From Methanosalsum natronophilum (lineage in GTDB: Archaea > Halobacteriota > Methanosarcinia > Methanosarcinales > Methanosarcinaceae): 64,000 bases of DNA. A program made the position numbers and the translations under genes. Numbering within the stretch: the stretch's first letter is position 1; the number at the start of each line of letters is the position of its first letter. The stretch spans positions 1 to 64,000 of the forward strand of contig NZ_JANUCS010000013.1 of NCBI RefSeq assembly GCF_024808815.1. Direction: 5' to 3'. The notes beneath the pieces are model-generated. The model searched no databases. It worked only from the letters and a program-made list of their open reading frames with translations, and was not told the origin of the DNA. This document shows, piece by piece, positions 1 through 64,000 of this stretch.

Positions 1-542
1 AACACTTCCTGTGCAAGTGCAACCCGTTCATATTCATTGTCCATTTCATGTAATGACTGGAGTATACGAATAAATGCATCTTCAGTTCCAATACTTCCAT
101 TAACTATCTCAGTTTGAGAGATACCTAACTTATCTAAAGCATCAATTGTCCTTTCAGTCCCACTCACACCTCTTGCTAATGTATCATTGACACGTCTTAG
201 AGCTCTTTCAACCTCACTTGTCTCCATACCAGTTCTGCTTAATGCATAATCGAGTGCATGGAATGACTGTGCAGAAACATTGACACGTTCAGCAGCATCC
301 GCCATTTCATTAGCTAGTTCTGACGTTTTCATGGTAAGTGCAATTAAGCTCCCACCTATCGCAGTAAGTGGTACAGTTATTCCTTTGGTCATTGCCGACC
401 CTGCTCGTGACATAGTCTCACCAGCACGAGTGAACTGAGATCCAAGGTTACTCGCCTGTTCACCTACTTCTTGAAATGATTCCTTGAGTTTCTGAGTATC
501 ACCTATTATAGAGACTACAAGTTGACCTATTCCTGCTGACAC
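1..542 (-). CDS. Tail tape-measure protein, N-terminal part (cut by window edge)
   Basis: This is the first 180 codons of a long virion protein that sets tail length and is packed inside the tail tube. The reading frame is open to position 1, so the C-terminus lies outside the window. I chose the GTG at 540-542 because a GAGAGG ribosome site lies about 10 bases upstream and the frame begins there with MSAGIGQLVVSIIGDTQKL. The start is typical of tape-measure proteins: a short strand, then long Ala/Gly/Ser-rich helices (residues 20-75) and heptad-like helices with TSELANEMADAA. It follows the tail chaperone frames at 548-1209, the standard siphovirus order. A database match is needed only for the subfamily. 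Confidence 0.85.
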   Translation of the reverse strand, partial: MSAGIGQLVVSIIGDTQKLKESFQEVGEQASNLGSQFTRAGETMSRAGSAMTKGITVPLTAIGGSLIALTMKTSELANEMADAAERVNVSAQSFHALDYALSRTGMETSEVERALRRVNDTLARGVSGTERTIDALDKLGISQTEIVNGSIGTEDAFIRILQSLHEMDNEYERVALAQEV

Positions 543-547
543 TTCAA

Positions 548-817
548 TTAACCTCTCTTAACCCTATCACCATACAAAGCATGGAATCGTTTAATGTCAG
601 GTGTATCCTTATCCCCTATTCCAAGCTCCTCTGAATTCCTGTCATTATTGCCATTTTCTTTCTTGCTTTGTTGCATAGCTTCTCCAAGAACGTTCCAGCA
701 CAATTTCGATCTCAATTCAACAAAATTTAATCCCTTTTCATAATAGAACAATATTTGATCCACTGATGTTTGGTCAAGAAGATAAGTGGGTGTAGCCCAA
801 CTGTACATCATACTCAC
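548..817 (-). CDS. Tail assembly chaperone, downstream frame (gpT-like part)
   Basis: This 89-residue frame lies between the upstream chaperone frame and the tape-measure gene, where lambda-type phages carry gpT. It has a possible own start (GTG at 817), but it is open upstream of that as far as the slippery heptamer at 850-856. A -1 slip there would join it directly to the preceding protein, giving a product of about 220 residues. The C-terminal half is hydrophilic (Lys, Asn, Asp and Glu rich) and ends with HALYGDRVKRG. I recognise no catalytic motif. The role as a tape-measure chaperone is inferred from position and the overlap arrangement. Independent initiation at GTG or at ATG 811 remains possible. 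Confidence 0.7.
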   Translation of the reverse strand: MSMMYSWATPTYLLDQTSVDQILFYYEKGLNFVELRSKLCWNVLGEAMQQSKKENGNNDRNSEELGIGDKDTPDIKRFHALYGDRVKRG

Positions 818-846
818 CTGACAAAAAATGTTAGCTAGGGATAATC

Positions 847-1209
847 TCAGTTTTTTCCGGTTTTATCCTCCACTTGATCCAGCTCATCCATTTTTTTAAG
901 AATTGGTTCAAGTACGAATTTAGCAAATTCAATTAAAGTTATCATATCGATATTATCCAGTAACCAATCCTTGGTTATCACAGGATTAGATCTCTGGCAT
1001 GCAGTTGCAACCACGTCCACAAAACCATCAATATTCTGACCGTTCTCAAGCTGTTCGAGTTTTTCAGGAGTATCCGTCATCTCGATCAGTTTCAGAGTTG
1101 CACGAGTTGAGAATATTGAAACGTCCACGTCTTCACCCCCGATCTTAGCAAGACGTTTTGGTGGTATTATGTGATCAAAGTCCCTGATAATATCTGAACT
1201 CATATTCAT
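847..1209 (-). CDS. Tail assembly chaperone, upstream frame (gpG-like)
   Basis: This encodes a 120-residue mostly helical acidic protein directly after the major tail protein. Its start overlaps the tail-protein stop by four bases (1206-1209), so translation is probably coupled. In siphoviruses this position holds the tail assembly chaperone that coats the tape-measure protein during tail building and is absent from the virion. The last codons are GGA AAA AAC TGA, which put the classical A-AAA-AAC slippery heptamer in the zero frame immediately before the stop. The length fits gpG-type chaperones. I see no enzyme motif. The family call rests on synteny and the slip site more than on residues. 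Confidence 0.75.
   Translation of the reverse strand: MNMSSDIIRDFDHIIPPKRLAKIGGEDVDVSIFSTRATLKLIEMTDTPEKLEQLENGQNIDGFVDVVATACQRSNPVITKDWLLDNIDMITLIEFAKFVLEPILKKMDELDQVEDKTGKN
850..856 (-). promoter_or_regulatory. Putative programmed -1 frameshift heptamer A-AAA-AAC
   Basis: On the minus strand the heptamer AAAAAAC is placed exactly as X-XXY-YYZ relative to the upstream chaperone frame and is followed directly by TGA. After a -1 slip the reading continues CTG AGA TTA TCC and stays open into the 89-residue frame that ends at 548. No stop codon lies between them. Programmed frameshifting between gpG and gpT is established for tailed phages; its use here is inferred from this geometry. Confidence 0.75.
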
Positions 1210-2000
1210 TCAACTCCCTGTTCATCATATATCTCGAACAACTGGTCACCAACATCTCTTGTAGTATCAAGTATACCTTTCATCACCAATCTAGGCATTG
1301 CAGGATCATCATCGTCATCTCCAGGAAATTCTATTTCAGTTCCTTCATTAATTGTGGCTTTATAGAGTGTAATGCGAAACTCTTTCTCATTTTCATTGAT
1401 GTTAGTTATCCGAATAACCCTGTCAGATATAGTGACCCTACCTCCAGATGTCATTGTAATGGCACTGGTGGGAGTGTATTGGTAGCTAACCTTAACCTCA
1501 TCACCACTTGATAGAGCTCCATTCTCAATTCTGGCAATACAGGTATAACCTACAGAATCAATGGCTAGCACATAATCAGTGTTCCGTGTAAGTATGGTTT
1601 CATTCTCGTCTTTTACTACAATAGATCCAACCTCAGTACCGTCCCCGTTCCTGTACTGTAATCTCACAAAATCAGTGCTTTCAAGTACATGACTCTCATC
1701 TTCTATACTGGTAGGTTCACCTGCAACTGTTGTTAGTGTATCAAGATTACCTCGTACTGTTTTCATGGTCTCAAGGTTCACTTCCATCATATCACATTCA
1801 ATGAATGCAACATGTTCCTTGATACCCACCTTGATAACACCCGCATTATCCGACCTAACTTCTACATCCTCCCACTCTTCTCGAAATAATGCGTTTCTAA
1901 CTGCCCCGATATTAATTAGATTGTTAATATTTGGTCCGATCTCCAATTTACCTGACCCGAACCGAATCGCGTTTTTATTCTGTACTGTAGTTTGTGCCAT
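1206..2000 (-). CDS. Major tail (tube) protein
   Basis: This 264-residue beta-rich protein is the likely tail-tube subunit. It begins MAQTTVQNKNAIRFGSGKLE and has an N-terminal segment about making a new layer, a central beta domain (about residues 100-180) with a YVLAIDSVGYTCIARI stretch that looks like an inserted Ig-like module, and an acidic loop with five consecutive Asp near residue 228. It lies between the tail terminator and the chaperone frames, the usual place for the tube gene. A GAGGT ribosome site lies eight bases before the ATG, at the end of a GATGA pentamer repeat. The stop overlaps the next start. Confidence 0.8.
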   Translation of the reverse strand: MAQTTVQNKNAIRFGSGKLEIGPNINNLINIGAVRNALFREEWEDVEVRSDNAGVIKVGIKEHVAFIECDMMEVNLETMKTVRGNLDTLTTVAGEPTSIEDESHVLESTDFVRLQYRNGDGTEVGSIVVKDENETILTRNTDYVLAIDSVGYTCIARIENGALSSGDEVKVSYQYTPTSAITMTSGGRVTISDRVIRITNINENEKEFRITLYKATINEGTEIEFPGDDDDDPAMPRLVMKGILDTTRDVGDQLFEIYDEQGVE

Positions 2001-2005
2001 TTATG

Positions 2006-2040
2006 TTACCTCATCTCATCTCATTTCATCTCATCTCATA
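2006..2040 (-). repeat. GATGA pentamer repeat at a gene junction
   Basis: The minus strand has a run of ATGAG/GATGA pentamers, with one ATGAA variant, bridging the end of the tail terminator gene and the ribosome site of the major tail gene. The repeat includes the terminator's TGA stop and ends in GAGGT. Changing copy number would change leader length but not the protein frames. Its function, if any, is unknown. Confidence 0.7.
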
Positions 2041-2420
2041 TGAATCACTTTAAAATCAATTGGAACATGGAATATTTCGGTCATATCTTCATAAACGTCC
2101 TCAGAACCAAGGTACACTACTTGTTTTATTGGATTACCTGATGCTGTACCCTTGAACCTGTTCAAACACTCAATCACAGTTTCTGAGAGTTCCTGGGCCT
2201 GAGAATACGAACGTGTCCAGCACGATACCTGGTAACGAGGAGTGGCTGTATTAGTAATATGATGAATTGGATAACTTATCCTATGAATTGAAATTGCAGG
2301 TAATTCGCAATTGAGTGGTAATTTATGTGGGTAGATCCGTTCATCCACCATTTCATCTATTAGTGGATTATCAAGAAGCATTAAGCGAAGAGAACTGTGT
2401 ATTGATGATGTTGAACTCAT
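2031..2420 (-). CDS. Tail terminator / DUF3168-like protein
   Basis: This 129-residue protein has the layout of the DUF3168 (gp17-like) tail terminator family: an N-terminal helix with LRLMLLDNP, the IYPHKLP segment, a central PRYQVSCWTRSYSQAQELSE stretch with the helix that follows, and a C-terminal strand FHVPIDFKVIH. Such proteins cap the tail tube and join it to the head. The start overlaps the stop of the gp10-like gene by four bases (2417-2420). Position between the gp10-like gene and the tube protein supports the assignment. No oddity is seen. Confidence 0.8.
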   Translation of the reverse strand: MSSTSSIHSSLRLMLLDNPLIDEMVDERIYPHKLPLNCELPAISIHRISYPIHHITNTATPRYQVSCWTRSYSQAQELSETVIECLNRFKGTASGNPIKQVVYLGSEDVYEDMTEIFHVPIDFKVIHMR

Positions 2421-2848
2421 CTCATTCTCCTGAACTTTCGTTTCATTTCTTTATTTATACGTCTTGATACCTCAGGTCCATTCTCATCAATTGCGGGTCT
2501 AAGGAACGCTCTTGGAGTTTGGTTATATTGTCTACCTATACTATCCATTCCAACAAACCCCAACTCGAGTCTGCGAGCATACTCTACATCTGACCCGATA
2601 TCAACTCTAACAATACCATTTTTAGTATCACTACTTCTCCCCAAAATACGAATACTGTTTAGCAAATTACCAGACCGTTCATGTGGGAATTCAGTACCAC
2701 CTTTTCTTGAATTGATCTTAGCTTCCCTGACAATGATCTCAGCACCTGAATCTACTGCATCCTCAAGTTCTTTCACCATTTCATCACCCAATACCTCGAA
2801 TTTATTCCCCAGTTCTTTGAAACCATCAACCTTGAACTGTATCTTCAT
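2417..2848 (-). CDS. HK97 gp10-like head-tail joining protein
   Basis: This encodes 143 residues beginning MKIQFKVDGFKELGNKFEVL, with an amphipathic first helix, then IIVREAKINSR and a basic GGTEFPHERSGNLLNSI segment, and a C-terminal PRAFLRPAIDENGPEV motif. That pattern is typical of HK97 gp10-type joining proteins. An ATG 41 codons further upstream is possible, but the ATG at 2848 shares a TGATG overlap with the stop of the preceding gene and follows a GGAG site, so I prefer it. The product would act at the head-tail interface. Confidence 0.8.
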   Translation of the reverse strand: MKIQFKVDGFKELGNKFEVLGDEMVKELEDAVDSGAEIIVREAKINSRKGGTEFPHERSGNLLNSIRILGRSSDTKNGIVRVDIGSDVEYARRLELGFVGMDSIGRQYNQTPRAFLRPAIDENGPEVSRRINKEMKRKFRRMR

Positions 2849-3096
2849 CAGAACACTCCACCAAGAATGAATACAAGTACTACCAAGATTATACCTACTA
2901 ATAACTCGATTATAACAGCAGTCAGTTTCGAGTTCATACCATCGATACGACCTTCGATCCGCACTAACCATCCACGGATCTCATTGAGTTCCTTTTCTCT
3001 ATCATCTTTTTCAGCTCTAATAGCATCACGGATCTCAACACGTAAACATCTTTGATTCTCAGTACACTCCGAACGAGTGACAGGCTCATTGTTCAT
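2848..3096 (-). CDS. Small coiled-coil protein with C-terminal membrane segment (XhlA/holin-like?)
   Basis: This 82-residue protein has a polar, charged N-terminal two thirds (KDDREKELNEIRGWLVRIE, heptad-like) and one strongly hydrophobic C-terminal segment, about residues 59-81. The layout resembles the haemolysin XhlA family of phage lysis-associated proteins, or a spanin-type membrane anchor. It overlaps both neighbours (ATGA at 3093-3096 and TGATG at 2848-2850), so it is part of the connector operon. A membrane protein between two connector genes is unusual for a virion module. Holin activity is only a guess. Confidence 0.65.
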   Translation of the reverse strand: MNNEPVTRSECTENQRCLRVEIRDAIRAEKDDREKELNEIRGWLVRIEGRIDGMNSKLTAVIIELLVGIILVVLVFILGGVF

Positions 3097-3452
3097 TCAA
3101 CAACCCCCAATTCACATTCATAATGATGGAGTTGTGACCTGAACATGTAATATACAGGTTTTATTGATATCACTCGATAATCACGTTCATAGCCTGTATC
3201 CTGACCACGTACGATCATTCCTTCAGTTACTGAGATGGTTGGCGGAAGCATGACAGTGGTCCCCGAATAAACTCTTTTACCACTACTCATATCCATAATA
3301 TCCCCAGGATCCCTGATACCAACATTGATGAACCTACATTCAGTTTCAACCATTGTTTCTGTATATACAGGTGACCCATACTCATCCTGCCCAATTGTGG
3401 TCTTACATATTAGAGTGCACTTATGGATCAAGTTGATAGAATGTATGCTCAT
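3093..3452 (-). CDS. Head-tail adaptor / head closure protein
   Basis: This 119-residue protein resembles SPP1 gp16-type head closure proteins: a short N-terminus with INLIHKCTLI, then a GQDEYGSPVYTET loop, a beta barrel with IMDMSSGKRVYSGTTVMLPP, and a C-terminal YRVISIKPVYYMFRSQLHHY strand. It would seal the portal channel after packaging and receive the tail. It lies directly after the gp15-like connector, with only the stop codon between. The ATG is followed by uninterrupted frame and the stop overlaps the next start by four bases. Confidence 0.75.
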   Translation of the reverse strand: MSIHSINLIHKCTLICKTTIGQDEYGSPVYTETMVETECRFINVGIRDPGDIMDMSSGKRVYSGTTVMLPPTISVTEGMIVRGQDTGYERDYRVISIKPVYYMFRSQLHHYECELGVVE

Positions 3453-3842
3453 TCACACTGATCTCCCATTAACTGTACGAACACCAGCTCGACCCGATAT
3501 TACTCTGGTTTTCGTGTACAAGTATTTTCGAATATATTCAAGTGCAGTATTCTCATGTTGCTGTATCTGCACTTCCACATCGTTCTGTTGTGTTTCTGAC
3601 CCGAACTTGACCTGCTGTGCAAGTTCACCATTATATTTCATTTTTTCAAGTATTAGTGAGACTGAACGGTGAACACATGCGAGTTTCAGGTACGAGTTCT
3701 CAGTATCCGGGCCCGCATTTGATTGTGCGAGCACTGTGTTTGAAGCATGGGATATGATATGTTCAATTTCAGTATCATCAATTGACTTAGGGTCTACCAG
3801 CACCTTTACTTCATTAACTGAACATAGCATATCCAACCTCAC
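3453..3842 (-). CDS. Head-tail connector (gp6/gp15-like)
   Basis: This 129-residue, mostly helical protein begins with a CSVNEVKVLVDPKSIDDTEI segment, which matches the N-terminal helix pattern of phage connector proteins that stack under the portal. A second helix region contains LACVHRSVSLILEKMK, and the C-terminus is an extended basic tail (TKTRVISGRAGVRTVNG). It overlaps the preceding 73-residue gene by four bases and abuts the adaptor gene. Its function is inferred from residue pattern and order; no catalytic role is expected. Confidence 0.7.
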   Translation of the reverse strand: MRLDMLCSVNEVKVLVDPKSIDDTEIEHIISHASNTVLAQSNAGPDTENSYLKLACVHRSVSLILEKMKYNGELAQQVKFGSETQQNDVEVQIQQHENTALEYIRKYLYTKTRVISGRAGVRTVNGRSV

Positions 3843-4060
3843 TTTCCTTTACGTGAAGATCTCTTCCTGTTTGTTGCAGATGAACCTCCATTCTCAATAT
3901 TTTGTGTTTCTTCACTCAACTCATTAATGACCTCTATGGAATTACCAAGTTTATTGATATTCTCTTTACCACCGATCTCGAAAATATCATGTTTTTTGTA
4001 AATAGTCTCTGTACCACCTGCATCAGTACAAAGGTTCTCCACAAGTACCTTGACCTTCAT
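3839..4060 (-). CDS. Small virion-module protein of unknown function
   Basis: This encodes 73 residues: a beta-rich N-terminal half (MKVKVLVENL, then YKKHDIFEIGG) and a polar tail ending in SSRKGK. The N-terminal half resembles small phage proteins that lie just after the capsid gene, but I do not recognise a family with certainty. It starts 15 bases after the capsid gene stop and overlaps the connector gene by four bases. It is therefore expressed with the head-tail genes and may be a connector accessory or a decoration factor. Confidence 0.6.
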   Translation of the reverse strand: MKVKVLVENLCTDAGGTETIYKKHDIFEIGGKENINKLGNSIEVINELSEETQNIENGGSSATNRKRSSRKGK

Positions 4061-4075
4061 TCGCAGTACCTCAAT

Positions 4076-4942
4076 TCAGATATCTGAGAGTTTACAGATC
4101 GCAGTAGGTTGTTTTATTCTCAGGATACCCGCAGAATAGACCCTACCATAGAGGTTGCCAGTATCAGGATGTTCCGATTCAGTACCGTGTTCAGTAGCAA
4201 AATCTTTAGTTAAATAGAAATCAACGTAAGGTTCACCTACTGCTTCTGTAGGTGCAATGAAACCGGTACCTGCACTCAGGACATTGGAGACCAGAACATC
4301 ACCACCATTTAGCATATCCACGACATCACTATATTCTCGTATACCACTGGTAGACCTGCTTGCTCTCAGTTCCCTATATTGAGTTGGTGCAATGACAAGG
4401 TTGAAACTCAATGAATCCGTTGGAATATCGCTATTATCTAATAACGCATAGGCACCAGAGAGTGCATCGGTAGCATTCCCGAATGTACCAAAATCCTTAC
4501 TCGTATTATAATCATTATCAGCACCCTGGTACAATCCTTCATGTGTATAATTTGTACCGTCACGAGTAACTCCCATGATAATAGCTTCATCTTCGGCTTT
4601 TGCTGCCTTATATGCTGCAAAGATAGCAGCTGAAGCATCAACGTCCAATCCCTTTGTGAGATAACCTTCGTATAATCTGCGATCGATCTTATAATCCTTC
4701 CAATAAACTGGAACCTTGGAGTTAGTTAATGTAACATCAATTGAATCGATGTTAGTGTCAGTGAATGCATACGATACCAACCCGTCACTTAGATCGATTA
4801 TTTGACCCCAATCCACTGAAGTTATCCCGAAACCTTTAGGTTCAGTTACATGTACTAACCGTCTCCCTTTAAGCACTCTGCGTAACGGTTCCACGAGTTT
4901 CATATCGATCTCTTTTGAGAATGTTGCCAGTGCATTAACCAT
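4076..4942 (-). CDS. HK97-fold major capsid protein, encapsulin-like
   Basis: This 288-residue protein is in the major capsid position and has an HK97-fold layout. After an N-terminal arm with LRRVLKGRRLVHVTEPKG it has an extended E-loop region (SKVPVYWKDYKIDRRLYEG), a long spine helix (AAIFAAYKAAKAEDEAIIMG), and an A-domain with FNLVIAPTQYRELRAS, ending RIKQPTAICKL. The order and phrases resemble linocin/encapsulin nanocompartment proteins. There is no long delta domain at the N-terminus, in line with a separate scaffold being used. The start follows a GGAGTGTGAT ribosome site and the decoration gene ends one base before it. Confidence 0.85.
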   Translation of the reverse strand: MVNALATFSKEIDMKLVEPLRRVLKGRRLVHVTEPKGFGITSVDWGQIIDLSDGLVSYAFTDTNIDSIDVTLTNSKVPVYWKDYKIDRRLYEGYLTKGLDVDASAAIFAAYKAAKAEDEAIIMGVTRDGTNYTHEGLYQGADNDYNTSKDFGTFGNATDALSGAYALLDNSDIPTDSLSFNLVIAPTQYRELRASRSTSGIREYSDVVDMLNGGDVLVSNVLSAGTGFIAPTEAVGEPYVDFYLTKDFATEHGTESEHPDTGNLYGRVYSAGILRIKQPTAICKLSDI

Positions 4943-4943
4943 T

Positions 4944-5474
4944 TCAGATCACACTCCTTACAATGATCTCAGTAGCACCACTCGTTGCATTTATTGACTC
5001 TTCAGCATACGCAATTACCTGTCCACCAGGTACTAATGAACCCTGGAGTTCAGGTGTAGCACCCTCAACCTCATCTGCAGTATCCGTACCCTCTTTTACT
5101 GCAAGTGATACTGCAGCTTTCAGTTCACCATTATCACCAGCAACTAATGGATCTCCCTTACCCACATTCTCTGACTCTGCTAACATAGCTCTGATATAGA
5201 ACCCGCCACCGTTTAGTACAGCCACCTGTGCCTCAGCACCATAGATAGATATGGGGTCCTTTGGCCGAAATACGGGATTGGTCTGTTCATACCCTAACCA
5301 CCCGATAGGTTTCCCATCAGCCGTGTTTATAACAATATCCGAATCATTAGTACCTTTTTTCACTAACCTACCTGGATACATATTAGTCACAGTTTCAATG
5401 TTCAGTTCCTGAATCAGCGGTACACCCGCAGCGATTATTCTATTGTTTGGTTTTTGTATACCTGTATATACCAT
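4944..5474 (-). CDS. Capsid decoration protein
   Basis: This 176-residue protein lies between the scaffold and the major capsid gene. It contains repeated short beta segments with Gly-rich turns (AVLNGGGFYIRAML, KGDPLVAGDNGELKAA, GSLVPGGQVIAYAEES), a pattern shared with phage decoration proteins of the DUF2190 type that stabilise expanded heads. The start ATG follows GGAGTGGG by about six bases. There is no signal peptide or membrane segment. The order protease, decoration, capsid is common in tailed viruses. The assignment rests on order and beta-repeat style. Confidence 0.7.
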   Translation of the reverse strand: MVYTGIQKPNNRIIAAGVPLIQELNIETVTNMYPGRLVKKGTNDSDIVINTADGKPIGWLGYEQTNPVFRPKDPISIYGAEAQVAVLNGGGFYIRAMLAESENVGKGDPLVAGDNGELKAAVSLAVKEGTDTADEVEGATPELQGSLVPGGQVIAYAEESINATSGATEIIVRSVI

Positions 5475-5475
5475 A

Positions 5476-6000
5476 TTAGACCCACTCCTTTTTCACAGAA
5501 TCAAATCTACCTACTGTCGTTGCAGTTTGGTTCGAATCCGCTGGATACTGGATTACATTATTCTTTGATGCATGGACCTTAATACCCTCAAACTCCATTG
5601 CAAGCTTTTCTAATTCACTTGCATTCAGATGCTGATATTCATCTGGTTTAGTGTCCAGGTTTAATTCTTGTCTTGCAGCCGTAAGTTTTTCCAGAGCTAA
5701 TGAACGACTTAGTTCATCTTTATAGTCCTGGATCCTTGCAGCAGCGATCTCATTTGATTTGGATTCGATCAGTTCATTCACCTTGGACATGGGAACTGAA
5801 GTTGCTCTATCTTTTTCATAGGATGCGAGAACAGTTTCCAGTTCATTGACCCTGGATTGGAGTTTAGTGTTCGATACTTCGATCTCTTTAAGGTCAGTTA
5901 TTTGTCTCTCTTTCTCCCCGAGTTGACGTTGTAGTTCTTCAACTCTAGGTTGAATATTTTCAGATTCAGATTCAGTTTCAGTTTCGGTTTGTTTGGTCAT
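5476..6000 (-). CDS. Nested in-frame scaffold protein (internal start)
   Basis: Inside the protease gene, codon 167 is an ATG preceded by GGAGTGG at good spacing (eight bases). Starting there gives a 174-residue protein consisting of a Thr/Glu/Ser-rich tail and the coiled coil, with the C-terminal helix QHLNASELEKLAMEFEG. That is exactly the scaffold part without protease. The same arrangement is established for lambda C/Nu3. The internal ribosome site is seen directly; its use is inferred. The ratio of scaffold to protease would be set by this start. Confidence 0.65.
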   Translation of the reverse strand: MTKQTETETESESENIQPRVEELQRQLGEKERQITDLKEIEVSNTKLQSRVNELETVLASYEKDRATSVPMSKVNELIESKSNEIAAARIQDYKDELSRSLALEKLTAARQELNLDTKPDEYQHLNASELEKLAMEFEGIKVHASKNNVIQYPADSNQTATTVGRFDSVKKEWV

Positions 6001-6498
6001 AGAGTCCACTCCAGTACTTTGACTTTGAATTGGTGTATATTTTGATGAAAAGAACAGTTGATTGGGTTCGAGTTCAGGTTCGGTCTTGGATGCAACAATA
6101 TTGAACTTAGCTTCATCCCATGCAGGTTTTCGAACAAGGGTCACACTCCGATTCTCATAACCGTTCACCCACCCCTCATCTTCTATTGACAATGCTTTTC
6201 CATAAACTGACCATGTGGGTTCCCAGGTACCCTCAAGGATCTTCTGTTGAGCTAAAGTATCAGTGATATCTGCTCGTATCCGGATCTCATCTCCAGTTGA
6301 CCATACATCCACCACCCTACCTATCTCGGTCCTGGGATCTTCAGTCACATCACAACCATGTTCAGAATCACGAGTACATACACGGACAACCGAACTTAGA
6401 AGAGACTTAACTGCATTCTCTATCTCACTTGATGGAATACCCCACCCGTTCTTATTGATCATACCAATTGGAAACGCAGTGCCTTCAATTAAAACCAT
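5476..6498 (-). CDS. Prohead maturation protease with C-terminal scaffold domain
   Basis: The 340-residue product has a protease-like N-terminal domain (1-165) and a scaffold-like C-terminal half. Candidate catalytic residues are His47 (in DSEHGCDV, followed by IGRVVDVW) and Ser118 (in NRSVTLVRKPAWDEA), matching the His/Ser pattern of herpes/HK97-type prohead proteases. Residues 180-260 form a Glu/Lys-rich coiled coil typical of a scaffold. The ATG at 6498 lies 13 bases downstream of a 34-bp promoter motif, so its message may be almost leaderless. A second in-frame start at 6000 probably yields the scaffold alone. Confidence 0.8.
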   Translation of the reverse strand: MVLIEGTAFPIGMINKNGWGIPSSEIENAVKSLLSSVVRVCTRDSEHGCDVTEDPRTEIGRVVDVWSTGDEIRIRADITDTLAQQKILEGTWEPTWSVYGKALSIEDEGWVNGYENRSVTLVRKPAWDEAKFNIVASKTEPELEPNQLFFSSKYTPIQSQSTGVDSMTKQTETETESESENIQPRVEELQRQLGEKERQITDLKEIEVSNTKLQSRVNELETVLASYEKDRATSVPMSKVNELIESKSNEIAAARIQDYKDELSRSLALEKLTAARQELNLDTKPDEYQHLNASELEKLAMEFEGIKVHASKNNVIQYPADSNQTATTVGRFDSVKKEWV

Positions 6499-6511
6499 TA
6501 TAAGAAGTGCA

Positions 6512-6545
6512 CGTATACAACCGCTATATAACTTTTATGCAACAG
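6512..6545 (-). promoter_or_regulatory. Viral promoter, copy 1 (head gene operon)
   Basis: A 34-bp element reads CTGTTGCATAAA, an 11-bp centre with TATATA, then GGTTGTATACG on the minus strand. The same element of identical length occurs at 8135-8168. The ATG of the protease gene starts 13 bases after it, and about 26 bases after the end of the TATA core, so transcription should start at or near the start codon. Conserved flanks outside the TATA box suggest binding of a virus or host factor. Confidence 0.7.
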
Positions 6546-6582
6546 GGATATGAGGGGGAAATGCACTCTTTAGCTATCAAAA

Positions 6583-6618
6583 GTGAACTACCACCCTATG
6601 AATAGGGTGGTAGTTCAC
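6583..6618. repeat. Perfect 17-bp inverted repeat between portal and protease genes
   Basis: The arms GTGAACTACCACCCTAT and ATAGGGTGGTAGTTCAC are separated by only two bases. The element is 38 bases past the portal stop and 38 bases ahead of promoter copy 1. It may end the portal transcript or be a processing stem, although no T-run follows on the minus strand. Alternatively it is a small captured transposon end. Such a perfect stem in compact viral DNA is likely to be selected. Confidence 0.75.
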
Positions 6619-6655
6619 ATTTGTTAACTGTATATAATATTGGTGGAAGGTCTCT

Positions 6656-7864
6656 TTATTGCTTTCCATTAAGGGAAAATCCTGCCCAATCCAATACCTG
6701 TTCCTTTGAAAGTATCTCTGCATTATACCAGTCCAGTATATCTTTTCCAGTCATTTGTGGCCTACTGAGTTCTTCGAATTCCAACCATACTGAATCAAGA
6801 GGCCAGTTCTTCATATCTAATCTCATGTTAATGAACTGTTGTACAATGTTCTGGATACTGTGTTGCAGACCTTCAAGCACGACCATCCTGTCAGCCTCGG
6901 AAACGTATCCCGCAGCATACGTGGACCCTTTGGTATCACCCATAGACAAAGGTGTCTGGAACAGTCCTAACTGGATCTCAGCTTCCAATGATCTCTTAAA
7001 GCTCATTACATCAAGTGAACCGTTAGAATCAATTGGTATTACATTTAAACCCACTGCAGCAATATCTTCATTCTCTGACAAGTATTGGTAATCCTCAAGC
7101 CAGGTATCAATGGCGTTTTGAGCATCTTCCATACTGATAAGATTCTGTTCAACCAATTTTTCCAATAATTGAAAGTTTATTAAGTATCGGCTATTCCCAT
7201 ACTTTTTAACAAAAGAGACATACCCGGAATTGATGTTCAACAGGTTTCGGATACTTAACTCTATAGGGTCTAGGAGTGAAGTCCCATACAATCCCCACGT
7301 TTCACGGTCCATGATATCTTTCTGAACACTATCCCACGCATTATATGTACCATATATCACGTCAGTTAAGTTAATATCCTGTTCTTGCACTCGGTTTCCA
7401 GTAACACCTTCATTCACTTTTATTTTATCAGCTGGTGCAGTTAACAGAACATTTTTACTGGATTTTGGGTTAAATCCTTCAGGCCAGATAGTGACTGCAG
7501 GCATATACAGAGGCTTTAATGAAACAGCTTCAGCATTTCCTTCAGGAATTGCGATATAAGTACCATCCCTGCACAGTAACCTTGAAAGTGTCTGTATCTG
7601 TTCTAGGAAATTAACACTTCTGCTCCATTTCTCAAACTCCTTAACATATTTCTTAGCAGTACCATCGAACTGCATGCCTTTAACTAAAGATAAACCTAGT
7701 TTGTTCAGTGAGGTAGAAACATGGGGTGTTGCTGTTGCAAGTTGTTGATAGTACCTGAACCTGTTCTTGGTATCGAACGCATAATATCCACCAATCGAAG
7801 TTGAGGTGTCCCTGCGTTTTATCCCGGAAGATGCTGTTAGAGTAACCGGTTTCTTATATGACAT
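6656..7864 (-). CDS. Portal protein
   Basis: This 402-residue protein is the likely dodecameric portal through which DNA enters the head. The N-terminal part has TATPHVSTSLNKLGLSLVKG, typical of phage portals in which a clip and wing follow two early helices. The middle has DRETWGLYGTSLLDPIELS and the conserved region before the stem, and the C-terminal half has EAEIQLGLFQTPLSMGDTKG followed by AGYVSEADRMVVLEGLQ, which matches portal core helices. It is a little shorter than many portals. It overlaps the preceding small gene by 11 bases and is followed by a strong hairpin. Terminase lies on the other side of the inserted cassette. Confidence 0.85.
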   Translation of the reverse strand: MSYKKPVTLTASSGIKRRDTSTSIGGYYAFDTKNRFRYYQQLATATPHVSTSLNKLGLSLVKGMQFDGTAKKYVKEFEKWSRSVNFLEQIQTLSRLLCRDGTYIAIPEGNAEAVSLKPLYMPAVTIWPEGFNPKSSKNVLLTAPADKIKVNEGVTGNRVQEQDINLTDVIYGTYNAWDSVQKDIMDRETWGLYGTSLLDPIELSIRNLLNINSGYVSFVKKYGNSRYLINFQLLEKLVEQNLISMEDAQNAIDTWLEDYQYLSENEDIAAVGLNVIPIDSNGSLDVMSFKRSLEAEIQLGLFQTPLSMGDTKGSTYAAGYVSEADRMVVLEGLQHSIQNIVQQFINMRLDMKNWPLDSVWLEFEELSRPQMTGKDILDWYNAEILSKEQVLDWAGFSLNGKQ

Positions 7865-8123
7865 ATTCTATCCCCAATTTTGTTAGGAGCAGTACAACTA
7901 CAATTTCCAGTCCCCTACAAAACAAAAAAGCAAACAGATACAAATTATACTTTTTCTTCAGATCCGATTGAAGTTCAGGTGAAATATCTAGGTTCTTGAT
8001 ATTGCTGTACTTTAGTGGGGATTTACGAGTATGAGAGTGAACTATACCACCCACAAAAGCATTGATCTTGGAAGGATCTTCTAACAACTCATAGAGTGAG
8101 TGATAATTTTTAATATGTTGCAT
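7854..8123 (-). CDS. Small protein of unknown function with C-terminal membrane segment
   Basis: I start this gene at the ATG at 8123 (89 residues, MQHIKNYHSLYELLEDPSKI). A longer frame from 8174 runs back through the promoter motif. The ATG lies 11 bases after promoter copy 2, the same geometry as at the protease gene, which decides the start. The N-terminal half is polar; residues about 62-86 are hydrophobic (LYLFAFLFCRGLEIVVVLLL) and may span a membrane. It overlaps the portal start by 11 bases. I recognise no family. Confidence 0.6.
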   Translation of the reverse strand: MQHIKNYHSLYELLEDPSKINAFVGGIVHSHTRKSPLKYSNIKNLDISPELQSDLKKKYNLYLFAFLFCRGLEIVVVLLLTKLGIEYVI

Positions 8124-8134
8124 ACAGGAAACTG

Positions 8135-8168
8135 CGTATACAACCAGTATATATGGTTTATGCAACAG
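8135..8168 (-). promoter_or_regulatory. Viral promoter, copy 2 (portal operon)
   Basis: This is the second copy of the 34-bp element (CTGTTGCATAAA, centre with ATATATA, GGTTGTATACG). It shares 12 leading and 11 trailing bases exactly with the copy at 6512-6545; the centre differs outside the TATA core. The downstream ATG at 8123 is 11 bases away. It would drive the small gene and the portal gene leftward. Confidence 0.7.
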
Positions 8169-8237
8169 TGGCATTCAATGCTTTACATTTTAAAATTCAA
8201 AATATGATGAGGTATTGGTAGCCATTTCAAAGGACCT

Positions 8238-8252
8238 GTTTAAATATAAATA
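8238..8252 (+). promoter_or_regulatory. TATA-type promoter for the GHKL/DUF4325 cassette
   Basis: The plus strand has an AT-rich box, TTTAAATATAAATAG, preceded by an A/G-rich stretch (AAAGGA) in the BRE position. The expected transcription start is about 25 bases downstream, near 8272, just before the first possible start codon (GTG 8285). It points opposite to the viral head genes, so the cassette has its own promoter. Confidence 0.5.
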
Positions 8253-8302
8253 GAAATTAAGAAAGCTTAATAACTTTAAAGAAAGTGTCCTTTGTGGTTT
8301 TA

Positions 8303-9082
8303 ATGCATCTAGAAATACTAAATCAATATATGGAATATTGTAAAATTCGTAATAAAGCTTACAAAACAAAAGTAATTGATCTATCAGAATATTTGTTTTT
8401 ATACCCGACGTGTTTACTTCCCCTAGTTAATTTTAAAAAAGATAATCCGAGAATGAAATATGTTCCCGCACCAGTAAATGTAGAGAAATATATGGCAGTT
8501 GTCGATAAAAGCAATTATTCAGAGCGTGCAACATATATACCAATAATTAACTTACCTCAAAAATATTTAGAGGCTGAAGTAGAAATTGAAAAATTACGTA
8601 AGCATCATAACAATGGAATCAATTATGGCGGAGAAGATGCTTTTAATTACATGATGGGTGAACTTATAGATAATATATATCAACATTCTCATTTCAAAAA
8701 TGCAAATATAATGGCACAAAGATATGAAAAACAAGGCTTTGTGGACATTGCTATATTCGATGATGGTATCAGTATCCCATGCTGCTTTGAAAATCATGGG
8801 ATACATATCGACAATGATTGTGCTGCTATAGAGATGGCTATACAAGGCAAATCTACAAAAAGCCAGGAAAGAGGATATGGGCTTGCAACTACAACAAATC
8901 TATACGTAAATGGGTGTAATGCAGAATTTTTAATAGTTTCCAGAGAAGGTGCATGGTATAAATCGAAAGGTTCCGAAAGGTTTTATAACATCAATGGAAT
9001 ATATAGGTTTAATGGTACTTTGATATCAATAAGAATTCCTTATCCACTAAAAAAAGTAAATCTATATGATTATATTTCATAA
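8303..9082 (+). CDS. GHKL-family ATP-binding protein (partner of DUF4325 protein)
   Basis: This 259-residue protein carries a GHKL (histidine kinase-like) ATPase fold. With the ATG at 8303, the N-box is ELIDNIYQHSH at about residues 120-130, the G1 box is FDDGISIP at about 152-159, and the G2 box is RGYGLATT at about 190-197. The first 110 residues are a separate N-terminal domain I do not recognise. There is no phosphoacceptor His domain, so it is not a classical sensor kinase. A GTG at 8285 is an alternative start. The next gene encodes a STAS-like DUF4325 protein. The pair may act like an anti-sigma/anti-anti-sigma switch, or in defence. It lies in opposite orientation inside the provirus head module. 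Confidence 0.8.
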   Translation: MHLEILNQYMEYCKIRNKAYKTKVIDLSEYLFLYPTCLLPLVNFKKDNPRMKYVPAPVNVEKYMAVVDKSNYSERATYIPIINLPQKYLEAEVEIEKLRKHHNNGINYGGEDAFNYMMGELIDNIYQHSHFKNANIMAQRYEKQGFVDIAIFDDGISIPCCFENHGIHIDNDCAAIEMAIQGKSTKSQERGYGLATTTNLYVNGCNAEFLIVSREGAWYKSKGSERFYNINGIYRFNGTLISIRIPYPLKKVNLYDYIS

Positions 9083-9098
9083 TAAAAGGGAGCATAAA

Positions 9099-9428
9099 AT
9101 GAATTCAGATAAAACTAAAAAAATAAAAATTAAAGATGAAATAAATATACATTTATCGTTAAGAGATTCTGCTGATCTTTTTTTTGATGAAATATCCCTT
9201 GTCAATAAAAATACAAATTTGGTAATTGATTTTGAAGGCATCAAGAGTATTAGTCGTTCCTTTGCACAACAATTTCTTTATAGGGTGGAAAAATCTGAGA
9301 ATAATATTAAATTTGTAAATGAGCCAAATAACATCAAAATGATGTTTGATATAATAAAAGCCAAAGGTAAAAAGCCAAATGTTGTGGTTAGTAACTCAAG
9401 CAATGCAGTAAATCTGTCATCTGCTTGA
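9099..9428 (+). CDS. STAS-like DUF4325 protein
   Basis: This 109-residue protein matches the STAS-like DUF4325 pattern: a strand with INIHLSLRDSADLFFDEISL, then LVIDFEGIKSISRSFAQQFL (the D-F-x-G-I and S-x-S-F core), and a helix with PNNIKMMFDIIKAKG. The ATG at 9099 follows AAAGGGAG at seven bases; a longer frame from 9066 overlaps the preceding gene and is less likely. STAS domains bind GHKL proteins in partner-switching pathways, and the two genes are only 16 bases apart, so a complex is likely. The tail (VVSNSSNAVNLSSA) is polar. Confidence 0.75.
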   Translation: MNSDKTKKIKIKDEINIHLSLRDSADLFFDEISLVNKNTNLVIDFEGIKSISRSFAQQFLYRVEKSENNIKFVNEPNNIKMMFDIIKAKGKKPNVVVSNSSNAVNLSSA

Positions 9429-9732
9429 AAGCGTGCTTTAATGAATTGGTTAACAATTCGGTTAAAACAAGCTCTAGATAGTATAGTAATCACATGGTTT
9501 GATTAATATAGAGAAGAGTTAGAGCTTTACTACCACTGAACATATAGTAGCAAAGCTCTAACTAATTTGGGAGAAATGGGGGTTGGGGGTCTAATTCAGT
9601 GATGCTAGAATTAGAATTAATTAGAACTTTACTACCTAATTAAAGATTTAAACGTTTATTATAAATAGATATCTAATATGGATGAAATATGTTGCACTGT
9701 TACGTGTGTGGATAACTTTGTGTGTGTATATT
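9429..9732. other. Intergenic region between convergent cassette and terminase operon
   Basis: No gene is seen. It holds the hairpin at 9518-9562, and partial copies of the same sequence word (AGCTCTAGATAGTA near 9468 and AACTTTACTACC near 9623), so the hairpin element may have been duplicated. Both flanking operons point into this region. Confidence 0.6.
9518..9562. terminator. Hairpin between convergent operons
   Basis: The arms GTTAGAGCTTTACTAC and GTAGCAAAGCTCTAAC pair at 15 of 16 positions around a 13-base loop. It lies between the end of the DUF4325 gene (plus) and the RHH gene end (minus), so it could stop transcripts from both sides. A run of T is not conspicuous, so archaeal termination here is an inference. 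Confidence 0.5.
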
Positions 9733-9948
9733 TTATTTAACAAACCGCTGATGTTTCTTTTGCAATTTCTCAACCACTCTATCAGCAACCTCATCCATTT
9801 GATTTTCACGCATACGCTCGTGATAATATTTTGCTATAAAATCAATGGCTTCACTGCGGTTACACTCACGTTCTTCCATGATCCTGTGAAGGATGGACAT
9901 TGTTCTCTTTTCAATAGTTGCATATAATCTTAATCTCAAAAGTATCAC
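9733..9948 (-). CDS. Ribbon-helix-helix small regulator after terminase
   Basis: This 71-residue protein has a ribbon-helix-helix look: a strand LRLYATIEKR, helix 1 TMSILHRIMEE, a turn with CNRSEAI, helix 2 DFIAKYYHERM, and a short coiled tail. The GTG start overlaps the terminase stop as GTGA (9945-9948), so it is translationally coupled. It may control the packaging or head operon, or be a small anti-host factor. The next downstream element is the hairpin at 9518-9562. Confidence 0.6.
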   Translation of the reverse strand: MILLRLRLYATIEKRTMSILHRIMEERECNRSEAIDFIAKYYHERMRENQMDEVADRVVEKLQKKHQRFVK

Positions 9949-11357
9949 CTGACCTTGTTAGTTTTTCGAATTAATGTAGATAGATCGATCTTATCTATAT
10001 GCTGTTTTACCATGACCTGTACTGCGTAGGATAAGGTATCCACTTGATCATCATGAGCACCTGTGGGAAACGATAACAGTTCATCTTCAAATTCAGTAAG
10101 CCAAGAACCATGCAGAAAATAGATCGAACCAGATTCCATACGGGCAGCTGCTGGTAATGCCCGTGTTATTTTATCTCTATCAGCTCTCAATTCCCTTATA
10201 GGTAAACCTTCCCTGACAAGCATTTGATAAAGTGTCTTGCCAAGTCCGACAGATTCCACTGCCTGGAATGCTGGTTGCCATCTTGTATACTGTTGTTTGA
10301 ATAAGTTTATCTGATCCGGACTCTCCATTCGAGTCCTTAAAACATCTAAGAGTATTAGATCATTATCAGGTGTTTGGGCCCAGGTAGATAATACGAAATA
10401 ATCCGCTGTTGTACGAGTGGATGCTGCAGGATCACATGTCTGGAACACTCTACAATCCTTATACTTAACTTTCCTTGTATCATTTAATGAGAAAATACCA
10501 TTTTCAAGTTTAGCATACCTGAAATATTCGCGTTTAAATGTACCGCCTTCAAGTGCCTGGGGGCGTTGTTGATATAATGCGTTCCACCAATATGACCCTA
10601 AAGTCTGTTTGATTTCTAGCAGGTCATCTACTGAATATCTTTGTGGGAAAAGAGCAGTACCTAATTTGCGGTCAAGTAGATCGTTCTTCATTGCCAGTGC
10701 AGGTAAATTGATAACAGTCCATTTATCAGACTCTTCTTGTAATAATCTACCAGATAGATCGTCCTGGTGCCACCGTGTCTGGATAATGATCACTGCACCA
10801 CCGGGTTCTAGACGAGTATAGGCAGTGGACCGATACCATTCAACTGCCTTGTTCCTGTATGTCCTGCTGTTAGCCTCTTCCGCATTCTTATGAGGATCAT
10901 CGATTATGAGCAGATCAGCACCTTTACCGGTAATAGCACCACCAACACCTGCTGTAGACATACCACCTACGTGACCTTCAATGTCCCACCGATTGACTGC
11001 AGAAGATCTTGATGCTACACTTATCCCGAACAGTTCAGGCCCGAATTCACTTAATACATTACGAGCTTTCCGACCCCATCCTGCAGCAAAATCGGCTTCA
11101 TATGAAGTTAATATTATCCGTTTGTTAGGGAAATGACCAAGGTACCATGCAGGAAAATATTGAGAGGTTAACATCGATTTCCCATGTCTTGGTGGCATTG
11201 AGATCATTAAATGACCAATTTCACCACGAGCCACTTTGATAAGTGTATCTGATAAGAGCAAGAGATGTTCACCCGGGATCCATTTGAATTGTGTACAGTA
11301 TTGAGTGAACAATGCAGGTGTTGCAGTCCAAGGAATTTGATCAGTTATCATTCTCAT
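9945..11357 (-). CDS. terL: Terminase large subunit
   Basis: This is the packaging motor and nuclease, about 470 residues. The ATPase domain has Walker A in MPPRHGKSM, Walker B in DLLIIDDPH and the coupling-like motif QTRWHQDDL. The C-terminal RNase H-like nuclease domain shows acidic residues in FQTCDPAAS, VESVGLG and HDDQVDTLSYA. The frame is open up to 11402, but ATGs at 11357 and 11351 are the likely starts; the first overlaps the small-subunit stop. It is followed by a small RHH gene. The head genes resume after the inserted cassette at 8.3-9.4 kb. Confidence 0.95.
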   Translation of the reverse strand: MRMITDQIPWTATPALFTQYCTQFKWIPGEHLLLLSDTLIKVARGEIGHLMISMPPRHGKSMLTSQYFPAWYLGHFPNKRIILTSYEADFAAGWGRKARNVLSEFGPELFGISVASRSSAVNRWDIEGHVGGMSTAGVGGAITGKGADLLIIDDPHKNAEEANSRTYRNKAVEWYRSTAYTRLEPGGAVIIIQTRWHQDDLSGRLLQEESDKWTVINLPALAMKNDLLDRKLGTALFPQRYSVDDLLEIKQTLGSYWWNALYQQRPQALEGGTFKREYFRYAKLENGIFSLNDTRKVKYKDCRVFQTCDPAASTRTTADYFVLSTWAQTPDNDLILLDVLRTRMESPDQINLFKQQYTRWQPAFQAVESVGLGKTLYQMLVREGLPIRELRADRDKITRALPAAARMESGSIYFLHGSWLTEFEDELLSFPTGAHDDQVDTLSYAVQVMVKQHIDKIDLSTLIRKTNKVR

Positions 11358-11796
11358 CACTCTCGGTTTCATAGACTTGGTTGATCTTGCGGGACAGTTC
11401 ATTAGCTTTCTTGAGGATCTCTGGAGAATTTACTATACCAACTGCATTAGTAATGTTAACCTGTGGAGTATTATCGGTAAGACCCATCATATCTGCAATG
11501 AATTTGAGATAATCTAATTCTGTACTCCTATCTTCATTTGCAACCAAACTTTTCTTTTCAAGAGTTTTCAGGGCCCTGCGTAAAATACCGGCCTTAGTAG
11601 CACGTTCATCTAACAGTATGAGCTCGGCCACCTTTTCCTTGAATTCAGGTACCTGGTTCCATTTAGTAACGGTTACACGGTTGACACTACACTCATTTGC
11701 AATCTGTTCCTGAGTCATAGTTCCGCTTGCCATCAATTTAGCAGCTTTCAGGCGTTGTCCTGTCCAGTTCCATTTTGTAGTTTTCTGTAAACTCAT
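11341..11796 (-). CDS. terS: Terminase small subunit
   Basis: This 151-residue protein has an N-terminal helix-turn-helix (TQEQIANECSVNRVTVTKW, about residues 28-46), a central helical oligomerisation region (AELILLDERATKAGILRRAL), and a polar C-terminal segment with NANELSRKIN-type helices. This order fits small terminases that select the packaging site. It overlaps terL and the zinc-ribbon gene upstream (by four bases), consistent with a packaging operon. Confidence 0.85.
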   Translation of the reverse strand: MSLQKTTKWNWTGQRLKAAKLMASGTMTQEQIANECSVNRVTVTKWNQVPEFKEKVAELILLDERATKAGILRRALKTLEKKSLVANEDRSTELDYLKFIADMMGLTDNTPQVNITNAVGIVNSPEILKKANELSRKINQVYETESDENDN

Positions 11797-11960
11797 ACAT
11801 CCTCTCTTTCAACCAACTTAACACCACGACTAAGTGTATTAGAAACAATGAACTCAGTTTCACAGTTCGAGCAAGTAACAATGTCCTGTTCCGGTGTCAT
11901 CACGAACAAGGCTACATTACAGCTAGAACAGCGTTTAGATATCGGTTTAAAATTGTTCAT
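11793..11960 (-). CDS. Small zinc-ribbon protein
   Basis: This 55-residue protein has two Cys pairs, CSSC and CSNC, about 20 residues apart, typical of a single zinc ribbon. I start it at the ATG at 11960, which overlaps the stop of the preceding gene in an ATGA; a start five codons upstream is possible. It overlaps the small terminase gene by four bases. Zinc ribbons like this may bind nucleic acid or partner proteins; a precise role is unknown. Confidence 0.7.
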   Translation of the reverse strand: MNNFKPISKRCSSCNVALFVMTPEQDIVTCSNCETEFIVSNTLSRGVKLVEREDV

Positions 11961-12154
11961 ATTCTGATCTCCCACACCAAACCGTTCCTACACCTACCAA
12001 TTTTCTTAATATACCCACGATAATGTGCCATCTGGACAGTACCTCTTTGTCTCAGTTCAATTGGAATATCACTGAACGAGAATATATTGCACCTAACATG
12101 CTGTTTGACCTTCTGCACCCATACACGAGGTGGATCACTACCTTTTCTGGTCAT
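11957..12154 (-). CDS. Small basic protein of unknown function
   Basis: This encodes 65 residues, rich in Arg and Lys (PPRVWVQKVKQHVRC, YRGYIKKIGRCRNG). It overlaps the primase-helicase stop (ATGA, 12151-12154) and the zinc-ribbon gene. I recognise no family. The tight packing with neighbours supports a real gene rather than chance frame. Confidence 0.6.
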   Translation of the reverse strand: MTRKGSDPPRVWVQKVKQHVRCNIFSFSDIPIELRQRGTVQMAHYRGYIKKIGRCRNGLVWEIRI

Positions 12155-14862
12155 GTCCTACACCACCACCCATCCTCGTTCAATTTCTTCATTACCCACA
12201 AACAATTATTATACCCATAACTCTGCCTATGTCCAGGATAATTCCTGCAAAACTCGAAATTAACTTTCTTGATATCATCGATCACAAAATTAGGGTACTT
12301 TTTCTTCACAAAACTGGTCATATCGTAAGCTAAGAGCTTGAGATCGCCATCATTTAAACCTAAAGATTGGTCAAAGTCAGTATTGGAACAGTGATGTGAT
12401 AGCGAATGACCAAAATTTGTGCTGCTATTGATACCGGTTTTATCATCTTTGGGTAGGTCTTGTGGGTCACTATCACACACTATCACATCGCTATCACATA
12501 CATTTTCGCTACCAAGCTCCGACTCGCACATTTTTCCCGGAATATAAGAGAGAGTATTGTGATAGTCATGTTGAAATTGGCTATTCTCACACGTACTATA
12601 CATTTTCTGTTTTTGTGTGATAGTGTATATAATTGTATTATATATTCTATCTATTGTTATTGATTTATCACTATCACATTTAATGTGATGGTCATGTGAT
12701 AGCGTGTGATAGCCACCTGAAACCAACTGTTCATACTCAGTTTTGAAATTATCATATTCTTTCTCGATACAATCCACATCTATATTGACAACATCTTCAT
12801 ACGAGTTAAGACCCAACCTATTATCATAACAGTATACGGTCTTTCTAGTACTCCTGCTATCACTTGATTGTATCGTTACATTTTGTGAAAAAAGGCCAGT
12901 GACCTTTGAAAGTAATCCACCGTCCCCATTTCGGCCTCGCATCAGATACTTTGCAGTGGTCTCACTTTTCCCTATCAGATCAGCTATCTGTCTCGCATCA
13001 ACCTCATGTTTACCAGACATCCATCGCATGACCTTCAGTTCAGTTTCTGTAAGGTTGGTCGCATTACTTTCTGCTAATCCTTTATAGATACTCTTAGCTC
13101 TTCTGAAATCATCGACTGTGGCTAAATATGCATCATGGAACTTTTCACGTTGTTTCACATTATAGAACGTAACAGATTTCAGAATGTCCATGAACATCCC
13201 AAAATTTCGACGATTATCCTTGTTATTCCAACGGATACAATTAGTATATGGAAATACTATCTTATATTCTTCATTTGAACCAAGTATATCAAAAACTGCT
13301 CTGCATACAAGCACATCATCATTTACTATATCTTCAGTGATACCTAACCGTTCCATTCGTGCCTGGTGTTGAAATACTCTCTCATCCTGCTCGGGTGTTG
13401 CGTCAACATCAACTCCAAGAAACCTGTTCCCCATCTGATCATCATCAAAACCAAGCACTGATGTCATCCACCATGATATTCTGGGTGGAATTGAATATTG
13501 TTGAAATTCCTGTTTTTTTACAGTATTATGTTCTGTTGTAGTTTGAAAGTTAGTTATAGACTGTTTAATGGTAGCAACCATATCATCATTCAATTGAACA
13601 TCGTCTGTATAGATGATCGTACCTTTGGTAAGGTCAGGATTATAGAACATCGACTTTGCTGATAGTGAACCACATAAGATTTTATTCTCTGGTAGAAGAT
13701 GTAAGAACTTCTTAGCACCATCAGATTTACCTTTCCCAGAATCACCTGAAGGTTTTATATGAAGACCTTTTGAATTGGTCATATATGTCGATGCTACTGC
13801 ACATGCACAAGCTTCCCCAATAACCCTATCACCCACATGATACTGATTCCATGTATCAACAATGAACTTGAACGCATCACCCTTTTCGAGTAATAGTTTA
13901 GCCCATTCCAACACATGTTCAGGGTATTCTTCAATTTCTTCCTGACCAGTTTCACTCACAAGCATGGGTTCAGGTACTTTTCCCCTTGTATTGATCTCAT
14001 TACAATATTGTGGAAATTCCGTACATAACATCTCAGATCTCCATGGATATCCTTCGATCCTTGACCACTGATAAGAACTGATCTTATGATCAAAATCGTG
14101 CCTGTATATTAATCTGGAGATGAATTCACCATCATCTTTTGAATCGAACCCGTTTGCTTTTAGCTCTGCACAAAGAGCTATCATCAACCTTCGACCATCA
14201 CCTCCATGCAGGATATCAGGTGTTCGTTTCGGGTCAAAAAATTCCTTTACCCATGCTCTGCATTTCGTTATGGCCGACTTTAACCTATTCTCTTCATAGA
14301 TCAAGTGAATTAATCTATTTTTGAAAATATCCGGCATTTTTGGTATATCATCATTTGATATGATCTCGCGGTTCCAACGATATTGTTCACCTGTACAATG
14401 AATCGAGGGTGGTAATACTAGATTCCCACCACCACCTTTGGTATTATCGTTGCGTATATCTATTTTGATGTAAGAATATTCGTGATTTATTAGTTCAGTA
14501 TCATCTTCGTGCTGGAAAAAGATATGTCCCCTGTTCTCAATACGTTTTGAGATGAGCCAGTCAGATATATCAATTCCATCTATCAAATAATCCAGGAAAA
14601 TATCATCATCTATATCAATAACAGTTATTCCACTAACTCTGCCACACACTACACCAATATTATACTGTTTTGAATTATTGTTACTGCAATCCCACCATTT
14701 TTTTATTTGAGAGTCTGTTGGTGGTACTTCCAGATTAGCCCAATTTGATAATATCGGCCTTTTACCAGGTGCAGGTCCATCATCGTATGGTGATGAGAGT
14801 GGATGTATTACCCATCCAAGTTCTTTATACTTGAATGCTGAAGATAGAATATCCTCATTCAT
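12151..14862 (-). CDS. Primase-helicase (prim-pol plus D5/SF3-type helicase)
   Basis: This 903-residue replication protein starts at the ATG at 14862, just after GGGGTGAAGGA; earlier codons overlap the neighbour. The N-terminal part has ELGWVIHPLSSPYDDGPAPG and VSGITVIDIDDD, matching prim-pol domains that make primers. The helicase part has Walker A in PSGDSGKGKS and Walker B in GTIIYTDDVQ, then a Ser-Trp region and sensor-type residues (DQMGNRFLGV). A winged-helix segment follows (KHEVDARQIADLIGKSETT). The linker at 12395-12711 is Ser/His/Asp rich and is encoded by DNA carrying the repeated TATCACA word. The C-terminal 80 residues form another helical domain. Confidence 0.85.
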   Translation of the reverse strand: MNEDILSSAFKYKELGWVIHPLSSPYDDGPAPGKRPILSNWANLEVPPTDSQIKKWWDCSNNNSKQYNIGVVCGRVSGITVIDIDDDIFLDYLIDGIDISDWLISKRIENRGHIFFQHEDDTELINHEYSYIKIDIRNDNTKGGGGNLVLPPSIHCTGEQYRWNREIISNDDIPKMPDIFKNRLIHLIYEENRLKSAITKCRAWVKEFFDPKRTPDILHGGDGRRLMIALCAELKANGFDSKDDGEFISRLIYRHDFDHKISSYQWSRIEGYPWRSEMLCTEFPQYCNEINTRGKVPEPMLVSETGQEEIEEYPEHVLEWAKLLLEKGDAFKFIVDTWNQYHVGDRVIGEACACAVASTYMTNSKGLHIKPSGDSGKGKSDGAKKFLHLLPENKILCGSLSAKSMFYNPDLTKGTIIYTDDVQLNDDMVATIKQSITNFQTTTEHNTVKKQEFQQYSIPPRISWWMTSVLGFDDDQMGNRFLGVDVDATPEQDERVFQHQARMERLGITEDIVNDDVLVCRAVFDILGSNEEYKIVFPYTNCIRWNNKDNRRNFGMFMDILKSVTFYNVKQREKFHDAYLATVDDFRRAKSIYKGLAESNATNLTETELKVMRWMSGKHEVDARQIADLIGKSETTAKYLMRGRNGDGGLLSKVTGLFSQNVTIQSSDSRSTRKTVYCYDNRLGLNSYEDVVNIDVDCIEKEYDNFKTEYEQLVSGGYHTLSHDHHIKCDSDKSITIDRIYNTIIYTITQKQKMYSTCENSQFQHDYHNTLSYIPGKMCESELGSENVCDSDVIVCDSDPQDLPKDDKTGINSSTNFGHSLSHHCSNTDFDQSLGLNDGDLKLLAYDMTSFVKKKYPNFVIDDIKKVNFEFCRNYPGHRQSYGYNNCLWVMKKLNEDGWWCRT
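12395..12711. repeat. Iteron-like cluster of TGTGATA/TATCACA words inside the primase gene
   Basis: Nine exact copies of TGTGATA or its complement start at 12395, 12471, 12481, 12492, 12558, 12616, 12672, 12695 and 12705, with longer forms TGTGATAGCG and CTATCACA. Three lie 10 to 11 bases apart, on one face of the helix. Several are in inverted pairs. They fall in the low-complexity coding linker of the replication gene. This density suggests a viral origin or operator. A coding repeat is the alternative. Confidence 0.65.
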
Positions 14863-14878
14863 TCCTTCACCCCTTACC

Positions 14879-15319
<441 letters not shown>

Positions 15320-15326
15320 ATACCCA

Positions 15327-15572
15327 TTATTCTGAGTAGCTGCTAAGACCAAGGCCAGGGCCAAGGTCATTGTTTTTCTGCTGGATTATTTGACATTGTG
15401 ATTTGGGTACCCACTCGGTCCTATCACCGACCTTGAGCATGTAAGCTTTCTCAGTTTCATGGTCAACAATACATTCCTTAAAATCAATACCATTCTTCTC
15501 ACAGATCCAGTCCTCTACTTCTAATGTTTGGCCAGGGAGTATTGTTGAGTTTGGCTTGATATTAATGATCAT
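15327..15572 (-). CDS. Small early protein of unknown function
   Basis: I start this 81-residue protein at the ATG at 15572, three bases past the RecT stop region; the longer frame back to 15647 lies within the RecT gene. The sequence has IINIKPNSTILPGQTLEVE and a segment DWICEKNGIDFKECIVDHET with two Cys, then VGDRTEWVPKSQCQII, an SH3-like beta pattern. The Gln/Asn-rich tail is polar. I recognise no family; its place suggests a recombination or replication helper. Confidence 0.6.
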   Translation of the reverse strand: MIINIKPNSTILPGQTLEVEDWICEKNGIDFKECIVDHETEKAYMLKVGDRTEWVPKSQCQIIQQKNNDLGPGLGLSSYSE

Positions 15573-15574
15573 TA

Positions 15575-16330
15575 TCAAACCACCTCTTCCTGTGTCATTA
15601 GACCAGAAATACCAAACTGGCGTTTCAGTGCCAAAGCTTCCGCACATTTACTGATCATAGCAGAAGGATATGTTTTCCAGGTAGAACTGTTCTTTTTATA
15701 TTCATTAAATGGTGCGAATTGGAGTACAGGTATTCTTCCTTCGCGTTCAACTACGGCCCATGCACCCACGATCTCACCACGGTCCTTAACTCCAAATGAA
15801 TGTTGTACCTGATTCTCAGCTACATTCATGGTAAACTGATCATTCTCATGCACTACTGCCGACTTGATACCTCTAAACTCAGGGTCACGCTGTGCGATCT
15901 TAAGGTACCCGTCCCTTGACGTCATTATGCATTTGAGTTCAGATGAATAGAATATCTCTTTTAAGAACGGGTCCAACCCATATGTCCTGCAAATATGGAG
16001 AAACATTGCAAGTTCATTATCATCAGCACCTCGTGCAACTGTGTTCGTGATGGTACTCACCTGTTCCTCAGAATATTTTATCGGTTTGGGCTGTAGTTGG
16101 TATACTCTACATTCCTTATCGGTAATTATTTGAGTTTGAACATCATTTCTAGCATATCCCTCGTCACCTGATTTTTCGCTTTGGGCAGCAAGATCTTGGA
16201 TGGCGGGGGTATAGTGTTCATTATCATCTTTTCTAAGAACCTGAGCAATTGCATCTTCTTTCTCAAATCCCTGTTCCACAAGTTCAGCAACTTCTAATCT
16301 CTGTTCAGTTGTCATATTTTCAGTGTTCAT
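15575..16330 (-). CDS. RecT/Bet-type single-strand annealing protein
   Basis: This 251-residue protein resembles phage RecT/Bet annealases. After a variable N-terminus (1-85) it has EEQVSTITNTVARGADDNELAM-type helix sequence, then the conserved core with CRTYGLDPFLKEIF, IMTSRDGYLKIAQRDP, VGAWAVVEREGRIP and YPSAMISKCAEALALKR, and ends near FGISGLMTQEEV. It would anneal strands during viral recombination or replication. The ATG follows AAGGAGAT at good spacing. No exonuclease partner is seen next to it; it may be further away or absent. Confidence 0.9.
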   Translation of the reverse strand: MNTENMTTEQRLEVAELVEQGFEKEDAIAQVLRKDDNEHYTPAIQDLAAQSEKSGDEGYARNDVQTQIITDKECRVYQLQPKPIKYSEEQVSTITNTVARGADDNELAMFLHICRTYGLDPFLKEIFYSSELKCIMTSRDGYLKIAQRDPEFRGIKSAVVHENDQFTMNVAENQVQHSFGVKDRGEIVGAWAVVEREGRIPVLQFAPFNEYKKNSSTWKTYPSAMISKCAEALALKRQFGISGLMTQEEVV

Positions 16331-16349
16331 CTTATTATCTCCTTTTCAA

Positions 16350-16667
16350 TCAATGTTCTGTCATACATCCATTCTTAGCCTCTTCAATGACCTTCTTGAT
16401 AACCTCAGTATCTCTGGTCCCTGTACTGTTCTCAATATAGAACTCAAGTGATTTTCGAATACTTTCAACCTCGTTTGCAACCTCGTTCCTCATCACCACC
16501 CTTTGAGAGAATAACTGTGCTTGTTGTTGTATCTCCTTCTCTCTATCCTTGAGATAAGATTCATTTTTTCTCAACTCTTCAGCAAGAGCAATAATAGTTC
16601 TTTGATGGTATTCTGGAAGAGATGTGAGATTTCGGTACAAGTTAGGTCTCTGAACACACTTTTTCAT
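16350..16667 (-). CDS. Coiled-coil protein of unknown function
   Basis: This 105-residue protein is almost wholly helical and charged (AEELRKNESYLKDREKEIQQ; ANEVESIRKSLEFYIE). It overlaps the preceding gene by four bases (16664-16667) and lies 20 bases before RecT. I recognise no family. It may be a structural partner for annealing or a small regulator. Confidence 0.6.
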   Translation of the reverse strand: MKKCVQRPNLYRNLTSLPEYHQRTIIALAEELRKNESYLKDREKEIQQQAQLFSQRVVMRNEVANEVESIRKSLEFYIENSTGTRDTEVIKKVIEEAKNGCMTEH

Positions 16668-17011
16668 ACCAATACCTCATGGTCCTGTGAATGATCGAAC
16701 ACAATTATACGAGGTCCCGAGAACGGTACAAAATCGTACCTGGTAACACTTCCAGTAACAGAATACATTTCGATCAAATGCTGTAATCTTACCAGAAGAA
16801 AATGTGGACAAAAACCGCGTATCACTACAGTGATCGGATATTCAGTATCGATCTTCTTCTCGGCCCATGTTAAGATCGTCCGTACATCCTGGTCACTTAA
16901 TTCCAGCTTACCTGATGGTGACATTGTACCAATTCGGTTAGGTAACTTATCTATATCAAGTATAACCTCGATCTCAGTACCTCTACAATCATTGCTACTG
17001 TTTCGGTTCAT
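16664..17011 (-). CDS. Small early protein, faintly Csx3-like
   Basis: The ATG at 17011 follows AAAGGAG, which decides the start (115 residues). The N-terminal half has EIEVILDIDKLPN, and the C-terminal half has ITVVIRGFCPHFLLVRLQHL, SVTRYDFVPFSGPRIIV and FDHSQDHE. The order of strand, I-x-G, helix with His, then YD and a hydrophobic strand ending in DH resembles the Csx3/Crn3 ring-nuclease family linked to type III CRISPR. The match is weak: the catalytic Arg after YD is not conserved in place. A fold search is needed. Confidence 0.6.
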   Translation of the reverse strand: MNRNSSNDCRGTEIEVILDIDKLPNRIGTMSPSGKLELSDQDVRTILTWAEKKIDTEYPITVVIRGFCPHFLLVRLQHLIEMYSVTGSVTRYDFVPFSGPRIIVFDHSQDHEVLV

Positions 17012-17059
17012 TTCCTGTACTCCTTTCCTTTCATTTTTTTTAGACCTAATATAGGCCAA

Positions 17060-17134
17060 ACCGTTGACCGGACTTGAACCGGTATTGTTCCTTATAATAT
17101 GTGCACTAACCTAACACAACCATACTACAACGGC
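17060..17134 (-). tRNA. tRNA-like element, probably degenerate
   Basis: On the minus strand the 5' end GCCGTTG pairs with CAACGGT seven bases from the 3' end. A perfect T-arm (ACCGG, loop TTCAAGT, CCGGT) is present, with the B-box type GGTTCAAGTCC. The D-arm and anticodon arm do not fold into a standard shape; I found no good 5-bp stem with 7-base loop, so no anticodon is given. It could be a relic, a virus tRNA-like element, or an atypical tRNA. It lies in the otherwise empty gap before the early genes. Confidence 0.45.
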
Positions 17135-17198
17135 AAATAGAATCGTGCGAAAAGCACTGATCACTTAAACCTCTCCCCAAACCCACAATCATATCAAT

Positions 17199-17453
17199 CT
17201 AACAATTTAATGTCATCTGATACTTTTCACCCACACCCTTCTTCTTATTATTCTTCTTCTTATTGGGTCCTTCACCTGCCAACATCCTGATAACTCGAAC
17301 ATATCCCTTTTTCTCATCACTCCCAAATTTCTCCCATACTTCCAATATATCTTTATGTTTCACCAATGTTTCTTTAGCTCTATCAATGATCTCTTGTGGC
17401 TGGCCCCTTTGAACATCTTCCACCGTGATCTCATTATACACCACGTCTGACAT
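17199..17453 (-). CDS. Small lysine-rich protein of unknown function
   Basis: This 84-residue protein has a helical first part (VEDVQRGQPQEIIDRAKETL, then KHKDILEVWEKFGS) and a basic stretch, PNKKKNNKKKG, near the C-terminus. It starts one base after the AbrB stop, so the two are probably co-translated. The basic stretch may bind nucleic acid. I recognise no family. Confidence 0.6.
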   Translation of the reverse strand: MSDVVYNEITVEDVQRGQPQEIIDRAKETLVKHKDILEVWEKFGSDEKKGYVRVIRMLAGEGPNKKKNNKKKGVGEKYQMTLNC

Positions 17454-17454
17454 T

Positions 17455-17616
17455 TCATCTACCCTTCTTTGAAATTGGTCTCACTACGATCACTTCACCA
17501 TCAAATTCTATACTCACTTCATCCCCATTTTTTAAACCCAAATGGTCACGAATAAAAGCAGGGATTCTCATGATCATACATCCTCTACTATCCTGCGTGA
17601 TCTTCCGTATATTCAT
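17455..17616 (-). CDS. AbrB/SpoVT-type swapped-hairpin regulator
   Basis: The 53-residue protein starts at the ATG at 17616 and has the AbrB pattern: RKITQDSRGCMIMRIPAFIRDHLGL with GDEVSIEFDGEVIVVRP, the two-strand swapped hairpin that binds DNA. The longer frame upstream runs through the divergent promoter and is not real. It is the first gene of the leftward early operon and probably regulates it, opposite the RHH gene at 17681. Confidence 0.8.
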   Translation of the reverse strand: MNIRKITQDSRGCMIMRIPAFIRDHLGLKNGDEVSIEFDGEVIVVRPISKKGR

Positions 17617-17680
17617 GTGATACAACATGTGTATCCCATAATATTTATATATTTTTAATATGTATATACATATGTATATC
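17617..17680. promoter_or_regulatory. Divergent promoter with palindromes between AbrB and RHH genes
   Basis: The 64 bases hold AT-rich TATA-type boxes (TTTATATATTTTTAA) and overlapping palindromes TGTATATACA (17661-17670) and ATACATATGTAT (17667-17678). The plus-strand ATG at 17681 is about 25 to 30 bases from the box, so its message may be leaderless. The minus side has ACATGTTGTATCAC close to the AbrB start, a little like the 3' part of the late promoters. The palindromes are good operator candidates. Confidence 0.5.
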
Positions 17681-18304
17681 ATGGACAAGAAAGTAACACC
17701 ATCAAGGTCATATAGACTACCGGATAGAACACTAAAACTCATTGATTTTTTAATTGAGAACGGTGCTGCACGAAATGGTACTGAAGCTATTATAATTGCT
17801 ATTGAGAGGTTTGCTAAAGATTATCAGCCTGGTGGGAATATGGACTTGATAAAAGGAAATATTGAACAATATCTGAACAGTGATGATGGTAAAGACGTAC
17901 TTGAAGATGTTCTAACACAAATTTTAGTTGAGAAACAGAGAAGACCTCATAATCCTAATTCTACACAAATAAGTGATGATCGTCATGGTATTAGAAATAG
18001 AGAAAATTCATTTAATGAACCTGGAAAGTATGATGATAATATCGAAATGATCGAACTGCTAAAAAAACAACTCAAAGCTGAGCGTGAACAGGAGTGTGAT
18101 TATAGACATGTTTCTATTAAGGACGATGATCAAGTAGTTGATAATATAAAAAAAGAGCTTGTGAAGGACTCAAAAACTGTTAAGTTACCAAACAAAAAGC
18201 CAAAAGTTAGATATGTATATCATCAGGCAGGTGAAGTTGACCCACTCGACGAATACGATGATGGTGGTGAAGTGATCGAACATATCATACATCGATTCGA
18301 ATAA
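17681..18304 (+). CDS. RHH-domain protein with long acidic/polar tail
   Basis: This 207-residue protein starts at the ATG at 17681 (MDKKVTPSRSYRLPDRTLKL), since earlier ATGs lie in the promoter palindromes. Residues 8-52 form a ribbon-helix-helix: strand SRSYRLP, helix RTLKLIDFLIEN, then GTEAIIIAIERFAKDY. A long polar middle part follows, then KLPNKKPKVRYVYHQ and an acidic end (DEYDDGGEV). It is divergent from the AbrB gene and could be the main switch protein of the provirus. The tail may bind a partner. Confidence 0.7.
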   Translation: MDKKVTPSRSYRLPDRTLKLIDFLIENGAARNGTEAIIIAIERFAKDYQPGGNMDLIKGNIEQYLNSDDGKDVLEDVLTQILVEKQRRPHNPNSTQISDDRHGIRNRENSFNEPGKYDDNIEMIELLKKQLKAEREQECDYRHVSIKDDDQVVDNIKKELVKDSKTVKLPNKKPKVRYVYHQAGEVDPLDEYDDGGEVIEHIIHRFE

Positions 18305-18383
18305 GATCTACCACTCAGTTAATACTTTCACCCCGGGTACTGTATTATAATAAACAATAAATGCATACATTTGATCGAGAGAG

Positions 18384-18734
18384 ATGTTTGTTAAATATAA
18401 ATGCAGTTGTTGTGGACAAAATAATGTCATCAATGTCTCGGTTGAAGTTATCGAGGAACGTAGAGAACGAAAAACCCATTACAAAGTAAATGACATGGCG
18501 ATCACTACAAAGTCATGTGGTCTGGATGAGTTTTCGCGAGATATTTTTCATGAACTGAAACACTATGTTTATGACGGGATCACTACACTTCAGTTATGTA
18601 AGATATTAAGAGAAGACTTTAATGTTAGCAGTGATTTGTGTTGTGGTATTATTGAAGAGTTGATGATCAATCTTTACATGTATTCTCCTGACAGAGAACA
18701 CCTTTATTACGTGGATGAGGTTAATGCGTTATGA
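18384..18734 (+). CDS. Small protein with zinc-finger-like N-terminus
   Basis: This 116-residue protein has CSCCGQNN near the N-terminus, further Cys at mid-sequence (SCGLDEF, SSDLCCGIIEE), and helical segments (IFHELKHYV, LQLCKILREDFN). The second half looks like a winged helix. The ATG follows GAGAGAG closely. It is the last gene of the rightward pair at the provirus edge. I do not recognise a family; a DNA-binding role is plausible. Confidence 0.6.
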   Translation: MFVKYKCSCCGQNNVINVSVEVIEERRERKTHYKVNDMAITTKSCGLDEFSRDIFHELKHYVYDGITTLQLCKILREDFNVSSDLCCGIIEELMINLYMYSPDREHLYYVDEVNAL

Positions 18735-18899
18735 ATAGGGAGAGGTTATCTGAGTTGTAAAATTGTTTGATGAAAAATGAGTATGTTATGTCAAGATTTA
18801 GTTGCAAGTGGAATATTCTATCTCTAAAAATAGATTACTGAAACAGATACTTCGAATACTAAACACACTTGAATTTCAATATCTTGACAAATATTTCAT

Positions 18900-19802
18900 T
18901 TATCGATATCTTATTGTACTTCTAGCAATTATCAGGTTCGAGTTGGCATCAACGAGTTTTAGATTTATTTCTTCAGGTCTTTGAACATAGATTTGATTTT
19001 CAGGAACTGTATTGAATATAGATGTTCCATCAAAAACTACATAACCTTGATCCATTATTATATTCACGTTTTCAGAACCTATGCCGGATACTCTAACTCT
19101 TAAATCATTAAATGATGTAAATGTTTTATCTTTTCTTAAATCGATTATCTGATTGGATCTATCATCACCTATCTGGTCTATATATTCCAATTCTTCTTTA
19201 TTTGCTGTATTGATGTTTATTCTTATATACTTAGCCGGTCCATCCACAGTTGCATAGCCTTGATCTTCTAAATCTTCCAAGGCAACTGGACCAATCCCGG
19301 AAACTCTTGTAATATCATCTAATGATTTAAATGGGCCATGGTCAGTTCTATTATCAACAATCCTCTGAGCCAGGGTATCCCCAATTGCATCTAAATATTT
19401 AGCCATTTCTTCTTTAGTTGCTTTATTGATATTTATTTTGATTTTTGTAGTAACTGATGATAGGTATATGGAATCACCAACAGAAAACAGAGTATTTGAA
19501 GGATAATCAAAGGATTCAACACCATTCACTATAACCTTAACATCATTGCCGTCAAGGTTTATAGAATCCCCACCTAAATGCTGGACTCTAATAATATCAC
19601 CAGATGCCGTTGAATCAACTGTTGTTTTGATGATCACATTTGATGCTGGTGATTGTGGAGATATATCAAATACAACTAGAACAATTATACTTGCACCTAC
19701 AACTGTAAAAAATACCAAAACCAGTGCTGCAATAACAGGTACACTTGCATCTCTTCTTGAGATCAGGTTTGGTACTCTTGTAGACATCAAGACAATTCCC
19801 AT
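18900..19802 (-). CDS. Archaeal pilin-like protein fused to two ComEA-like HhH units
   Basis: The 300-residue protein has an archaeal pilin-type N-terminus (basic ISRRDASVPVIAALV then a hydrophobic segment to about residue 46), a small beta domain (about 55-110, with VQHLGGDSINLDG and VKVIVNG), and two helix-hairpin-helix units at about 123-186 and 194-257. Each unit has the ComEA pattern: ININKATKEE or ININTANKEE, an IGD turn, then RVSGIG. The C-terminus is a short tail. ComEA proteins bind incoming DNA in competent bacteria, so this may be a surface DNA-binding pilin. I list the first ATG; ATG 19787 is equally possible. It has no adjacent pilus genes. Confidence 0.8.
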   Translation of the reverse strand: MGIVLMSTRVPNLISRRDASVPVIAALVLVFFTVVGASIIVLVVFDISPQSPASNVIIKTTVDSTASGDIIRVQHLGGDSINLDGNDVKVIVNGVESFDYPSNTLFSVGDSIYLSSVTTKIKININKATKEEMAKYLDAIGDTLAQRIVDNRTDHGPFKSLDDITRVSGIGPVALEDLEDQGYATVDGPAKYIRININTANKEELEYIDQIGDDRSNQIIDLRKDKTFTSFNDLRVRVSGIGSENVNIIMDQGYVVFDGTSIFNTVPENQIYVQRPEEINLKLVDANSNLIIARSTIRYR

Positions 19803-19962
19803 TAGCTCTTAATTAAACATATATCTACTATATTGTATATAACCTCATTGTTAAGAATATTTATGAGTTAAAAATAAAGTAAAAAATTCTTGAACTTGGT
19901 TTTTCTAGATTTGTTTATCTATACTAGTAAAAATGCTATGGATGAATCTATTAAGAAATTAG

Positions 19963-20225
19963 TTAATTATTACTGGATTCACCATCACAATTGTTTTCTT
20001 CCATTATTTGCTTGAAACTTTCAACTGCTGATTTCAAGTCTTCAATTATCTCATTGGCTAGGATATCAGGATCGAGTAGATTTTCAAGGTCTGCAAGACT
20101 TTCATCTTTTAGCCAGAATATATCCGGACTCGTTTTATCCCGTGCTATGATCTCATCATAACTGAACCTGCGAAACCTCCCGATTGGATTATCTTCAGTC
20201 CATGTTTCTTTTCTTTCATGTCTGT
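19963..20225 (-). pseudogene. HsdM C-terminal relic (second type I system)
   Basis: An open minus-strand stretch encodes the end of a type I methylase: TWTEDNPIGRFRRFSYDEII, ARDKTSPDIFWLKDESLADL, then a helical end with DILANEIIEDLKSAVESF. Such sequence is typical of the C-terminus of HsdM families. A stop precedes it and there is no start. It differs from the C-terminus of the intact HsdM at 31924-33966, so a different system was once here. Confidence 0.7.
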
Positions 20226-20262
20226 TTTATCCAAACTTCCTTGGTTCAAGGCTCCTTTGATG

Positions 20263-20385
20263 TTTCAATCGGAAATGATATATTCTTATTTGGCGTAACT
20301 GTATTTTTTCTTAGTTTTTGTTGCATTTGGATCGAATAATACAAAGCTAAGAACACTTTTATTAATTGTGACTGGCAAACTTAGT
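20263..20385 (-). mobile_element. IS relic, inverted copy A
   Basis: This 123-bp segment is, in reverse orientation, about 85 percent the same by eye as 26437-26559. The minus-strand frame reads NKSVLSFVLFDPNATKTKKK. It appears to be the 5' part of an IS transposase whose other parts remain near 26.5-27 kb. The two copies face each other across the hydrolase and McrBC genes. Confidence 0.65.
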
Positions 20386-20459
20386 AAAAATATTGCACTT
20401 GGAAAAACTATTTAGAAAAAAAACAAACTATTTTACTCATTAAGAACAATATAGTAATT

Positions 20460-21254
20460 ATGCTTGGAAGGGAACATTTGTCTATATCTGTAGCAACAGT
20501 TATCCCATTCATAGTCCCCTTAGTTTTTTCTGGAAATGTTGAATATCAGCTATATTATATTGCTTTTTTGATTTCAGTAATAGTTGGTTCTTTAACTCCA
20601 GATGCAGATTGTGGTGGTAAACCCAAACTATATTATGATTTTAAAATTGTTTACGACATAATGATTCCTTTGCAAAAAGCTGTTATTATCGGATTTAAAA
20701 ACCTCAGCTTGAATTATGAATTAAATTTAGAACACGAAGTAAATAATAGGCACAGAGGGATAATGCACTCACCAATTGGAATACTGATAAGTTCTTTAAT
20801 ACTAACACTCATCGTTTCTGCAGTTGTCTTTCTTATTTATCAAAAGATAAACATGTTGATGGTTTCATTTGTATTCATAGGATTGTTGTTTGGTCAATTT
20901 TTGCATTTGTTAGAAGACTCATGTACAGTAACAGGGATTAATTGGAAATTTCCATTTGGAACGAAATTGATAAATGGCAAAATCTATACTTTTCCAAAAG
21001 AAAAGGGAAAAAAAGATATTCGCACAATTATTTATCAGCAGGTACTATGGATTATTACAGTCCTTTTGGTTCTTGGTTTCTTATTTGATATAATTGCTTT
21101 TAATCAATTAACGTTATATCCACTTATTGTAGTCTCTGTTACTTTTGTGTGGATATTCATTATAGCCACATCAAGAACAGATTATGGCTTTTGGTATCAA
21201 GATGTTAAAAAGATAAAAGCGGCTAAAAAGACGGCTAGAAAATTTAGTAAATAA
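20460..21254 (+). CDS. Membrane-bound metal-dependent hydrolase, YdjM-like
   Basis: The 264-residue protein has about five hydrophobic segments and a His/Asp pattern: GREHLSISVAT near the N-terminus, GSLTPDADCGG at about 45, then HRGIMHSPIG and FGQFLHLLEDSCTVTGI. That is the layout of YdjM/LexA-regulated membrane hydrolases (H-x-x-x-H, P-D-x-D, H-R-x-x-x-H-S). It is in the cytoplasmic membrane. The substrate is unknown. The gene stands alone between IS relics. Confidence 0.8.
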   Translation: MLGREHLSISVATVIPFIVPLVFSGNVEYQLYYIAFLISVIVGSLTPDADCGGKPKLYYDFKIVYDIMIPLQKAVIIGFKNLSLNYELNLEHEVNNRHRGIMHSPIGILISSLILTLIVSAVVFLIYQKINMLMVSFVFIGLLFGQFLHLLEDSCTVTGINWKFPFGTKLINGKIYTFPKEKGKKDIRTIIYQQVLWIITVLLVLGFLFDIIAFNQLTLYPLIVVSVTFVWIFIIATSRTDYGFWYQDVKKIKAAKKTARKFSK

Positions 21255-21733
21255 TCTTATTATAAAAAACATTTCAGGGCTTTTAACCTCGTGACTTATA
21301 GCCTCGGAGGCTTTGACCTAAACCTTTTCATATTAATTTTGAGCCACTTTATAATACTATGCTGTCTTCTTCATAACAATGCCAGTAAAATTTTTGATGT
21401 TAGTTCAAACTTAATATAAATCAGCTAAATGAATTTAAATGTAATCTGCTAATAAATAATATCTAAAGTATAACTGACTTATAATTATTACTAGTATAGG
21501 GATCTCTAAAGAGCCTTAGTTAATAACAAAATGTAAGCATTTTCTCAAGTTCTGTTTAAGACTCAGTGATATTTTAAAAAACAGCAAAATTATTTATAAA
21601 AGATTAAACGATTATAATTATTAAAGATTTTCTAGGGGTTATTCAAAAAAGTCATGCAAAATAGATATTTTCTGATTGTCTTAAAGTGTACTAAATATTG
21701 TTAGCTAATTTTTACAAAGAATTATGTGGTTTT
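21255..21733. other. Intergenic AT-rich region before McrBC
   Basis: No gene is recognised. It has small palindromes (CCTCGGAGG near 21304 and CTCTAAAGAG near 21506) and several T-rich runs. The promoter of the McrBC genes must lie in its right part. Confidence 0.5.
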
Positions 21734-22996
21734 ATGGAAGAAAATGATGAAATTATTAAAAACCTTGTAAATGAATATTTTAATACTTTTAAGGATTCTA
21801 GTGGCTATAATCAAAGAAAAAAACAGCTTCAATTCTGTGATTTTGCTAGAGATATAATTAAATTAGTGGCTGATAAAGAAAAAATTAAAAACGAAGATTT
21901 GACTGCATTAATCCAAATATTGGGTCATGAATCTAAAAAAGAGAATGTTAAAAAGTATATTGACAATATTGCCTTAGATGAATCAATTTCGAATAAGCTT
22001 TACCAAAAATATATTGAGATTGGAGAAACAGGGTTTACAGGTAGAGGTAAAGCAGCTATTAAAGGCCTTAATGAAAATGAACTTGCTGTCATTCATGATT
22101 TTTTAATAAGAGTCGTAAATACATCATCTGAAGAAGAAATAAGAAATGCCATTTCTTATCTCGAAGATAATAAAATATCTCAGTTAAAATACGGTATTTA
22201 TTCACCATGGCTATATTATCTCCATCCCACAATTTGTCCAATCGTTGCAGGCCCTGTAAAATATTATTTAACTAAATATTTGGGTTGGAATAATAACAAA
22301 TATTTAGATGCATGGGACATAATGAAAAAGATAAAACAATTGACTGAGGAAGATGATTATGGTTTTATCGATCAGTTTTTCTGGAAAAAATCTCAAAATC
22401 AAGTGACTAATTACTGGCTGTTCATAGTACCAAAAGATTATAATGATGGTAAACTTTGGAATTATTGTAAAGAAAATTCAATTGCTGCTATGTGGTATAA
22501 AAAAGGAATACATGCTCCAGGATTAGTTACTAAAAATTTGAATCAGATAAAAAGAATTGAAGCTGGTGACAAAGTCATAGTTTATATAAATGATAATAAA
22601 ATTGGTGGTATTGGAGAAGTCATTAGAGAATTTTACGAAGACGAGTCTGAGAATAATGGTTTTGAGGGGCAATTTGGTCAAAGAATTGGTTTAAAATGGA
22701 TTTCTGATAAATTTGAAGTTAGTTTTAAAAACGTGAAGCCATACTTGCTACAGTTTCCAGAAGTACTAATGTCTCAAACAATACATGAGCTAAATGAACA
22801 TGATTTTAATAAGATTTACAAATATGTTGATGAAGGCATAATTGAATATGACAGTCAGCCTGTTAAAGAAGACAAGCTTAGTAATGATCATAATCTTTTA
22901 CTTAAGAAAAAACAGATAATATACTATGGACCACCTGGCACAGGGAAAACATACAAAACAAAATCAATTGCTATTCAGTTAATAAAAGACAACTAA
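21734..22996 (+). CDS. Truncated McrB-like specificity protein with EVE-like domain
   Basis: This 420-residue protein (ATG 21734; a TTG at 21698 is possible) has a helical N-terminal domain (1-170), an EVE/PUA-like domain (about 210-320, YWLFIVPKDYNDGKLWNYC, IGGIGEVIREFY) and the start of an AAA+ domain. It stops 14 residues after its Walker A (GPPGTGKTYKTKS), so no motor can form. EVE-like domains recognise modified bases, so this may be an alternative target reader for the next gene, or a leftover after recombination at the P-loop. The following McrB starts 78 bases later. Confidence 0.75.
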   Translation: MEENDEIIKNLVNEYFNTFKDSSGYNQRKKQLQFCDFARDIIKLVADKEKIKNEDLTALIQILGHESKKENVKKYIDNIALDESISNKLYQKYIEIGETGFTGRGKAAIKGLNENELAVIHDFLIRVVNTSSEEEIRNAISYLEDNKISQLKYGIYSPWLYYLHPTICPIVAGPVKYYLTKYLGWNNNKYLDAWDIMKKIKQLTEEDDYGFIDQFFWKKSQNQVTNYWLFIVPKDYNDGKLWNYCKENSIAAMWYKKGIHAPGLVTKNLNQIKRIEAGDKVIVYINDNKIGGIGEVIREFYEDESENNGFEGQFGQRIGLKWISDKFEVSFKNVKPYLLQFPEVLMSQTIHELNEHDFNKIYKYVDEGIIEYDSQPVKEDKLSNDHNLLLKKKQIIYYGPPGTGKTYKTKSIAIQLIKDN

Positions 22997-23074
22997 TTAT
23001 TTCTTTTAGCTTTAATAGGTAGTCTTCAATAATGATGTAATTAATTCTTATTCTGTTAATAATAGGGAACTAAT

Positions 23075-24766
23075 ATGACCAATGTTTGGCTTGAAAAAAG
23101 AATTGTAAAAGGAAGATCTGATCTTAAAGAAAAAAATCTACAATTAGGGAATTCCTTGTGGTCACCTCAAAACGATAAGAGAGGTGCTAATATATATTCC
23201 AGTATGCTTGAGGTTAAGGTAAATGATATTGTTCTTCATTTAACAGATAACAAACACATATCAGGCATTTCAAAAATTGCGGGTCTAGTTGATACTAATT
23301 TTAAATGTCCTCCAGAATCAGAGTGGGGTGATGTTGATGGGTATTATGTTAAATTAAAAGATTTTATTGATTTAACTGCACAAAATAAAGCAATACCTAA
23401 AGAAAAAATTTTGAGCTTAAAAAATAAAAAAGAGTTACTTGAAATTTTAAATCAGAGAGAAGAAGCCATATTTTATAATAAAGCTTTAAACTTGAACCAA
23501 GGTTCATACTTAACAAAAGTGCCTGTAAAGCTAACAAATCTGATTAATAACGCTTACAAAGATCAGTATAAAGAAAATATTCCATATTTAGGTGATATTG
23601 TTCATAAGGATGAAGATAGTTCTACAATAAAAAGAAAAACCGATTTAAACAACAATATACTATTCAAAAAAAAACAACTCATACTTTATGGTCCACCAGG
23701 GACAGGGAAAACATACAATACAAAAAGAAAAGCTACTGAAATTATTTTTAGTGGGAAAAGGCAGGTAAATAACTTGAAACAAGAAGATATAGACCAACAA
23801 TATAATGAACTAAAAGAGGATGGCAGAATTGAGTTCATTACATTTCATCCATCATATAGCTATGAAGAGTTTGTAGAAGGAATAACAATTGATATTGATC
23901 CTTCAGGCAAGTCAACAGAACAATTGAATTACAAACTCAAGCATGGTATCTTCAAACAAATTGCTATGAAAGCTTTAGGACATTCACTCGGAGTAGAGAA
24001 TTTCAATATTTCTTTAGGAGAATTAATTGCAAAGTATAGAACTGAAATGAGAGAAATAACTTCAGACTTGAATTCTAATCTTGAAAAACAAGAAGAAATA
24101 AAAAAATGGTGGAAAGATAAACCAAGATATGTTTTAATTATAGATGAAATTAATCGAGGTGATATATCTAAAATATTTGGTGAACTTGTTACACTACTTG
24201 AAGCTGACAAGAGGTTAGGTATGGAAAATGAGCTGGTTGCGAAATTACCATATAGTCAAGAAGATTTTGCAATTCCGCCAAATCTTTACATAATTGGAAC
24301 TATGAATACAGCTGACAAGAGCATTGCCTTAATAGATGTAGCTTTAAGGCGTAGGTTTGGGTTTATTGAAATGAGTCCAGATTTAGAAAAAGTTATAACA
24401 AATCATATAGATCATAATTCCGAATTAATCAGTGAAGATGTTATTGAAGGACTAAAAAATTCGATTACAGCGCTTGAAATTATTAATAATAGAATTTCAA
24501 GTGATCCTTCAGTAGGACGAGATAAACAAATAGGTCACTCCTTTTTATTTAAAGTTTTTAATCAAGCCGATCTTATTCTGGTTTGGAAAAATGAAATATT
24601 GCCACTACTTGAGGAATATTATTATGGCCAATATTCTCGCATTAATGAACTCCTTTTCAAAAAAATGGATGATTCTTATTGGCTAAGTCAAAAAGAAGGT
24701 ATCAAAGATTTTCAAGATTATGAAGATTTAACCATGTTTCTAGATGAAGTGATTAATAATGGATGA
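23075..24766 (+). CDS. mcrB: McrB-type AAA+ GTPase with N-terminal specificity domain
   Basis: The 563-residue protein has an N-terminal target-recognition part (1-150, with WLEKRIVKGRSDLKEK and LHLTDNKHISGISKIAG, an EVE-like pattern), a linker, and a full McrB motor: Walker A GPPGTGKT at 206-213, FHPSYSYEEFVEG, Walker B VLIIDEINRGD, and GTMNTADKSIALIDVALRRR. McrB binds modified DNA and drives the McrC nuclease. It overlaps mcrC by eight bases. The upstream gene is a second, motorless specificity form. Confidence 0.9.
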   Translation: MTNVWLEKRIVKGRSDLKEKNLQLGNSLWSPQNDKRGANIYSSMLEVKVNDIVLHLTDNKHISGISKIAGLVDTNFKCPPESEWGDVDGYYVKLKDFIDLTAQNKAIPKEKILSLKNKKELLEILNQREEAIFYNKALNLNQGSYLTKVPVKLTNLINNAYKDQYKENIPYLGDIVHKDEDSSTIKRKTDLNNNILFKKKQLILYGPPGTGKTYNTKRKATEIIFSGKRQVNNLKQEDIDQQYNELKEDGRIEFITFHPSYSYEEFVEGITIDIDPSGKSTEQLNYKLKHGIFKQIAMKALGHSLGVENFNISLGELIAKYRTEMREITSDLNSNLEKQEEIKKWWKDKPRYVLIIDEINRGDISKIFGELVTLLEADKRLGMENELVAKLPYSQEDFAIPPNLYIIGTMNTADKSIALIDVALRRRFGFIEMSPDLEKVITNHIDHNSELISEDVIEGLKNSITALEIINNRISSDPSVGRDKQIGHSFLFKVFNQADLILVWKNEILPLLEEYYYGQYSRINELLFKKMDDSYWLSQKEGIKDFQDYEDLTMFLDEVINNG

Positions 24767-26021
24767 TATGGTTATATTAGAAGAATATAAAGGAAAAACT
24801 GTTGGAAAAATCACAGACAATGATGTGGAATATCTTAATCTTTTTTTCCTAAGAGAAAATCCTAATTCATTTAATATAACTTACAACAAAGATGGTGACG
24901 TTAGACTTGAAAATACATCTTATGCTGGCGTTATCCAACTAGAAAATGTTAGAATACATTTCTCGACTAAAGTTAAAGCAAATCTGTTCTATATGTTGAG
25001 TTTCCTGAAGTCTGAAAAACATTTTATTTTTGATTCACAAAAAACAATTGAAATTAAAGACGGCGGGAATTTTTTTGATATAATAGGCAAACTATTTTAT
25101 AATGAAATTGAAGATGTTATAAAATGTGGTCTCTTAAAAAAATATGTAACAAAAGAAGAGAATGAGAAATTCTTGAAAGGTAAACTTCTCTTCAATGAGC
25201 AAATTAATCAAAATCTTTTTTTTAAGCCTAAATTTTACTGTAGATATCATGATCTTACTTATGATAATCTTGAAAATCAGATCATACTAAGAGGAACTAA
25301 TTTATTGATTCCATTAATTCGGTTTAATGATAAACTGCGTTATTCATTATCAAGTGTGGAAAAAGATCTTAAACAAGAGATTAGCTTTAATCCCTATTTA
25401 TCTAAAAAGGATTGTGATTCTATTTGTTATAATAGATTAAGTGAACACTACAGTCCATTAATTGAATTTTCCAAACTAATTTTTGAAGAGCATTTTATTC
25501 GATCTGTTCAAAAAGGAGAATCAAAGGGCTTTAATTTTATCGTTAATATGCCTAAAGTATATGAAGACTTTTTGACAGAGATGATAAAAGAAGTCGTTCA
25601 TGAAGAATTTCATAATTTTGAAGTTGCTTCACAGTTATCATTTAACACTCTTGTTAAAGAAAGAAAACTTACAACAAGACCAGATATTATTATAGAGGAT
25701 AAAAATGGTAACTTTCCTATAATTCTGGATGCTAAATATAAAGTGTCTGATTCAAATACCGATTACTATCAGATGATTGCATATTCTTTAGCAATTAAAA
25801 GTTCGAAAAAATGTTGTTTATTGTATCCCGAAAATGGGAATATTGAAAATGTCAACTATACTGTTTATAAGGATCTAGAAAATTCAGAGTCCGATACTAT
25901 CAATCTTTGTATTAGGACAATACCCTTATTTGAAGAAGAAAATGAAGATTTCGATTCGTTTATTAAAAGAATAAAAATATACGTCAAAAATATACTTGAT
26001 GGTTTGCTTGAAGGTTATTGA
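24759..26021 (+). CDS. mcrC: McrC-type nuclease subunit
   Basis: The 420-residue protein has the McrC layout: an N-terminal beta part that binds the McrB ring (YAGVIQLENVRIHFSTKVK), a middle with ENQIILRGTNLLIP, and a C-terminal PD-(D/E)xK nuclease with TTRPDIIIEDK and ILDAKYKVSDS followed by YYQMIAYSLA. The motif residues Asp and Asp-x-Lys are present, so cleavage should be intact. With McrB it forms a modification-dependent restriction system. It overlaps mcrB and is co-transcribed. Confidence 0.9.
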   Translation: MDDMVILEEYKGKTVGKITDNDVEYLNLFFLRENPNSFNITYNKDGDVRLENTSYAGVIQLENVRIHFSTKVKANLFYMLSFLKSEKHFIFDSQKTIEIKDGGNFFDIIGKLFYNEIEDVIKCGLLKKYVTKEENEKFLKGKLLFNEQINQNLFFKPKFYCRYHDLTYDNLENQIILRGTNLLIPLIRFNDKLRYSLSSVEKDLKQEISFNPYLSKKDCDSICYNRLSEHYSPLIEFSKLIFEEHFIRSVQKGESKGFNFIVNMPKVYEDFLTEMIKEVVHEEFHNFEVASQLSFNTLVKERKLTTRPDIIIEDKNGNFPIILDAKYKVSDSNTDYYQMIAYSLAIKSSKKCCLLYPENGNIENVNYTVYKDLENSESDTINLCIRTIPLFEEENEDFDSFIKRIKIYVKNILDGLLEGY

Positions 26022-26092
26022 CGATTTAACCAAAAAGTTTGAATATACTGAAATAAGCTCATATTTGAATTATTTCTAGAAGACCCATTTAA

Positions 26093-26302
26093 ATGAACTT
26101 GCCAAGAGTAGACATGTCAAATTATGGTCACAGAATAAGAAAACTCAAATTAAAGAATAAAATATATAGAATTACAACGAGAACCCCGATAGAGGATCCT
26201 ATTTTCGAGCGAGATCCAAACTTTGTTCCCTTTGCATTTTTTGTTGAAACTCGACCCTTTGTAGAAGGGTTGGTGTGGTTGCAAGCTACAAACAACAGTT
26301 AG
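26093..26302 (+). CDS. Short frame of unknown function, possibly a fragment
   Basis: A 69-codon frame with MNLPRVDMSNYGHRIRKLKL and FVPFAFFVETRPFVEG follows mcrC by 71 bases. I recognise no family and no clear ribosome site. It is close to an isolated IS5-type end at 26326, so it could be a cut gene end rather than an active gene. Confidence 0.3.
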   Translation: MNLPRVDMSNYGHRIRKLKLKNKIYRITTRTPIEDPIFERDPNFVPFAFFVETRPFVEGLVWLQATNNS

Positions 26303-26325
26303 GGTATAGAATCAATCTAAAATTA

Positions 26326-26341
26326 GGCTCTGTAGAAATCC
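26326..26341. mobile_element. Isolated IS5-type terminal sequence
   Basis: GGCTCTGTAGAAATCC matches, in inverse orientation, the end GGATTTCTACAGATCC at 35218-35233 next to the IS5 transposase fragment. No transposase is attached here, so it is a solo end. Confidence 0.5.
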
Positions 26342-26436
26342 TCTATATTCGAACAAACAGTTAAAGTTACAGTAAATCAAAATGTATTATCATTTGCGAT
26401 CTACAGTCGATGATCTGTATAGGTTTTCTATATAAC

Positions 26437-27034
26437 CTAAGTTTGCCAGTCATAAATAATAAAAGTGTTCTTGGCTTTGTATTATTCGATAAAAATGCAC
26501 CAAAAACTAAGAACAAACACAATTAAGCCAAATGAAAATATATCATTTCCGATTGGAACCATTTTAGCAGTTGATTACTTCTATGAATCACTTGATTTTC
26601 TACTTTTTTTGGAAAGCATGAGAAGAATGGAATAGATAGCAACAAGTATAATTTCAGTATAAACAAAGCTCATAAGTGGATTAAGCAAGAATTTGATAGC
26701 AAAAGATGCTCTTCAAATCGAGCGCAAAAAAGATCCCGTGGAAAAAATCATCAATTCTCTCAAAAATGAAATTGAAATCAAACCACTAAGAGTATGGTCG
26801 GATGCTAGCATTTATGGTGCTGTTATCATTGGTTTTATTGCACAATTGTTCATATCGTTGATGCGATATGAGTTCAAAGAACTCAAGTCAACGTCAACAA
26901 AATTCATCAAAAACAGTCTATTGAATTTGACAGTTACCATAGATGTAACTAAAAAACAGACTAAAAATCACATTTATGCCAATTTTGATACAATAAACAC
27001 TCTGATTTTAGTCCCAAAGTGGCTAAAATCATAG
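26437..27034 (+). pseudogene. IS transposase relic, copy B (IS1634-like)
   Basis: Segments of a transposase survive in plus orientation: 26437-26559 (NKSVLGFVLFDKNA; the inverse repeat of 20263-20385), then ISFPIGTILAVDYFYESLDF near 26550-26600, and the C-terminal part at 26693-27034 with PLRVWSDASIYGAVIIGFIA and LFISLMRYEFKEL. The last stretch resembles the end of IS1634-type DDE transposases. Stops and deletions separate the pieces. It is not active. Confidence 0.65.
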
Positions 27035-27579
27035 TGAATTGGATAAATTTGTTTGAACTGTCAAATGGTTTATCTGACACAAAAAATGAAAATTTGAGAC
27101 TAACTAGAAGAAATTTTATTCAAAATTAGTTCAAACTGTCAAACTTGGGGTATAAGTGGGCCGGAATTAAGTGATTGTTTCTTAAATATGTTAAATGCTG
27201 GACCGAAAGTGTGTCGAGAAATGAATACCTCTTTTAGCGACTTTTTTTTAATATTCAAACCATACCATGATGATAACGTTACAGAAAATTCAATTTCTTT
27301 CTATGAAAATTATGATTATATTACAATTTAGCTACGTCCCCCGTACAACTAACTGATAACAATACTAAAAAAGCAATTTCTCCAGTTGCACCTGCATTCG
27401 CATTTGATTTAGAATGGCAATTAAATAATGGACTTGCTTCCCGAAAAGAAGCCGACCAGATGAAAAGAAAATTTGATAAAATGCTGGATAGGGTAAATCA
27501 ACTGAAGATTCACAGGCATGGCTTTTGTATTCCACAAGGATAATGTGCGGCAAGTTATAATAAAGGGGATTTACAGAAT
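27035..27579. other. Intergenic region with IS end and a gene-end fragment
   Basis: The left part has the IS tail with two copies of a GTTTGAACTGTCAAA word (near 27050 and 27128). From about 27320 to 27543 a plus-strand frame without start reads VAPAFAFDLEWQLNNGLASR and MLDRVNQLKIHRHGFCIPQG, which looks like the end of a lost gene. I do not know its family. hsdR ends at 27580 from the other side. Confidence 0.45.
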
Positions 27580-30570
27580 TCAGCTGTACTCTTCAGTAAT
27601 TGCCTGATATACGTTGTTGAACAACTTCTCCTTGATAATCTTGGCAAATTCTTCCTCGTTCTTGATCTTGGAGAATAATTCAAAATTGACATCAATCAAC
27701 TTGTTCAATTCTTCTCCAAAAATCTCGTTATAGATGAGTTTGACATCCTTCTTCTCGTTCACTTCAGATGCTGAAGCCTGACGCATCCGCTGGTTTGCGA
27801 TCATATTGGATTGCATGTTACCCAGTACCTGAGCAACCTTATCCTCGTCTGTCAGCATCTCTGCACCGCTGGCCTCGTTGATCTCTTTAACGATCTCCGA
27901 AAGCGGTGTCATCTCATCCACTGGTTTTATGGTTGCTCCTGGCTCGGGTACAGGTTCCAGGTTTCCTTCATCATCTGACAGATATATTCGTCCCTTGCTG
28001 GTTTCCTGCAATCTGAACGAACTCATTTTTACCTTGTCGGTGACCTCTTTTGGCAGACGGTCATATTCTATATGCAACTCTTTCACAAGGAATCTGGAGA
28101 ACTGGTAGAGTTTTTCAAGATCATCATCAAAGAAAGATATAATCTGGGAGAGGAAGGCATACTGGCGTACAAAGGTGGTCATTTTCTTCTTGAAATCCCG
28201 CCTCTCATCTTCTTCCAGTTCCCCCCATCTCCTGATTGGTTGGTGCAGGGCTGTATAGAGATTTGCCTGCTTTCCCTTGGAGGAGAAATATTCTGCAGCG
28301 AAGTTATTGATATCTGTATCATCAAAAACACCGAAGCCCCGCAGTTGACTTTCATAATCATAGAGTTTGTTGGGATCGGTTGCTTCAATGAGCTTGGTTT
28401 TTACATGATACCTTTCGAAAGGTTCTTTGATCTTTTCTGCCTCGTTGACAAAGTCCAGTACCATCGTATCTGATTTATCGGGATGGATACGGTTCAATCG
28501 ACTCAGTGTCTGTACTGCATCCACTCCACCGAGTTTCTTGTCCACGTACATGGTGTGCAGCAGGGGTTGATCAAATCCCGTCTGGAATTTGTTGGCCACG
28601 ATCATTATCCTGTATTCATCTTCATTGAACTTCTCTGCAGTCTGCGAGTCGGGAAAACCGTTCTCTCCAGATTCGGTGAATTCCTTGCCTGTGTATTTCT
28701 TGTAGACATCTTCCCCTTGCACAACTCCCGAGAATGCGACCAGTACATCGAAGGGATATCCCTTTTCTGCAATCTGCTTCTTGAATTCCAGTTCGTATCG
28801 GACTGCATTGGCTCTGGAACCTGTCACCAGCATGGCCTTTGCTTTGCCATCGATCCTGTTTATGGTATTGGTTGCAAAATGGTTGAGCATGAGTTCAGTT
28901 TTCTGCCTGATAGCATACTCACTGGAGCCCACATAGTTTTTCAGGAGGGATTTGGCAGCCATCTTCTGGTACCTGGGATCGTCCTCGATGCTTTTCATCA
29001 GTTCAAAGTAGGTGGTGTAGGTTGTGTAATTCTGCAGTACATCCATGATGAAGCCTTCCTCGATTGCCTGCTTCATCGAATACAGGTGGAAGGGTTCGAA
29101 AGTGCCATCTGCCTGCTCTTCCCCAAACATTTCCATGGTCTTGTTCTTGGGAGTGGCGGTGAAGGCATAGAAACTGATATTTTTGGGCTGGAGTTTGAGA
29201 TCGGTGGTGATCTTATCCATATTTTCATTGATTGTGTCTTCCACATCCCTGACCTGCTCGTCCTCATACTCCACGGTATCCTCGGTTACCAGCACCTTTC
29301 TGACATCCCTGGCGGTATTGCCTGTCTGGGAGGAATGGGCTTCATCGATTACCACGGCAAACCGTTTGCCAGGTGTTTTGTGGAACAGTTCGATTGCAAA
29401 GGGAAATGTCTGCAGGGTTACGATTATGATTTTCTTGCCTGCTTCGATGGCTTCGGCCAGTCTTTTTGATTTGTCCCTGTCAATGGCTTCCACTGTTCCC
29501 CTGACCTGTTCATGTGCCATGATGGTGTTTCGCAGTTGTTCATCAAGCACCCGCCTGTCGGTTATCACTATGATGGAATCGAAGATGTTCTCATTATTTT
29601 CGTCGTGTAATCCAGCAAGTTTGTTGCACATCCAGGCTATGGAATTACTTTTCCCGCTTCCTGCACTGTGCTGGATGAGATATTTTCGACCGACACCATT
29701 GATTCTGGTGTTTTCCACAACCAGATTGACTGCATCCAGTTGGTGATAGCGAGGGAAGATCAACTGGCGGGATATGTTGCCTTCTTCATCCTTCTTGTCC
29801 ACTATCTGCAGGAAGTTCTGTATGATATCCAGCAACAAATCCTTGTTCCAGATTTCCTGCCAGAGATAGGATGTGTCATAATCGTCATACATGGGTGGGT
29901 TGCCTGCACCATACTGATATCCCCTGTTGAAGGGCAAAAATACTGTAGACTCATCCTGCAGTTTTGTTGTCATGTACACCAGATGCGGATCGACTGCGAA
30001 GTGACCGAAACACCTGCCAAACTGCAGCAGCGGTTCTGCTGGATCCCTGTTGGTCCTATACTGTTTGATCGCATTTTCCACATCCTGTCCGTTCAGGGGA
30101 TTCTTGAGCTCGGAGGTGATGATGGGAATCCCATTAATGAACAAACACAGGTCTATAGATTTATGCGGGTTTTTCCTGCTGTATTGAAGTTGACGGATAA
30201 TGGAAAACCTGTTGTTCCTGTACTTTTTCTGGTGGGCTTCATTCAGTGCAGTTTCAGGTTTGAAATATATCAGATCGAAATGACAGCCCGTATCCTTCAC
30301 CCCTTTCCTGAGTACATTCAGAGTACCCTGTTTCTGGAGGACCTTGGTAAGCCTGTTCAGGAACTTCTCCTTAACCCTGTCATCGCCATGCCTGTCCTTT
30401 AATTTCTGCCATTCCTCGGACTGGGTGGAGCGAATGAAATCAAAGAGCATATCAGCATCCAGACAGAGTTCCTTATTGTAATCCTGATTTGCACGCTGGA
30501 TATACTTCTGGTCCCTTACAAGCGATTCCACTATATCGGTTTCAAACTTTTCTTCGGCTGGATCAGTCAC
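27580..30570 (-). CDS. hsdR: Type I restriction enzyme, HsdR motor/nuclease subunit
   Basis: The 996-residue protein has the HsdR order: an N-terminal PD-(D/E)xK nuclease with SIDLCLFINGIPIITSELKN (Asp140, Glu154 and Lys156), a helicase with Walker A QHSAGSGKS (about 300-308), DEAH in VVIDEAHSSQTG, motif III FYAFTATPKNKT, then VANKFQTGFDQP and LSRLNRIHPDK of the second RecA lobe. A helical C-terminal part contacts HsdM. The GTG start overlaps hsdS by eight bases. All motifs are intact, so the system may be active. The operon is richer in GC than its neighbours, a sign of recent gain. Confidence 0.95.
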   Translation of the reverse strand: MTDPAEEKFETDIVESLVRDQKYIQRANQDYNKELCLDADMLFDFIRSTQSEEWQKLKDRHGDDRVKEKFLNRLTKVLQKQGTLNVLRKGVKDTGCHFDLIYFKPETALNEAHQKKYRNNRFSIIRQLQYSRKNPHKSIDLCLFINGIPIITSELKNPLNGQDVENAIKQYRTNRDPAEPLLQFGRCFGHFAVDPHLVYMTTKLQDESTVFLPFNRGYQYGAGNPPMYDDYDTSYLWQEIWNKDLLLDIIQNFLQIVDKKDEEGNISRQLIFPRYHQLDAVNLVVENTRINGVGRKYLIQHSAGSGKSNSIAWMCNKLAGLHDENNENIFDSIIVITDRRVLDEQLRNTIMAHEQVRGTVEAIDRDKSKRLAEAIEAGKKIIIVTLQTFPFAIELFHKTPGKRFAVVIDEAHSSQTGNTARDVRKVLVTEDTVEYEDEQVRDVEDTINENMDKITTDLKLQPKNISFYAFTATPKNKTMEMFGEEQADGTFEPFHLYSMKQAIEEGFIMDVLQNYTTYTTYFELMKSIEDDPRYQKMAAKSLLKNYVGSSEYAIRQKTELMLNHFATNTINRIDGKAKAMLVTGSRANAVRYELEFKKQIAEKGYPFDVLVAFSGVVQGEDVYKKYTGKEFTESGENGFPDSQTAEKFNEDEYRIMIVANKFQTGFDQPLLHTMYVDKKLGGVDAVQTLSRLNRIHPDKSDTMVLDFVNEAEKIKEPFERYHVKTKLIEATDPNKLYDYESQLRGFGVFDDTDINNFAAEYFSSKGKQANLYTALHQPIRRWGELEEDERRDFKKKMTTFVRQYAFLSQIISFFDDDLEKLYQFSRFLVKELHIEYDRLPKEVTDKVKMSSFRLQETSKGRIYLSDDEGNLEPVPEPGATIKPVDEMTPLSEIVKEINEASGAEMLTDEDKVAQVLGNMQSNMIANQRMRQASASEVNEKKDVKLIYNEIFGEELNKLIDVNFELFSKIKNEEEFAKIIKEKLFNNVYQAITEEYS

Positions 30571-31927
30571 TTACAGTCCCCCTGACGTCAATCTTCCCCG
30601 TGACGGCACTGGATATGAGTGCAGTACGATATTCCTTCAGGTATTCAATGGATTGTTCTGTTTTTTCGATTAAGTTGTCAATCTGTGATGTTTCATTGTC
30701 GAGGTAATCTGCTATGGCCTGTTGTTCTTTGAGAGGTGGAATTGGAAATGCAAATTCATTAAAAACATTTTGATACAAATGCTGTATTGTAGTACCATTG
30801 GACATATATTCAAAAAAGGCAGTAAAGACTTCAGAATTTAATATCCAGTACATAAAATCAGTGATATAATTGTTTGATAGAGGTCTTGTTACAAATATTC
30901 CACTATTCAATGTAGCTTCAGATTTTAATCCTTTGACTAGTGCAACCTTCCCAATGGTTCCATCTTTAGTAATCAGCAAATCATTTTCTTTTAGTTGTAT
31001 ATACGGGTCTTGATCATATCGATTTTTACTAATATGATAACAAGAATCCCAATTAATTCTTCCGTTGACAAAATCGGTACCTGTGACCAAAAAAGCTCCC
31101 TCATCAATAAATTCATCTGACCTTAAACCATGCCAACCAATCCTTCCTTTTACATAAGTAGCATGTTTTATGCGAATGGTATCCCAGTGCTCGGGAATCT
31201 CCCCTATCCACTCAATCCCCGAATCCTTCATTGGCACATCTGGATTGAGTCCCTTCGTGACCGCATGGCTGATCAGTGCCGAACGCCTTTCCTCCAGCAG
31301 TTCGATGAATTGCTGTTTCTTCTCCACAAGGGCATCGATGCGGGATGTTTCACGATCGAGGAAGGAGGCTATGGTGTGCTGTTCTTCGAGGGGTGGATAT
31401 AGAGAAAAGATGTTTTTAAAATCATCATACCTTAAACTGTTCATATCGTCACAAATACCGTATGAAAAACGTCCAAATTCGGATATGTACTGTGGTGTCT
31501 TATATAAATAATAAAAATACCTTGCATCTGTCTGGATTATAGGTTTCAATATTACATAAGCTGGACTTACAATTCCATTCCATTTTGATTGACCTACAGC
31601 TCCCTGCCACATTCTCATTTTATTATATACTAAATCATCTGATTTTACTAATTTATAATTTGCTTTATTATCTGATGATATGTCCTTACGTTCAGTAAGT
31701 TTTTTATTCTCTTTTTGCAGGATGACCCCATATGCTTGAGATACTGATAATAGTGGTAAATGAGGATAATTTTTAACATTGCGCTCTTCAAATAATCCTA
31801 TATTTCTCACCAGAGACCAATGTTTTGGGATATATTTTAGTTGCTTAATATAAGCATTTGAATCCTTGTACTCGGGGTATGGTTTCATCCCCGAAGAATC
31901 CATATATTTGACCTGGGATGAACTCAT
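30563..31927 (-). CDS. hsdS: Type I restriction enzyme, HsdS specificity subunit
   Basis: This 454-residue protein has two target-recognition domains. TRD1 covers about residues 35-180, followed by PLEEQHTIASFLDRETSRID and the first helical spacer (about 185-225); TRD2 follows IEWIGEIPEHWD (about 245-400), with PLKEQQAIADYLDNETSQID as the second spacer. The repeated P-L-x-E-Q-x-x-I-A motif is diagnostic. The two halves recognise the two parts of a split DNA site. It overlaps hsdM by four bases. Lower GC in the TRDs than in hsdR is usual for exchanged domains. Confidence 0.95.
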   Translation of the reverse strand: MSSSQVKYMDSSGMKPYPEYKDSNAYIKQLKYIPKHWSLVRNIGLFEERNVKNYPHLPLLSVSQAYGVILQKENKKLTERKDISSDNKANYKLVKSDDLVYNKMRMWQGAVGQSKWNGIVSPAYVILKPIIQTDARYFYYLYKTPQYISEFGRFSYGICDDMNSLRYDDFKNIFSLYPPLEEQHTIASFLDRETSRIDALVEKKQQFIELLEERRSALISHAVTKGLNPDVPMKDSGIEWIGEIPEHWDTIRIKHATYVKGRIGWHGLRSDEFIDEGAFLVTGTDFVNGRINWDSCYHISKNRYDQDPYIQLKENDLLITKDGTIGKVALVKGLKSEATLNSGIFVTRPLSNNYITDFMYWILNSEVFTAFFEYMSNGTTIQHLYQNVFNEFAFPIPPLKEQQAIADYLDNETSQIDNLIEKTEQSIEYLKEYRTALISSAVTGKIDVRGTVSD

Positions 31928-33966
31928 TGCTTCATCACTTCCAGAATCTGCAGGATATCGTTTTCCAGTTTGTTGATATCGCCCTCGATCTCCTGCAGGG
32001 GACGTGGTGGCTGGTACTCATAAAAATACTGGTTGAAATTGATCGTGTATCCGACCTTACCGATCTCTCCGTCCTTCTCATCGGTCACGGATTCATTGAT
32101 CCAGGCATCAGGAACATAAGGTTGCACTTCCCTCTCGAAATACTCCTGAATATCCTCATCCAGCGGTACATTTTCATAATCCCTCAACTGAGTATCGGCC
32201 TCAATCCTGCCTTTATTGTCCCTGCATATCTCGGCATTCTCATCCTGTTCGGACATCACAGTCAGTATAGCCTTTCTTACAGGTGCTTTTATCGGCACTT
32301 TTGCCTTTTTCAGGGCTGCATCGAGGTCTTTGAGAAACTCATCACGACTCATGTATACCTTATCATGATTCATTCCTGCAAGCACATCAATAATTAAGTC
32401 CTGCAACTTCCTGCCTGCAGCCTCTTCCCTCTCCTTCTCTGCAGTATCCTTGCGTTTTTTGCTTGTGGCAAGACTCTGGAAAGCCTTCTGCTCCTTCAAC
32501 TCCTTGATACGTTCCTCGGTGACCTGGCACTTCAGGCGCAGGGGTCGCTCAATTGTGATCTTGCGATAACCAAATGCAGTATTATCAAATATCTGAGAAT
32601 ACTCATTTTCCTCAAACTTGGCATGGAGGCGTGTCAGGGTCTCGATCTGTTCCTGAGAAATCTCATGTCTCTTATCCCCGAGACTCTTCCTCATATTAAC
32701 ATAACATGAAGTCCCGTCGATCAGCTGGACCTTACCCTTCCTACCTTCATTCTTACGATTGGTGCATATCCAGACGTAGGTATTGATTCCCGTATTGTAG
32801 AACAATTGGTCAGGTAATGCCACGATCGCTTCCAACATATCGTTCTCCAGAATCCAGCGTCGAATTTCACTTTCTCCTGAACCCGCATCTCCCGTAAATA
32901 GTGGCGAACCATTCATGACAATACCCATTCTGCCTCCGCCTTCCTCAAGAGGACGCATACTGGAGATCATATGCATCAAAAACAGCATCTGACCGTCACT
33001 TGACCTGGGCAGACCCGCACCGAACCGACCACTGAATCCCTTGTTCGCTTCAGCCTCCACAATCTTCTTATCCTTCTTCCAGTCCTTCCCGAAGGGAGGA
33101 TTGGAAAGCTGGTAGTGGAAGGTCCTATCGGTGTGCTGGTCATTGGATAACGTTGATCCCAGCATAATATTCTCTGAATCCCTGCCATTACCTTTGAGCA
33201 GCAGTTCTGACTTGGCAATCGCATAGGTTTCGGGGTTGACCTCCTGTCCGTACAGGTGCATATCAACATTGGGATTGATCTCCTCATGAACATAATCCTT
33301 GGATACGGTCAGCATTCCTCCAGTACCACATGCAGGATCATATACGGTCCGTACAGGATGATTATGACCGATGATATCCATATCCTGATGGAATAGCAGA
33401 TGAACCATCATGGTGATTACTTCTCGAGGGGTGAAATGTTCTCCAGGATTCTCATTCATGTTCTCATTGAACCGCCTCAGCAATTCCTCGAAAATATATC
33501 CCATATCCATATTGCTGACAGCATCAGGATGCAGGTCCACATTTCCAAACTTCTCCACAAGCATGTATAGCAGATTGTTTTCATCCAGGAAATCGATGTA
33601 ATTGTCAATATTGAATTTGGACAGGATCTCCTTGACATTATCCGAAAATGAATCCATGTATGCCAGGAAATTCTTCTTTATGTTCTTCGGATCATCAAGC
33701 AGTTTTTTCAGGTCATACTGAGAAGTATTGTAGAATCGACAATCTGCTACGTCACACAGGGCACTGTACTTGTCCTTGACCTTCCCTTCCAGTATTTTAT
33801 TTCTCTCAAGTACATCCTCCTTTGTGGGTTCAAGAACACATTCAATCCGTCTGATTACGGTAAAGGGTAAGATTAGGTCCCTGTACTTCCCTGCCTTCAG
33901 GTCGTCCCTAAGAACCTCGTCTGCCACACTCCAAATGAAATTCGCTTTTTCCTGGAAATTGCTCAC
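31924..33966 (-). CDS. hsdM: Type I restriction enzyme, HsdM methyltransferase subunit
   Basis: The 680-residue protein has an N-terminal helical HsdM_N domain (1-140), the SAM-binding motif DPACGTGG (210-217) and the catalytic motif NPPFG (289-293) for N6-adenine methylation. A long C-terminal part has charged helices and a coiled end that contacts HsdS. The start is GTG with GAAAGG upstream. A minus-strand AT box (AAATATATAATAA, about 34 bases upstream) is the likely promoter of the whole hsdMSR operon. No damage is seen. Confidence 0.95.
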   Translation of the reverse strand: MSNFQEKANFIWSVADEVLRDDLKAGKYRDLILPFTVIRRIECVLEPTKEDVLERNKILEGKVKDKYSALCDVADCRFYNTSQYDLKKLLDDPKNIKKNFLAYMDSFSDNVKEILSKFNIDNYIDFLDENNLLYMLVEKFGNVDLHPDAVSNMDMGYIFEELLRRFNENMNENPGEHFTPREVITMMVHLLFHQDMDIIGHNHPVRTVYDPACGTGGMLTVSKDYVHEEINPNVDMHLYGQEVNPETYAIAKSELLLKGNGRDSENIMLGSTLSNDQHTDRTFHYQLSNPPFGKDWKKDKKIVEAEANKGFSGRFGAGLPRSSDGQMLFLMHMISSMRPLEEGGGRMGIVMNGSPLFTGDAGSGESEIRRWILENDMLEAIVALPDQLFYNTGINTYVWICTNRKNEGRKGKVQLIDGTSCYVNMRKSLGDKRHEISQEQIETLTRLHAKFEENEYSQIFDNTAFGYRKITIERPLRLKCQVTEERIKELKEQKAFQSLATSKKRKDTAEKEREEAAGRKLQDLIIDVLAGMNHDKVYMSRDEFLKDLDAALKKAKVPIKAPVRKAILTVMSEQDENAEICRDNKGRIEADTQLRDYENVPLDEDIQEYFEREVQPYVPDAWINESVTDEKDGEIGKVGYTINFNQYFYEYQPPRPLQEIEGDINKLENDILQILEVMKQ

Positions 33967-33993
33967 ATTATCACTGCCTTTCAGTATGCATTT

Positions 33994-34010
33994 GTTTATT
34001 ATATATTTGA
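33994..34010 (-). promoter_or_regulatory. Promoter of the hsdMSR operon
   Basis: On the minus strand AAATATATAATAAAC lies about 30 to 45 bases before the hsdM GTG. It fits an archaeal TATA box with a short leader that contains the GAAAGG ribosome site. Confidence 0.45.
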
Positions 34011-34176
34011 TGATTTTAATCTGTTATTTTTGGCCAATTGAATTTCATGATAAAGATTTGGCACTGCAGATAGACATTGACAATGTTCTGATTGTATTTT
34101 ACGGCTGTGTCACTATTTTGCTGTAAATTTCCATGTTTGATAGTCTATGAAAGGCTCGTAAGCTATACTCTGGTAA

Positions 34177-34551
34177 TATTTGGTAAGCGTTGCAAGAAAA
34201 CTAACTAATGAATTCAACATGATGTTAAACAGGAAGGTAAGTTACAAGAACACCAATAAATCATGGAGTTACATTATATTTTTAAAAGCAAGAGAGCTTA
34301 CACATTACCTTACAGGAAAGAAGGATAACATAGATTTTAACAAACCGTTGTATAAAATTGAAAGAGCTGATTCAGATGCACTTAGACAAAAAATAATTGA
34401 TTTGTCTTACTCTGAATGGAAAGAAATGGGATTCTCTAAAGGTACACTACATTATATGAAACAGAATGTTAAGTCAGGTAAACCCTTTAAACTGAACACT
34501 CATGTTAAAGAAAGATTTGAAATGTGGGAAACTTTGAAGGGTGAAGCATGA
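34177..34551 (+). pseudogene. cas1: Cas1 C-terminal fragment
   Basis: About 124 codons encode the end of a CRISPR integrase Cas1: LTNEFNMMLNRKVSYKN, SWSYIIFLKARELTHYLTG, IDFNKPLYKIERADSDALR and then the end typical of some archaeal Cas1 proteins, FSKGTLHYMKQN with LNTHVKERFEMWE. The N-terminal two thirds, with most catalytic residues, are missing and a TAA lies just upstream. No CRISPR array or other cas gene is visible in the window. An IS5 fragment follows within 60 bases, so IS activity may have removed the rest. Confidence 0.7.
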
Positions 34552-34604
34552 TAATTTAATCTTATGTCTAAGATTCTATTGGATTAGAAAAGCAGTAGTG
34601 ATAA

Positions 34605-35183
34605 AATAAATTAGATGGTGAGCCTATTTCAAAACTCCGGATACACTTTTATTACCATGGTGAAAGAATATATCTTACTGCTATTGATTCAAGTGGATTT
34701 ACAGGTGGACATTGCAGTTACTATTATTCAATGAGGACTGGAAAGAAAAGGAGATCATATCTAAAAACAAGTATAGCAATTGATGTTGAAAAATTTATTG
34801 TTACTGGATTTAAGATCTCAAGTAAACCTGTACACGATACAAAACACGCACAAACATTGCTGAAGCAATGTCATAGACTTCGTCATTCAGAATACTATGT
34901 CCTGGATAAAGGGTATGACTCTGAACAAATTCATGTTCTCATACGAGAGAACATGAATTCAAGTCCTCTTATCCCTGTAAGACAGAGGAAAAGAAAGAAA
35001 ATAAATGGCAAATACCGTAGGAAAATGGTTGAAGAGTTTGATGAGAAACTCTACCATTCGAGAAACCTAGTAGAAACAATGTTCTCAGTTCTGAAAAGAA
35101 AATATGGTGAAGAAATTAAGTCAAGAAAGTACAGAAACCAGGTAAAGGAAGTGAAATGTAAGATGTTAATACATAACATCTAA
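34605..35183 (+). pseudogene. IS5-family transposase, N-terminally truncated
   Basis: An open frame encodes the C-terminal part of an IS5-type DDE transposase. It begins after a stop with ISKLRIHFYYHGERIYLTAI, then has the first Asp region AIDSSGFTGG, the central Asp in YYVLDKGYDSEQ, and the final Glu region in YHSRNLVETMFSVLKRKYG (Y-x2-R-x3-E). The N-terminal domain is missing. A degenerate copy lies at 55015-55240, and an end sequence is at 35218. Confidence 0.8.
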
Positions 35184-35217
35184 AGGTATCGCTCATTTAC
35201 AATTATTATTTACATAA

Positions 35218-35233
35218 GGATTTCTACAGATCC
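35218..35233. mobile_element. IS5 right-end inverted repeat
   Basis: GGATTTCTACAGATCC lies 35 bases past the transposase stop. The solo end at 26326 has the complementary GGCTCTGTAGAAATCC. This fixes the right boundary of the IS5 fragment. Confidence 0.55.
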
Positions 35234-36103
35234 CAAAATTCCAAATTATTTAACTGATGTTTACCAAAAGTATTTATATAAAATCAGAAACAAACTATAT
35301 ATAGTATTAAGCTAAACTGTAACTAAAAGCACAGGCTTGGTAATGTTTTACCGCACCCCGCCCGAGGCTTATCTATTTTTCAGTTCAGAGCCCATATTTC
35401 GTTGATACATGACTATTGGACCTCCTAGATAATAACTTTATGTTTTGGAACTGTCTGTGTTTTAGAAGCCTGTTTGTGTAATTGCTAACTCTACTTTAAG
35501 CAAGGGATTTTATTTACCGTCTGACCTGCAATGTTTTGATGTCTATAAAAAGCATATTATTGGCTGTAATAATCAATAGTAGACCTGGATAACTCAATGA
35601 TTGCAAGGGCAGCTCACCCCCTCAAAAATATTTGAACTTTTTTATTGTGGAAGTTACTGTTTAGTAGATATGCGCAAAATCTCTAGGGTGCACTATGTTA
35701 AAAATTTTTTAAAAACTCCATCAAACTACACATGGGGTCAGTACGCGATATATGCACATTCGATCATTGGTAGACACATTACCACAAGGCTCTCTACCTA
35801 AAAGCGTTAGTTGAATTAAGACGCCGATACGACCTATTGCGCAGGTTTTTTAAGACCATATGAGCCGCTGAGAGGTCCGTAGAGACGATTCTATTAAAAA
35901 CATAGCCAAATACCTGTTTGCCATTAAGTCCTCTCACAGCTCCTCCAGCTAACTCAAAACCTACTTCAATGGGTAATGCGCTCCGTTTCATGAATGCATA
36001 AATCCGGCTGAAATAATGTTAGCCTATTAGAATTATCTACAGGTATAGGTGGTGAAATATGATATTATGTATTAAATTCTAAATGCACAAATGGATTTCA
36101 ATA
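35234..36103. other. Region without clear genes (fragments only)
   Basis: No complete gene is seen. A minus-strand frame at 35794-35991 (ALPIEVGFELAGGAVRGLNG, then TDLSAAHMVLKNLRN) and an opposite frame near 35800 (ELRRRYDLLRRFFKT) could be IS or gene debris; I cannot name either. The part at 35340-35640 has GC-rich islands (CCGCACCCCGCCCGAGG) that do not fold convincingly. Confidence 0.45.
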
Positions 36104-36235
36104 AACCCAGTTCTCATGGGCCAGTGGCATGTTATTCAATTCATCCCTGTACAATCTCCAATGAGGCATGTATCTATCCATCAGATCCCTGAAATGGTCA
36201 TTGTGCTTTCTCTCGAGTAAATGCACCATTTTTCA
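36104..36235 (-). pseudogene. YgjP-like (DUF45) metallopeptidase C-terminal relic
   Basis: The minus-strand frame reads MVHLLERKHNDHFRDLMDRY then MPHWRLYRDELNNMP. The pattern H-L-x-E-R-x-H and the following helix match the end of YgjP-like metal-dependent peptidases often found next to type I restriction genes. The HExxH-type first half is absent and a stop precedes it. It is likely a leftover of an hsd-associated gene. Confidence 0.55.
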
Positions 36236-36441
36236 TGGACAAGGATATATTCCAGGCAGTGAGGTGACTTTTTGAGGGTTCAGGGACGAATGGTAACTTA
36301 AAATATCAAAACTCTACTCTAAGATTTTCACATTGTGATGCTTTGATGATTTCATACCTGAACATCCGCTTTTGCACACTTCCCTAATGAAGTAATTAGA
36401 GCCGCACTTCTATTTAAGCTCAAGAGGTTTCTAAATAACCC

Positions 36442-36774
36442 TTAATGGGTATAATCGATTAATCGTATTGAATCACCGTTGTTCTTTTTAATCGCTGTTA
36501 TCATCTGTTCTGAATGAGGGCATGCAAAACCAGTAGGATTTCCTCGCGTTATACATGAAGCAAGAACTATTATGTCCGCCCCTCGTCTAACCATTTCAGC
36601 AGCCCGCTGAATTGCTTTTTTACCAGGACAACCACCACATGAAATAACACCGATCACTTCAATCTCATCCTCGACACCCTCAAATGCAAGTTTTTTCTCC
36701 TTCATTACTTTAAAATCCGTTGTCGCAGGACATATGTCCTCTGTTTGCATACATCTTATCAATCCTACTTTCAT
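36442..36774 (-). CDS. CGGC-domain protein
   Basis: The 110-residue protein begins MKVGLIRCMQTEDICPATT and has the hallmark SCGGCPGKKAIQRAAEMVRR, then ASCITRGNPTGFACPHSEQM. This is the CGGC-domain family (putative metal-binding, common in methanogens and anaerobes), with the Cys residues probably holding a metal or cluster. The ATG overlaps the end of an IS200 tnpA fragment as ATGA, so the insertion occurred just in front of the gene, but a GAGGCGG ribosome site remains. Function is unknown. Confidence 0.85.
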   Translation of the reverse strand: MKVGLIRCMQTEDICPATTDFKVMKEKKLAFEGVEDEIEVIGVISCGGCPGKKAIQRAAEMVRRGADIIVLASCITRGNPTGFACPHSEQMITAIKKNNGDSIRLIDYTH

Positions 36775-36908
36775 GATTCCGCCTCTTTTCTATCTCCAAA
36801 TATATTTTCTTCAAGTAAAACATTAAGTCTATATTTAGGACACCATATTAGGTGAAAACCAATATTATACACTGTTGTATTGCTATGTTTCCATCGTTGG
36901 GTTGCCAT
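36771..36908 (-). pseudogene. tnpA: IS200/IS605 TnpA N-terminal fragment
   Basis: A 45-codon frame reads MATQRWKHSNTTVYNIGFHL then IWCPKYRLNVLLEEN, the start of IS200/IS605 Y1 transposases. It stops in GAATCATGA, which gives the ATG of the CGGC gene. The HUH and Tyr motifs are missing, so it is dead. Confidence 0.8.
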
Positions 36909-36957
36909 AATAATGTATTATATTTCTGACAAATATATAATTTATGGTTAACTAATA

Positions 36958-36993
36958 GGTGGGGTACGATTCACCCCACCACTAAAGTAGTGG
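36958..36993. mobile_element. IS200/IS605 left-end hairpins
   Basis: GGTGGGGT and ACCCCACC form an 8-bp stem with a 7-base loop (36958-36980), followed by CCACTA-AAG-TAGTGG (36979-36993). These lie just before the tnpA fragment and fit the subterminal stems recognised by TnpA. Confidence 0.6.
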
Positions 36994-37169
36994 GCTTTCT
37001 CTACCCCTACACTCCGTTAATCGTAAAACTGAAATACCCGTCATGTCTAGCTGTTTCATATTTCAACGAAAACCTTTGCAAGGGATTCACCCTTAAAATG
37101 GATAGAGAATTGGTATAGGTATACAAAGGGCACGGTATACACTTTTATTCCTTTACTTCTCAGTTTTTC
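36994..37169. other. Spacer between IS200 end and pilin-like chimera
   Basis: No gene is seen. It has CCCCTACACTCCG, which could be the outer IS200 end, and then AT-rich sequence. Confidence 0.4.
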
Positions 37170-37694
37170 CTAAATCGATGCGATGACTTCCATTGCGAAT
37201 TCAGGTGATGATTTGCTGGAAGACAGATGAGCAAAGGAATGTAGTACAATTTTTTCCTTGGTCACTTTATTGAGATACCATTTGATGTTTCCCACTGGAC
37301 TTTTAACGATTTTGTTTTGTCTCTCTTCATCCTGAGACTCAGCATGAATGAAAACAACGGCAGTATTCTCTATCCTTTCTTCGATTTCGACATCTTCCAC
37401 GCTTTCAATTGTCTTGCTGGAAGCACCAACAGAAAACAGAGTATTTGAGGGGTAATCAAAAGATTCAACACCATTCACTATAACCTTAACATCATTGCTG
37501 TTAAGGTTTATCAGATATCCACCCAGATTCTGGACTCGAATAATATCGCCAGATGCCATTGTTTCAATTGTTGTTTTGATGATCACATTTGGTGATGGTG
37601 ATTGTGGAGATATATCAAACACAACTAGAACAATTATACCTGCACCTACAACTGTAAAAAATACCAAAACCAGTGCTGAAATAAAGCTTAACAC
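37170..37694 (-). pseudogene. Chimera: pilin-like module joined to part of a ThrRS editing domain
   Basis: The 174-codon frame has residues 5-90 almost identical to the pilin-like part of the protein at 18900-19802 (ALVLVFFTVVGAGIIVLVVF; VKVIVNGVESFDYPSNTLFS). From residue 97 the sequence becomes VEIEERIENTAVVFIHAES, then a segment ending HSFAHLSSSKSSPEFAMEVI. The last part matches the archaeal threonyl-tRNA synthetase editing domain (motif Y/F-A-H-L-S-S), but its first half is missing. The basic pilin N-terminus is also absent. It is probably a recombination product, although it is an open frame. Confidence 0.65.
37424..37678 (-). repeat. Pilin-module duplication, copy 2
   Basis: About 255 bp here correspond to 19475-19729, with high identity by eye and the same orientation. 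Both ends diverge abruptly (GCACTGG on one side, TCTGTTGGTG on the other). The module carries the hydrophobic segment and small beta domain and is attached to different C-terminal domains at the two sites. Confidence 0.85.
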
Positions 37695-38182
37695 CTTTAG
37701 GAGTTAGCTTGAATTTTTGGGTTTGAAAATAGATTACTCGGTTGCTTTGAAATGAAACTCAGTAATATTTTGTTAGATTAGAGTTCCTTATATATTATCA
37801 AAAACTATGATAGAGAAGTGTTGCTGAAAACTTGATGTCAATTACCGTAAGAGACTTATTTGCTAGAAAGTCATTTACCTTTTCCTCTAATCTTTTTTCA
37901 GTCCAGCTAATTATATTTTTTACTTTTATGGTACATCACTTACGTAACAATCTTTCAAAACTTGTTTATACATTTTAATATATAAAAATAGTATGAGAAT
38001 AGTGGAATGTACCACAATTCTCTAAATGAGCAGATTGGGTAGGGGTAAGAAGGCATTCAGTTTACAGCATTCAATTACAAAAAAAAAGGTTCATGCCATT
38101 AATTGTAGTTGAATGCTGTGAACCTTGTCTTTATGGTTATTTTTTAGTTTTGATTTACTACAGAACTGTCGTACAGATACGT
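37695..38182. other. Intergenic region with gene relic and hairpin
   Basis: A minus-strand frame at about 37798-37940 (ISWTEKRLEEKVNDFLANKS, then LTVIDIKFSATLLYHSF) resembles a small archaeal protein but has no start codon. The hairpin at 38064-38119 lies in the right part. No intact gene is seen. Confidence 0.4.
38064..38119. terminator. Hairpin at the 3' end of the membrane-protein gene
   Basis: ACAGCATTCAATTACAA and TTGTAGTTGAATGCTGT pair at 16 of 17 positions around a 22-base loop with an A9 run. It lies 64 bases past the stop of the gene at 38183 and may end that transcript. Confidence 0.45.
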
Positions 38183-39184
38183 TTACCACATTGAGGGAGA
38201 ATAATCAAATTCAAACTCATCTACTGATTTCGAAGGTAAACCCATGTTAGTGAGCATTTCTCTGAAAACTTCACGATATTCCTCTTCTGAAATTATTTCT
38301 CCTTTACTAGCTCTTATCCTAAGATCCATGCCACCCAGTTGATCCAGCTTAACAGTGTATCTAGCACCATTAACCACGTGATTGATCTCGTTATTGGGAA
38401 CTATAAAGTTCATTTTACCTATGATTTCATCATTTAAGTAAAAGGATTGTGTTGCAAATCCTTCGCCGTGTGTTAGAGAAATAGCTGATTCAGTGCTTCT
38501 CTCGCTTAGATCATCATATATTGACTGGGGATATACAGGCATATTTATGTTTATCTTTGGCTCATTATCTTTCTGAATATTATCTTTTAGATTTCCTAAA
38601 TGATTTTCAGCGGTCTGACTATCAATTTCATAGATGTACTTAAATCTATCAACAATCCAGCTGTTATTTGGCAGATGCTCTTCCCTAAATGGGGAAAAAT
38701 AAGGGTCTGGACGACTATAATTAAAAAACATCACGGAGGTTTTAGATTCATCAAAAAACCTTATTTCCATAATTGAATCATTGGTATAATAATATGTAAC
38801 GTAATTTAGAAGATATTCATCGCCAAATTGTTCTTTAGCTTCCAAAATCTCAGGAGAATACAATCCTGTTGCATCCCGAACCTTCACATTTACAAAATAG
38901 GGACCTTCAACCTGGTAACCTGCATTCTCTGCTCTTAGAAGAATCTGATCATAGTCAATATCACCCAGGTTTAGTCCACTGGTTGAATAATATGATGCAT
39001 GGTCATATGTAATCAAGATTAAAGCAAATGAGCCATAAACAAGAGCAAGAATAACTATTATCAGTATAAGATTCAGTATAGATTTCTTAAAAGTCCTATA
39101 ATTCTTTTTTTTCCATATCATTACTGACAGTACAATAAAAATAAGGCCCAGAATCACCGAAATAATCTCAAATATACCTATCAT
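38183..39184 (-). CDS. Membrane-anchored protein of unknown function
   Basis: The 333-residue protein has two hydrophobic segments near the N-terminus (IGIFEIISVILGLIFIVLSV and about residues 36-60, ILNLILIIVILALVYGSFAL) and a large polar domain outside or inside the membrane (SGLNLGDIDYDQILLRAENA, PYFVNVKVRDATGLYSPE). I recognise no family. The C-terminus has EEEYREVFREMLTNMGLP. It stands alone with a hairpin after it. Confidence 0.75.
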   Translation of the reverse strand: MIGIFEIISVILGLIFIVLSVMIWKKKNYRTFKKSILNLILIIVILALVYGSFALILITYDHASYYSTSGLNLGDIDYDQILLRAENAGYQVEGPYFVNVKVRDATGLYSPEILEAKEQFGDEYLLNYVTYYYTNDSIMEIRFFDESKTSVMFFNYSRPDPYFSPFREEHLPNNSWIVDRFKYIYEIDSQTAENHLGNLKDNIQKDNEPKININMPVYPQSIYDDLSERSTESAISLTHGEGFATQSFYLNDEIIGKMNFIVPNNEINHVVNGARYTVKLDQLGGMDLRIRASKGEIISEEEYREVFREMLTNMGLPSKSVDEFEFDYSPSMW

Positions 39185-39656
39185 AAAATCATCCTATCTC
39201 CTAAGCTTGAGATGAACTACGATATTAAATAAATATTTATTATAATTATTTATACAAACTTAGTAATATGTGGTGTCATGAGATACAGTAACATGAATTG
39301 TGGAGTGCTCTACTTCTTGCATTTGAGTTAATCTTACTATGACATGCTTTGAGGGTAACTTCAGGGTGTGAAGTTCATGGGACAATATGGAATGTCTGAA
39401 AACCTAATTCAACTAAAAAAGCAGGAGTCCCATTTCCGTAAGGGAGGAGTAGTTAACTCAAACATTTTATTGAGGGGATAAAAATAATAATCAGTAATGA
39501 AATGTATAGAGGTTCAACATTTGCCTTAGTCAGAAATGATGGAAATCTATGAATGCGGATACTCTAATCTAAGGCCAAAAAAGGTTATAATCAGGACTGC
39601 TAACAAGTTAATCAATTTCTCTAATATATTTTAGCTAAAAAATACTATAGAGATAA
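39185..39656. other. Intergenic region, possible IS end
   Basis: No gene is seen. GAGTCCCATTTCCGTAAGGG with following GAGGAGTAG near 39424-39452 looks like a right end of an IS200/IS605 element (small stem then GAGGAGTAG), with no transposase attached. The promoter of the gene at 38183 lies near 39230 (AT-rich ATAATTATTTAT). Confidence 0.4.
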
Positions 39657-40283
39657 TCACATTGCTGAATAGATATTCCATATTCCGGTTGATATCATAT
39701 CAACTGCAATAGCAGCCAGAAACAGTCCCAACATTCTAATTATTACTGCCATACCCGTATATCCGATCCAACGGTGAATTCTTCTGGAAAATAGTAATGT
39801 AAGCAAGGCAATTGCAAATGTAAGAGCAATGGCAAGAAACAACAGAATCCTGTAAAATACGTCGGTATCTCCTGACAGTACAATGACAGTTGTAATTGTG
39901 CCAGGCCCTACCAGCATAGGCATTGCAATGGGAAATATCCATATATCTTCACGAGTGTGAGCAACATCAACCTCTTTTTCGGTGACGCTCTCTCTTGAGA
40001 TTTTTGCCTGTATCATATCAAAAGCAATGGTGAAAAGGAGTATTCCACCTGCAACCCTTAGTGAGTCGACACTGATTCCAAACAGATTCAGTATGGTCTC
40101 ACCTGATATGACAAAGAAGGTTGCAATAAAAAAAGCAAGTATGACTGCCTGCTTAGCTATCCTGTTTTTCTGTGAAACTGTCATATCATTGGTAAGAGAT
40201 ATGAAAATCACAACAGCTCCGATTGGACTGACAATTACAAACAGTGAAACAAAAGAAAATATGAAGAATGCAATTGGGTCCAT
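39657..40283 (-). CDS. MarC-family membrane protein
   Basis: The 208-residue protein has six hydrophobic segments and the MarC/UPF0056 pattern: FFIFSFVSLFVIVSPIGAVV (Asp-Pro region shifted), RIAKQAVILAFFIATFFVIS, LRVAGGILLFTIAFDMIQAK, then FPIAMPMLVGPGTITTVIVL, and a C-terminal TM with IIRMLGLFLAAIAVDMI. The pair of inverted helix groups is characteristic. Its transport role is not established. It is a single gene with free DNA on both sides. Confidence 0.9.
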   Translation of the reverse strand: MDPIAFFIFSFVSLFVIVSPIGAVVIFISLTNDMTVSQKNRIAKQAVILAFFIATFFVISGETILNLFGISVDSLRVAGGILLFTIAFDMIQAKISRESVTEKEVDVAHTREDIWIFPIAMPMLVGPGTITTVIVLSGDTDVFYRILLFLAIALTFAIALLTLLFSRRIHRWIGYTGMAVIIRMLGLFLAAIAVDMISTGIWNIYSAM

Positions 40284-40898
40284 AGAATATTCCTATTTTC
40301 TTTATTACTATTAAAGTATCACTTATTTGTTTCATGGGTCAGGCTGGCAAAGTCCATCTTTTCAGATTGAAAACACAACTGTACCTTTCTACAGAAGAAT
40401 TTGTTTTCTATGACACTTCAGCTGAAAATAACCTTTCAATTGAACATTTCGAGAATAAATAGTATACCATCAATGCTTTTTTTTTACCTATCACTGCCTT
40501 TTTTGGAACTATTAAGACATTTATGAAAGAAGTATTTGAGTAAATATAGTTATATTTTTGTTAGGAACTAGGGGTAGTGATATGAACTCTTCACAATAGA
40601 GAGATAGTGAAGCACCTATTTTTATAATCAGGCGAGCAATAATCCACATTTTTGAATGTACTAACTAGATTTGGATTAACTCACAATTGTCTTTTTTATC
40701 ATCTACAGCTGCAGCTTTTTAGAATCAAATCTAATAAGATTGAATAATTTAATTTTTAGGTTGCTCAAGGAATTAGACAGACACGTTAGTATCTGGTTAC
40801 CGGATTTTAATTTCGGATTGTATTTTATAAACTGGCAGCCAAATTAGATTATAGATTTTAAATTAAATTTTGAAAAATATACTTAAGGGGTTGGGGAC
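40284..40898. other. Intergenic region upstream of the DUF11 surface protein
   Basis: No gene is seen. It is AT-rich with several poly-T runs. A TATA-type box (TTTTAAATTAAATTTT, near 40855-40872) lies about 30 bases before the 40899 start, and AGCTGCAGCT near 40708 is a short palindrome. Confidence 0.5.
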
Positions 40899-43800
40899 AT
40901 GAATAGAATTTACTTATTATTAGTTTTATCTTTATTAATGTTAGTGATTACGATACCAGTAGGCGCAGAAACAGTTGAAAATTTAACTAGATCGAATGAG
41001 GATACATTTGATGGTAATATTGATATTGGTGTAATTTACAATGGAACGACTAAGATAATATCAGTTCAATACATTAGTGACGATACAGAATATGATCCTG
41101 AAAGAATTCGTTTTTTTGCTTATAATTTAGATAATGATATTGAAAAAGTTGATGGACAAGATATAACTTATACTGATTGGAGTTCAACACCCGGTCCAAA
41201 CTTATTTGGAACATTTTCAAGAAATTATCGTTATAATCCAGCACCACCAAAGGGCTACGGAATCAATGAACCAATCATATTTGAACTAAAAAACACTTTT
41301 ATTGAACCGATTTCTCCAAATCCTGATGGATATACATTTCTTGTACACATTCAATTTTCTAATGGACAAGGTGCATATGTTACAGATTTTATTTCATCAC
41401 CAAGGCCTGACATTAGTATCAAGAAATACACTAATGGTGAAGATGCCATGAATGGTCCTGGTCCTTTCATACCCGTTGGTGAAGATGTTACTTGGACCTA
41501 TAATGTCACCAATACTGGTAATGTCGATTTGACCAATGTTACAGTTACTGATGATCAATTAGGTAATATCAGTGTAATTGGTGATCTCCCTATCGGTGAA
41601 CTTGTAACTGTTTCTGCAACCAATACTTCCATTGCTGGTGAATATGCCAATATAGGTACTGTTACTGGTGAATACAATGGTATTACCGTTACTGACGAGG
41701 ATCCAAGCCATTACTTTGGTGTTGATGCTAACATTAGTATCAAGAAAGCCACTAATGGGGATTATGCGAATGAACCAACTGGCCCATTCATTCCAGTTAA
41801 TGATACTGTTGCCTGGACTTACAATGTTACCAATACTGGTAATGTTAATCTGACCAACATTACAGTTACGGATAATATGACCACTTTGAATTACGTAATT
41901 GGTACTCTTGGACCTGGTGAATTGTATACTGTTACATATACTGGTACTGCCATTCTCGGTCAGTATTCTAACCTTGGTACTGCTACTGCAACTTATAATG
42001 GTATCAATGTAACTGATGAAAATGCCAGTCATTATTTTGGATTTGATGCCAATCTTAGTATTGTTAAACTCACGAATGGTCATGATTCCAAGGAACCGCC
42101 AGGTTATGATATCCCTGTAGGTTCTGCTGTAAATTGGACTTATGTAGTTACTAATACCGGTAATGTTGATCTAATTAATGTTACAGTTACTGATAATGTA
42201 ACTGGTAAAGAGTTCATTATTGGTGCTCTTTCCTCTGGATCTTCTACCAGTGTTAGTGATGAAGGTAAAGCTGTTGCTGGTCAATATGTCAACCTTGGTA
42301 CTGTTACTGGTGAATATAATAATATCACTGTAACTGATGAAGACCCAAGCCATTACTTTGGTTTTGATGCTAACATTAGTATCACGAAACTGACTAATGG
42401 TTTAGATTCCCCCCAAGCTCCCGGTGAAGAAATAGAAGTAGGTTCAAACGTGACTTGGACTTATGTAGTTACTAATACCGGTAATGTTGATCTAATTAAT
42501 GTTACAGTTACTGATAATGTAACTGGTAAAGAGTTCATTATTGGTGCTCTTTCCTCTGGATCTTCTACCAGTGTTAGTGATGAAGGTAAAGCTGTTGCTG
42601 GTCAATATGTCAACCTTGGTACTGTTACTGGTGAATATAATAATATCACTGTAACTGACAGTGATCTCAGCCATTACTTTGGTCTTGCTTTACCTAACAT
42701 TAGTATCACGAAACTGACTAATGGTCATGATTCCAAAGAACCACCAGGTTATGATATTCCTGTAGGTTCTGCTGTAAATTGGACTTATGTAGTTACTAAT
42801 ACCGGTAATGTTGATCTAATTAATGTTACAGTTACTGATAATGTAACTGGTAAAGAGTTCATTATTGGTTCTCTTTCCTCTGGATCTTCTACCAGTGTTA
42901 GTGATGAAGAAGGTACAGCTCTTGCCGGTGAATATGTCAACCTTGGTACTGTTACGGGTGAATATAACAATATCACTGTAACTGCTAGTGATCTCAGCCA
43001 TTACTTTGGTGTTGCTGCTAACATTAGTATCAAGAAATCCACTAATGGTGAAGATGCCATGACTCCAACTGGTCCCGAGGTAACAGTAGGTTCAACGGTT
43101 ACTTGGGAATATATAGTTACTAACACTGGTAATGTTAACTTAAGCAACATTGAGGTTACTGATAACCGTACAGATGTAACTCCTGTTCTTGTTGACGATG
43201 GTAATGGTGCTGGCATTCTCCTTCCTGGTGAAAGCTGGACCTATAATGCTACCGGTATTGCCGTTGCTGGTCAATATGCCAATTTAGGTAATGTTACTGG
43301 TGAATACAATGGTATCACTGTAACTGATGAGGATCCCAGCCATTACTTTGGTGTTACTGTAACAGCTCCAAATATTAACATCAAGAAACTCACTAATGGT
43401 TATGATGCCAAGGATCTAACAGGACCTGAGATACTAGCCGGTTCAGTAGTAACTTGGACTTATATAGTTAATAACACCGGTAATGTTCCACTTACCAACG
43501 TTACAATTACTGATGACCAAGAAGGTTTCATATGCGAAATAGTTGGTACTTTTGGTGTAGGTGCAACCCATACTTGTACAGCAGAGGGCACTGCTCAAAT
43601 TGGTCAGTATTCAAATGTAGGTAATGTAACAGCTTTCTATGGCACAATGGAGGTTAGTGATGAATATCTAAGCCATTACTTTGGTCTTGCTTCACCTAAT
43701 ATCAGTATCAAAAAATACACTAATGGTATTGATTCTCCCCAAGCTCCTGGAGAAGAAATAGAAGTAGGTTCTAACGTGACTTGGACTTACAATGTTACCA

Positions 43801-44441
43801 ATACTGGTAATGTCAATCTGACCAACGTTACTGTGACTGACAATAAGATTGAGTCTATAATAGGTACTATTGATAATCTTGGGGTAAATGAAAGTATAGA
43901 ATTCTCTGCAAATGGTACTGCAGTTTCTGGTCAATATTCTAATATTGGTACTGTCACTGCTGAATATGACAATATCACTGTAACTGATGAGTATTCCAGC
44001 CATTATTTTGGATTTAATACATCCATTAAAATTAAAAAGTACATTAATGGAGAAGATGCGAATGAACCATTTGGACCGGTAATCCATGTAGGAAATAAAA
44101 TTGAGTGGAAATTTAATATAACCAACACAGGAAATGTCAAGTTGAATAATATCACAGTTTTTGATGATAAACTTGGCCTAATCTGTGAGATTGATGAACT
44201 GGAACCCGGAGAATCAAAAGTATGTATAGTGACAGGCCATGCAATTGCAAGTTCACAAAGGAATATTGCTACTGTAACCGGCTGGTATAATGAGCAGATC
44301 ATGGTGACGGATGATGATCCTGCTCATTACTTTGGCTACATGGGTGGAACAAGTGCAGATGTTCCAACAGCTACAGGTATAATCACTGTCCTGTTTGTTG
44401 GGCTCTTTACCCTTTTGTACACGAAGAGAGAAAAAGATTGA
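40899..44441 (+). CDS. Surface protein with nine DUF11-type repeats and C-terminal anchor
   Basis: The 1180-residue protein has a signal peptide (IYLLLVLSLLMLVITIPVGA), a non-repeat N-terminal domain (about 25-165), nine repeats of about 107 residues, each with xISIKKxTNGEDA, VTWTYNVTNTGNVDLTNVTV and a final DEDPSHYFG, and a C-terminal hydrophobic anchor (about 1150-1175) followed by KREKD. These are DUF11-type immunoglobulin-like repeats of archaeal S-layer or adhesin proteins; many N-x-S/T sites suggest glycosylation. Two repeats are identical over 204 bp, showing recent duplication. Confidence 0.85.
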   Translation: MNRIYLLLVLSLLMLVITIPVGAETVENLTRSNEDTFDGNIDIGVIYNGTTKIISVQYISDDTEYDPERIRFFAYNLDNDIEKVDGQDITYTDWSSTPGPNLFGTFSRNYRYNPAPPKGYGINEPIIFELKNTFIEPISPNPDGYTFLVHIQFSNGQGAYVTDFISSPRPDISIKKYTNGEDAMNGPGPFIPVGEDVTWTYNVTNTGNVDLTNVTVTDDQLGNISVIGDLPIGELVTVSATNTSIAGEYANIGTVTGEYNGITVTDEDPSHYFGVDANISIKKATNGDYANEPTGPFIPVNDTVAWTYNVTNTGNVNLTNITVTDNMTTLNYVIGTLGPGELYTVTYTGTAILGQYSNLGTATATYNGINVTDENASHYFGFDANLSIVKLTNGHDSKEPPGYDIPVGSAVNWTYVVTNTGNVDLINVTVTDNVTGKEFIIGALSSGSSTSVSDEGKAVAGQYVNLGTVTGEYNNITVTDEDPSHYFGFDANISITKLTNGLDSPQAPGEEIEVGSNVTWTYVVTNTGNVDLINVTVTDNVTGKEFIIGALSSGSSTSVSDEGKAVAGQYVNLGTVTGEYNNITVTDSDLSHYFGLALPNISITKLTNGHDSKEPPGYDIPVGSAVNWTYVVTNTGNVDLINVTVTDNVTGKEFIIGSLSSGSSTSVSDEEGTALAGEYVNLGTVTGEYNNITVTASDLSHYFGVAANISIKKSTNGEDAMTPTGPEVTVGSTVTWEYIVTNTGNVNLSNIEVTDNRTDVTPVLVDDGNGAGILLPGESWTYNATGIAVAGQYANLGNVTGEYNGITVTDEDPSHYFGVTVTAPNINIKKLTNGYDAKDLTGPEILAGSVVTWTYIVNNTGNVPLTNVTITDDQEGFICEIVGTFGVGATHTCTAEGTAQIGQYSNVGNVTAFYGTMEVSDEYLSHYFGLASPNISIKKYTNGIDSPQAPGEEIEVGSNVTWTYNVTNTGNVNLTNVTVTDNKIESIIGTIDNLGVNESIEFSANGTAVSGQYSNIGTVTAEYDNITVTDEYSSHYFGFNTSIKIKKYINGEDANEPFGPVIHVGNKIEWKFNITNTGNVKLNNITVFDDKLGLICEIDELEPGESKVCIVTGHAIASSQRNIATVTGWYNEQIMVTDDDPAHYFGYMGGTSADVPTATGIITVLFVGLFTLLYTKREKD
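42134..42658 (+). repeat. Identical 204-bp DUF11 repeat copies
   Basis: The stretches 42134-42337 and 42455-42658 read the same, 321 bases (107 codons) apart. A third copy from 42776 is nearly the same. Such identity within one gene allows unit gain or loss by recombination. Confidence 0.8.
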
Positions 44442-44450
44442 GTAGTTGAT

Positions 44451-44471
44451 GGGCAATTAATCATATTGCCC
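44451..44471 (+). terminator. Terminator after the DUF11 gene
   Basis: GGGCAAT and ATTGCCC form a 7-bp stem with a 7-base loop 10 bases past the stop, followed by a T-rich stretch. It probably ends the surface protein message. Confidence 0.6.
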
Positions 44472-44525
44472 AATTTCATCTTTTAAATTTACTTAAATAA
44501 AGAGTTGATATTAAAATTATGATAG

Positions 44526-45023
44526 GTGAAAATCTTGAAAATTGTAAATGAACCAGAAATAAAAGAATTAGATGGAATGACAGTAGCATGCGTTTCATTT
44601 GTAGGTAATTATTTAGGAAACGTCAAGGTATTTGGCGATTTGTTTAGTAAACTTTGTGGATGGGCAGGGTCTAAACAATTAATGGGCCCAAATACGATTT
44701 TAATGTCAGTCTATTATGACGATCCGGGTATTACACCAGTTGAAGAACTTAAGTTGGACGTGTGCATGACTATTGACGATGAGATTAATGTTGATGGACA
44801 GATAAAAAAGAAAGAACTTCCTGGGGGGAAATATGTAGTAATGCGTACAGAACTAAAAGGACCAGAAGAATATAGTCATGCATGGGAGAAGGTAGTTGAA
44901 TGGTTAACACGAAACAATCTTGAAATTGATATGACTCGGGCAAGTTACGAGATATACTTAAATTCTCCTGATGAACATCCAGAAAGACATCATATTGTTG
45001 AGATATGCATGCCTGTAAAATGA
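44526..45023 (+). CDS. GyrI-like small-molecule-binding protein
   Basis: The 165-residue protein has the GyrI/SbmC fold pattern: VACVSFVGNYLGNVKVFGDL in the first half, PNTILMSVYYDDPGITPVEE with the DDP turn, LDVCMTIDDE, then GGKYVVMRTELKGPEEYSHA and a C-terminal strand HHIVEICMPVK. Such domains bind small molecules; alone they may act as a drug-binding or inhibitory protein. The start is GTG at 44526 after ATGATAG. No DNA-binding domain is present. Confidence 0.9.
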   Translation: MKILKIVNEPEIKELDGMTVACVSFVGNYLGNVKVFGDLFSKLCGWAGSKQLMGPNTILMSVYYDDPGITPVEELKLDVCMTIDDEINVDGQIKKKELPGGKYVVMRTELKGPEEYSHAWEKVVEWLTRNNLEIDMTRASYEIYLNSPDEHPERHHIVEICMPVK

Positions 45024-45216
45024 AATATGATCTATCTCTGAATCTAATAGATATAAAGTTATTCCACAGTCTACAAAACATTTAGCTAATATAAAGGAAC
45101 TACAAAAGCCACACTATTAATATCACAAATCCTCGTTATGCTAGTATCCTAGGTGAACTTTAGTACTTGTAAATGTTACAGTGACTTGTTAATTCATTTC
45201 TATTTTAATATTGAGG

Positions 45217-46593
45217 TTATAACATTGATCTGATATCTGTGGATACTGTAGGATACAAGTAGGGGAATGTTTTTAGTTTTTCTGCAGGTATTTTTAGACG
45301 TATAGCCATTGCAAATAGATTTATCACTTCTTCTGCTCCTGGTCCCAAAAGATGTGCACCTGCAATAAGTCCGGTACTCTCATCAATGATTATTTTGGAG
45401 GCACTGTATGTATGATTTGTATATCTTGTAGAGTGCCACGTACTTTTATCATTGAAAACAACTTTATGCTTGTTCTTATCCACATGCGTCTCATCAATTC
45501 CAACAGAAGCTAATGTAGGAATTGTAAAAACTGCACTTGGTATTCCTGTATAATCAACAACTTCAACATTTCCTTGAATGATATTAGTTGCTACAATGGG
45601 CGCTTGATGGGTTGCTGTTGGGGTAAGTTGCTTGAAATCACCGGTAACATCACCAGCCGCATATATATGGTCACATGAGATACTTTGCATATACTCATTC
45701 ACGATAATTCTACCTTTCTCAGTTGAAATACCTGCCAAATCAGTACCCAGATTATCTGTTGCAGGCATTCTTCCTGCACCATTTACTACAAGCCCACATT
45801 TGAACGTATCTCCATCTTTAGATGTTACTAGATAAGATTTATCAGATCTTTCTATTGATACGGGTTCTTTTTCAGTAATTACATCAATTCCTGCGCCTTT
45901 GGTTGCTTTTACCAAAATATCAACCATTCCAGGATCAAAACCTTTAAGCACCCGATTGGTCCTTTGAAGAATAGTTACTTTTGCACCAGCTCTAGCTGCT
46001 ACATGAGCAAATTCAAACGATATGAATCCACCACCTACAAAAACAATTTCATCTGGTAACTTATCGAGTTCCAAGAACTGTTCACTGGTGACCATATGTT
46101 CTTCACCTTCAATCCCCAGTTTTACTGGCTTTGCACCTGTAGCTACTACAATGTATTTCCCTTTGACCTTGGCTCTATCCACATCTAGAGCGTACGGTTC
46201 TAAAAAACGTGCACGATCTACATCTAGAGTATAAGCATCCAGAAACCTTGCATGTCCTTTATAAGTATCAATGCCTAAAGAACTGAGCCATTTTTCGATA
46301 TTTTCGGGAACAGGCTCTGTGAAAGTTCTTTTAAACTCAATTAATTCATTCCACTTAATAGTAAATTTACCATTTACAGGACTTCCTTTTCCAGCCATTC
46401 TTACAGGCCAGTCAATCATTTTTGCACCGCTTACCAGCACTTTTTTTGGAACACAACCACGTTGAGGACATTCACCCCCATAACCTCTAGAATCAATTAT
46501 TGCGACACTCATCCCATTTTCACTGCATTTGGATGCAATCGCACTGCCCGCAACTCCTGTACCAATTACAACAACATCATATTCCTCTACCAT
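45217..46593 (-). CDS. FAD/NAD-dependent pyridine nucleotide-disulfide oxidoreductase
   Basis: The 458-residue protein has the FAD motif DVVVIGTGVAGSAIASKC, the redox pair in ECPQRGCVPKK (C-x4-C), an NAD motif EIVFVGGGFISFEFAHVA, the FAD-contact IYAAGDVTGDFKQLTP, and a dimer domain ending YPTVSTD. It belongs to the glutathione reductase / mercuric reductase / dihydrolipoamide dehydrogenase superfamily; the substrate is unknown. The usual His-Pro-Thr is YPT here, so the catalytic His is missing. A 39-bp tandem duplication at 46171-46248 adds 13 residues. An inverted repeat (46672-46693) may be an operator. Confidence 0.85.
   Translation of the reverse strand: MVEEYDVVVIGTGVAGSAIASKCSENGMSVAIIDSRGYGGECPQRGCVPKKVLVSGAKMIDWPVRMAGKGSPVNGKFTIKWNELIEFKRTFTEPVPENIEKWLSSLGIDTYKGHARFLDAYTLDVDRARFLEPYALDVDRAKVKGKYIVVATGAKPVKLGIEGEEHMVTSEQFLELDKLPDEIVFVGGGFISFEFAHVAARAGAKVTILQRTNRVLKGFDPGMVDILVKATKGAGIDVITEKEPVSIERSDKSYLVTSKDGDTFKCGLVVNGAGRMPATDNLGTDLAGISTEKGRIIVNEYMQSISCDHIYAAGDVTGDFKQLTPTATHQAPIVATNIIQGNVEVVDYTGIPSAVFTIPTLASVGIDETHVDKNKHKVVFNDKSTWHSTRYTNHTYSASKIIIDESTGLIAGAHLLGPGAEEVINLFAMAIRLKIPAEKLKTFPYLYPTVSTDIRSML
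46171..46248. repeat. 39-bp tandem duplication in the oxidoreductase gene
   Basis: Two 13-codon units encode RFLDAYTLDVDRA and RFLEPYALDVDRA, next to each other just before the strand KYIVVATGAKP. The copies have diverged at several bases, so the event is not recent. Confidence 0.8.
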
Positions 46594-47519
46594 TTAAACC
46601 ACCATTTTTCATTTGAGCCAATTTTATGGAAAAAAGAGTTTCCAATTTAGAAGTAAATAAAATTGTTATTCATAAGAAATAAGTTGTTCTTATTTTGCAT
46701 AAGTTTAATAAGGGGAATATGTCAATAAATCTATCCCAACTGTCAAGTATATTCAGCTAAAAACTTAACTCATTTATTATCAAAAAGTGTTGAGCTAATT
46801 GGGATCATCCAAACCTTCTAAGAATTACACGATAATCAGGGAATAGTGGTAAAGATCTTAATCAAATCAACTACACCAAACAATTAACATTGATAACTAA
46901 TTTGGAAACAGTTATCTATTCAGCTTTTAATCAATAATAGCTCTATTGCACTCATTTTTTTCTAAATTATGTGTGTGTAGATACACCTTTCTTTTAAAAT
47001 TGATGTTTCTGAAGTACTATTTTTCTTTTATGTCAGGATTTCAATAAAAAGAAAGGTTTTGTTCATAATAATATTCGTTTTTAGCTTTTTAAGTTAATAT
47101 TGAGGGTAGAAGAAAACGGGACTAATAAATATTTTTAAGTATTATTGTAGAAATTATTAGGGTTTTTAAACTTAATTTAGTTATTTAAGCCTTTAAATAA
47201 ATTAAATAAAATATTAAAATTAGAATTTGAAGTTAGAATTAATTTACCGTATTTATAATCTTTAAATAATTATATAAACTAAAAAATGCATATATTTAGT
47301 TGATATTCTTTGTTTTATTTGTTATTTTTTTATATTAGGCTTTATTGAGCTATTAAATAGTGGAAGAGTATCTGAATTAAATTGGAGTTCTAATAATAAA
47401 AATAGATGATATACACAGAATTTGTTAATCCAAATTTCCTTTGATCTCATATCTTTGAATTCAAAACGGATATTTGGACCTGGATTGTGTTTAGTTGATT
47501 TGAGTGGAGGTATAATAAA
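46594..47519. other. Long AT-rich intergenic region between divergent genes
   Basis: No gene is seen over 926 bases. ATAAGAA and TTCTTAT (46672-46678 and 46687-46693) form an inverted repeat near the oxidoreductase promoter. ACCTTTCTTTT (46985-46995) and AAAAGAAAGGT (47047-47057) are perfect 11-base inverse copies 51 bases apart. The rest is poly-A/T rich. The region may hold a long leader for the gene at 47520 or an ncRNA. Confidence 0.5.
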
Positions 47520-50198
47520 ATGAAATTAAAAATTAGTATGATATTAGTGTTCTTGCTAAGCTTAGCCATTCTCTTTGCAATGGTATCTTCTGCAGGAGCA
47601 CAGGAAGGGGATATTCTTGAAAACAATTTCGGTTTTGTCCCAAATTCCTGGGATGCAAGTGTATCTAAAGTGGACCTGTTGAATTTTGAAGAAGTGGCAC
47701 GTTACTATACAGCACCTCGTGATGGGGTAGATGTCAGATCTTGGCGAACCAACCGTATAGCCATGGATGCTGAGGGCAATGCTTGGGTACTGAATACCGG
47801 GACTGATGCTTTCGAGTATGGTCCTTCAGAAGGACTCCAGGGACAAGTGATTCGTATTCAAGGTGATACTGAAGGTCTAGCTAACACCCATGCATATCCG
47901 GATCCTGTCTTGGACTTTGATACTGATGATGCTGTTCAAGTCTTTAATGTTAGCGAAATAAACGATATGCCTAGAGCAATAGCGGTCGATTCTGATGGAT
48001 ACATTTGGGTTGGTTTTTATGGCAGTGGTGAATTACATAAATATGAATATACCGAGAATGGAAATTTGGAAAATGTTTGGATCTTTAGCCCAGAGGATTC
48101 AACCATAAGATTCTATGAAATTAAATTTGCTCCGAACGGGAATCTTTTCATATCCAGCCGTAGTTCAACCCCATCAGTTTCAGGTGATTTTGGTATATGG
48201 ACGTTTAATGAAAGTGAAAGTAACTTTTCCCGAGAAACAACCTTTAACCCATACTCAATCCTAATAGCTGATGATGGAACAGTGTATGCTACAGCATATA
48301 GTAATTCGCTCCATATTCGTGATAAGGATACAAAAGAATGGAGTTCAGTTGTTGTAGGGGGTCCCCAGAACCGTGGTATAGCATTTGATGACTTTGGTAA
48401 AATATGGATTTCTAGTACTACTTTTCAATCTCAGATATTTGGGGGCACAGTTGTTTACTCTTACAATATAAGTGATGGAACTGTTGGACCAACATATAAT
48501 CTTTTGGATGGTACTGTCCCAGTTGGTATCGGAAAGGATCCTAACGGTGTTATGTGGGTCATATGCCGCAGTGATAGTTTAGACCAGGGCTACATCGAAG
48601 GGTTTAATCCCGTGACCCAAGAACAGATAGCTGCAGTCCAGGTAGGACCTCGTCCATACGCATACGGTGACTTCACACAGACTGTTCTCCAAGAAAAACT
48701 AACGGTCACCAAGACCGCTGAAACATCCTATAACCGTACTCATTTCTGGGACATTAGTAAATCAGTTAAGACAGAGAATAACCACATTGTAGAAGATGAC
48801 ATTGCAAAGATCTGGCTTTTTACCGATGGTAGTGGCGATGAAACTGCTACCTGGTTTGTGAATGTCAGCTACGAAGGCTTCAATGACAGTGACTTCACGG
48901 TTTGTGGTGAGATAACAATCAACAACACCGGCACACTCCCTGCTAATATTACCAGTGTAATGGATAAACTTGCAGGTAGTGAGATTAATGTGAACTGGGT
49001 AAATGAAACAGGTGGCATTGTAGTGTTCCCTTACATACTTGAGGTTGGCGAAAATCTTACAGGAACTTACTGTGTTGGAGTAGATGACTATTTAGTAGGG
49101 TTCAATAATATAAGTGTTACAACTGAGAGGGACTTTACATACAATGCAAGCGCACCGATCATCTGGGGAGAAGAGCCAGATAATGAGCTTTATAATGAAG
49201 TCAATATCACGGATACAAGTGACTTGTTTGGTAAGGTAGATATTGGAACAGTTAATGCTCCTGAGAGCGAAGTGTTCACCTACGACAATTACTTTGCATG
49301 GGTTAATTATACAGATAGAGAAGAAAATGACAATCGAAAGGACGGATCATATACCTACGAGAACACTGCCACCATAGTTGAAACGAATCAGTCTGCAGAC
49401 GCAATTCTGAAGGTAAACGTACTAGGCTGCTTGAATATAACCAAGGAATGGATTCTCCCGGGTATTGAACTACCAGACAACATTACTATCCTGATCGAAG
49501 GTCCTTCCTTTGAGGATGGCAGCAAGGAGATAGTCCTTAAAGCCGATGAAGGGTGGTCATATGAGATATGCGACTTGATACCTGGCATTTATACAATATC
49601 TGAACTTGTAGACACAGATAAATGGTCTGCAACTTATATTGTCAATGGAATGGTGTCCAATGATGTCGGTGTGGTTGAAGTGGAGGCCGGTCAGATATCA
49701 GAGTTAACTATAAGGAACGCTGGTATTCTGATTGGAACTAAAACTTTCTGGGCCATTCTAGATACCAGTAATTCTGGAGCTGAAGTAGCTGGAGTGATTT
49801 ATCACAACAATAACGTAGATGGCAACCCATCCAACGCATGGGGATGGACCAACTTCATCAATGAATCTGGCATATACGTATTCGAACTCTGGGCCGGTGC
49901 AGGACAGAACGACCTCAATAATGGTGTGTATGTGGGAACTTTAATTGTTGATGTAAATGAGGAATCGGATACTACTTTCAACGCAACGGTCAATTACCAT
50001 CTTAATCCGGGTTATGTTCTTGAAGAATCCCATTTATGGGTTGGTGAAACAAAACTTCCAGTGGTTCAGCGTGGTAGAAATACATTTTTCACAGCAGCAC
50101 CCGGTCAATTCCCGTACTCTGATGGTGTGACAGTATCAGGTTTAAGCGAAGATGGATTTTATGTAGCTGCACATGGCGTGGTCACTTCCACTCCATAA
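47520..50198 (+). CDS. Large secreted protein with beta-propeller and Ig/CnaB-like domains
   Basis: The 892-residue protein has a signal peptide (ISMILVFLLSLAILFAMVSS), then a propeller-like N-terminal half (about 30-390) with repeats such as VDSDGYIWVGFYGSGELHKY, FDDFGKIWISS and DPNGVMWVIC, as in NHL/streptogramin-lyase propellers. Later parts have beta-sandwich domains (about 395-640) and a CnaB-type fold (about 640-740, NITKEWILPGIELPDNITIL). No C-terminal anchor is seen. The start follows GGAGGT. It probably is a secreted or S-layer-associated protein. Confidence 0.8.
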   Translation: MKLKISMILVFLLSLAILFAMVSSAGAQEGDILENNFGFVPNSWDASVSKVDLLNFEEVARYYTAPRDGVDVRSWRTNRIAMDAEGNAWVLNTGTDAFEYGPSEGLQGQVIRIQGDTEGLANTHAYPDPVLDFDTDDAVQVFNVSEINDMPRAIAVDSDGYIWVGFYGSGELHKYEYTENGNLENVWIFSPEDSTIRFYEIKFAPNGNLFISSRSSTPSVSGDFGIWTFNESESNFSRETTFNPYSILIADDGTVYATAYSNSLHIRDKDTKEWSSVVVGGPQNRGIAFDDFGKIWISSTTFQSQIFGGTVVYSYNISDGTVGPTYNLLDGTVPVGIGKDPNGVMWVICRSDSLDQGYIEGFNPVTQEQIAAVQVGPRPYAYGDFTQTVLQEKLTVTKTAETSYNRTHFWDISKSVKTENNHIVEDDIAKIWLFTDGSGDETATWFVNVSYEGFNDSDFTVCGEITINNTGTLPANITSVMDKLAGSEINVNWVNETGGIVVFPYILEVGENLTGTYCVGVDDYLVGFNNISVTTERDFTYNASAPIIWGEEPDNELYNEVNITDTSDLFGKVDIGTVNAPESEVFTYDNYFAWVNYTDREENDNRKDGSYTYENTATIVETNQSADAILKVNVLGCLNITKEWILPGIELPDNITILIEGPSFEDGSKEIVLKADEGWSYEICDLIPGIYTISELVDTDKWSATYIVNGMVSNDVGVVEVEAGQISELTIRNAGILIGTKTFWAILDTSNSGAEVAGVIYHNNNVDGNPSNAWGWTNFINESGIYVFELWAGAGQNDLNNGVYVGTLIVDVNEESDTTFNATVNYHLNPGYVLEESHLWVGETKLPVVQRGRNTFFTAAPGQFPYSDGVTVSGLSEDGFYVAAHGVVTSTP

Positions 50199-50246
50199 TG
50201 TTCAGTAGTTAAATTTTTAGGAACAGAATGTGGAAAAAAATTGAAA

Positions 50247-50283
50247 AATAAGGGACATGGATGAAATATCTCTGTCCCTTATT
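50247..50283 (+). terminator. Terminator of the propeller-protein gene
   Basis: AATAAGGGACA and TGTCCCTTATT form a perfect 11-bp stem with a 15-base loop, 48 bases after the stop, and are followed by an AT-rich run. This fits an end of transcript. Confidence 0.65.
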
Positions 50284-50499
50284 CATTAAATGTCTGGCTA
50301 TGGGGTGAACTACTAGACTAAGAGTACATACATCATTTTTAAACTATTTTCAGTACACTCTATAATATAGAAAATTGAAACGTAGAATCTCTAAATATTA
50401 ATAAGAAAAACAATGAAGGTATATTATACCGAAAAACTGTTTCCTGCAATACGATATAACAATAAATCCATATCTAGTATTGAAAATGATGATATATGT

Positions 50500-50543
50500 G
50501 AGTGGCAGCTATTATTAACCCCCGCTCTCCTAGACTGCCACTC
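50500..50543. repeat. 9-bp stem hairpin, possible small RNA
   Basis: GAGTGGCAG and CTGCCACTC are perfect partners around a loop with CCCCCGCTCTCC. It is a GC-rich island in AT-rich spacer. Confidence 0.4.
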
Positions 50544-50778
50544 CTATTTTGAATGAGATCATTTAGCTTAGAATTAATAACAACTAATAAGTAGAGTTTA
50601 ACTTCTACTCTGTCTTAACTGATAAGGTAGCAGCTGCAACTGTAAATTAATATCAAAAAATTCTAGTAAGTAACACAGTTAACTAATTGCACAATTTATT
50701 TATACTTATATGTCCATTACTGAAAAGCCGATAAAGAATGTAAAAAGTGAGCGTTTTGGGGAACGGGGGTTTATCAGC

Positions 50779-50810
50779 GATAAGCTGGAACAAGTTAAAT
50801 TCAGCTTATC
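50779..50810. repeat. 9-bp stem hairpin, possible small RNA
   Basis: GATAAGCTG and CAGCTTATC pair perfectly around 14 bases. A G-rich stretch (GGGGAACGGGGG) precedes it at 50757-50769. Confidence 0.4.
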
Positions 50811-51308
50811 ATTCTACTTATTCTTTCAATAATATTAATAAGATATAAACCTTTTGTTTGTATTTTTATTTTTAAGTACTATCAACACATCTCCATAAAA
50901 TTAACGTTGATTATTGAGATATCATCCGTCTGATATCACAATTTCTATGTACACTAGTTGGTGCCAAGGTCAGGTGTGAAGTTAAGAGAAACTGTTCAAT
51001 ATCTTAAAATCTAGTTCATGTAAAGTTTTAGGTCAGGGCAGAATTAAGAAAAATGTAATACTTGTTTAATAGCTAACTTAATCTGTTATTCGCTTAAAAT
51101 AGTGCCAGAACAATACTACATCCACCAGTTCCCAACCCTGTGCACCATATTCATTAAGTACTCTAGTAGTTCTGTCCCCCATACCTAGTATCAGAACACA
51201 TTTATATTCATATTTGTTCATTAATTTCATTTAACAACTTATAGTAAATAATATTTGTCTATTTCTACAGAACAAATTATATAGGACTAATTAATAACAT
51301 GGATTTAT

Positions 51309-51998
51309 ATGAAAAGGATCTCATCTCAAACTCTGCTAGGTATTATTATTTTACTTTTTGGTATTTTATTTTTGTTAAGAAATTTAGAGGTCTATGACAC
51401 CGGTTTACTTTTACAATATATTCCTTCATTTTTTATATTAGTGGGCTTATATGCCCTTTTTAAGAGCAGGTTTTCCAGTATTACCGGGCCCGCTATACTA
51501 ATTCTGATAGCTACATTCATCCAGTTAATAGTTCTAGATATCATTACTTGGAGCGATATTTTTGTATGGTGGCCAATTATTCTTATTGTTATAGGTATTG
51601 ATATATTACTTCACAGAAAACGCCGATCATGTGAATCTAAAAGAAGTCGTCCAAAAATTGATATTACTGCAATATTTGATGATGTTAATTTAGTAAATAA
51701 TTCTAAAGAATTTAAAGAAGGAGACATTACTGTATTTTTAGGTGATTCTGAACTGGATTTAAGGGATGCTGAAGTCGATCCGTCACCTGCTAAGATCAAT
51801 GTCACTGTTTTACTTGGAGATGCAGATCTTATAATTCCTAGATATTGGAATGTTGAAATTGATGTTATTAATATACTTGGAGATATCTATGATAAAAGAT
51901 CAAACAATTCAGAATTAGGTGAAAGTGCTCATGATAAACCTGATCTTATAATTACGGGAATTCTAGTTTTAGGAGATCTTACTATAAACCAAAGATAA
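51309..51998 (+). CDS. LiaF-like membrane protein
   Basis: The 229-residue protein has four hydrophobic segments in the first half (LLGIIILLFGILFLLRNLEV, YIPSFFILVGLYALF, then two more to about residue 103) and a soluble half with ITAIFDDVNLVNNSKEFKEG, ITVFLGDSELDLRDAEV and INVTVLLGDADLIIPRYWNV. This is the LiaF C-terminal/DUF5668-type layout of cell-envelope stress proteins. It may sense envelope change. It is convergent with the hydrolase gene. Confidence 0.85.
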   Translation: MKRISSQTLLGIIILLFGILFLLRNLEVYDTGLLLQYIPSFFILVGLYALFKSRFSSITGPAILILIATFIQLIVLDIITWSDIFVWWPIILIVIGIDILLHRKRRSCESKRSRPKIDITAIFDDVNLVNNSKEFKEGDITVFLGDSELDLRDAEVDPSPAKINVTVLLGDADLIIPRYWNVEIDVINILGDIYDKRSNNSELGESAHDKPDLIITGILVLGDLTINQR

Positions 51999-52013
51999 GA
52001 TTTTAATGATATA

Positions 52014-52781
52014 TCAGATCCGAGATAAGTGATTTATAACAATACCATTGAATTTTTCAGATTGTTCTATAGAACATACATGACCACACCCTTTGATAAT
52101 TTCAACATATGAGTTGGATATGTTCTTACTATGTTTTAATGTATCATTCAAGAATAAATAATCTTGACTCCCTGAAATAAACAGTATACTAATATCCTTA
52201 TTTAAGCTATTTAACCATTCAAGACTATTCGCGGTTTGCGGAATAATATTTAACCATTTACAAAACTCTTTATGACCTAATTTTCTTGCTTCATTTACAA
52301 AAAAAGTTCTTGACCTGCGATGATTTTTTTTTGGCATTATAACATATGCAAAGAATCTGTAAAGAAACATATAATTCACTTTATGTTTCAGCCTTATACC
52401 TACGGATATAAGAAATCTTGTTTTGAGACTCAATCTAACAACACCGCCACCCATAATAAGTGAGCTAACATTATTTGGATATAATACTGCAAATCTTAAC
52501 GATATCAATGAACTAAAAGAAAAACCAATGAAGTGAGCTTTTTCAACATTGTGATATAACATAGTGTTATGTATAAGTTCACAGATCGTGTCAAGGTTGA
52601 GTATTTCTAATGTAGTATCCTTATGCATTTCCAATACAAGAAGATTATAATGCCATGAAAAAGTGTCAATTTGCTTATTCCATGTCCTAGCATTACCTCC
52701 AAATCCATGGAGAAGTATTAACCAATCTTCATGCTTATCATTTTCATATACTTCAGCACTAAATACCCTTTCTTCTACCAT
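52014..52781 (-). CDS. Alpha/beta hydrolase
   Basis: The 255-residue protein has the alpha/beta hydrolase outline: LILLHGFGGNARTWNKQIDT (oxyanion region), AHFIGFSFSSLISLRFAVLY with nucleophile Ser in GFSFS, GGGVVRLSL, an acid region ISILFISGSQDYLF, and catalytic His in IKGCGHVCSIEQS. Substrate unknown. It overlaps the radical SAM gene by 23 bases, and the ATG lies after AAAGGAATTACGG. The pair with radical SAM suggests a linked pathway on a lipid or peptide. Confidence 0.9.
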   Translation of the reverse strand: MVEERVFSAEVYENDKHEDWLILLHGFGGNARTWNKQIDTFSWHYNLLVLEMHKDTTLEILNLDTICELIHNTMLYHNVEKAHFIGFSFSSLISLRFAVLYPNNVSSLIMGGGVVRLSLKTRFLISVGIRLKHKVNYMFLYRFFAYVIMPKKNHRRSRTFFVNEARKLGHKEFCKWLNIIPQTANSLEWLNSLNKDISILFISGSQDYLFLNDTLKHSKNISNSYVEIIKGCGHVCSIEQSEKFNGIVINHLSRI

Positions 52782-54039
52782 CCGTAATTCCTTTCTTGAA
52801 AGAGTAATATCTTAAATATCTAGGAAAGTTCTTTTGCACATACTCAGGCATTTGTTTGAACAATTCTTCTGAAACTGGTTCCCATTCCTCCGCTAGCTCA
52901 AAACTTTTCATTGCAAGTTCTTCTGCCGTTTCAGGGTTAGCTAAATGTGTAGATTTTGCACCCGAACTATTGACAACATCTATAAGTGACTGTGGATTAT
53001 CTATTAGGGGACATGCTCGTAACGGGTTGGTTGAGAATGGTTGAGCATTCCTAAACTCAGTGAAGAACTTTGATCTAAGTGCATCAACAAGTGAAACATC
53101 ATATATGTTCGAGTCCGAATAATGACAAAATGCACAGGGTTCAACATCACCTTTAGCATTTATGTGAGCAAACCCCACACCTGCCCCAATACATCCAAAT
53201 GAAAGATGGCCATTATTCCAAAAATCTATGACAACATACTCGTTTTTATTAGTATAATCAAGGATTTTTTGCTGTACATAAGCTCTTTGTTCAGTCGTAC
53301 AGACAAGACTAGTATCAGCATTACTTCCAACTGGTATATACTGGAATAACCATCCAAACCATGCACCTTTTTCTCTCATATGATCAAGGAACTCATCACT
53401 TGCAATTGTTTTATAGTTATCAGCATGATAACATGCTGAAAATGCGAATGCTATTCCATTCTCATGTAAGGTATCCATGGCCTTAATCACCTTATCATAA
53501 ACACCTGTACCCCTTCTAAAATCGGTTTCTTCTCTTGTACCTTCAATACTCAAGAATACGTTCAAGTTACCCAATCGAGCCATTTCAGCTGCAAAGGATT
53601 CATCGATCAATGTTCCATTTGTGAATAACCCAAATGTCATTTTATTATGTTTTTCACACAATTTCAAAATATCATCTTTGCGGAGTAAAGGCTCGCCACC
53701 GGTCATTAAACAGTCCATTATCCCAAGTTCTTCAGCTTGGCTTAATATATCATCCAATTTTTCATAGGATATATTATGACCACTCTCATAATCCTGTGAC
53801 CAACATCCTTTACATTTTAGGTTACAATCACTGGTCGGATCTATTAGGAGTACCCGGGGTATAGAACACTTGTTCTTAACACCTCTGTATACTTCCTTTA
53901 AATGAATGAACTCGCCCATTGTCAAGTGAGTTGTTATACCTTTAGCAAAAAAAAACTGTTTACTTCTGTAAATATAGGCTTTATGATGTGGGAATGGAGG
54001 AACTTTTTCCTTTTTCCCATTTATCATCATGTATTTCAA
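52759..54039 (-). CDS. Radical SAM protein with SPASM-like C-terminus
   Basis: The 426-residue protein has the radical SAM cluster motif CNLKCKGC (C-x3-C-x2-C, about residues 71-78), the GGEP motif in CLMTGGEPLLRK, and strands such as FGLFTNGTLID and LNVFLSIEGTRE. The C-terminal part has extra Cys (GCIGAG, EPCAFCHYS, LRACPLI), like a SPASM-type region for a second iron-sulfur cluster. Such enzymes often modify peptides or membrane lipids. It stands between an anchored protein and the hydrolase. Confidence 0.9.
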   Translation of the reverse strand: MKYMMINGKKEKVPPFPHHKAYIYRSKQFFFAKGITTHLTMGEFIHLKEVYRGVKNKCSIPRVLLIDPTSDCNLKCKGCWSQDYESGHNISYEKLDDILSQAEELGIMDCLMTGGEPLLRKDDILKLCEKHNKMTFGLFTNGTLIDESFAAEMARLGNLNVFLSIEGTREETDFRRGTGVYDKVIKAMDTLHENGIAFAFSACYHADNYKTIASDEFLDHMREKGAWFGWLFQYIPVGSNADTSLVCTTEQRAYVQQKILDYTNKNEYVVIDFWNNGHLSFGCIGAGVGFAHINAKGDVEPCAFCHYSDSNIYDVSLVDALRSKFFTEFRNAQPFSTNPLRACPLIDNPQSLIDVVNSSGAKSTHLANPETAEELAMKSFELAEEWEPVSEELFKQMPEYVQKNFPRYLRYYSFKKGITDGRRKGI

Positions 54040-54054
54040 CTACAATACCTCCAC

Positions 54055-54792
54055 TCAAGCCTTTTTATTCACGGTAACTTTTTGTGGAATCACACCATCG
54101 AATACAAACTCACCATCATCATTTGCATCAAGACTTCTTATTTCAAGGCCCGGGACCACTTCATAGATACGGGGTAAATACTGTTCCATAGTCCGCACAC
54201 TATCATCTTCCAGATATCTTCCAGGAAGAGGTGCCGAGCCAAGATAGAAAGAATCTGGATTAAAGTTTAATTGATTATTCTCTATTGTAGTGTGACCTTT
54301 ACTATAAATATTCAATCTGTCAGGTAATGGTAGCGGAACGTCATCAGCGACATCTGAATAGAGATCATGTTTCAACCTCTTTATATCAGCTTTACTTGAA
54401 CCCTCCATACTTCCATCCGGATTAACTTTTACCTGTAAATCATCGAACCACCAAAATCCCGGTGCAATCTCATTGAGTAGTGCAGTAGCTTCTGAGTTGC
54501 TTAATGTGAACTCTTTGTGCTGATAATCCGAGAATTCAAAATCATAGTCATGGAACGATTTTGGTTCAGCATTCATTTTATATTCTTCTAATTCGTCACC
54601 TGTCATACCTTCAAATTCTATCTGAATACCCGTTTTTGCTAATGCATTCTGATAATCTTCATGAGTATATGTGACTCCCAGATCTTTTGGGCCCATGATA
54701 GAAAAACTTGCAAAGACCACAATCACTCCAATTACAACCAATACAGCTGCAGCAGAAAGTATTTGTATTATTTTTCCAGTAAATCCAAACAT
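54055..54792 (-). CDS. Membrane-anchored protein of the radical SAM operon
   Basis: The 245-residue protein has one N-terminal hydrophobic segment (IIQILSAAAVLVVIGVIVVF) and a beta-rich extracytoplasmic domain (TGIQIEFEGMTGDELEEY, FTLSNSEATALLNEIAPGFW, IYSKGHTTIENNQLNFNPDS). It starts 15 bases ahead of the radical SAM gene. I recognise no family. It may be the substrate, a lipid carrier or a partner of the operon. Confidence 0.7.
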   Translation of the reverse strand: MFGFTGKIIQILSAAAVLVVIGVIVVFASFSIMGPKDLGVTYTHEDYQNALAKTGIQIEFEGMTGDELEEYKMNAEPKSFHDYDFEFSDYQHKEFTLSNSEATALLNEIAPGFWWFDDLQVKVNPDGSMEGSSKADIKRLKHDLYSDVADDVPLPLPDRLNIYSKGHTTIENNQLNFNPDSFYLGSAPLPGRYLEDDSVRTMEQYLPRIYEVVPGLEIRSLDANDDGEFVFDGVIPQKVTVNKKA

Positions 54793-55014
54793 CGATACTA
54801 CTCCTTCATTTTAATCATATTTTATATGTTATGATTTAATTATATTTAAGGAGCATTATAACATAATAAGTTTATTTTCAAAGAAAATGAAACCTATTGA
54901 AAAAACGAGTTATAAAAATACTTTTTGTTATAGGTTTGATATTAATGAGACATGGTTTAATATCAATACATTATTTTGTTCGGACAATCAATAAAAATTC
55001 AAAATAGAAATACT
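54793..55014. other. Spacer upstream of the radical SAM operon
   Basis: No gene is seen. AT-rich sequence contains the operon promoter; TATATTTAAGG near 54842 is a likely box in the minus direction. Confidence 0.4.
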
Positions 55015-55240
55015 ACCAAATTCGACAAACTTCTTATTCCAGTAAGACAGGGGAAAAAAAGAGAATAAAAGGCAGATACTTTAGGAATAAGGGAATGCTG
55101 GGGATTTCCATGAAAAATTGTACCATTTTAGAAATTCTAGTTGAAACAATTTTTTTCAATTCAGGAAATAATATTCTGAATAAATTAAGGCTATAAAGTA
55201 GCTAAAAAAGATAAAGAAAGTTAAAAATATGATTTTAATT
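55015..55240 (+). pseudogene. Degenerate IS5 transposase C-terminal relic
   Basis: This stretch follows the intact-frame IS5 fragment at 34960-35175 in order (CTTCTTATTCCAGTAAGACA; then AATTCTAGTTGAAACAAT) with many changes, stops and deletions. It is a dead copy of the same element. Confidence 0.65.
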
Positions 55241-55458
55241 GATAATATATCATAATATCTCTTTTTAAGATTATTAGCTATGTAGAGTCACATAAAAAAA
55301 ATAAATATTCATACATTAGTATTAAATTATAATTTAATATACATAATATCATTTAAATCTAAAAATAAGATGAATGAAATATTTATATCCTAAAAAAACA
55401 TATATGTGATGATAGTTACTCCAGAACTCGGGAGGCTAATTGGGAGGTGACATTGCGT

Positions 55459-55551
55459 ATGGTCAAACCACTGGACTCAAAAAAACCAGGAAATGCTGCC
55501 AAAAAAGGGGAGCAATCCAAAGTTCAGCAGTCTAAACAGCAAAAAAAGTAA
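55459..55551 (+). CDS. 30-residue small basic protein with strong ribosome site
   Basis: A short frame, MVKPLDSKKPGNAAKKGEQS plus a Gln/Lys-rich end, is preceded by GGGAGGTGA eight bases before the ATG. That is an almost perfect match to the archaeal anti-Shine-Dalgarno sequence and is the strongest in the window. The peptide is very basic (about one third Lys). I recognise no family. Expected TATA-like sequence lies near 55380-55405. It may be a nucleic-acid-binding or ribosome-linked small protein. Confidence 0.6.
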   Translation: MVKPLDSKKPGNAAKKGEQSKVQQSKQQKK

Positions 55552-55695
55552 ACTGATTTTTTGCATAACTTGTATAAATCTTAAGGTTGCTTTTAGAGCA
55601 ATCTTATGATTTTTGTATCTTGGGTATAAAAGCATGATATGTTATGACAAAAAATACCAAAAATCACTTTAACTGCCTGAGATTTATAGTGAACC

Positions 55696-56326
55696 ATGTT
55701 CATAAACTCTTTAAAGTACCCTCTAAAACTAGATGAAGATCTATTGAGAACATTAATTATTGGAACTCTTCTAGTCATAGGTTCAATCTTAATAATACCT
55801 GCTTTCATCCTAATAGGCTATTTTGTTCAAACAATCCATAACGCTTCAAAAGGAGAAATACCACCAAGATTTGAGAATTATCTACAGTTATTTATAGATG
55901 GATTGAAACCGGTAGCTGTTTTTTTAGTATATATGATAGTGTTAGGAACGATAATGCTGATTACAGTAATGGCAGGAGCAATAAATGAAACGTTGGGTAC
56001 AGTATTTTTCTTGGTTTTGTCAGTTCCAGCCTACTTTGGACTGATCTACATATATCTTGCAATACTACACCATCTTGGATCTTGCAATACTACACCATCT
56101 TGGCCAGAATAAAGATGTCATGGACGCATTTAGGATAAAAGAAATACTAAAGACTGCTTTTAATTTCAGATATCTGAAAGCATTTATTTTGGTCGTTATA
56201 CTCATACCACTACTGTTTGGTGTTTTACAGTTCGCACTTGCAATAACTGTAATTGGTATAATATTAATACCTGCAACTTTGCTATACGAGTTCATTGTTT
56301 ATTCTAAGATCATTGGAGCAATCTAA
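55696..56326 (+). pseudogene. DUF4013-like membrane protein gene disrupted by a 25-bp duplication
   Basis: The first frame (55696-56112) gives three hydrophobic segments (TLLVIGSILIIPAFILIGYF; VFLVYMIVLGTIMLITVMAG; LGTVFFLVLSVPAYFGLIYI) and then loses the frame; the second (to 56326) has DVMDAFRIKEILKTAFNFRY and two more segments. Together they give one DUF4013-type membrane protein. A 25-bp tandem repeat at 56054-56103 causes the shift. Losing one copy would restore LAILHHLGQNKDVMD. It may be a pseudogene or a phase-variable gene. Confidence 0.75.
56054..56103 (+). repeat. 25-bp tandem duplication
   Basis: The unit ATCTTGCAATACTACACCAT plus CTTGG occurs twice without a gap (56054-56078, 56079-56103). 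Because 25 is not a multiple of three, gain or loss of a copy moves the gene in and out of frame. Confidence 0.95.
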
Positions 56327-56613
56327 TCGCTGAGGATTTTAATTCTCTTGGCAAAATCTTGAGTTACTCCACATTACTTTTTTTTATCTTTTCAATGCTA
56401 ATTGACCTTTTTTTTTTAAGTAGTATACCTGTAATTCAGACAGTGGCATAAAGAAATGTTTACTTTTTTTTGTTTAATATGGCTACACAACAAAACTCGA
56501 CTAAATAAGTTTAAATGTAGTAAGGAACTAATATACTATTCATTCTGAAATAATAAAAACAGAAAACATTATTTCCAGAACATAGTTTTCAAGAAAAAAA
56601 GGATGTGTGAAGT

Positions 56614-56802
56614 ATGGATATGGGTGCGTTAATTTATCTTGTTGTTTTAACAATAGTAATTTTTGTAATTTTGAAAGTATTCTTTAACTTTAAGTTAGGA
56701 AATATTAAATTGAAATCATCTAAAAAAGGTTTCCAATCCAAAAATGAAATGGACTATTCAGAACCAAATGTTGTTGATATATCAGACTCAGATGATAGAT
56801 GA
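56614..56802 (+). CDS. Small single-span membrane protein
   Basis: The 62-residue protein has an N-terminal hydrophobic helix (LIYLVVLTIVIFVILKVFF) and a polar tail with KLKSSKKGFQ and an acidic end. The ATG follows GGATGTGTGAAG, a fair ribosome site. I recognise no family. Confidence 0.55.
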   Translation: MDMGALIYLVVLTIVIFVILKVFFNFKLGNIKLKSSKKGFQSKNEMDYSEPNVVDISDSDDR

Positions 56803-57098
56803 TTAATGTAAAATTATATTCTATTAATTTTTAAGATAAATTGCTCGAATTATAATTTCGAATAAGTTATGTATCATTAGCCTGGGTATTGTGAAGAAAT
56901 ATTAAAACCTGGGTTATATAGCTATTTCAAAAGTGTCATTGATCTTGATATATAACTTAATCTAGTTTTTATAATGTAACACTAGTTGCACATAGTAATA
57001 GAGGATATATAGCATTAGAACTATTACAGTATAAATCTCTCAGCAAGAAACATTAAAGGGATTAAAACATTTCATCTAGTTGGGAAAGGAATAGGTTA
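56803..57098. other. Intergenic spacer
   Basis: No gene or clear structure is seen; AT-rich with the promoter of the next gene in its right part. Confidence 0.4.
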
Positions 57099-57377
57099 AT
57101 GAACATAAATCGAAACATATTGAGCACTTCGTTGTTACTTACACTATCTAGTGTATTCTTATTACCATACTCATCAAGTGATGGCTTCAGGTTTAATTTT
57201 GGATATCCTTTCTCTTTTGTTACGACATATGATTGGCCAAACCCAATAGAAGCTAATGAGATCCTACTGATGAGAGTTAGTATCGATATATTTCCCTTTT
57301 TGATAAATGTTATAATTATATACTTGATAATTTATTTGGCTTATGAAGGGATAAAAAAACTAAAAGATTCCAGCTAA
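57099..57377 (+). CDS. Small membrane protein with two hydrophobic segments
   Basis: The 92-residue protein has an N-terminal segment (ILSTSLLLTLSSVFLLPYSS), a polar loop (FGYPFSFVTTYDWPNPIEAN) and a second span (FPFLINVIIIYLIIYLAYEG). The ATG follows AAAGGAATAG. It lies just before the MinD-type gene but has a 261-base gap. Function unknown. Confidence 0.6.
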   Translation: MNINRNILSTSLLLTLSSVFLLPYSSSDGFRFNFGYPFSFVTTYDWPNPIEANEILLMRVSIDIFPFLINVIIIYLIIYLAYEGIKKLKDSS

Positions 57378-57638
57378 ATCATAACTGATGCCTAAAAACG
57401 ATCAATAATAAAATATATAGGTTCTATTAGGTTCTTTTTAAATATAAGTTTGATCAAATAACTCAATGTTAATTCCAATTTTTTTCATCTATCAAATCTT
57501 AGAAGAAATTGGCTTGATATCAACCTGTTAGTTAATTTGAGCAGAATAGATTATAAATGTATAAATATACTTTTAGCATAGAGTTATTTAACTAGTATAA
57601 AATCGAAGAACCAGTTATTTAGCCTATCGGAGTTTTTC

Positions 57639-58478
57639 ATGTCTGGAGAAGTATATGCAATTGCATCAGGTAAAGGCGGTACTGGTAAGACTACAGTTTC
57701 AATAAATCTGGGGGTAAGTCTTGCAGGGCTAGGAAATAGGACAGTAGTCGTTGATGCGGACATTGCAATGCCAAATATTGGGTTATTGTTAGGTGAAGAT
57801 AAGGTCGATAAGACGTATCATGATTATATGGCAGGTCATGCTGCTATTGACGAAATAATCTATGAAGGACCAGGTGGCTTAAAGTTCATACCCGGTAGTT
57901 TAAGTCTAGAGAATATCAGTGAAGTAGATGTAGTTAAGGTAGTAGAACTCATTGAATCCTTAAAAGATAGTTTTGATTTCATTTTAATTGATACTGCACC
58001 TGGAATTTCTAAGGAGACCGCAGTTGTCTTGGAATCTGCAGATAATACTTTTTTAGTAGTTAATCCAGAAATATCTTCAGTTGTTGATTCGTTAAAGATA
58101 AAGATATATGTTGAAATGAAAGAAAAAAACATTAAAGGTATAATATTGAATCGAACCAAGATGTATCAGCCAGAACCAGGTTCAGAGCAACAAGAAAATG
58201 AGTATGAGATGTTACAAGAAGATATTACAGACATACTGGAAACTGAAATCTATGGGGAAGTTCCTGAAGACCTGATCATAAAAAAGTCATCTATTCACAG
58301 AGAACCTTCGGTCTTGCTTGAACCAGGTGCCAAAGCATCGATCTATTTCAAATCAATTGCATCAAAACTTGCAGGTTATGAATATGATATTGAACATGAA
58401 CTAAAACCATATAAGGTAGGTTTATTGAAGAGGATATTCTCATTTTTTTCATTACGAAAAGATAAGGTCAAGAACTGA
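57639..58478 (+). CDS. MinD/ParA-type P-loop ATPase
   Basis: The 279-residue protein has the deviant Walker A KGGTGKTT (12-19), VVVDADIAMPNIGLLLG, Walker B DFILIDTAPG, and strand IKGIILNRTK, all typical of MinD/ParA ATPases that place proteins in the cell. The C-terminal end is basic (GLLKRIFSFFSLRKDKVKN) and could contact the membrane. No MinE or partition site is next to it. The neighbours are convergent pilin genes, so a role in placing surface appendages is possible. Confidence 0.9.
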   Translation: MSGEVYAIASGKGGTGKTTVSINLGVSLAGLGNRTVVVDADIAMPNIGLLLGEDKVDKTYHDYMAGHAAIDEIIYEGPGGLKFIPGSLSLENISEVDVVKVVELIESLKDSFDFILIDTAPGISKETAVVLESADNTFLVVNPEISSVVDSLKIKIYVEMKEKNIKGIILNRTKMYQPEPGSEQQENEYEMLQEDITDILETEIYGEVPEDLIIKKSSIHREPSVLLEPGAKASIYFKSIASKLAGYEYDIEHELKPYKVGLLKRIFSFFSLRKDKVKN

Positions 58479-58590
58479 ACGTTATTGAATGCAATTATTC
58501 TTTTTTTATTATAGGCTGAACGAGATAATTAATGTTTTTTTCATACTTTCAACTAAATATACAAAAGATCAATTAGTGTAAAATAAAACT

Positions 58591-59412
58591 TTATTTGAAC
58601 TGGGAGTCAATGAACCTTATTTCAGCTGATGATAATGCACGGTTATATATCTGCACTTCGGCAATCTCTCCTTTAAAATGACGATTTATACTAAATGGAT
58701 AGCCACCTATATATAATGGTTCATTATATGTTTGGAGCTGACCGGTTAAGCCACTACTACCACCTTTTTCTCCATTTACATATATTATAACATTTTGACC
58801 GTCATAAACACCAGCAACTTGGTACCATTTACCTACTGTTGGTGATGTTTGGCTATTAGTGAATCTCCTGCTGCTTGTGCGGACAGCAAACTGAAAGTTT
58901 TGATTATGATCGTTATGATGTAACCGATAATTTGGTTGGTCACAATCGCTTTTGTCGATAATACCTGAGAATCTTAAATCAGACTTATCATTCCACCTAA
59001 CATAAGCTAAAACTGTTATCTCCTCAGTTATGTTCAAAGAATCAGAAGATGGGACTATCACTCTACTATCAGCAGTACCTTCAAATTCAGCAGCTTGACC
59101 AAACCGGCCAGCAGAGACAAAACTTACTTTATCATAATCTAAAGGAGATCCATGATTGCTTCCTACAGAATCTTTAAAATCACCATTGAATGACCAACGA
59201 GATACTAGACCGCTTGGAAATATTTTATCTTGTTCCACTTCACCTGCAAGAATATCTTCAAACCTCTCATAATGTTCATCAGGTGTTATAATCGGTAACA
59301 CTTGACTTGCTACTATAGCTGCCATTATAACAACAATTCCAAATAGTATAATGATACCTACAACTGGACTGACTCCATAACAGTCCTTAATAAAAGGTTT
59401 ACTGGGAACCAT
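58591..59412 (-). CDS. Archaeal pilin-like protein with LamG lectin domain
   Basis: The 273-residue protein starts with a class III signal-like segment (DCYGVSPVVGIIILFGIVVI; residues about 12-40) followed by a LamG/concanavalin-like domain from about 75: GLVSRWSFNGDFKDSVGSNH, ITVLAYVRWNDKSD, GKWYQVAGVYDGQNVIIYVN, and IGGYPFSINRHFKGEIAEVQ to YNRALSSAEI. It may be a pilus-tip or minor pilin that binds sugar or protein. No pilus motor is next to it. Confidence 0.85.
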   Translation of the reverse strand: MVPSKPFIKDCYGVSPVVGIIILFGIVVIMAAIVASQVLPIITPDEHYERFEDILAGEVEQDKIFPSGLVSRWSFNGDFKDSVGSNHGSPLDYDKVSFVSAGRFGQAAEFEGTADSRVIVPSSDSLNITEEITVLAYVRWNDKSDLRFSGIIDKSDCDQPNYRLHHNDHNQNFQFAVRTSSRRFTNSQTSPTVGKWYQVAGVYDGQNVIIYVNGEKGGSSGLTGQLQTYNEPLYIGGYPFSINRHFKGEIAEVQIYNRALSSAEIRFIDSQFK

Positions 59413-59630
59413 TTATATCCCACGGTTATTTTGCATTTGAATCACTAAGTTTGGTCTTTATACAAAACCATATACAGAAAATAGATTTAGATTAAGTTAT
59501 ACCTTTTGGTAATACTAATTTGATTTGAAATAACACATTTTACAAACCGGGTAATACTTTCTCTTAAATACCATGGGATATAACTCTAAAAATTACCTAT
59601 ATAATAGGTTCACTTTAACTAGCCTAGGTT

Positions 59631-60380
59631 TTATAGGTAAGGAAATTTGTTGGCATTACCAGTATTTTGTCTTGCAATCCCTGTTACTTCTGCAATAATA
59701 AAAACGTGGTCAGTATTAAGGAAAATAATATCTACACGATCTCCACTCCTAATTGGACGATCACCGCTAAACTCAATTGGATATCTATTTTCAGTTACAA
59801 AAAAAGGTCGGCCATTATTCCCAATATCTATTCTGTTTGAGTTCGACTCAACATATCGGAACCCAACTTTATCTCTATCAGTCTTTCCATCATATTGATA
59901 CTCGTTGTGAGTCATTCGAATTAACATTCGATCTCCAGAGTAAAAAGAGCCCGTAGAAAAATTCCCTACAACTTCATTATGATATGATTGTTGAGTACCT
60001 GCACCAAAATATGCCGGGTTCACAAAACTTAATTCTCCTACTTCCCCACTAGAATTTGACCATCTAATTGTGACAGACCCCACCTCATCCCCGCTTACTA
60101 CGGGTCCATGTATATAATCTAAATATATTATATCAATATCTCCATGAGTTGCATTACTACCAGAATCAGGCCACCAATCTCTATACTCAGCACCAAGAAC
60201 TATTTCAGGTGTTCCAAATATCATTTGCTTATGAGGTTCTTTTAGTTGTTCGGTAACATTAAAAGCTGATACAGCAATAATTGCTCCAAGAACTACTGTT
60301 ATTAAAACTAATAGAATAATACCAACAACTGGAGTAACTCCTTTTTCAGAAACTAAAAATCTTTTGAGCATCGTTCTCAT
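59631..60380 (-). CDS. Archaeal pilin (DUF1628-type N-terminus)
   Basis: The 249-residue protein has the archaeal type IV pilin N-terminus: SEKGVTPVVGIILLVLITVV, with the cleavage region before VTPVVG, then a beta-rich domain (TPEIVLGAEYRDWWPDSGSN, VGSVTIRWSNSSGEVGELSF, and GDRVDIIFLNTDHVFIIAEV). It resembles the pilin and flagellin-accessory proteins of methanogens. With the LamG pilin 218 bases away it forms a pair, though they are not overlapping. Size is larger than for common major pilins. Confidence 0.85.
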   Translation of the reverse strand: MRTMLKRFLVSEKGVTPVVGIILLVLITVVLGAIIAVSAFNVTEQLKEPHKQMIFGTPEIVLGAEYRDWWPDSGSNATHGDIDIIYLDYIHGPVVSGDEVGSVTIRWSNSSGEVGELSFVNPAYFGAGTQQSYHNEVVGNFSTGSFYSGDRMLIRMTHNEYQYDGKTDRDKVGFRYVESNSNRIDIGNNGRPFFVTENRYPIEFSGDRPIRSGDRVDIIFLNTDHVFIIAEVTGIARQNTGNANKFPYL

Positions 60381-60689
60381 ATACCTATCAAATCAAATTC
60401 AATTAAATTGTTCCTGAGCTAAAATAAATACTCAGTTGTTTCCTTTCCTTTGACCAGTTTCTTAATTAACCCAACTCTTTAAGAATATCTTTACCCTTTG
60501 GTCTTTCAGTATAAATTCTTTTTGTTTTGTTTCTCAAAAGCGCTGAATTATATATCTATCCGTTACTTGTAAGAGCTTAAATTAATACTTTCAAGTAAAC
60601 CTTTTCAATAACTGCAACCTGATTTGAAGCTTAGACAATAAATTAATACTTACACGTGGTATTCTAAATTGAATAAGGAGGGTTAAATA
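60381..60689. other. Divergent promoter region between pilin and SIMPL genes
   Basis: No gene is seen. TAAATTAATACTT occurs at 60578-60590 and 60639-60651, 61 bases apart, in the same orientation, and may be a pair of promoter or regulator sites for the SIMPL gene. Confidence 0.45.
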
Positions 60690-61436
60690 TTGTCACAAGA
60701 AAATAATAAAGATAGATTATATTATGTAATAATCGCATTATCGATCGTTTTAGTTCTATTGGCAGCAACATTGTTTGTAAGTTCCCAGGATACAAAGGGA
60801 AATGATGCAGAACATACAATACAAATGAGCGGTAATGCGGAAATAATGGCTGTACCTGACAAAGCAACGTTGAATATTGGAGTTGTTGTCCAGGCTCCAA
60901 ATGCCGATGAAGCTACTGAAGAGAATGCAGATATTATGAATGCAGTTATTGAAGAACTTAAAGATATTGGTTTAGAGGACAGCGAGATCCAAACATCAAG
61001 TGTTTCAGTGAGTCCTGTATACAACTATGATGGAAGAACACCAACAATAGAAGGCTATTCGGCTTCCAATAATGTAAGGATAACTACCTCAAAACTCGAT
61101 AGTCTTGGAGATATGATCGATAGGTCTGTAGCAGCAGGAGCAAATCAGATCGGAGGTATTTCTTTTAGTGTATCCGATGAAAAACAAAAAGAACTTCGTG
61201 ACGAGCTTATTAGTGAAGCGGTATCTGATGCAACCTCAAAAGCTGAAATGTTAGCTTCAAGCTTAGGTGTTGATATAGTTGGTGTAAAATCATCATATAT
61301 TGCTGATACCCGTGAACCAAGATTATTCTATGAAGAAGTAGCAATGGATGCAGAAATGGCTGAAAGACCAACACCAATTGAACCAGGTGAATCTTCAATT
61401 TCAATGTCAGTTCAGGTAACGTACTTGATCGAATGA
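60690..61436 (+). CDS. SIMPL-domain (DUF541) exported protein
   Basis: The 248-residue protein starts at TTG, supported by GGAGG eight bases upstream. It has a hydrophobic N-terminal helix (IIALSIVLVLLAATLFVSSQ), then the SIMPL pattern: IQMSGNAEIMAVPDKATLNI, IGLEDSEIQTSSVSVSPVYN, VRITTSKLDSLGDMIDRSVA, and a last strand ISMSVQVTYLIE. SIMPL proteins form ring-like exported structures of unclear role. It stands alone with a strong terminator. Confidence 0.9.
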   Translation: MSQENNKDRLYYVIIALSIVLVLLAATLFVSSQDTKGNDAEHTIQMSGNAEIMAVPDKATLNIGVVVQAPNADEATEENADIMNAVIEELKDIGLEDSEIQTSSVSVSPVYNYDGRTPTIEGYSASNNVRITTSKLDSLGDMIDRSVAAGANQIGGISFSVSDEKQKELRDELISEAVSDATSKAEMLASSLGVDIVGVKSSYIADTREPRLFYEEVAMDAEMAERPTPIEPGESSISMSVQVTYLIE

Positions 61437-61995
61437 AATCTTTGAATTTGGTCTCAATTGTTTTGGTTTGATCAATATCTAAACAGGGACTAAAGGGGTT
61501 GTAGATCAGTTAATATGAATTGTAAAATGATTCACTGAACTGGTCTGCAACCATTTTTTTTATTTTTTATATAGAGTGTATTTGCATTAAATTTCAATTT
61601 TTTCATTGTTGTGAAAAATCGTTCCCCATAATGGGGTGGATAGAGTAGTGTCTGGAGTGTATGAAATAATATATCAAACAATACCTATCCGACCAATCGG
61701 ATATCTTTATTCTATAAGTTACTTTTGATGAAAGGATTTTATCCAGTTATGTATCAATTTAAACTATATCCTGTTAATAAACGGCATCAAAGAATCTACT
61801 TATCTCACTATTTTCACTAATTAGAGCAGGATGGTAGTTGACTTGTTCATTAATGTACATCACAAAACAACTTTTAGTGATATATAGTAACTTAATTTGA
61901 TTTAATATGGATGAAAACATTTAGATATCTTTATAATGTAACAAAGCAGTTTTTTCTGTGGTAGTATTAATTTTTTTTAATGGCGTGCATTGATC
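61437..61995. other. Intergenic region between SIMPL and sensor kinase genes
   Basis: After the terminator at 61497-61562 no gene is seen. CCCCATAATGGGG (near 61626) is a short hairpin. The kinase promoter is in the AT-rich right end. Confidence 0.45.
61497..61562 (+). terminator. Terminator of the SIMPL gene
   Basis: GGTTGTAGATCAGTT and AACTGGTCTGCAACC form a 15-bp RNA stem with two G-U pairs, followed by an eight-base T run. This is the clearest terminator in the window. Confidence 0.75.
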
Positions 61996-64000
61996 ATGAT
62001 CCCACACTCTATCTCTAGTCGATTAAATGAACCTTATTCATATTGTCGATTGATATATGATGGAGAGGGTAAGCCTATAGACTATGAGTTTCTTGATGTG
62101 AATCCCAAGTTTGAAGAAATGATGGGTCTAAATGCTGAAGAAATTATTGATAAAAGAGTAACTGAAGTTATACCAGGGATTAGAGGTAAAGGAACAGATT
62201 GGATTGAATTGTTTGGTACTGCTGTAAAGAATCAGATAGATGAAGAATTTGATTTTTATTCAATACCACTAAATAAATGGTACAAGGGTATTGTCTATTC
62301 ACCCTCAAAGGATCATTTCATTGCTTTGTTTAATGGTATAAAAGAAAAAGAAGAAAATGAACTTCTCTTGAAAGCTGTAAATGATATAATACTACAATTT
62401 GATGAAGATTACACACTTCGAAAGGTAATAACATCTAAAGAAGATCTCTTGTTTTTTCCGAAAGATGAACTTATTGGGAAAAATGTAACTGAACTGTATC
62501 CACCAGAAGTTTCATCGAAAGTAATAAGAACATTACAGAATACTAAAAGATCTGGTGAAAAACAGGTTTTAGAGTATCCCTTAATAATTGAAAATGAAAA
62601 TAAATGGTTTTCAGCTGAAGTTCAGTATCTAAATTTTGTTACTGGTAAGAATAATTATATAGTCAAAATTTCTGATATAACTGGAAAAAAGCATGCAGAG
62701 AATAATAGGATATTGCTTAATAATATACCTATACAGGTATGGTGTTTGAGCGATGAACATACATACGGATCAGTTAATCAATCACATGCAGATTTTCTTG
62801 GTTTTAAGGTAAAAGATATTGAATTTAAAGATATGTATAGTTTTTTAGATCTTGAAATGATGGAAACTTGTTTTATTAGTAATCGAGAAGTTTTTTCTAA
62901 AAAAGTGGTTGTTAAGACACATGAATGGGTTCCAAACTCATCTGGGGAAATGAGATTATTATCGATCACAAAATCACCTATACTTGATGATAAAGGTAAT
63001 GTTGAATATGTGGTCTGTACTGCAGAAGATATCACTGAAAATGAGGATATATATGAATTCTCTAGTAAATCAACTCGAAACAGTATTGTTGATGAAGAGT
63101 TTGAAAGAGAGTTTGGGATACTTACACCTAGTGAAACTTCAAACCAAAAAGCACAACAGAATGCTAAAAAATTAAAATATTTAACAAAGATAAAAAAAGA
63201 GAAGTATAGGTCTTTAGTGACTCAATTGTCCGATATGCTCTACTTACATGACTTGAGTGGAAATATTTTTGAAATTAATAATTCAGCAATTGAAAGTTCA
63301 GGTTATTCTAGAGAAGAATTACTTAACATGACTGTCTTTGATCTTCATGTAGATAAAAACAATCAACATGAAATTATAAGACAGTGGGAATCGTGGCCAG
63401 CTAATCATCGATTCTCTATCAAAACACAACACAAAACTAAAGATGGGCATATCTATCCAGTTGAAGTTCGTGGCAATAAAATTGAAATTTTAGATGATCA
63501 TTATATTCTAGCCTTAGTTCAGGACATCACAGAAAAGAAAAAGTTGGAAGAGGCTGAACGTAACCAGATCATTATCCATGAAATACATCATCGTGTGAAG
63601 AATAATTTACAGGTCATTAATAGTTTATTGAATATGCAGAGTAGAGTATTCAAGGATCAACCCATATTGGCGAATGCATTGGAAGATAGTCAGAGTAGGA
63701 TTCGTTCAATGACAATTGCTCACGAAAAACTTTACAGGACAGATGTTATAGGATGTATAGAGATCGCGGATTATATCAAAACATTAACTGATAGTATTAC
63801 AAGTATTTACTCCGCTCAAAAAATGAAGGTGACAACAGAAATAGATATTCAAAAAACATATCTTGATATGGATATTGTAATTCCTCTTGGTATGATAATC
63901 AATGAATGTGTTACAAACTCTTACAAGCATGCGTTCGTTGATCAAGATGCAGGTAAAATAATAATAGAATTCAATCAATCAGGTGATCATTATAATTTCG
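61996..64000 (+). CDS. Multi-PAS sensor histidine kinase (HisKA_2 type), 3' end outside window
   Basis: The frame runs open from the ATG at 61996 to the window end (668 codons seen). It has about four PAS-type units, for example LIYDGEGKPIDYEFLDVNPK, VCTAEDITE, and SGYSREELLNMTVFDL with LALVQDITEKKK, then a HisKA_2 dimerisation domain with phospho-acceptor His in HEIHHRVKNNLQVINSLLNM, and the N-box of the ATPase INECVTNSYKHAF. No transmembrane helix is evident, so it is probably cytoplasmic. Such kinases are expanded in Methanosarcinaceae. Confidence 0.9.
   Translation, partial: MIPHSISSRLNEPYSYCRLIYDGEGKPIDYEFLDVNPKFEEMMGLNAEEIIDKRVTEVIPGIRGKGTDWIELFGTAVKNQIDEEFDFYSIPLNKWYKGIVYSPSKDHFIALFNGIKEKEENELLLKAVNDIILQFDEDYTLRKVITSKEDLLFFPKDELIGKNVTELYPPEVSSKVIRTLQNTKRSGEKQVLEYPLIIENENKWFSAEVQYLNFVTGKNNYIVKISDITGKKHAENNRILLNNIPIQVWCLSDEHTYGSVNQSHADFLGFKVKDIEFKDMYSFLDLEMMETCFISNREVFSKKVVVKTHEWVPNSSGEMRLLSITKSPILDDKGNVEYVVCTAEDITENEDIYEFSSKSTRNSIVDEEFEREFGILTPSETSNQKAQQNAKKLKYLTKIKKEKYRSLVTQLSDMLYLHDLSGNIFEINNSAIESSGYSREELLNMTVFDLHVDKNNQHEIIRQWESWPANHRFSIKTQHKTKDGHIYPVEVRGNKIEILDDHYILALVQDITEKKKLEEAERNQIIIHEIHHRVKNNLQVINSLLNMQSRVFKDQPILANALEDSQSRIRSMTIAHEKLYRTDVIGCIEIADYIKTLTDSITSIYSAQKMKVTTEIDIQKTYLDMDIVIPLGMIINECVTNSYKHAFVDQDAGKIIIEFNQSGDHYNF

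Follow-up and report, generated by a model that had tools for sequence, protein, structure and literature searches.

A rare archaeal pilin carrying two ComEA-type helix-hairpin-helix domains in Methanosalsum natronophilum

Domain make-up and predicted structure

The window, by which we mean the whole 64,000-nucleotide stretch of the Methanosalsum natronophilum contig that was analysed, contains a single open reading frame at 18900-19802 on the reverse strand that encodes a protein of 300 amino acids. Translation probably starts at M6 (19787), as the M-S start is kept in a full-length homologue (genome G123, below). The features of the gene are as follows.

18900..19802, reverse strand: coding sequence of the protein, 300 aa (ORF with Pfam and NCBIfam matches; start probably 19787, M6)
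19665..19787, reverse strand: class III-type signal region (MSTRVPNLISRRDA), with a presumed cleavage site, and single transmembrane helix (Pilin_N match, hydropathy and charge)
19455..19646, reverse strand: N-terminal part of the pilin beta domain, residues 53-116, with an HLGGD motif equivalent to EHQGGD (pilin profile; strands predicted with moderate confidence)
19248..19442, reverse strand: ComEA-type helix-hairpin-helix (HhH) unit 1, residues 121-185, hairpins AIG and GIG (HHH_3, 63.5 bits; block pLDDT ~88-96; top fold match ComEA 8dss)
19032..19226, reverse strand: ComEA-type HhH unit 2, residues 193-257, hairpins QIG and GIG (HHH_3, 39.6 bits; block pLDDT ~67-93)
18903..19019, reverse strand: C-terminal pilin strands, residues 262-300, after the insertion (pilin profile positions 132-160; two strands predicted with low confidence)

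An earlier note on this DNA had proposed that the protein fuses a pilin to two ComEA-like units, and this was borne out by profile searches. Pilin_N (PF07790) matched residues 22-94 with 33.4 bits against a curated Pfam cut-off of 25.2, HHH_3 (PF12836) matched two stretches with 97.3 bits (Pfam cut-off 27; best stretch residues 121-180), and the NCBIfam model of the ComEA HhH repeat region, TIGR00426, gave 78.9 bits (cut-off 53.1). Because these matches exceed curated cut-offs, the combination of a pilin with ComEA-type HhH units is real and far beyond chance. The full-length comE model of NCBIfam (TIGR01259) scored 92 bits, below its cut-off of 152. The T2SSK profile of GspK (PF03934) also exceeded its Pfam cut-off (33.4 bits vs 24.2), but the same residues are better explained by HHH_3, and the full GspK model of NCBIfam (NF037980) stayed below its cut-off (30.2 vs 130 bits). 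The solved structures nearest by sequence were EEPD1 and the ComEA proteins 8dss and 8dfk. Judged by its sequence, the protein is an archaeal pilin with a ComEA domain, and neither a GspK nor a ComEA in the full sense.

Only one hydrophobic segment was found (residues ~17-51, Kyte-Doolittle mean >1.6), and residues 1-20 carry three positive charges and one negative. With a single transmembrane helix whose N-terminal side is positive, the HhH pair is expected to lie outside the cell. The surface position that had been claimed for the HhH units is thus the predicted one, and the cytoplasmic placement that had been named as a refutation did not occur.

A pilin profile built from 21 ordinary Methanosarcinales pilins matched the protein on both flanks of the HhH pair. 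The tail TSIFNTVPENQIYVQRPEEINLKLVDANSNLIIARSTIRYR (the last 41 residues, 260-300) aligned to the pilin ending, canonically VKIIDVASQQMIADMNVRF, with a score that 0 of 2000 shuffles equalled, and the same tail match held in the G123 homologue. The match on either side indicates that the pair is an insertion ahead of the last pilin strands and not a C-terminal addition. In the predicted structure the insert precedes the last two predicted strands, in a low-confidence model that does not establish their exact order; confidence was good in the HhH part (block means mostly 75-96) but low in the pilin part (block pLDDT ~27-28 in the membrane segment and 48-73 in the beta part). A second model, of the homologue and from a two-sequence alignment, had a low mean pLDDT (54) and repeated the order of elements and the two C-terminal strands. 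Pilins sought on viral contigs to deepen the structural alignment yielded none. The fold search placed ComEA 8dss at the top (rmsd 1.1 over 66 columns), with no match at E 0.001; the Haloferax pilus appeared as a weak match only, and HhH proteins that do not bind DNA, such as PsbU, were also among the matches.

Homologues, their distribution and the genomic surroundings

An initial search of the named genomes with the window protein as the sole query gave no match. A search with the protein through all 186 genomes of the window's order yielded one full-length homologue, G123, with 41% identity over the whole length and the motifs DQGY and VSGIG in common. It lies on contig PXAV01000132.1 of Methanosarcinaceae archaeon T3Sed10_220R1, a metagenome-assembled genome (MAG); the code T3Sed10 appears in a study of hypersaline soda-lake sediment (PMC6146748). 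A profile search of 393 Halobacteriota genomes added a third carrier from another order, G284, whose protein P0004 (309 aa) has Pilin_N and two HHH_3 matches, with the HhH pair placed after a complete pilin and not inside it. The Pilin_N scores of the three proteins were 33.4, 36.2 and 32.6 bits (cut-off 25.2), and T2SSK was above its Pfam cut-off in each. The expectation that other archaeal genomes hold the same combination was therefore correct, and the lack of any homologue, which had been named as a refutation, did not occur. The domain order proper recurred within Methanosarcinales in G123 alone of the 186 genomes, and in G284 the HhH units are appended. This difference in layout suggests that pilins and ComEA domains were joined more than once.

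A search for ComEA tandems in the 393 Halobacteriota genomes, and in the complete set of 232 from the order of G284, brought up no further fusion. In the genomes searched, ComEA tandems occurred only in pilin fusions, except on one contig of G563; there both the protein and its neighbour look bacterial, in a MAG of 360 contigs, and we set this case aside as probable contamination. Single HHH_3 matches in other Halobacteriota were also discarded, those inspected being Tex-like and radical-SAM-like proteins. Two radical-SAM-like proteins of methanogens (L075 and L036) have a single C-terminal ComEA-type HhH, and one of the two is in the window's own genome (G000:C12). The feature is thus confirmed, rare and independently backed by two further archaeal genomes, and we found no account of a pilin-ComEA fusion in the open-licence literature. 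If G284 is a Methanocalculus, the carriers are all from methanogen groups that are halophilic or haloalkaliphilic. This would fit an HhH tandem that holds DNA at high salt, a coincidence that with three carriers proves nothing.

Within each fusion the similarity between the two units is 0.49, 0.92 and 0.54, compared with at most 0.48 across proteins, which fits a separate duplication or homogenisation of the units in each lineage. The G123 pair shows 92% identity at the protein level and 90% at the DNA level. A tree of 81 HhH units on 59 columns lacked resolution and had long branches, so that no bacterial donor can be named. GC and GC3 differ little between the HhH and pilin parts of each of the three genes, so there is no sign of a recent import. 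A viral or plasmid origin was considered and rejected: there were no IMG/VR relatives, no plasmid match and no PHROGs match, and phages gave only a 45-residue HhH match.

Two further features of the window have to be considered with the gene.

19966-20260, reverse strand: fragment resembling a gene of the sister genome G147 that is type I methyltransferase-like (match to its C-terminal end, 82% DNA identity along 230 bp)
37418..37684, reverse strand: broken copy of the pilin core, 267 bp, lacking signal peptide and HhH (91% DNA identity; ~18 kb from the gene)

To the left of the gene lie provirus genes (tail, neck, head and terminase), a Prim-Pol protein and RecT. To its right are the methyltransferase fragment, a YdjM-like gene common to G147, a two-gene cluster that by its sequence would be AAA/McrBC-like, and a type I restriction system. 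When the pilin-HhH gene was compared with the complete sister genome (G147; 2,138,444 bases), it had no DNA match there, and the best protein matches were ordinary pilins. The lack of a DNA match there and the mixed neighbours indicate that the gene is accessory and lies in a variable zone outside a pilus operon; indeed, neither pilus genes nor a pilus operon adjoined the gene at any of the three carrier loci. The broken copy is joined in frame with part of an archaeal threonyl-tRNA synthetase editing domain (PF08915, 80.5 bits), in a chimera that spans 37170-37694 on the reverse strand, and 15 of its 23 codons that differ from the pilin core are non-synonymous changes.

Several other observations were made in the window. 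The genes of the head-tailed methanogen provirus, Prim-Pol and RecT among them, occupy 847-17000, and the head gene has a second match, to the encapsulin family Linocin_M18 (77 bits); within this region, 14879-15370 (reverse strand) encodes a predicted 163-aa protein with an unbroken run of ~22 asparagines. A 123-bp inverted repeat (89%; 20262-20384 and 26437-26559) flanks a 6-kb block with the YdjM-like gene and the AAA/McrBC-like cluster; it is MITE-like and has many copies in the genome of the window and in the sister genome. A transposase-like ORF (34.7-35.2 kb) lies ~2 kb away from the broken chimera. At 40899-44441 (forward strand) there is a surface protein of 1180 aa with a signal peptide, a C-terminal membrane anchor and many ~90-aa repeats, which we take to be DUF11-like.

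Hairpins, pilus machinery and known systems

HhH domains contact DNA mostly via the backbone, at the hairpins (PMC9747964). The GIG of the second hairpin is retained in all six units of the three carriers. In the window protein the first hairpin reads AIGD in unit 1 and QIGD in unit 2, in place of the canonical GIGP that both units of G123 have; G284 has NVGP and HINE there. With degenerate first hairpins the window copy looks weaker than its G123 homologue. The most important lysine of Bacillus ComEA is K164 (PMC9747964), at whose position units 1 and 2 of the window protein have L and R, respectively. As an argument against DNA binding this is weak, since only 13 of the 29 bacterial units checked have K there. 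The units are acidic (pI ~4.5), with a net charge inside the range of the bacterial controls.

All carriers encode T2SSF platform proteins and are thus probably able to make pili. A search for ComEC (PF03772) gave no match in the window genome, G123, G284 or the sister genome G147, while its control succeeded in 11 of 14 genomes, M. jannaschii among them. Naturally competent archaea have no identified ComEC homologue and an unknown DNA transporter, and pili are needed in Methanococcus (PMC10133366); the absence of ComEC is therefore compatible with uptake. PilT-family ATPases are reported to be absent from archaea by Makarova et al. (PMC4858521), which makes pilus retraction uncertain as well. 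DprA gave only a partial match, in frames of 154-170 aa, and was not counted.

The statement in the earlier note that ComEA and pilins are separate parts in bacteria proved incomplete, as bacterial pilins can contain inserted domains: in ComZ, the competence tip pilin of Thermus thermophilus, a DNA-binding domain is inserted between the penultimate and last strands, and in the tip pseudopilin GspK a helical domain is inserted between strands 3 and 4 (PMC6561018). Like the window protein, ComZ is a type IV pilin with an extra extracellular domain near the C-terminal strands, although its insert is a beta-solenoid and not HhH, and it is bacterial, belongs to a competence locus and has had its DNA binding measured. 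GspK/XcpX of type II secretion resembles the window protein in having a pilin fold and an inserted helical domain related to HhH, the tip position being that of GspK; it differs in being bacterial, we found no DNA-receptor role described for it, and the HhH units of the window protein score far better as ComEA. With ComEA (ComE operon protein 1 of Bacillus and Geobacillus), which heads the fold matches and ranks with the best by sequence, the protein shares the NINxA motif, two helix-hairpin-helix elements per unit, anchoring in the membrane and, by prediction, a position outside the cytoplasm. ComEA itself, however, has one (HhH)2 unit, an oligomerisation domain in Gram-positives, no pilin part, and ComEC as a partner, which was not detected in the carriers.

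From archaeal type IV pilins (PF07790) the protein has the signal region, the transmembrane helix, the GGD motif and the C-terminal strand signature, whereas the ordinary ones that we compared are ~150-170 aa long, have no insert and contain SPVIGVILMVAITV, a stretch that the window protein lacks. Movement of a ComEA-type HhH onto another protein has a parallel in a DNase of the haloalkaliphile Thioalkalivibrio, to which the ComEA-derived HhH gives salt-tolerant DNA binding (PMC4777378), although that protein is a bacterial nuclease and not a pilin. In Streptococcus, DNA capture is held by minor pilins at the tip (PMC12153270).

A candidate DNA-binding pilin and its alternatives

The explanation that we prefer, and to which we would give about an even chance, is that the protein is a rare minor archaeal type IV pilin of the PF07790 class that binds extracellular DNA and works like Thermus ComZ. 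The prepilin, with a signal region that looks right, would be cut by an archaeal prepilin peptidase, and the processed pilin would join or cap one of the pili whose platform proteins are encoded. The two ComEA-type (HhH)2 domains, predicted to sit in the loop ahead of the last pilin beta strands, would then be exposed on the outside, and their hairpins could hold double-stranded DNA outside the cell by its phosphate backbone, with no sequence specificity. The likeliest use would be as a DNA receptor or a DNA-tethering adhesin at high salt, the ComEA module taking the place of the ComZ solenoid. Counted against a DNA-binding pilin are the degenerate first hairpins, the failure to detect ComEC, the distance from pilus genes, the absence from the G147 search, the low-confidence model of the pilin part and, with the qualifications given above, the K164 position and the acidity of the units. 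Transfer of DNA into the cell may follow but would require a channel other than ComEC; uptake via this protein is a further step beyond binding, and one that we think unlikely.

The tandem could instead be a structural or protein-binding head of a GspK-like tip or minor pilin that starts or caps the pilus with no contact with DNA. The T2SSK matches of all three carriers favour this idea, as do the helical insert of GspK itself at the tip site (PMC6561018), the presence of PsbU among the fold matches and the degenerate first hairpins of the window protein. We nevertheless consider it fairly unlikely, since ComEA/HHH_3 outscores T2SSK by 97 to 33 bits, both units of G123 have canonical hairpins, the insertion point is probably different, and the terminal position of the HhH units in G284 is unexpected for a cap built like GspK. 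It is also conceivable that the protein is a membrane-anchored analogue of ComEA that holds DNA at the surface outside any filament, its pilin part supplying no more than a signal, an anchor and a spacer. Bacillus ComEA likewise consists of an anchor, a separate domain and HhH (PMC9747964), SPVIG, a motif of the ordinary pilins compared, is missing from the anchor of the window protein, and none of the three loci adjoins pilus genes. However, the pilin beta domain is retained entire around the insert, down to its last strands, which would be needless in a mere anchor, and we regard this idea as distinctly improbable.

Finally, the fusion could be a useless accessory gene drifting towards decay in a variable island. 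This would suit the lack of a counterpart in the sister species genome, the company of provirus genes, a methyltransferase fragment and restriction systems, the broken pilin-core copy 18 kb away and the degenerate hairpins. On the other hand, the frame of 300 codons is open with both units and the tail intact, and the architecture is kept relative to a homologue of only 41% identity, with DQGY and VSGIG shared, so that we give drift very little credence. A repeated joining of pilin and ComEA, as the layout in G284 suggests, would make a functional link likelier than a single accident.

The earlier note was right on the parts of the protein and their place and partly right on their meaning. A bolder proposal, which we rate as doubtful, is that in halophilic methanogens the DNA-receptor step of transformation is built into the pilus, ComEA having joined pilins at least two times to give a single protein, both pilin and receptor, that would feed a non-ComEC archaeal channel. 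On sequence evidence the protein is a candidate for one that could hold extracellular DNA, with DNA capture as its presumed role. In the little-understood uptake of DNA by archaea, a pilin bearing a bacterial DNA-receptor domain provides a concrete candidate for the first step.
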